Shown here: positions 1 through 21,270 of the stretch, one piece after another
Layout: every line of letters starts with the position of its first letter
Position numbering within the stretch: the stretch's first letter is position 1
IMG/VR virus record: IMGVR_UViG_3300025873_000059
Span: 1 to 21,270 of that record
Reading direction: 5' to 3' (one strand)
Origin: a virus
Length of the DNA: 21,270 bases
Position numbers and translations under genes: made by a program
Notes under the pieces: model-generated
Databases searched by the model: none
What the model was told of the DNA's origin: nothing
The model's input: the letters and a program-made list of their open reading frames with translations, nothing else

Positions 1-123
1 AACCACATTATAGACATGTTTATCACTAATTTTATTTTCTAGATCTTTACAACGTTTGGAAAACTCTTTTAAAAGTTCTCTTTCCGTCATGTCCAAATCA
101 AGTTTTATGATCATTTCTTTCAT
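1..123 (-). CDS. Partial hypothetical protein, cut by the left edge
   Basis: An open frame on the minus strand runs off the left edge without a stop. It starts at ATG 123 (41 residues visible, beginning MKEMIIKLDLDMTEREL) or at the in-frame ATG at 114. A weak GAAAGA lies upstream of 123. The visible part is charged and probably helical (ERELLKEFSKRCKDLENKI). It overlaps the 3' end of the preceding gene by about 17-26 bases, the same tight packing as the rest of the operon, which is the main reason to accept it. No family is recognised. The true length and C-terminus are outside the window. Confidence 0.55.
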   Translation of the reverse strand, partial: MKEMIIKLDLDMTERELLKEFSKRCKDLENKISDKHVYNVV

Positions 124-346
124 TTCTAGATCTTTCAAATTCTACTCTAATTAATCGTTTTAATCTATTGTCTTTTAATAATAAACGATTAACTAATTCT
201 GTAGCTTTATCAATGTTGGGTGCTTCTTTTCCATGAGCTGCAGCAATCAAAGTTTCTAAAGCTTTTTCCAAATTGGTTGAAGTTTCAGATACTTCTGCAG
301 TTTCTTTTACAAGCTTAAAAGCCGATCCCATTGTTATATTTTTCAT
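98..346 (-). CDS. Hypothetical 82-residue protein
   Basis: This small, charged, probably all-helical protein (MKNITMGSAFKLVKETAEV...) has an alanine-rich middle (LEKALETLIAAAHGK) and a basic C-terminus (RLIRVEFERSRNERNDHK). I recognise no domain. The start at 346 is supported by the ATGA overlap with the stop of the upstream gene (stop 343-345) and by the purine-rich AGAAAGAAGAGAAAG before it. It sits at the distal end of the minus-strand replication operon. Function is unknown; small phage proteins in this position are often host-takeover or regulatory factors, but nothing in the sequence shows that here. Confidence 0.7.
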   Translation of the reverse strand: MKNITMGSAFKLVKETAEVSETSTNLEKALETLIAAAHGKEAPNIDKATELVNRLLLKDNRLKRLIRVEFERSRNERNDHKT

Positions 347-498
347 TTCTTTCTCTTCTTTCTTCTTTTTGTTTCTTCTTTAACGAGCCATTCAATGACT
401 TTAGAAACCGATCTAAAATCCGAACCACCCAATATTTTCAAATCCCCATGAGTTTTATGACTCACAGCCACGGATTTATATTTAGTAATATCTGTCAT
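343..498 (-). CDS. Small ribbon-helix-helix-like DNA-binding protein candidate (51 aa)
   Basis: This 51-residue gene starts at ATG 498 and ends with TGA at 343-345. It is preceded by a good ribosome binding site (AGAGG, seven bases before the ATG) and its stop overlaps the next start as ATGA. The protein reads as a short strand (YKSVAVS), a helix (KTHGDLKILGG), a turn and a second helix (SVSKVIEWLVKEE), which is the order of a ribbon-helix-helix fold as in Arc/MetJ or antitoxin proteins. It ends in a strongly basic tail (KRRKKRKK). The fold assignment is inference from pattern. If right, it would bind DNA as a dimer and could be a transcriptional regulator or an antitoxin-like protein; no toxin partner is evident. 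Confidence 0.6.
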   Translation of the reverse strand: MTDITKYKSVAVSHKTHGDLKILGGSDFRSVSKVIEWLVKEETKRRKKRKK

Positions 499-527
499 TA
501 TAACCTCTTCTTTCTATAATAGATGGG

Positions 528-558
528 ATTATATAGGATATTTTAAAGAAAAAATCAA
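528..558 (-). promoter_or_regulatory. Candidate sigma70-type promoter before the small distal genes
   Basis: On the minus strand the AT-rich gap between the homing endonuclease stop and the 51-residue gene holds TTGATT (553-558). It is followed 17 bases on by TATATA (530-535), or 19 bases on by a perfect TATAAT (528-533). It would fire toward the genes at 498 and 346. AT-rich DNA produces such matches by chance, so this is tentative. Confidence 0.35.
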
Positions 559-561
559 TAT

Positions 562-891
562 TTATTTATAATAGGACAAGATACAGTACACCTTGTCTTT
601 TTTAAGTACTATATATGGGTATACTTTTTGAGCAATTTTATAGGCTTGCCTATATTTTACTGTCCATTTCCATGATTGAAGATGATGTGGTTGTCTTTTC
701 TTGCATCTATAAACACTTCCCACTTGAAAGAGGTCATGTAAAAATTTAATAACTTTATAAGAAGTCATTTCCACTTGAATCAGTGGCACTCCTGGGCGTT
801 TATCTTTTCGAGGAGGAATAGCAATATATCCTTCTCCATCTAAGACTCCAGCGGCGTAGGCGTAAGCTGTATCTTTTTTAGATTGCCCCAT
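562..891 (-). CDS. LAGLIDADG-type homing endonuclease, single-motif, free-standing
   Basis: The protein (109 aa) carries one LAGLIDADG-family motif near the N-terminus (YAAGVLDGEGYIAI, residues 12-25), with the acidic catalytic position and the following strand (GYIAI). Proteins of this size act as homodimers and cut one long DNA site, spreading their own gene. A basic stretch (KKRQPHHLQSWKWTVKYRQ) fits the DNA-contacting sheet. The start at 891 has an AGGAG four bases upstream that lies inside the polymerase coding sequence, and the gene overlaps the polymerase 3' end by 52 bases. It is not inside an intron or intein, because the polymerase frame runs intact to its own stop. The family call is firm; activity and target are unknown. 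Confidence 0.82.
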   Translation of the reverse strand: MGQSKKDTAYAYAAGVLDGEGYIAIPPRKDKRPGVPLIQVEMTSYKVIKFLHDLFQVGSVYRCKKRQPHHLQSWKWTVKYRQAYKIAQKVYPYIVLKKDKVYCILSYYK

Positions 892-2750
892 GAGACTCCT
901 ATTTTTGGTTCAACTTTTGATGGAATTTTTAATTCTATACACGTTTCCATTATTTCTTTAATTAAACGTACAATATTTTCTCTGGTGTCGATAGAGAGAG
1001 ATAAATTTAATTCATCATGGACTTGAATATGAGGGATAATATTTTCTTCTGCGAGTGCTATCATCGCTTTTTTAGTTTGATCAGCTGCGCTTCCTTGAAT
1101 AATGCGGTTAAGAGCTTTGTAAGTAAAGGCGCGTCGTAATCCTTGGCGTTGATTAATAACATATTCCTGATGGGCTTCTTTGTAAGGGAGTGGCTTGTGA
1201 AGATCAAAGGTAGCTGGTTGCCATAAATCAAATCGACATCGACGGCCTTCTAAAGTTCTCAGAAATCCACTACTATTAGCCCATTGCATAGCTTCCTCTG
1301 TTAAAGCTTTTAAAAAAGGAACGGTGGCATGATATTGTTTAAATAAAGAATTAGTCTCTTCTTTATTTAATCCTAATTCATTTCCCAATTTTGTTTTACC
1401 CATTCCATAAGATAATCCTAGATTAATCGTCTTTGCTGTTTTTCGATCAATGCCTGCCATCTCTGCGACGGCTTGATGAAAATCTGGATCTTGAGTACGA
1501 TAGAGTTCAACTAATTTATCTGTCCCTCTTAATCCTTTTCCATTATTTAAGCTTGAAGCAAAATGCAAGAGAATCCGTGGCTCTTGTTGAGAATAATCGA
1601 AACTTCCCCATTCACATCCATCATCAGGAAGAAAAAGATTTCTAATCATTGGTCCAAGTTCCGGATGTCGCGCAGGAATTTGTTGAAGATTAGGATGTTG
1701 CATGGAAAGACGACCTGAAACTGTTCCTCCTGTTTCTGTTTTTAATTGATTAATATCCGCATGAATACGACCTTTATGTTCATATTTTATAATAGAATTA
1801 ATAAATGTTGTTCGGGCTTTATTAATTTCTCGTGCTTCTGTAATCATGCGTGGAAGGGAGTGAGGATGATTGGCTAAAAATGCTTTAGTGAATTGGGGTT
1901 GTTTATTAATCTCCGTCCTCCCATATATAATATCTTTGGCATCAAAAGCCTTCGCAACACTCGTGGCAGCCCAAATGTCCACCATGACTCCTGTCTCCTG
2001 GAAAATTTTATCCAATAGTGCCTTTTCTTTTTTCTCCAAAATTTTCTTAAGTTTTTCTGCACGTTCAACACTGACTTTTACTCCTTTCCATTTCATATCA
2101 ATAAGGGTTGGTAATAGTTTAGTTTCAAGATTAAAAATATTTGTTAGTTCTTGCTTGACAATTTCTTTTTTAAAGTAGTTCCATAATTTTAATGTTAACT
2201 CTGCATCTTTTTCTGCATAGGGCCCTACTACCATGGGCGGTAGCTTATGCATCTCTGCTTTCGGGTCCACACCATGTTCTAATCCTGTTGAATATAATTC
2301 ATTTTCTTTTTTCTTGTCTCCAAGATAGTCTTTAGATAAATCATTTAAACTATAATTCTTCCCCCGTGATGTTCTATTTTCGTCAATAAGTGGAGCTGCA
2401 ACCATTGTATCAATGAGCCTTCCTTGAATACTTAATCCCCATTGTCGAAGCCATCCTACATCGTAAGAAGCATTATGAAAAATTTTATCGCAAGGGGAAT
2501 CTAGTATTTTTTTTAATGAGATTTTAAAAAATTTTTCTTCAAAGTTTCCTCCTCCTTCGTGAGCAACAGGGAAATAACCTTTCCATCCATCTACGGCTAG
2601 TGCTACCCCAACTACTCTTCCTTCTTTCCTAGCCCATCCTGGGCCTTTATCTTTAAGACCTGGATCATAGGTTTCCAAATCAATAGCTATTTCTTTGGCG
2701 TCTGATAAATCCGGTATACGTTCTGGAGGTAGCCACTCAATATTATTCAT
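840..2750 (-). CDS. Family A DNA polymerase with 3'-5' exonuclease domain
   Basis: This replicative phage polymerase (636 aa) is T7/Pol I type and lacks a 5'-3' exonuclease domain. The proofreading domain shows Exo I (DLET, 24-27), Exo II (HNASYD, 92-97) and Exo III (YAEKD, 178-182). The polymerase domain shows motif A (DYSQQEPR, 385-392), motif B (R436, K440, Y448 in RKTAKTINLGLSYG) and motif C (HDE, 578-580), so all catalytic acidic residues are present. The position matching E. coli Phe762 is Leu444. Motif A has Gln389 and Pro391 where Ile and Leu are usual. The start at 2750 follows GAGATAAAAA and overlaps the end of the 53-residue gene upstream. The C-terminus beyond SWGNLKKI (QLTPTPLES) is shared DNA with the homing endonuclease. 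Confidence 0.97.
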   Translation of the reverse strand: MNNIEWLPPERIPDLSDAKEIAIDLETYDPGLKDKGPGWARKEGRVVGVALAVDGWKGYFPVAHEGGGNFEEKFFKISLKKILDSPCDKIFHNASYDVGWLRQWGLSIQGRLIDTMVAAPLIDENRTSRGKNYSLNDLSKDYLGDKKKENELYSTGLEHGVDPKAEMHKLPPMVVGPYAEKDAELTLKLWNYFKKEIVKQELTNIFNLETKLLPTLIDMKWKGVKVSVERAEKLKKILEKKEKALLDKIFQETGVMVDIWAATSVAKAFDAKDIIYGRTEINKQPQFTKAFLANHPHSLPRMITEAREINKARTTFINSIIKYEHKGRIHADINQLKTETGGTVSGRLSMQHPNLQQIPARHPELGPMIRNLFLPDDGCEWGSFDYSQQEPRILLHFASSLNNGKGLRGTDKLVELYRTQDPDFHQAVAEMAGIDRKTAKTINLGLSYGMGKTKLGNELGLNKEETNSLFKQYHATVPFLKALTEEAMQWANSSGFLRTLEGRRCRFDLWQPATFDLHKPLPYKEAHQEYVINQRQGLRRAFTYKALNRIIQGSAADQTKKAMIALAEENIIPHIQVHDELNLSLSIDTRENIVRLIKEIMETCIELKIPSKVEPKIGVSWGNLKKIQLTPTPLES

Positions 2751-2904
2751 TTTTTATCTCTGGAAGTTTATTCATTTTATCTAATTCCAATTTAACAAAA
2801 TCTTTTTTTAACCACCTTTTCAAAAGTAACTCTGCTTTTTCCCTTTGATTATCTAATGTTTTTTGTAATTTAATAACTAATCTGTGTTCTTTTTTGGTGC
2901 TCAT
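2743..2904 (-). CDS. Hypothetical basic helical protein (53 aa)
   Basis: This short gene fills the gap between the SF1 helicase and the polymerase. It starts at ATG 2904, inside the helicase 3' end (35-base overlap), and ends at 2743-2745, eight bases inside the polymerase start. GGAGAAATAAGAT precedes the ATG and gives a ribosome binding site. The product is lysine/leucine-rich with a predicted amphipathic helix (KLQKTLDNQREKAELLLKRW). I recognise no family. The exact fit between two overlapping neighbours, with a site for ribosomes, is the evidence that it is real. A polymerase or helicase accessory role is only a guess from position. Confidence 0.62.
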   Translation of the reverse strand: MSTKKEHRLVIKLQKTLDNQREKAELLLKRWLKKDFVKLELDKMNKLPEIKNE

Positions 2905-4438
2905 ATCTTATTTCTCCAAATTCTATATCTGTTTCAGGGGCAACCACATGTAATTCTTTCTTTGCACGTGTCATCCCTGTATAAAAAACTTTTCTTGTTT
3001 CTTCTGAATCTTTATAATATCCATCCATACCCTTTCTTGACATATCAGTTAATAGCATAACATTATCAGCTTCGCCACCTTTTGCTCCATGAATGGTAGA
3101 GACAATAATCCGTGGGGGTTTTGTTAGATCTTCATTACGTAATAAAAGAGATTTAATCATGCGAACATCTCGTTCCTTAATTCTATCTAGAGCCGTGAGC
3201 CACGGTGCATGTGGCGCTAATAGTAAACCATGTTGACTTTTTAATCTTTCAAAATTAAATTTTTCATGGTCAAGAGCTCCTTCCATCTTTTTTGCACCCC
3301 ATTTTAGTCCGGTCTTAGAACTAATATAACTATAAATAAGTTTTACTTCCTCTAAAGAAATTTCTTTTCCTTCCCTTAATTTTTCCCAGGTATACATTGC
3401 ATTAATCGCATCACTAGAAACAGAGGGGAATTCGTTCGTGCCTTTACGTCTTATAAAATATAGTCCATGCTGTTTCATATCCGTACTAATTTTATCCAAA
3501 TGATATCCAGTGGATGCTAATAAAAGCCATTGTCCTTTGTCAAAAAGGGACAGATTAACTTGGGCAGGAAAATCGATAAGACCTTTCTCTTGTCTGGGTT
3601 TCCAAACTTTAGGCTGTCTTTTTTTATTGCGGTTAATCAAAGCTGTGCAATAAGAGTGAATATCAATAGGGACGCGGTGCGATTGATGCAACACACTTTT
3701 TCTGGTAGAAGGCCTATTAGCCCGGATAAGAAGTTCCTGGACATCCCCTCCGGCCCAGCCAAAAATAGCCTGGTCATCGTCCCCTGCAATATATATTTTT
3801 TCCGAACGTTCTATTAATTTATCAACAAGTTTCCATTGAAGCTTGCTTAAATCCTGTGCTTCATCAATAATTAAAACTTTGAAAGAAGGAATTTTTTCTT
3901 CATCCTCGATTAAATTATAAAGCATATCTGTAAAATCATACAGGTCTCGTTTGGCTTTAAATTCCTTATATCCTCTATCTATTTTTTCAAGTTTTTTCCA
4001 TCCCCCTTCCAAATGTCCATACTCTTTGAATTCTTGATATAATGAAGTGTATTTAATTCTATACTTGTCAATGAGGGAAAGATAAGGATCTTCATAGCTG
4101 GGATAGCCTATTTCCCAGGAGACATTATCAGGATTTTTAATATTATAGCCAATGAGATTAGAGAATTCAGTGTAATCATCATCCTGCATGACAGCGGTGC
4201 GATCAATATGAAGGGAACGCAATGCTAAACTGTGTAAGGTTCGGAAGTATTGAAATTCTTTTCGGGGCTTGTCAAACAATCGAACGGCCCCATCTATCGC
4301 TACCCGTGTAGCTTTTTTGGTAAAAGAAAAATAACCAATGTCCACGGGGCGCGTGCCATGAGCCAACTCCTCTTCGACAATGGAAAGAAGTGTCGTAGTT
4401 TTACCTGTCCCTGGAGGACCAAAAATAACTTCCATCAT
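2870..4438 (-). CDS. UvrD/Rep-type superfamily 1 DNA helicase
   Basis: This ATP-dependent DNA translocase/helicase (522 aa) has all main SF1A motifs in order: Walker A GPPGTGKT (7-14), motif Ia region FTKKAT (39-44), motif II DEAQD (192-196), motif III GDDDQAIFGWAGG (219-231), motif IV HQSHRVP (251-257), motif V STIHGAKGGEADNV (447-460) and motif VI FYTGMTRAKK (485-494). It is shorter than cellular UvrD or PcrA (about 650-750 aa) because the 1B/2B insertions are reduced, as in phage Dda-like enzymes. The start at 4438 overlaps the nuclease stop as ATGA, so the two are translationally coupled. A role in replication or recombination with the adjacent nuclease is inferred from context. Confidence 0.93.
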   Translation of the reverse strand: MMEVIFGPPGTGKTTTLLSIVEEELAHGTRPVDIGYFSFTKKATRVAIDGAVRLFDKPRKEFQYFRTLHSLALRSLHIDRTAVMQDDDYTEFSNLIGYNIKNPDNVSWEIGYPSYEDPYLSLIDKYRIKYTSLYQEFKEYGHLEGGWKKLEKIDRGYKEFKAKRDLYDFTDMLYNLIEDEEKIPSFKVLIIDEAQDLSKLQWKLVDKLIERSEKIYIAGDDDQAIFGWAGGDVQELLIRANRPSTRKSVLHQSHRVPIDIHSYCTALINRNKKRQPKVWKPRQEKGLIDFPAQVNLSLFDKGQWLLLASTGYHLDKISTDMKQHGLYFIRRKGTNEFPSVSSDAINAMYTWEKLREGKEISLEEVKLIYSYISSKTGLKWGAKKMEGALDHEKFNFERLKSQHGLLLAPHAPWLTALDRIKERDVRMIKSLLLRNEDLTKPPRIIVSTIHGAKGGEADNVMLLTDMSRKGMDGYYKDSEETRKVFYTGMTRAKKELHVVAPETDIEFGEIRYEHQKRTQISY

Positions 4439-5157
4439 TTTGAATTCTCATTTTCCCATAACCCTTCTTTGATCATGTACTCTTTCAAACGTTGATTCCA
4501 TTTATCTTTATAATCTTTAAACATATACTCCTGGAGATGAAACTGTTGGAAAAATCCTTCACGGCTACACATTAAAATGTAGCCTTGGCTAATATTTGTC
4601 CCAAACATATCATTATGCGCAAGAGCGTAAGCTGTGAGCTGAAGATAATAATCCTCAATCCATTCTTCTTTTTTAGGTTTGTTGGTTTGTTTAAAATCAA
4701 TGATGGCTGCTTTACCGTCAAAAAGACCTACAACATCTGTTGTTCCTGCATATAAAGGAGTTTTAGTAGGACTATATCCTGTTAAATTTACTTCGCATCC
4801 CCATACTTCATCTAAATTATAAAGAGCTCTTCCAATGATAACATTTGCCATTTTACGTGCGCGACGGCCGATAGCAGTATCATCATAATATTTCATATCG
4901 CCCTTATTCAAAATATATTTCTCGAGGTATTTATGAAGAGCCGTTCCTACAGCTGCGGCATCATCTCTTATCTTTTCTGCTTGTTGTTTCCCTACACGCT
5001 CTGCCCATTTTTTTAAATTTTCAGTTTTTTCTGCGGGTTGAGTTACCTTAAGAATGGTAGTAACGGAAGGAACTTTTATTTTTCCAACTTCATATAAACG
5101 TTTAAGACCATCCAACCGTTTAAATTTTTTATAATTATATTTCTTTTTTAATTTCAT
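4435..5157 (-). CDS. PD-(D/E)XK superfamily nuclease (RecB/Cas4-like exonuclease)
   Basis: The 240-residue protein has the core signature of this nuclease family: GTALH (71-75), an acidic residue in WGCEV (E122), the metal-binding aspartate in GTTDVVG (D141), the catalytic D-x-K in IIDFKQ (D154, K156) and the downstream QLTAYA helix motif (173-178). Such enzymes cut DNA ends for recombination or host DNA breakdown. I see no four-cysteine iron-sulfur cluster as in true Cas4. AAGGA lies six bases before the ATG at 5157, and the 3' end overlaps the SF1 helicase start. Side-by-side helicase and nuclease genes resemble a split AddAB/RecB arrangement, but a physical complex is inference. Confidence 0.88.
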   Translation of the reverse strand: MKLKKKYNYKKFKRLDGLKRLYEVGKIKVPSVTTILKVTQPAEKTENLKKWAERVGKQQAEKIRDDAAAVGTALHKYLEKYILNKGDMKYYDDTAIGRRARKMANVIIGRALYNLDEVWGCEVNLTGYSPTKTPLYAGTTDVVGLFDGKAAIIDFKQTNKPKKEEWIEDYYLQLTAYALAHNDMFGTNISQGYILMCSREGFFQQFHLQEYMFKDYKDKWNQRLKEYMIKEGLWENENSK

Positions 5158-5169
5158 TGTATATCCTTT

Positions 5170-5364
5170 CTATGAAATTTTTATTGTAGTTGTAGGCATT
5201 GCGTCTTTATAGTCGCTTGTAGTTTTACATTTATTACAAATTCTATTTCCTACACCCCAACTATCAAATATTTTTCCACAAGGGAGACATTTTCTTGGGG
5301 TCCAGATGATATTTTTAGAATCTTTAAAATTATAATTAGTGGATTTCACCTTTATATAAGCCAT
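5170..5364 (-). CDS. Small zinc-finger-like protein (two CxxC pairs)
   Basis: The 64-residue protein has CLPC (Cys26, Cys29) and CNKC (Cys43, Cys46) separated by 13 residues containing DSWGVGNRI, a four-cysteine zinc-binding layout. Short phage proteins of the form RKCLxCGKxFxSxGxGNRxCxxC are familiar to me mainly from phages and prophages of Alphaproteobacteria; that recollection is from knowledge, not a search. The start at 5364 is set by a strong AGGAGAGG that lies inside the end of the upstream SNF2 gene, with a 13-base overlap. It probably binds nucleic acid or protein; the exact role is unknown. Confidence 0.75.
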   Translation of the reverse strand: MAYIKVKSTNYNFKDSKNIIWTPRKCLPCGKIFDSWGVGNRICNKCKTTSDYKDAMPTTTIKIS

Positions 5365-6800
5365 TTTTTTACATCCTCTCCTAATACTTGTGTAGCTAAA
5401 TTAATTTTATTTCTTAGACTTTTAACTATTTTTTCATCTATTGTTCCTTTGGCAATAATATCAATATAAGTTACTTTCTCTGTTTGACTAATCCTATGGG
5501 CGCGATCCTCGGATTGCATTCTTATTTCCAAGTCATAACTATTACTATAGTAAATAACTGTGTGACTTGCCGTTAAAGTTAAACCATATCCTCCTGTTTT
5601 AGGATTAGCAACCAGGAAGCGTAAATCAGAGTCCTTGTCTTGAAATCTATTAACTATTTCTTGTCGTATTCTTGGATCTGTGTCTCCATAAAATGTAGCT
5701 ACGGAATCTGTCCCATAAATTTTTTCTAAATGCTTTGCGATTTCTCGAATATCGTAACGATAAACAGCCCAAATAATAATTTTACGATCATTGGTTTCTT
5801 CTAAAACTGCCAAAAGTTCTGCAATCCTGTTATTTTTTATGGACTTAACTTCCTGCGCACTGTCTGTTTTTACATGCCCACACGTAATTTGATGAAGTCG
5901 CACTAATTGAGCGAGGGCACTTACAGCAGACATTGTTTCTCCTTTTTGTAAGGTGGCCACACCATATCTTTTCATTTCCATATAAGCTTGTTTTTGTTCA
6001 GGACTTAATTCAATATATCGTTTTAAATAAATTTTTTCCGGCAAGTCTAAGCACTCCTCTTTCAATACTCGGGTTGAAAAGGATGAGAGTTTATGATTTA
6101 ACTCATCAAGCCGTACATATTTTATAACTTGATCAAAAGAATGGCGTCCTGGTAAATTAATTTTTCTTGTAATAGTATAACGTGATTTAAAAGCATAATA
6201 AGATCCGAAATCCAATAAATAAGGATCAAGGAAATAGCACTGGGCATAAAGATCCAATGGAGTTTTAGTAACAGGCATTCCTGTTAAGATTCGTCGGTAC
6301 TTAGCAAGATCTCTCATTTTAATAATGTTTCGTGTACGACTTGCTTTTGGATTTTTTATAGTAGTAGATTCATCAATCACTAGTAAAGATCTATGGCCTA
6401 ATAAAAATTTGTAAGCTATTTCTGCTCCTCGTTTGGTGCTCAAGGCTTCTACATTCATAATAAAAATAACAAGATGTTCATTTAAAACAAATAAAGATTT
6501 AAGAATTTCTTGTTGTTTTTTAGTTTTCTCTGGAGACCATACAATGGAAGAATATTCTACATGTTCTGGCATATGAACTGGAATTTCTAAACTATCCCAG
6601 TTTGCTGTAATGCTTTTAGGAGCAATAATAAGAACCCCATCAATTTTTCCTCGGTCATATAAAATAGCCATATTATCTATGATAATCTTGGATTTTCCCG
6701 TCCCCATATCCGCAAAAATGGCATAGTTTTCCTTGTTCCATGCCTCGCGTAAAATATCTAATTGATGCCCATAAGGCTTCGTTTTAAACTTATATTTCAT
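5352..6800 (-). CDS. SNF2-family superfamily 2 helicase/translocase
   Basis: The 482-residue protein contains both RecA-like lobes. Lobe 1 has Walker A DMGTGKS (31-37), a DExx box written DEST (143-146) and the SNF2-typical TGMPVTKTPLDLYAQ (173-187). Lobe 2 has FYGDTD (370-375), NPKTGGYGLTLT (399-410) and motif VI QSEDRAHRISQ (429-439). This matches the compact bacterial/phage SNF2 group that moves along double-stranded DNA rather than acting as a hexameric fork helicase. AAGGAAG before ATG 6800 supports the start. It is the first gene of the minus-strand replication operon, just downstream of the divergent promoter region. Likely roles are replication restart, branch migration or protein displacement; which one is unknown. 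Confidence 0.92.
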   Translation of the reverse strand: MKYKFKTKPYGHQLDILREAWNKENYAIFADMGTGKSKIIIDNMAILYDRGKIDGVLIIAPKSITANWDSLEIPVHMPEHVEYSSIVWSPEKTKKQQEILKSLFVLNEHLVIFIMNVEALSTKRGAEIAYKFLLGHRSLLVIDESTTIKNPKASRTRNIIKMRDLAKYRRILTGMPVTKTPLDLYAQCYFLDPYLLDFGSYYAFKSRYTITRKINLPGRHSFDQVIKYVRLDELNHKLSSFSTRVLKEECLDLPEKIYLKRYIELSPEQKQAYMEMKRYGVATLQKGETMSAVSALAQLVRLHQITCGHVKTDSAQEVKSIKNNRIAELLAVLEETNDRKIIIWAVYRYDIREIAKHLEKIYGTDSVATFYGDTDPRIRQEIVNRFQDKDSDLRFLVANPKTGGYGLTLTASHTVIYYSNSYDLEIRMQSEDRAHRISQTEKVTYIDIIAKGTIDEKIVKSLRNKINLATQVLGEDVKKWLI

Positions 6801-6825
6801 GATTCTTCCTTAATTTCTACTTATC

Positions 6826-6854
6826 CATATAAAATATTGCCAAAAGGATTGCAA
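6826..6854 (-). promoter_or_regulatory. Candidate promoter of the minus-strand replication operon
   Basis: On the minus strand TTGCAA (6849-6854) is followed 17 bases later by TATATG (6826-6831), giving an expected start of transcription about 20 bases before the SNF2 helicase ATG at 6800. It is interleaved with an oppositely directed candidate promoter. The match is good but not tested. Confidence 0.5.
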
Positions 6855-6865
6855 TAGATTAATAA
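6837..6865 (+). promoter_or_regulatory. Candidate promoter of the plus-strand SSB/primase operon
   Basis: TTGCCA (6837-6842, five of six to the consensus -35) is followed by exactly 17 bases and TAATAA (6860-6865, a weaker -10). Transcription would begin near 6872, ahead of the first plus-strand ATG at 6894. The short region also holds TTGC...GCAA inverted repeats that could be an operator. Confidence 0.45.
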
Positions 6866-6893
6866 GGAAAAATCTATTAGAAAGAATAGAAAT

Positions 6894-7211
6894 ATGGCAG
6901 TATATGTAGTTCAAGAAGTTGCAGGTCGTAATATTTTAAGTGCTCAGGAATATGGTCAATTAAAATTATTATTGCCTGAAGGATCTCAAGTTGTCTTAAG
7001 TTCTGGCCCTACGGTTAGAAAACTCAAGACAAAATTAAAAGATTTTTGTGATGACGATTATCTTTTATTAATGGGGGACCCTGCTGCTATTGGAATTGCA
7101 TGTTCGATTGCAGCTGATATTAACCGTGGTCGATATAAATGCTTGAAATGGGATAAGATTGAGGCTACATATTATCCTATAGAAATAGACCTATATAATA
7201 GGGAGGATTAG
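6894..7211 (+). CDS. Conserved-looking phage protein of unknown function (105 aa)
   Basis: This is the first gene of the plus-strand island. The protein starts MAVYVVQEVAGRNILSAQEYG and contains LSSGPTVRKLKTKLKDFCDDDYLLLMGDPAAIGIA and a tyrosine-rich C-terminus (YYPIEIDLY). The GDPAAIG segment recalls small phage proteins next to SSB and primase genes that I have seen but cannot name. There is no membrane segment or known catalytic motif. Only a weak AGAA precedes the start, consistent with a leader of about 20 bases. Two bases separate its stop from the next ATG, so the genes form one operon. A role in replication is suggested by position only. Confidence 0.75.
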   Translation: MAVYVVQEVAGRNILSAQEYGQLKLLLPEGSQVVLSSGPTVRKLKTKLKDFCDDDYLLLMGDPAAIGIACSIAADINRGRYKCLKWDKIEATYYPIEIDLYNRED

Positions 7212-7213
7212 AA

Positions 7214-7771
7214 ATGAAGAGCTTAATACAAGAAATGGAACAAGAGGTTGTTCAAAAAATTGGATCTATAGGAGATACAGTCTTATCTACTCTAGGAACT
7301 AAATGTGCAGAACTCTTGGACATACGAAAACAATTAGCAGATCTGGATCAACAAAAGAAACAGTTAAGTGAAAAGGAATTTAAACTTGAACAAGAAGAAA
7401 TTCCTGCAGTGATGGAAGAAAATAATTTGACTTCTTTAAAATTAAAGGATGGTCAAAATATAGAAATTACTGAAACTTATCATGCTTCTATTCTTGTTGC
7501 CAATAGAGAGTCTTGCTATAAATGGTTAAAAGATAATGGACTTGATGATATAATTAAAAATCAAGTCTCTGTTTCTTTTGGTCGTGGCGAAGGAGAACAT
7601 GCCACGGACTTAAGACAGCAGTTAGAAGGACAAGGTTTGGCGGTGGATCATGAACAAAATATTCATCCTCAAACTTTAAAAGCGTTCGTTGGGGAGCGTA
7701 TCCGTCAAGGTGAAAAACTTCCTGATGAATTTGGCGTATTCATACGCAAAAAATTGAAAATACGACAATAG
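7214..7771 (+). CDS. Phage protein with N-terminal coiled coil, function unknown (185 aa)
   Basis: A coiled-coil region (about residues 30-65, LLDIRKQLADLDQQKKQLSEKEFKLEQEEIP) is followed by a compact domain with KLKDGQNIEITETYHASI and CYKWLKDNGLDDIIK. The C-terminal motif HPQTLKAFVGERIRQGEKLPDEFGVFIRKKLKI resembles the end of many unnamed phage replication-region proteins. GGGAGG lies nine bases before the ATG, overlapping the end of the upstream gene, so the pair is coupled. It precedes the putative SSB. The coiled coil implies oligomerisation. I do not assign a biochemical activity. Confidence 0.78.
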   Translation: MKSLIQEMEQEVVQKIGSIGDTVLSTLGTKCAELLDIRKQLADLDQQKKQLSEKEFKLEQEEIPAVMEENNLTSLKLKDGQNIEITETYHASILVANRESCYKWLKDNGLDDIIKNQVSVSFGRGEGEHATDLRQQLEGQGLAVDHEQNIHPQTLKAFVGERIRQGEKLPDEFGVFIRKKLKIRQ

Positions 7772-7798
7772 ACAACCGAAAACCGTAAGGAGGCAATT

Positions 7799-8596
7799 AT
7801 GGTAGTCAAAAAAAGAAAAGCCTCCAAAGCGCCAGTGAAGACGCAACAAAATCTTCCTGCTGCTCTTGGAGCAAGTGACTTCGAGTCAATGGCGAAAGCT
7901 GGACTTGAACATGTCACTCACGATGACCTAGCAACCCCTCGCATTAAAGTTCTTCAAAAAATGAGTCCCGATTTAGACTCATTGGACAATGCGAAACCAG
8001 GCATGTTTTTAGAAACTGTCAGCAATAGATTGTTTGATGGTAGTAAAGGCATGTTGGTTATTCCTGTTGCTTATCAAAGACAATATACTGAATGGCAAGA
8101 TAGAGGCCAAGGGAGCGGAGCTCCTGTGGCTGTTTATGATGCTAAGAGTGATATCTTGAGTAAAACAACTCGGGATGATCAACGCAAAGATAGATTAGAG
8201 AATGGTAACTACGTAGAGACCGCCGCTAATCACTTTGTTCTTATTGTTGAGGATGAAAAAACGGGCATAGGTCAACCGGCTGTTATTACTTTGAAGTCTA
8301 CTCAATTGAAAAAGAGTAGAAAATGGAATTCAATGATGTTGAATTTAAAAATTCAAGGTTCTAATGGACCCTTTACTCCACCGTCTTATAGCCATCTTTA
8401 TCGTATCAGTACGGTTAAAGAGGGTAATGACTTTGGAGAGTGGTTCGGTATAAATGTTGAAAAGGAAAAAATTCTAGAAAATAGAGGCCTTTTCACTACT
8501 GCTAAAGAATTCGCTGATAGCATTACTAAAGGTGAAAAAATAGCAGTGCCCGAAGAACAAGATAATATAATCTCAGAAGGTAAACGAGTCTTTTAA
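7799..8596 (+). CDS. Probable single-stranded DNA-binding-type phage protein
   Basis: The 265-residue protein begins with a basic linker (MVVKKRKASKAPVK), then HDDLATPRIKVLQKMSPDLD, GMFLETVSNRLFDGSKGMLVIPVAYQRQYTEW and a central region ending in KLKSTQLKKSRKWN-type sequence. This order is what I associate with uncharacterised phage proteins encoded next to primases and often suspected to be SSB or recombination-associated. No classical OB-fold SSB or T7 gp2.5 motif can be proven by eye. The tail (PEEQDNIISEGKRVF) is partly acidic and ends in phenylalanine, as SSB and gp2.5 tails do, but basic residues interrupt it. AAGGAGG, six bases before ATG 7799, fixes the start. The operon context with the primase supports a DNA-binding role. 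Confidence 0.6.
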   Translation: MVVKKRKASKAPVKTQQNLPAALGASDFESMAKAGLEHVTHDDLATPRIKVLQKMSPDLDSLDNAKPGMFLETVSNRLFDGSKGMLVIPVAYQRQYTEWQDRGQGSGAPVAVYDAKSDILSKTTRDDQRKDRLENGNYVETAANHFVLIVEDEKTGIGQPAVITLKSTQLKKSRKWNSMMLNLKIQGSNGPFTPPSYSHLYRISTVKEGNDFGEWFGINVEKEKILENRGLFTTAKEFADSITKGEKIAVPEEQDNIISEGKRVF

Positions 8597-8640
8597 GGGA
8601 GGAAGGGGGTGGCTTTTAAAGGCCACCCTCTATTAAAAAA
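8597..8640 (+). promoter_or_regulatory. Shine-Dalgarno plus hairpin in the primase leader
   Basis: GGGAGG (8597-8602) directly after the SSB-like stop is the only good ribosome binding site before the primase ATG at 8641, but it is 38 bases away. Between them a hairpin forms: GGGTGGC (8607-8613) pairs with GCCACCC (8622-8628), with a loop of eight bases. Folding would bring the site to roughly 12-14 bases from the ATG. The hairpin is not followed by a clean T run, so a regulatory or translational role seems more likely than a terminator, though partial termination is possible. Confidence 0.45.
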
Positions 8641-10158
8641 ATGTGGGAGAAATTTAAAGAAATTTTTGAAGGGCTAGATAGAGCCTATGGACAATATAAA
8701 AGTGGAGACCCTAAGTCTAATGGGAAAGTAGGGGGAGAATCTTTTATTGTCAAAAAACCAGTTAATAATATTTTATGGAAAAAGCACTTAGAGGGCGAAG
8801 AACCTTCATTAGGAATTATTCCTATTACTGATGACTCTACATGTAAATGGGGATGTATTGATGTTGATAGTTATCCTTTAGACCATAAAGAAATAATAAA
8901 AAAAATAAAAAATTTACATTTACCTTTGATAGTATGTCGGTCTAAAAGTGGGGGTGCACATTTATTTTTATTTACAAAAGAATGGATTACAGCTTCACTT
9001 ATGCGTGATAAGCTTATGGAATGGGCAGGAAAACTAGGATATGCGAACTGTGAAATCTTTCCTAAGCAAATTGAAATTAGAGCAGATCGGGGCGATACTG
9101 GGAATTTTCTTAATCTTCCTTATCATAGCGGTAATGACACTACTCGCTATGCTTTTAATGTTGATGGCTCGGCTGCCGTGTTGGATCAGTTCTTTTCTTT
9201 ATATGATGAAAACTCAATTGGAAAAAATGATCTCTTATCTTTTAAGATAAAAAAAGAAGTAAAAGAAAGTGATTTTTCTGATGGCCCTCCATGCCTTGAA
9301 ACGTTGGTGGAACAAGGAATTGAAGAAGGAGGACGTGATAATGTTCTTTATCAGTATACTGTTTATGCCAAGAAAAAATGGCCAAAAAAATGGCAAGATA
9401 AGATTTCAGCTTTTAATCATAAATACATAAAATCTCCTTTAGGTCATCAGGAAGTTACTAAAACCGTTAATCAACATGAAAAAACAGATTATCAATATAA
9501 ATGCAAGGATCAACCTATGTGTAGTGTTTGTGTAAGTTCTGCGTGCGTCACACGACAATTTGGTATTGGAGGAGAAGGAGAAAGTAAAGTAAATGATTTA
9601 ACCAAATTACAAAGTGATGGAGAATCTATTTATTTTCTTAACGTGGATGGGCGGCGCGTTTGTTTAACCACGCAAGATCTCACTAATGAAACAAAATTTC
9701 ATGATGCGTGTGTAGAACAAATTAATATTTGGCCCAAGCCTAAAGGAAAAAAAGATTGGCGATTACATGTTCAAGACCTTTTACAACATTGTCAAACGGA
9801 GTATGTATCTAAAGCCATGACACGAGAAGGACGCTTTGAAGCACATCTAGAAGATTTTATTTTGGAACAAGGACAGGCTGATGATCTAGAAGAGATTATG
9901 AGTAATAGAGCCTACCACGATGAAAAAGAAAATGTAATTTATTTTCGTTTGAATGCATTAGAGAATTTTTTACGTCGCCGTAATTTTCATAATTTTAGTA
10001 AGACAAGAATGATTAATGTTATTAAAGAAAAAAGAAAAGGGGGAGATACTCAAAAGAGAATTGGTAAAAAACAGGTGTATGTATGGTGGATTCCTACTAT
10101 CGATAACGATGAAACTCCCTTAAAAATAAAATCAATGGATAAAACACGGGTATTTTGA
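8641..10158 (+). CDS. Archaeo-eukaryotic-type primase (TOTE-conflict-system primase family)
   Basis: The N-terminal half is an AEP primase domain. It has the metal-binding DVD (Asp74, Asp76) in CIDVDSY, the SKSGGAHLFLF motif (101-111, His107) and the third motif region EIFPKQIEIRADRGDTGNFLNLPY (138-161). A helical region (GRDNVLYQYTVYAKKKWP, 231-248) follows, then a cysteine cluster (Cys288, 294, 297, 302) likely to bind zinc. A basic winged-helix-like C-terminus (LENFLRRRNFHNFSKTRMINVIKEKR) comes last. Such enzymes make primers, some with DNA polymerase activity. At 505 aa it lacks any fused helicase. The upstream in-frame TAA at 8617 leaves ATG 8641 as the start. The C-terminus ends KTRVF, like the neighbouring SSB-like protein. 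Confidence 0.88.
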   Translation: MWEKFKEIFEGLDRAYGQYKSGDPKSNGKVGGESFIVKKPVNNILWKKHLEGEEPSLGIIPITDDSTCKWGCIDVDSYPLDHKEIIKKIKNLHLPLIVCRSKSGGAHLFLFTKEWITASLMRDKLMEWAGKLGYANCEIFPKQIEIRADRGDTGNFLNLPYHSGNDTTRYAFNVDGSAAVLDQFFSLYDENSIGKNDLLSFKIKKEVKESDFSDGPPCLETLVEQGIEEGGRDNVLYQYTVYAKKKWPKKWQDKISAFNHKYIKSPLGHQEVTKTVNQHEKTDYQYKCKDQPMCSVCVSSACVTRQFGIGGEGESKVNDLTKLQSDGESIYFLNVDGRRVCLTTQDLTNETKFHDACVEQINIWPKPKGKKDWRLHVQDLLQHCQTEYVSKAMTREGRFEAHLEDFILEQGQADDLEEIMSNRAYHDEKENVIYFRLNALENFLRRRNFHNFSKTRMINVIKEKRKGGDTQKRIGKKQVYVWWIPTIDNDETPLKIKSMDKTRVF

Positions 10159-10169
10159 TTTTACTATAT

Positions 10170-10194
10170 TTGGCCGAAAACAGCCAATTTTTTT
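10170..10194 (+). terminator. Intrinsic terminator of the plus-strand operon
   Basis: TTGGC (10170-10174) pairs with GCCAA (10183-10187) around an eight-base loop and is followed at once by seven T (10188-10194), 11 bases after the primase stop. Read in the other direction the hairpin lacks a T run, so it stops only rightward transcription. The remaining gap to 10308 shows no clear gene. Confidence 0.75.
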
Positions 10195-10308
10195 CTTGTT
10201 TTAAAGCCTCTCAGCGCATTTTATAGACATGAGTTGAACCATATGACCCCCTAAAAATCTTTATATTATAATCCTAAGTCAAATATATTAATGGATGTTA
10301 TTTCCGGA

Positions 10309-10548
10309 TCATAGACTGTCTTCAGTTGTTCTATTACCTGTTCCTTCATCATATACCTTCTTGATGTTGATCGCGTTTTGTTTCCCCTTGGTCTCCTCTA
10401 TTTCGAATTCTATCTGTTCTCCTTCCTTCAACGTGTCAATACCCGCTTTTTCTAAAGCCGATACGTGCAGAAAGACATCCTTGCCTTCCTGTTCAATAAA
10501 TCCATATCCTTTGGCTGGATTAAACCATTTAATTTTTCCTATAGTCAT
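10309..10548 (-). CDS. Cold shock domain protein (CspA family)
   Basis: This 79-residue single cold-shock domain has [17 protein letters not shown] with RNP1 (K13-G-Y-G-F-I18) and RNP2 VFLHVS (25-30), then the normal [22 protein letters not shown]. The C-terminal extension ([14 protein letters not shown]) is about ten residues longer than CspA. Cold shock proteins bind single-stranded RNA or DNA and melt RNA structure. It is the last gene of the lysis/structural minus operon, with AAAAGGAAACTA before the ATG. A phage copy could support late translation or antitermination; that role is inference. Confidence 0.95.
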
Positions 10549-10562
10549 TAGTTTCCTTTTAG

Positions 10563-10781
10563 TTAATCCTCAATAATTTTGAGGATGTGTTTTTTCCCGT
10601 CTTCTTTCCATATTTCAGTTTTAGCCTTGACGGGCTTGCATTCCAGTCTTGGACCATCTGGTCCAGAACTTCTTTCACTTAATCTTTTTGCCTTAAGGCA
10701 ATCACCGATTGAGTCATAGGGTACGTGCTCCTTTAGTGAAATTCCAATCCACATTAATAGCGCTATTACTGTTTCAACCAC
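10563..10781 (-). CDS. Small membrane-anchored protein with two cysteines (72 aa)
   Basis: It begins with a hydrophobic helix ([15 protein letters not shown], residues 2-16) resembling a signal anchor, followed by a charged domain with Cys28 (IGDCLKAKR) and Cys48 (RLECKPVKA), which could form a disulfide outside the membrane. The start is GTG at 10781, eight bases inside the upstream gene, with AAGGGAG before it; the first ATG is nine codons later, within the hydrophobic helix. No lipobox is visible. Its place downstream of lysozyme and another membrane-anchored protein makes a lysis accessory role possible, but no family is recognised. Confidence 0.68.
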
Positions 10782-11181
10782 CGTTAGTCTCCCTTAGTTT
10801 GTCCTTAAGTTTTTCTATATTCTCCCTAGCTTCCTTCATATCCTCCTGAAGCCTGATAATATTAACCTTATTATGCATCATATTATCCAGTTGTTTCTGC
10901 ATCTTTTCCAACTGTCCTGACATATATTCAATAAGCATGAATTGTTCACTATCCGCAGGCAAACTGCCCATTTCGCCCCTGGGCCATCCAATTCTAAACG
11001 CCGTATTTTCAATGAGGTCCGCTTCCATCAATGTATTTCTAGTTTCTAGCGTATTCAAGCGCTCCTGGATGCCGAAAAACGCCCACACTCCAATCGCTGT
11101 GGCCGATAATATGGCCAAAAGGTTGCGCATAGGCATGCTGATCGCCGTTTTATCCGATACATCAAGCCTATCGTTAGCCAT
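10774..11181 (-). CDS. Membrane-anchored coiled-coil protein (135 aa), lysis-cassette context
   Basis: A short cytoplasmic N-terminus is followed by one membrane helix (about residues 20-37, NLLAILSATAIGVWAFFG). A long helical part comes next, with a central conserved-looking IGWPRGEMGSLPADSEQF and a C-terminal coiled coil (LQEDMKEARENIEKLKDKL). This topology (N-in, coiled coil outside) resembles inner-membrane spanins (Rz) but also other phage membrane proteins, and the WPRGEMGSLPAD segment is not an Rz hallmark I know. Its ATG overlaps the stop of the 25-residue gene as TAATG. It lies two genes downstream of the lysozyme. A spanin role is possible, not shown. Confidence 0.75.
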   Translation of the reverse strand: MANDRLDVSDKTAISMPMRNLLAILSATAIGVWAFFGIQERLNTLETRNTLMEADLIENTAFRIGWPRGEMGSLPADSEQFMLIEYMSGQLEKMQKQLDNMMHNKVNIIRLQEDMKEARENIEKLKDKLRETNGG

Positions 11182-11258
11182 TACACCACCACCAATACAA
11201 ATATTATTAGTGCTATAATTCCAATGATTATAGATGATTTATCAAACCAGTCAGTCAT
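11181..11258 (-). CDS. 25-residue single-helix membrane microprotein
   Basis: ATG 11258 to TAA 11181-11183 encodes MTDWFDKSS followed by an unbroken hydrophobic run of isoleucine, leucine and valine to the C-terminus (IIIGIIALIIFVLVVV). The stop overlaps the next start as TAATG, the same coupling seen across the operon. No clear Shine-Dalgarno sequence precedes it (TTTTCTATACA), which weakens the call. It sits directly after the lysozyme gene, so a holin or antiholin-like accessory role is conceivable, or it may simply couple translation of the next gene. Confidence 0.5.
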   Translation of the reverse strand: MTDWFDKSSIIIGIIALIIFVLVVV

Positions 11259-11279
11259 TGTATAGAAAATAAAATAAGA

Positions 11280-11726
11280 CTAAGCATTATTTTTTTCATT
11301 TTTTTTCATTAGTTCACTCAGCTCATGAGCTCTATTGGGTGTTTGCTTTGCCCACCTGGAATCCAACATCTCGCAACTGGCATCAAAAAACTTACCTTCT
11401 CTTAAAAATTTCCAAAATTTCTTGAACTTGGAAACTCCTCCAGCTCCGAGCTGAAATACCATCTCCACGATGCATTCCTTCGCTAAATCAGGGAGCTCTA
11501 TATCATGACAGAGCTTATTGGCTCCATCAATGGCTCGGTTTAAATCGGTAATGAAAACGCGGTGCAATTCTTCCTCGGAATATTCTTTACCTTCTTCCCA
11601 AATTTCGTCTTTGGTGCAGAGGTGTCCCCACCCAATTGTCTTATGATTCAATGAATCCAAGTACACGGTGTTTCTAAATCCTTCATGGACCTTGATCCGT
11701 GCTTCAAGATTTTTATAGTCAGCCAT
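11280..11726 (-). CDS. Phage lysozyme, glycoside hydrolase family 24 (endolysin)
   Basis: This T4-type muramidase (148 aa) cuts the N-acetylmuramic acid to N-acetylglucosamine bond of peptidoglycan. Glu15 in VHEGFR, Asp24 in VYLDS and Thr30 in KTIGWGH reproduce the T4 triad Glu11/Asp20/Thr26 with identical spacing. The C-terminal part (VEMVFQLGAGGVSKFKKFWKFL, then SRWAKQTPNRAHELSELM) matches the rest of the family. There is no signal peptide, so it should need a holin for release. TAAGGAGG four bases before ATG 11726 is the strongest ribosome site in the lysis cassette. The XhlA-like gene lies just upstream. Confidence 0.96.
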   Translation of the reverse strand: MADYKNLEARIKVHEGFRNTVYLDSLNHKTIGWGHLCTKDEIWEEGKEYSEEELHRVFITDLNRAIDGANKLCHDIELPDLAKECIVEMVFQLGAGGVSKFKKFWKFLREGKFFDASCEMLDSRWAKQTPNRAHELSELMKKNEKNNA

Positions 11727-11735
11727 ATAGCCTCC

Positions 11736-11933
11736 TTACATTAATGCAGAATAAATTGCTTTTAATAATAATCCCAGCACCATGAAACTCACTGTCCACA
11801 CAATCTTGAAGATTACATCAACCTTCGCTGAAAGATGCTGCATATGGTTGTCAAGCTTCTGGTTGATGAGCTTCAACTGCCCCTCAATCTTGATGATGTC
11901 CTCGCGGTTCTGTGTTATTTTTTCTTCAGCCAT
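11736..11933 (-). CDS. XhlA-like holin/haemolysin-type membrane protein
   Basis: The 65-residue protein has an N-terminal heptad-patterned helix (REDIIKIEGQLKLINQKLDNHMQHLSAKV) followed by a C-terminal membrane helix (about 41-63, IFKIVWTVSFMVLGLLLKAIYSAL). This is the layout of the XhlA/haemolysin family found next to phage lysins. It starts at 11933 in a TAATG overlap with the upstream gene and has a strong GGGAGG before it. Position immediately before the lysozyme supports a part in membrane disruption or holin assembly. The family match rests on topology, length and context, not on a signature motif. Confidence 0.75.
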   Translation of the reverse strand: MAEEKITQNREDIIKIEGQLKLINQKLDNHMQHLSAKVDVIFKIVWTVSFMVLGLLLKAIYSALM

Positions 11934-12463
11934 TATTGCCTCCCCATTAACATACCCAAGCCACCATAAAAATATGGATTGAAACCTCCTGAAAAAAGAT
12001 TTCCAAAACTTGGCATCATGGGCTGTTGGTATACATTTTGTTGTTGTTGGTTCGTCCCAAATTTTTCCGTAAGACCCGCAATTCCTTTTTCAAGGGAAGT
12101 AAGCTTATTATTGATATTTTTGAATTGGGAACCAAATCCTCCCATTTGCTGTCCAAAGCCCCCGAGTTGTTCCTCGAAGCCTCCTAGTTGTTCGCCGTAT
12201 CCTCCAAGAGTTTCTCCAAATCCTCCCATTTGTTCCTCGTATCCGCCTAACTGTTCGCCAAATCCTGTTAGTTGTTCACCAAATTGATTAAAACCATGTT
12301 GTGGTGACTGAATTGGGTTTGGAGGCGGTGCCATTGGGTTTCCTGTAAAAGGTTGTCCTCCTCTTGGTCCTCCTAGTAGTCCAAATATACCACCCAAGCC
12401 CGTGCTTTGGGGATTACTGGGAGCAAACTGCAGTCGTTGCTGAAATTGGTCGTTTGGAGTCAT
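11933..12463 (-). CDS. Gly/Gln-rich protein with eight heptad repeats, virion operon
   Basis: The start is set at ATG 12463, where TAATG joins it to the upstream stop and GGAAG sits five bases before. An upstream in-frame ATG at 12490 would add nine residues. The 176-residue protein has a proline-rich N-terminus, then eight uninterrupted seven-residue repeats of the form [FY]-x-E-Q-[LM]-G-G (residues 61-116). A short coiled coil (INNKLTSLEKGIAGLTEKF) and a Gly/Tyr/Met-rich tail follow. An a/d hydrophobic pattern (F and L/M) suggests a fibrous or coiled-coil segment, although the glycines are unusual for that. Position between structural and lysis genes suggests a virion or spike-associated protein. 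No family is recognised. Confidence 0.8.
   Translation of the reverse strand: MTPNDQFQQRLQFAPSNPQSTGLGGIFGLLGGPRGGQPFTGNPMAPPPNPIQSPQHGFNQFGEQLTGFGEQLGGYEEQMGGFGETLGGYGEQLGGFEEQLGGFGQQMGGFGSQFKNINNKLTSLEKGIAGLTEKFGTNQQQQNVYQQPMMPSFGNLFSGGFNPYFYGGLGMLMGRQ
12116..12283 (-). repeat. Eight 21-base coding repeats (heptad protein repeat)
   Basis: Eight tandem 21-base units encode FGEQLTG, FGEQLGG, YEEQMGG, FGETLGG, YGEQLGG, FEEQLGG, FGQQMGG and FGSQFKN without spacers. The units differ in DNA sequence, so they are old or under selection at the protein level rather than a fresh expansion. The antisense strand is rich in CCTCC and CCAAA as a result. Confidence 0.9.
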
Positions 12464-13263
12464 TATTTCTTCCATCCTGAGAGCATCCATTTTAGCATAT
12501 CATCATAGGCCTGAGTGCCTTTTTTAATGGTTCCGCCTAGTAGTTCCAATCCTGACGTTGCTGCCTGTTGTAGCTGGTTTACAGGTTCAAAGTCTTGCAC
12601 TTTTTCCGTCAGCATATTTACATATTTAAGTGGTGTAGCACCTGAGATAAGTCCTTTAATAACATCTCCCCAATTCGTAATGCCTAATTGGTCCTGGGCC
12701 CAATCCTTCTGAAACGGCTCTAGGTTTAGTATGCCTTCATTATCATAATCTTTCAGATTAACTACTCCAGGATTCTCAAACATGGCCAGTCCTTTTAGAT
12801 CTCTTAATAAATTAGGATTATTAGGGTCTGTAAACGTTGTTCCTCCTGTTCGTCGCCAGCCTTCCGGAATTTGGCTAACATCTAGAAGTTGAGCTCCAGT
12901 CGGTTTTTGTCCCGCTCGCAGCATTTCATTGATCATATACTGATACATGTTTCGCTCTTCATCTATATCAGTGGTAACAGCAGGGATGCCTACCAATTGT
13001 TCTTTCCTCGCTCGAATTTCAGGCCAGGTCGGAGTAGCACTAAGTTGATTGATAAGATTAACGGCTGTGCTCTGGTCTTGCATTCCATTTTGGGGGCTTG
13101 TTAGAAATTCTTTTGATGTAAAATCGGATTCTAGAGGAACCGTCTTCCCTAATCTACTTGCAGCTCCGGACACTTTCTCCTTAACATAATCGCTGAAGTC
13201 TCCTTCCTGGGCGCGACGCAGGGTTTCATTATCGATCCTTTGCTGTTTGGTCATTGCCGCCAT
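12463..13263 (-). CDS. Virion-operon protein of unknown function (266 aa)
   Basis: This soluble, mixed-charge protein has no membrane helix. Visible pieces are DNETLRRAQEGDFSDYVKEKV near the start, an IPAVTTDIDEERNMYQYMINEMLRAGQKPTG segment in the middle and an amphipathic C-terminus (YDDMLKWMLSGWKK). GAAGGA before ATG 13263 supports the start; the in-frame ATG at 13254 is an alternative. It lies two bases after the 303-residue gene and shares one base with the repeat protein. The operon context suggests a structural or internal virion protein. I do not recognise the family. Confidence 0.8.
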   Translation of the reverse strand: MAAMTKQQRIDNETLRRAQEGDFSDYVKEKVSGAASRLGKTVPLESDFTSKEFLTSPQNGMQDQSTAVNLINQLSATPTWPEIRARKEQLVGIPAVTTDIDEERNMYQYMINEMLRAGQKPTGAQLLDVSQIPEGWRRTGGTTFTDPNNPNLLRDLKGLAMFENPGVVNLKDYDNEGILNLEPFQKDWAQDQLGITNWGDVIKGLISGATPLKYVNMLTEKVQDFEPVNQLQQAATSGLELLGGTIKKGTQAYDDMLKWMLSGWKK

Positions 13264-13265
13264 AA

Positions 13266-14177
13266 TTATTCCTTCTTAGAAGGTTCCCACGCCTCTGACT
13301 GTTTTCTCAATTCTTCCTTCAGCTTCTGGAGTTTATTCCAGTCCTTACTTCCTCTATCAATCAGCCGTTCCTCTTTGAGAACGCTGTCAAAATCGACACC
13401 TTCATGCAAGAGCATCATGTCCAATTCATCGAGGTAGTAGGGCTTAATTTTATCTAATAAATTATACCATATCTCTTTAGGAAGACTTTTTATAATTCCG
13501 CTTATGTCCTCGTTCATGTCCGTTATGACTTCACGGTAAGGAGTAACTTCTTCTGTGAGTGGATCTTGAAGAAGTTGATTTTTGAAATTTTCATACAATT
13601 CAATGGCGTCCAGCTCTTTTCCCCCTCCTTGCAGAAGCTGTTGCCTTATAAATTCATTCGCATCGTCAGTTTGAAATTTATCAGATTGGTCCGTGGTCAG
13701 CGTTCCAAGAGCAACCTGGTCAGGGCTAAAGGAAGCTTTCTGTCCTATGATCTCCGAGGTTCCCGGCTCAAAAACCTTTCCTTGTTGTTCTTCCATGTGT
13801 TGTTTGGTCTTGAATCCTTGCATCATCCGCATGGTCTCAGCAGCCTCGTTGCCGAACTGCTGTTCGAATTTGGTTGGATTTTCATTGAACATTTCCATTA
13901 AATAATTCATCATCATTTCCTGCTGCTGGTTATCGCGCATGTATTCGATGATGCCTTGATCTTTTAATACTTCTTTTTGGTTGATTAAATTTTCCAGATC
14001 CTCTGGTGTTTGGTGTCGTTTCTGTTCGTTCCAAAACTTATCCCCGTGAGGAGATCCTGAAAAATAACCTTCCGAAGGGCTTATTTTTTCTGTCATTCTC
14101 AACTCTTCTTCGAGTCTCCGCCCTTTGTCCTGGGCTTTCACCATTTCCTTTATTTTTATAACATCTGTAATTGCCAT
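13266..14177 (-). CDS. Met/Gln-rich helical virion-operon protein (303 aa)
   Basis: The protein is almost entirely helical by eye and unusually rich in methionine, glutamine and acidic residues (DNQQQEMMMNYLMEMF, ETMRMMQGFKTKQHMEEQQ). A central ASFSPDQVALGTLTTDQSDKFQTDDANEFIRQQLLQGG segment looks less regular. The C-terminus is charged (LQKLKEELRKQSEAWEPSKKE). AAGGG precedes the start, and one base is shared with the stop of the 1293-residue gene (TAATG). No known domain is seen. A role as an internal core or scaffold-like virion protein is an inference from composition and neighbours. Confidence 0.8.
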   Translation of the reverse strand: MAITDVIKIKEMVKAQDKGRRLEEELRMTEKISPSEGYFSGSPHGDKFWNEQKRHQTPEDLENLINQKEVLKDQGIIEYMRDNQQQEMMMNYLMEMFNENPTKFEQQFGNEAAETMRMMQGFKTKQHMEEQQGKVFEPGTSEIIGQKASFSPDQVALGTLTTDQSDKFQTDDANEFIRQQLLQGGGKELDAIELYENFKNQLLQDPLTEEVTPYREVITDMNEDISGIIKSLPKEIWYNLLDKIKPYYLDELDMMLLHEGVDFDSVLKEERLIDRGSKDWNKLQKLKEELRKQSEAWEPSKKE

Positions 14178-17100
14178 TAGAGTACCCTTTGTCTAAGATT
14201 CCGTGGTGCGTTCATAATTCCGCCTTCCGCTGCCCTCCGGGCAGCAATCATCTGTCCGGTTGTATCATGCGGAAAGAAGCTGGTAAACTGTTCTTCGGTC
14301 ACCTGTCCTCCAGGGACAGCTGCCGTTTCTACCGCCGCGCTCATGTCGAGTGGGGGCATTCCTATGTTCTGGTTCGCGAGCTGCGATGCTTCATTGATGG
14401 CTGGAATGTTCATGGAGGACTGATCAAAATTCTCGAGGGCTTCTTTATCCCTTTGTTGCTCGTTCATCCATTTTAAAAGTTTCTCATCCATTTCTAGATC
14501 CCCTGAATTTGGAGCAATAATTTCAGGAACAACATCTAAATTTCCGAAAGGTTTAATCCCCATTCCTACAAGCATACGGTTAATCCAATGCTTGTCTTTA
14601 GGCGGAGCCTTTTGAAATAAAGTAACACTCATTTCCGTTTTTGCTAATTTCTCTAAGATTTGAGGGTCCATCAGTCCTTCAAGATAAATTTTTCTGAAAT
14701 TTAACAGTTGACCAGCACTGAGCGCTCTTGATCCTAGATAGATCATTGTATTGGTCGGGCTAATACGCCCTTCCTTAGTGGCACGCACTACGGAGGTTAA
14801 ACTTTGTGGGCTGACTCCGAGATTCTTGGTGATGGTCTGAACAATAGGAAGCATTGCTGGAATGTCTCCTGTTGGAAACGCTGTGGTCATGATAATCTGG
14901 TAAGAGTCCTGCAACTTTTTAAGCATCTTCAATTCATTTTTATTGAAGATTGTTTTTAACGCTGTGGAAATTTTCTCATTGCTTAAGAATTTTTGAAGTG
15001 CGGGAATATTCTCGAGATTGACCTTATCACCGATCTTTTGCCATAAAAGACGCTTGAAGGCGATTTCGGAAGTCTTATCAAATCTAATTTTATTATAAAG
15101 CTGACTCATTAAGTTTGGATTCTCCAATGCTGTATTCATGAGCTGGGAGATATTGAAATCCATCAACATTCCAAACTGATCTGGTTTTGTGTCAATGAGC
15201 TGTTGAGAAATTCTACGAAGTTCTTTTCCAAGAAGAGTCCGGTCGGCTACTACTTTGCGTTGGTTTAAAGTGGAAATTCTATTGACGACGGCCTGCATGG
15301 TAGCTTCACTATTCTTTAAAAGATTAGTGAATTCGGCCGGCATTTCAGATAATTTTGCTGCGTTCTGATCCATCCATTTATTTAAGGATTTTAGATTTAT
15401 CTCTCCTGTGGTTCGGTTGAGGGTCTTCATACGGACTTCATCGAGAAGCGTGTCGGTTAAATGCTTCATCGCTGCTGAATCTTGCCCGAATACTTTTATA
15501 TATTGCTTCACATCTGCCGCTGTCTTGAAGAATTCATGAATGAAATATTCATCGGGAATCATGTAATTGCCAAATTCAGCGTAGCGCTGGACGCGGTACG
15601 CCGCGTTCTTATCAAAGACATCTCCCACCTGTATTCTGTATTGATCAAAATAATTCTTGATGGCAAGATTTTTAGGCTTACCAATCAGTTCTCGTGGAAT
15701 ACGCGTTCCGTCAGCCACTCCTGCAAGAAGAGCTTGGACTCCCTCATATACATCTCCCTCTCTCCATATTGCTCCTGTGTCGACTTGGGATAATTTTTTT
15801 GTCATGAATTGCTCAAATTGCTTTTTAACGAGATAAAGATTTTTTCTTCCTCGGGAAGTAAGGCTTGTTGTTTTAGCTAAGGTCGCGTCAAAAAGATCAT
15901 CTCCGATACGGACATACAAATCCATCATGTTACTAAAAGTGAGATCGTCTGATTTCATAATTTCTTGTATAATGGGTGGGATCGACGCTTCATCCTTGAA
16001 GACAGGGAGTTTTGTTACATCCTCCGCCCCTTCAAAGATAAGATTTCTTATGTCAGTTTTAAAATCATTCCAATAATTGGCAGGAACCTTAATTTTAAGT
16101 TCCCTGATATCCTTGTCGCCCTTACGGAAATTCGTAATTACGTTTTTTCGCAAGTCAATTAATTTTTCACGGAGGCCTACATTTGTTGCAATGACGTCAG
16201 CGCCCGAGATCAGTGGACTGCCGTCCGCGGAGATAATGCCCCTTTGAGCCAATGTCAGTGCTTCTTGAGCTTGAATGATTTCTGCTTCCAATGCCAAAAT
16301 GTCTTTGTTAATGGTATTTAAAATAAAACTAGGTGGTTCGTTGGAATGAGGGAGCATTGCTTCCCAAAACTCTTGTGTCTTTTCCACATTGCTCGATTTT
16401 CGGTCATGGATTAATCGGAGCTCTTCTCCTGAAGAAGTGTTCTCCAAATGCTGCTGCAGATTAATAATGGTTGCATCCTGGGTCTGCTCTGCCATGGAAA
16501 GTTGAAGTTTGGCCGTGTATAATTTATTTTGAATCCAATCATCAATTTCATCCGGGCTCGGTTTTATTTTTCCTTGGAATTCTTTAAGAGCCTGCCATTC
16601 ATTGTTTGTGAAGAGGGTTCTTAATTCTGCTTCATAAGCCTCTAGGGCTGCGCCTGAAAATGGTCCTACGGGAACATCCACGGTTTCATAAGTAAATTTC
16701 GTCTTATCCTTCGGATCGACAACTTTTTTCAATAATTGAATAGTATCTCCTGTCACTGTGTCCGCAGCTCCTAATGCAAAAAGTCTTTCGACAACCGCCA
16801 TTTCCAAGGCGCTTTCATCTGCCGCTAATTCAGGATTCGCTTTTAAAATTTTTGCTCGTTCACTGTTCTTTAGAGCGGTCACTGCCTCTCCTCCCACGAT
16901 GTCCTGGCGAATAAGCATCGCCATGTTCTGTGGTTCCATTAAAGCAGGATTGTCCATTACTTGATCAAAAAGAGGTTTCAATTGCTTGGCTGTCTTATGA
17001 TCAAGAGTAGCTTGCACTTCGCGCATGAATTTTCTTCTCGCGTAGTCACTGCGCAAAGATAGAAATGCCCTTAGTTTATTTCCGACAAATTTTATTGCCA

Positions 17101-18058
17101 ATCCTGTTGGTCCCTTAGTTACAATCATACCTGGAATAACAGCCGCGAACGGCCCCGCCACTCCTCCCAATACCAGAGCTCCAGATTCCGCTAAGCCTGC
17201 AAGGAAAGGATGATTTTCCCTGAACTCTGGCGTTATTTTCTCTTGAACTGTTGCCAGAGCATAACCAGCGCCGCCGGCTCCCATTAAATCAAAGAGGGCC
17301 GCCTTCCCTGGATTAGCTCGAATGAATTGCATCATGTCATTAGTTATCATGCTACCCCATAGGTTCGCGGTCTGCGTTCCTTTCGGCATGGTATTGGCCA
17401 TGTTAAAAATGTCTTTTGGTGTTGTTCCTTTAGGAAAGGCCTTAGGCACATTCGCTAGATATCCACCTCCATAAATAAAAGCTGATATGGCAGCGAAGTC
17501 CCCGGCAATCGCCGCGGCTTTTTCAAATTTGTTTCGAGGAATGCCCATCTCTTCCATTGCCTTGATGGCCGCTTCTCGTCCGTCTGTTTCAAGAATCTCA
17601 AGAATATTTTTATCTCCTGGAGGCTGAGGAAAAAGCCAACTGTATTCCGGGCTAACCTCGAGTCCTAAATATTTCTCATCTCCTATTTTTCCCTTATTGA
17701 CAAAATCACTGAAATCAAAAATATCCTGGTCGCTCCATCCTAGATTCAAGGAATCACTCAACTCTTGCGCCACTTGTTTTACCGTTGCATCAGGAAGGGC
17801 AAAAAGGCTTTGAATAAAGGTGTGAGTAAACTGACTAAGAACAGACATAGGCGATGCTACCGCCGTGCTTTTGGTTTTAATTTGTACAACTTCATTTTGT
17901 TGAGGCTGCTCAAATGTTTCGGTTGTCTTTACCTCGGTGTTAAGACCTGGAATGCCATTCTCGGATAATGCTTGATTGGTCGTATTCGTTCGCTCCGTTT
18001 GAATGGCAGCTCCCGTCTCAGTATTGTATTCTATTCCATTAATGACAACTGTTCCCAT
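14177..18058 (-). CDS. Very large virion protein with internal hydrophobic segments, candidate ejection protein
   Basis: At 1293 residues this is the largest gene in the window. The first 180 residues are Gln/Thr-rich then globular. Residues about 181-313 hold three Gly/Ala-rich hydrophobic stretches (AAAIAGDFAAISAFIYGGGYL; LFDLMGAGGAGYALATV; LAESGALVLGGVAGPFAAVIPGMIV). Some 800 residues of charged helical sequence follow, then a C-terminus ending EGGIMNAPRNLRQRVL. Large virion proteins with a buried membrane-active part are typical of podovirus internal/ejection proteins that form a channel across the host envelope. No lytic transglycosylase motif was found by eye. AAGGAG five bases before ATG 18058 fixes the start; both ends share one base with the neighbours. 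The function is inferred. Confidence 0.85.
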   Translation of the reverse strand: MGTVVINGIEYNTETGAAIQTERTNTTNQALSENGIPGLNTEVKTTETFEQPQQNEVVQIKTKSTAVASPMSVLSQFTHTFIQSLFALPDATVKQVAQELSDSLNLGWSDQDIFDFSDFVNKGKIGDEKYLGLEVSPEYSWLFPQPPGDKNILEILETDGREAAIKAMEEMGIPRNKFEKAAAIAGDFAAISAFIYGGGYLANVPKAFPKGTTPKDIFNMANTMPKGTQTANLWGSMITNDMMQFIRANPGKAALFDLMGAGGAGYALATVQEKITPEFRENHPFLAGLAESGALVLGGVAGPFAAVIPGMIVTKGPTGLAIKFVGNKLRAFLSLRSDYARRKFMREVQATLDHKTAKQLKPLFDQVMDNPALMEPQNMAMLIRQDIVGGEAVTALKNSERAKILKANPELAADESALEMAVVERLFALGAADTVTGDTIQLLKKVVDPKDKTKFTYETVDVPVGPFSGAALEAYEAELRTLFTNNEWQALKEFQGKIKPSPDEIDDWIQNKLYTAKLQLSMAEQTQDATIINLQQHLENTSSGEELRLIHDRKSSNVEKTQEFWEAMLPHSNEPPSFILNTINKDILALEAEIIQAQEALTLAQRGIISADGSPLISGADVIATNVGLREKLIDLRKNVITNFRKGDKDIRELKIKVPANYWNDFKTDIRNLIFEGAEDVTKLPVFKDEASIPPIIQEIMKSDDLTFSNMMDLYVRIGDDLFDATLAKTTSLTSRGRKNLYLVKKQFEQFMTKKLSQVDTGAIWREGDVYEGVQALLAGVADGTRIPRELIGKPKNLAIKNYFDQYRIQVGDVFDKNAAYRVQRYAEFGNYMIPDEYFIHEFFKTAADVKQYIKVFGQDSAAMKHLTDTLLDEVRMKTLNRTTGEINLKSLNKWMDQNAAKLSEMPAEFTNLLKNSEATMQAVVNRISTLNQRKVVADRTLLGKELRRISQQLIDTKPDQFGMLMDFNISQLMNTALENPNLMSQLYNKIRFDKTSEIAFKRLLWQKIGDKVNLENIPALQKFLSNEKISTALKTIFNKNELKMLKKLQDSYQIIMTTAFPTGDIPAMLPIVQTITKNLGVSPQSLTSVVRATKEGRISPTNTMIYLGSRALSAGQLLNFRKIYLEGLMDPQILEKLAKTEMSVTLFQKAPPKDKHWINRMLVGMGIKPFGNLDVVPEIIAPNSGDLEMDEKLLKWMNEQQRDKEALENFDQSSMNIPAINEASQLANQNIGMPPLDMSAAVETAAVPGGQVTEEQFTSFFPHDTTGQMIAARRAAEGGIMNAPRNLRQRVL

Positions 18059-20163
18059 TATTTCTCCTTATAAACAAACTCAAGTTCCACTCCGGTCACT
18101 TTTTTACCCTGTTGTATAAAGTAGAGATCCTTAAATGCGGACTCTGGTATATATTCTTTTAGTCTAATAGCGTATTTAAGTCCGTCTGGAGTATCCATAT
18201 TGATAGGATCGTAGTTACTGCCTGATGGAGCTTTATCAACAAAGAGATACTGCTCTTTGTTCGGATTCAAAGATGCTCTTTCCCAGTTGAGGTTGTTTTG
18301 AAGAAACCGCAGTGTTTCATTAAAATTGGCTATTCCCATTTTTTCATCAGTCCAGAATCCTAGAATATCCTCCTCAAGTCCTAGATCCTTAATGATATCC
18401 TGCTCGGCCACGGGAAAACGAGGGTTAAGGGCCAGTGCTTGAATCAATGTTCTGGTGAATAATTTAATGGCTTGTTCATTGGACGCTTCCTCGAAGAATT
18501 CAAAATATTTTTGCATTCCCAGTTCGGTTGGAAGAATAGGCGCGAGCCAATTGGCTGCGAACGCTTTGAGAAATCCTTCCGGTCCCAAAGAATTTTCCAG
18601 AAGCTTCATGAGCTGTTTTCCTTGTGCGTAGGCTTTTTCTAATTCACCGATTTTCTTTTGCGTTCCTTCAATGACTCCAGCAGTCATGGTTGCAACATTC
18701 ACGGTTGGAGGGGCCATTATAGTTACAAAAGGATCAGTCTGAGTAACCTGCCCGATGAGTTTCCATTCCGAGTCTTTATTTGGGTCCCACATGGCTTTAT
18801 TAAGCCAGGTGTTCTTACCTGTCATCATGTCATATCCCCAGACACGCCCTACATCATCAACGCTTTGAACAATTAAATTATCCGCTAATTTTATAGCTTG
18901 ATCTTTAGCCTCTACAGCAGTGATCTCTTCCCCTGCCGCATTGGCATTTCGTGTAATCATATCCGTATAGTAGGCGATCCGCTGATCGCGTTCTTTTGCC
19001 ATCGCAACGGTTCCCCCTTGCTCCAACTTGCCGTCAGGAGATATTTGAAAGAAAGTTCCCGGCGGATAAAGTTTAATATCAATGTCGCGGTCCGCTAAGT
19101 CTTGCGAACTGGCCGGTCTCCATCCTTTTTTCCAGAATGTTTCCGGTAACTGCATATACTGCCCGTCCTGATTGATTTGATAGATTTGCCCCAGATCTGT
19201 TCTGTATTTTTTCGCCAGAGCCTCATCGTTGGTCAAGGTTCTGGTAAAGGCGAGCGGTGTTATGATGAGCTGCTCTATATCATTGTATTGTTTTACTCCA
19301 TTGGGAGTTGTGGTTATTTTTGCTGTGTAGCGAATTTTCTTGCCGTTAATGTCCACAATCGGATGATTTAACATCTTGGCCTCGGCGTCTGAGAGTCCGC
19401 GCTCTCCTTCCTTAAGCCTGAATCCAGGAGCTTCCTTGACGTTTCCCAGTCCGTTAATCATGTATTGCTGTCCAAGGCTCGTGTCTAAATAGTATTGGCT
19501 AGTAGGATCACTATATTTCTCAAGACTTGTATCAATATAATCCCAGGTATCCTTCAATGGAGGATTGTTCTGGATCATCAATCTCTTGGTATCCGTTGTG
19601 CTGCTTCTCTCCCATGTCTCTCCGTTGGCTGTAGGAAGATTCGCTGCTGTAGCTTGTATTTTTGTCATTGGCGTCCATGTTTCCATGAAGTCCGTTTGCT
19701 TGTCTATATCGCTTGAAATTAAGCCAGCGAGAAATTCGCGCTGTTTGTCCTCATCCTCTTCTTGTTCCCCTCGGGCATACTGCTGCATTTGCGCTTCACG
19801 CTCTCGTTGGGCTTGAAATATAGGATCGCGCTCCTCAATCCATTTTCCAAGATTTTGTTCTAGAATAGGAAAAAATTGTCCTTGCTCCGATCGTCCAGTC
19901 AGCATTCCCAGTCCAAGCATAATATCCGACCAGAACTTTTCTCGCTGATAATCCTGTTCCGGATAGTAACCTCGAGCTTCGCTCATATATTCTTCTTGCG
20001 ATTGGACCGGGTAAAGCCCCTGAGAAACTCGTTGATATTGCTTAAGACGCTCCGCTGATGAAACATCTTTAGGCAGCACATTCATAGCAATGCCTTCTAA
20101 TCCTGAACTCTCCGGTTCGGTTGTTTGTCCCATTAATTGTGCTACATATTCTTCGTTTGTCAT
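18058..20163 (-). CDS. Large virion-operon protein of unknown function (701 aa)
   Basis: The N-terminal part is Gln/Glu/Tyr-rich (LKQYQRVSQGLYPVQSQEEYMSEARGYYPEQDYQREKF) with an acidic patch (ARGEQEEDEDKQREFLAGL). The middle looks beta-rich with phrases such as GQIYQINQDGQYMQLPETFWKKGW and LYPPGTFFQISPDGKL, which may be a repeated motif (Y/F-Q-I-[NS]-[QP]-DG). The C-terminal third is helical. No membrane helix, enzyme motif or known family is seen. Its start (20163) lies two bases after the upstream stop with no strong ribosome site, so coupling is likely; its stop overlaps the 1293-residue gene. A structural or ejection role is inferred from the operon. Confidence 0.82.
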   Translation of the reverse strand: MTNEEYVAQLMGQTTEPESSGLEGIAMNVLPKDVSSAERLKQYQRVSQGLYPVQSQEEYMSEARGYYPEQDYQREKFWSDIMLGLGMLTGRSEQGQFFPILEQNLGKWIEERDPIFQAQREREAQMQQYARGEQEEDEDKQREFLAGLISSDIDKQTDFMETWTPMTKIQATAANLPTANGETWERSSTTDTKRLMIQNNPPLKDTWDYIDTSLEKYSDPTSQYYLDTSLGQQYMINGLGNVKEAPGFRLKEGERGLSDAEAKMLNHPIVDINGKKIRYTAKITTTPNGVKQYNDIEQLIITPLAFTRTLTNDEALAKKYRTDLGQIYQINQDGQYMQLPETFWKKGWRPASSQDLADRDIDIKLYPPGTFFQISPDGKLEQGGTVAMAKERDQRIAYYTDMITRNANAAGEEITAVEAKDQAIKLADNLIVQSVDDVGRVWGYDMMTGKNTWLNKAMWDPNKDSEWKLIGQVTQTDPFVTIMAPPTVNVATMTAGVIEGTQKKIGELEKAYAQGKQLMKLLENSLGPEGFLKAFAANWLAPILPTELGMQKYFEFFEEASNEQAIKLFTRTLIQALALNPRFPVAEQDIIKDLGLEEDILGFWTDEKMGIANFNETLRFLQNNLNWERASLNPNKEQYLFVDKAPSGSNYDPINMDTPDGLKYAIRLKEYIPESAFKDLYFIQQGKKVTGVELEFVYKEK

Positions 20164-20165
20164 TA

Positions 20166-21215
20166 TTATACTAAGCTTAAATTACCAATCCCCATTCCTG
20201 GGTATTGACCTGTTAATCCTTGATAGCCTCTGAGTCCCAGGATGCCTGCTCCCATCGCTGCCGCGAACGGGCTTTGCTGATAGAGCGGTCCGGCTGGAAC
20301 AGCTTGTTCCACCGTTGCCTGTGGCATGCCTTGAAGAATATTAGCGCCGAATCCAACACGGCTATACGGTTCCTGCTGTTGGGCCAGAATATTGGCCCTT
20401 GCAACATCGAGTCCTGTTTGTTTCATGGCTTGCTGTTGCTGCCCGATGCCGAGCAAGGATTCAATGTCTCGTCCTGCCATGCCTGTCTTATATTGTCCTA
20501 ATGTTTGATACATACTTCCCAGTCCTCCGTATCCTTGGGCTTGTTGTCCGTATTGTTGTCCGAGGCCTGCGAACTGCTGTCCTGCAGCTATTTGCCGTTT
20601 GGACGCGCCTTCCTGGGCCACCATCGCTGACTGCAAGGCTTGCTGATAGTTTCGTGATTGGTCTTCTGTAATTCGTCTTGATTTAATGTCCTGTAAATTT
20701 CGTCCGAGCTCTGCTTGTTGAACTCCGTAACGACTTCCTCCAAAAGCTCCCGCGCCGATTGCACCGGCTGCCGTTTGCTGTTGAGCCATAAGTGCCTGGC
20801 GATCCATTTCCTTGATGGCTTCTTGCGTAACACGTTCAGCATAAGGATCTTCATATTCTTTAATGCCAGCTGCCGTTGGAGCAAACTGTTGTTGCCCCGC
20901 CAGTAATGCTGCTTGGCCATAACCAAGGGCTTGTCCCTGCGCTCCCAAGGCTTGTTGCATGTAAGGCGTTACACCTTCTGCTTGTGCTAAGTAAGGTGCA
21001 TATGCGCCAATGCCCTGCTGGGCGAGTGCGAAAGCATCTTGCTGTGGCTGTGTAAAGGCCGCCATCTGCTGTGCTGGAACTGGTCGTTGCTTTTCTATAA
21101 GTCCTTTGACAGGATCTCCCCCTTCAGGAGTATACCCAAAGAGAGTATTATAAAGCTGCTGCATCCGCTCTTCTTGATACGGCGCATAGCGATTAACATT
21201 AATATACTCTGCCAT
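20166..21215 (-). CDS. Ala/Gln/Gly-rich virion protein, candidate internal/ejection protein (349 aa)
   Basis: Long alanine/glutamine/glycine tracts (QQMAAFTQPQQDAFALAQQG, GAQGQALGYGQAALLAGQQQF) surround a more conserved-looking core, TAAGAIGAGAFGGSRYGVQQAELGRNLQDIKSRRI, then SRNYQQALQSA. Glycine-rich, hydrophobic and helical composition of this kind is common in podovirus DNA-injection/internal proteins and the GGSRYGVQQAELGRNL core recalls such marine phage proteins, from memory only. GAAGGAAG precedes ATG 21215, which overlaps the upstream stop as TAATG. Alternative-frame ORFs inside it are by-products of its GC-rich codons. Confidence 0.82.
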   Translation of the reverse strand: MAEYINVNRYAPYQEERMQQLYNTLFGYTPEGGDPVKGLIEKQRPVPAQQMAAFTQPQQDAFALAQQGIGAYAPYLAQAEGVTPYMQQALGAQGQALGYGQAALLAGQQQFAPTAAGIKEYEDPYAERVTQEAIKEMDRQALMAQQQTAAGAIGAGAFGGSRYGVQQAELGRNLQDIKSRRITEDQSRNYQQALQSAMVAQEGASKRQIAAGQQFAGLGQQYGQQAQGYGGLGSMYQTLGQYKTGMAGRDIESLLGIGQQQQAMKQTGLDVARANILAQQQEPYSRVGFGANILQGMPQATVEQAVPAGPLYQQSPFAAAMGAGILGLRGYQGLTGQYPGMGIGNLSLV

Positions 21216-21270
21216 TATCTTCTTCCTTCAAACTGATTCATGAGGTCATACATTTTCTTTGTACCGGCTG
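21215..21270 (-). CDS. C-terminal end of an upstream virion gene (partial)
   Basis: The last 17 codons of a gene entering from the right edge read AGTKKMYDLMNQFEGRR and stop with TAA at 21215-21217. The stop overlaps the next ATG by one base (TAATG), and its end also carries the GAAGGAAG ribosome site for the 349-residue gene. Too little is visible to name it. Confidence 0.7.
   Translation of the reverse strand, partial: AGTKKMYDLMNQFEGRR

What the first reader, a model, noticed from the sequence alone, without database searches (positions are those of the whole stretch)
840..10158. Replication set built on SF1 and SNF2 helicases and an AEP primase, with no DnaB/gp4 helicase seen
Most PolA phages pair the polymerase with a gp4- or DnaB-type hexameric helicase. 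Here the module has a UvrD-like and an SNF2-like enzyme, a RecB/Cas4-like nuclease and a separate archaeo-eukaryotic primase without a fused helicase. Primase, SF2 helicase and PD-(D/E)XK nuclease are also the parts of TOTE-type conflict systems, so the phage may use a domesticated relative of that set as a replisome.
Basis: partly seen in the sequence, partly recalled or inferred. Interest (0 to 1): 0.62.

Follow-up and report, generated by a model that had tools for sequence, protein, structure and literature searches.

The report
Phage replication set lacking ring helicase
This virus of bacteria carries a widespread gene set for copying its DNA that has no ring-shaped unwinding motor and seems to use a different, normally repair-type, motor instead; the set is partly described already, but the motor swap and a shared 'tail tag' on two of its proteins are worth testing.

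Summary
Confirmed and extended. The window is a whole 21-kb virus fragment, so absence there proves little; but ten complete phage genomes carry the same set. None of 34 related virus records has a DnaB/gp4 domain; none of 29 scanned has an SF3/VapE domain. Five phages with the SNF2-gp33-gp34 genes but no UvrD/AEP all have an SF3/VapE protein: a clean swap. The TOTE idea fails: phage and TOTE primases are separate clades (AU p=0.0008) and their SF2 enzymes do not match. New regularity: gp34 and the primase end in matching C-terminal tips (acidic, usually ...F), as T7 SSB and gp4 do; the match beats shuffling (p=0.0003) and most control pairs show nothing. Best reading: a self-contained replisome whose fork helicase is UvrD-like; biochemistry untested. 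PolA+UvrD+SNF2 linkage was published in 2018; I found no report of the swap or the shared tip.

The parts
840..2750 (-). PolA-family DNA polymerase with 3'-5' exonuclease, Leu762 type, 636 aa
   Evidence: Pfam DNA_pol_A 2.7e-60, exo 9e-14; phrog_17; motif RKTAKTINLGLSYG; nearest NCBIfam DpoZ_1, 312 bits against a cut-off of 500
2870..4438 (-). UvrD/PcrA/Rep-like SF1A helicase, 522 aa; proposed fork helicase
   Evidence: Pfam UvrD-helicase 8e-27; phrog_1967; NCBIfam pcrA 9e-23, below cut-off; seen with AEP in nearly all long loci
4435..5157 (-). Cas4/RecB-like PD-(D/E)XK nuclease, 240 aa; found in only 4 of 10 complete relatives
   Evidence: PDDEXK_1 6e-6; phrog_298 exonuclease 4e-47
5170..5364 (-). 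small zinc-ribbon-like protein, 64 aa, overlapping the SNF2 gene end
   Evidence: phrog_13335 8e-9; no Pfam match at E<=0.01
5352..6800 (-). SNF2-type SF2 translocase, 482 aa
   Evidence: SNF2-rel_dom 5e-20; phrog_62 3e-121; motifs
6801..6893 (.). 93-base divergent intergenic region between the two gene blocks
   Evidence: ORF coordinates; not tested further
6894..7211 (+). Pam3 gp32-like protein, 105 aa, function unknown
   Evidence: PF23992 2e-28
7214..7771 (+). Pam3 gp33-like protein (DUF7307), 185 aa; the Pam3 homologue is annotated host-nuclease inhibitor
   Evidence: PF23984 2e-31; alignment A3
7799..8596 (+). Pam3 gp34-like protein, 265 aa; candidate single-strand binding protein; C-terminal tip ...EGKRVF
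   Evidence: PF23977 1.5e-59; AlphaFold model pLDDT 87; Foldseek viral hits include proteins annotated SSB, E 2.6e-4 and 2.9e-3; PDB only weak (RB69 gp32 core); tips
8641..10158 (+). stand-alone archaeo-eukaryotic primase with PriCT-like helical part and Cys cluster, 505 aa; C-terminal tip ...DKTRVF
   Evidence: Pfam AEP-TOTE 5e-13; phrog_21866 primase 9e-103; fold match to CAPP 2e-10; motifs

Best explanation
A self-contained phage replisome without a ring helicase. The UvrD-like SF1A enzyme is the fork helicase (inferred; 3'-5' polarity by family, so on the leading-strand template). PolA copies behind it. The stand-alone AEP primes the exposed strand. gp34 coats the single strand. AEP and gp34 carry matching C-terminal docking tips for one common partner (inferred; PolA is the T7 precedent). 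SNF2 with gp32/gp33 is an accessory block: a duplex translocase that clears or remodels DNA-protein complexes, gp33 perhaps protecting ends. Shown: gene content, linkage, absence of ring helicases in relatives, the UvrD+AEP / SF3 swap, the tip matching. Inferred: every biochemical role at the fork.
For: Same gene set in ten complete phage genomes whose hosts include SAR11, Acinetobacter, Salmonella, Providencia, Dinoroseobacter and Pseudanabaena. No DnaB_C in these ten or in 24 related virus records (T7 positive control); no DUF5906/SF3 or VapE in the 29 scanned. Five phages with SNF2-gp33-gp34 but no UvrD/AEP (phiVC8, Pam3, Ab18, PB1, Carpasina) all have DUF5906/VapE proteins. The AEP-PriCT part (residues 2-283) is homologous to that of AEP-SF3 fusions (hhalign probability 100, E 3e-61), whose flanks show no UvrD, SNF2 or gp34. 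Gene order gp32-gp33-gp34-AEP-UvrD is kept in most of 65 long loci; 64 have UvrD and 62 have AEP. C-terminal tips of gp34 and AEP match within genomes (34 clusters: 7.76 vs 3.53, p 0.0002; 15 deep clusters p 0.0003) while gp34-UvrD, gp34-gp33 and gp34-SNF2 do not. T7 gp2.5 and gp4 both end in DF, and gp4's acidic tails dock on gp5 (PMC12593628).
Against: No biochemistry. UvrD-type enzymes have low processivity alone (PMC6302109). The window's own genome is incomplete. R5C and Pan1 also carry a Dda-like helicase and a second UvrD, so UvrD may not be the only motor there. Some phages break the tip rule (HTVC023P, R5C, Pan1). gp34 as SSB has no significant match to a solved structure. AEP-PolA tips also show a weak excess (p 0.03-0.06). 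The swap's comparison group is only five phages, chosen from top hits.
Confidence: 0.58

Rival explanations
1. PolA opens the fork itself by strand displacement, helped by gp34 SSB; UvrD and SNF2 serve recombination, repair or roadblock removal.
For: Keown 2022 (PMC9069017): 2 of 5 active Leu762 and 5 of 15 Phe762 viral PolAs displaced strands, and SNF2 neighbours were common; the authors propose that the polymerase may replace the helicase. The T7 SSB terminal Phe is reported as essential for strand displacement by T7 polymerase (Ghosh 2009, title only, seen in the reference list of PMC9917605).
Against: UvrD is kept next to AEP in nearly every long locus and is present where the SF3 helicase is missing, which suggests it fills the helicase slot. 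The reported strong displacement was seen after long incubation of purified polymerase.
Confidence: 0.2
2. The phage borrows host DnaB, loaded through an unrecognised phage loader or through host PriA docking on the SSB-like tip of gp34.
For: Many gp34 tips resemble the bacterial SSB tip (...DEEIPF...SDIPF); gp32 and gp33 have no known function and could be loaders.
Against: The set is kept across very different hosts (SAR11, Acinetobacter, cyanobacteria); no helicase-loader family matched; the same tip sits on the primase and varies together with gp34's in odd lineages (RVF, IV, PF+1), which a fixed host docking site would not explain.
Confidence: 0.14
3. A domesticated TOTE-type conflict set used as a replisome.
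For: Pfam names the primase AEP-TOTE; a stand-alone cold-shock (OB) gene lies at 10309-10548.
Against: Separate clades, AU p 0.00076; TOTE SF2 is ResIII/DEAD and fused to the AEP with no detectable match to the SNF2; no TPR or TBP gene found; the cold-shock protein is a plain CspA-like 79-aa protein.
Confidence: 0.03
4. A ring helicase exists in the unseen part of this phage genome.
For: The record is a 21-kb fragment.
Against: 0 of 10 complete genomes with the set have one; the nearest longer relative (32 kb, 77% identical primase, L006) has none either.
Confidence: 0.05

Closest known systems
Leu762 'Group II' PolA replication modules with UvrD- and SNF2-like helicases (Nasko et al. 2018, PMC6302109)
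   Same: Leu762 PolA next to UvrD and SNF2; there UvrD was always found with SNF2, and the pair was the second most abundant PolA combination in the Chesapeake Bay virome (16.4% of reads on PolA contigs).
   Different: The passages read do not treat the AEP, gp32-34, absence of ring helicases in complete genomes, the SF3 swap or the tips; non-ring helicases were read there as a sign of temperate life.
HTVC023P-type pelagiphages and other cultured phages (HTVC027P, DSL-LC04, SH-Ab 15497, PMBT28, R5C, Pan1)
   Same: All carry PolA, UvrD, SNF2, gp33, gp34 and AEP.
   Different: In the window lineage UvrD-PolA lies on the opposite strand beside nuclease-SNF2; elsewhere UvrD-PolA usually follows AEP.
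AEP-SF3 (DUF5906) primase-helicases of mobile elements and phages (phiVC8, Pam3, Ab18; L252-L262)
   Same: In L252-L262, a homologous AEP-PriCT part; in phiVC8, Pam3 and Ab18, the same SNF2-gp33-gp34 neighbours.
   Different: Helicase fused to the primase; no UvrD of this kind found alongside.
T7 replisome (gp5 PolA, gp4 primase-helicase, gp2.5 SSB)
   Same: Similar division of labour; SSB and primase both end in an acidic tail with terminal Phe.
   Different: No ring helicase here, primase of a different superfamily, SSB not detectably homologous.
CRISPR-associated PrimPol (CAPP, Marinitoga)
   Same: Nearest solved AEP fold, E 2e-10.
   Different: No CRISPR genes seen here; C-terminal part differs.

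Membership tests
TOTE conflict system | Primase groups with TOTE AEPs | tested here: not met
   Separate clades; AU test rejects union, p 0.00076
TOTE conflict system | AEP fused to ResIII/DEAD SF2 helicase, as in the full-length PF22548 members | tested here: not met
   TOTE members are AEP-ResIII fusions; window AEP has no helicase and the SF2 is SNF2
TOTE conflict system | TPR-OB and TBP genes (TOTE = TPR, OB, TBP, Effector; PMC12458937) | tested here: not met
   No TPR or TBP in window proteins scanned; only a stand-alone cold-shock protein at 10309-10548. The window is a fragment
Leu762 PolA / UvrD / SNF2 replication module | Leu at position 762 of PolA | tested here: met
   RKTAKTINLGLSYG
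Leu762 PolA / UvrD / SNF2 replication module | UvrD- and SNF2-like genes beside PolA | tested here: met
Leu762 PolA / UvrD / SNF2 replication module | PolA placed inside Group II of the 2018 tree | not tested
   Reference sequences of that tree were not fetched
Replisome with hexameric helicase (T7 gp4, DnaB, SF3) | DnaB_C, DUF5906/SF3 or VapE domain | tested here: not met
   Absent in the window and in all relatives scanned; positive controls found
Archaeo-eukaryotic primase superfamily | Catalytic DxD and SxH motifs on an AEP fold | tested here: met
   D74, D76 and H107 invariant in 36 sequences; fold match to CAPP
Single-strand binding protein (gp34) | OB-fold binding ssDNA | tested here: inconclusive
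   No PDB hit at E<=0.001; SSB-annotated viral models at E 2.6e-4 and 2.9e-3; RB69 gp32 core weak

The most novel reading that the evidence does not exclude
A widespread class of tailed phages replicates with no ring helicase at all: an SF1A (UvrD-like) motor has replaced the ring helicase at the fork, and a shared, co-evolving C-terminal peptide on primase and SSB, convergent with T7, ties priming and coating to one docking site.
Probability: 0.42. Interest if true: 0.78.

Novelty: new variant of a known kind. Interest (0 to 1): 0.56.

Why it matters
Replicative helicases of cells and of the best-studied phages are rings (general knowledge). If cultured phages such as PMBT28 or SH-Ab 15497 copy 43-48 kb genomes with an SF1A motor, the assumption that a phage polymerase always comes with a ring helicase fails, and unwinding by a non-ring helicase becomes testable in culturable systems. 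The shared tip offers a compact way to ask how a replisome without a ring hub organises priming and coating. It also suggests a function for gp34, an unnamed protein matched in 502 phage records.

Tried and rejected
(1) TOTE origin: rejected by tree, AU tests, domain architecture and missing TOTE genes. (2) Window fragment hiding a helicase: made unlikely by complete relatives. (3) Defence module: PADLOC hits are generic UvrD/SNF2/Cas4 similarities (GajB, ZorD, Cas4), and the set lies in phage genomes. (4) Stand-alone AEP as a simple loss of an SF3 domain: the C-terminal part 310-505 has no match in the AEP-SF3 fusions, so it is a different C-terminus rather than a deletion scar; one origin of the stand-alone form is not rejected (AU p 0.096). 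(5) UvrD tips: some end in F in one clade, but they do not match gp34, so UvrD was left out of the tip claim. (6) Literature: the papers defining TOTE (Aravind 2022) and surveying viral replication (Kazlauskas 2016) were not found in the library; both are used only as cited by others.
Full report
What is there. The window is the entire virus record (21,270 bases, a fragment). Its first half holds two divergent blocks. On the minus strand: PolA (840-2750), a UvrD-like helicase (2870-4438), a Cas4/RecB-like nuclease (4435-5157), a small zinc-ribbon-like protein (5170-5364) and an SNF2 translocase (5352-6800), overlapping or nearly touching except for a 119-base gap before PolA. On the plus strand: homologues of Pam3 gp32, gp33 and gp34 (6894-8596) and a 505-aa archaeo-eukaryotic primase (8641-10158). 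Signature motifs of polymerase, both motors, nuclease and primase are intact. PolA has Leu at the E. coli 762 position.

Is the missing ring helicase real? The window alone cannot tell. tblastn found the same set in cultured and complete phages. A profile comparison shows PolA, UvrD, SNF2, gp33, gp34 and AEP in all ten complete genomes taken: DSL-LC04, 023Pt_psg01, HTVC023P, HTVC027P, PMBT28, SH-Ab 15497, Kokobel2, ct3Et533, R5C and Pan1 (two of them lack a detected gp32). DnaB_C is absent in these ten and in 24 related IMG/VR records; T7 gp4 is found with the same search. DUF5906 (SF3) and VapE are absent in the 29 of these records that were scanned. Every other Walker-A ORF of 150 aa or more in the ten genomes was listed: terminases, PhoH, a kinase and non-NTPase look-alikes, and in R5C and Pan1 a Dda-like helicase and a clamp-loader-like ATPase; R5C and Pan1 also have a second UvrD. 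So in eight of ten genomes UvrD and SNF2 are the only candidate DNA motors that I could find besides the terminase.

Which motor took the ring's place? Five phages that carry SNF2-gp33-gp34 but not UvrD/AEP (phiVC8, Pam3, Ab18, PB1, Carpasina) all have a DUF5906 or VapE protein. Thus SNF2 and gp33-34 go with either system, while UvrD plus stand-alone AEP appears where the SF3/VapE helicase is missing. The primase tells the same story: residues 2-283 are homologous to the first 297 residues of AEP-SF3 fusions (hhalign probability 100), and loci of those fusions show no UvrD, SNF2 or gp34 in the flanks held. Of 65 loci of 11 kb or more, 64 have UvrD and 62 have AEP, mostly in the order gp32-gp33-gp34-AEP-UvrD; these loci were fetched with AEP or UvrD as bait. 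This points to UvrD, not SNF2, as the fork helicase. It is an inference from comparative genomics, and the comparison group is small.

TOTE. Pfam calls the primase AEP-TOTE (5e-13). Full-length members of that family, taken from a phylum-wide search, are AEP fused to a ResIII/DEAD helicase. In a 54-row tree they form a starred clade, together with chromosomal short AEPs and CAPP on the other side of a starred branch from the phage primases. Uniting phage stand-alone AEPs with TOTE is rejected (p 0.00076), as is uniting the window's 15-row clade with TOTE (p 0.00014). CAPP and HTVC023P are long branches, so their exact places are unsure. The TOTE SF2 part has no phmmer match to the window SNF2. 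TOTE stands for TPR, OB, TBP, Effector (PMC12458937); no TPR or TBP gene was found. TOTE was sampled from one phylum only.

Primase fold. The model of the 505-aa protein (pLDDT 86, pTM 0.58) matches CRISPR-associated PrimPol (E 2e-10) and, more weakly, S-2L PrimPol. A sequence profile search gives the same first hit.

gp34 and the shared tip. gp34 is modelled well (pLDDT 87). It has no significant match to a solved structure, but viral models annotated as single-stranded DNA-binding protein appear at E 2.6e-4 and 2.9e-3. Looking at C-termini showed an unexpected rule: 47 of 52 non-redundant AEPs and 33 of 54 gp34 proteins end in Phe, against 21 of 673 ORFs of 150 aa or more in the window and the ten genomes. 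Odd lineages vary together: window gp34 KRVF and AEP TRVF; HTVC027P QDIV and ENIV; ct3Et533 IPFA and PPFV. Over 34 clusters the last four residues match better within genomes than when shuffled (7.76 against 3.53, p 0.0002). Over 15 deep clusters p is 0.0003, while gp34-UvrD, gp34-gp33 and gp34-SNF2 give p 0.6-0.94 at every clustering level, AEP-UvrD 0.24-0.41 and AEP-PolA 0.03-0.06. HTVC023P, R5C and Pan1 do not follow the rule. In Pam3 and Ab18 the primase-helicase ends REPF and KDPF beside gp34 tips DPPF and KAPF. T7 gp2.5 ends DGDF and gp4 ends DTDF; gp4's acidic tails dock on the T7 polymerase (PMC12593628). The test was devised after seeing the pattern, and shuffling does not fully remove relatedness.

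Mechanism proposed. UvrD opens the fork, PolA follows, AEP primes gp34-coated single strand, and AEP and gp34 share or compete for one docking site. SNF2 belongs to a family regarded as translocases rather than strand separators (PMC9069017); it would clear or remodel the duplex. Rivals are strand displacement by PolA alone, which has support from purified viral PolAs, and host DnaB recruitment.

Novelty. Nasko et al. 2018 reported Leu762 Group II PolA with UvrD and SNF2 as the second most abundant combination in their virome. Keown et al. 2022 discussed SNF2-associated strand-displacing PolAs. I found no report of ring-helicase absence tested over complete genomes, of the UvrD+AEP / SF3 swap, or of the shared tip, but the library lacks most subscription papers.

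Noticed in passing
window 562-891 (-): Homing-endonuclease-like ORF (phrog_5046; weak LAGLIDADG_1) overlapping the 3' end of the polymerase gene by about 50 bases in another frame.
   Followed up: no
window 10309-10548 (-): CspA-like cold-shock protein next to the primase; stand-alone, not the TPR-fused form linked to TOTE.
   Followed up: partly
window 840-2750 (-): The best-scoring NCBIfam model of this PolA is DpoZ_1 (aminoadenine-incorporating polymerase), well below its cut-off. PMBT28 and SH-Ab 15497, which carry the same replication set, have an annotated adenylosuccinate synthetase gene near it, as in phages with 2-aminoadenine DNA.
   Followed up: no
window 11933-12490 (-): 185-aa protein with a run of short GGFGEQLGGY-type repeats, no family match.
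   Followed up: no
window 14177-18058 (-): 1293-aa protein with no PHROG or Pfam match among late genes; possibly an internal virion protein.
   Followed up: no
window 8641-10158 (+), residues 288-302 of the primase: Three invariant cysteines (YKCKDxP-x4-C-x4-C) follow the PriCT-like part in the phage AEPs aligned; metal binding not tested.
   Followed up: partly
L083 1361-2926 (HTVC023P primase): HTVC023P primase lacks the conserved stretch after EVFP (KQ...G) found in the others aligned, so its activity is doubtful.
   Followed up: no
L169, L006, L003, L004, L158 versus other loci: In the window lineage the UvrD-PolA pair lies on the opposite strand beside the nuclease-SNF2 genes; elsewhere it usually follows the primase.
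   Followed up: partly
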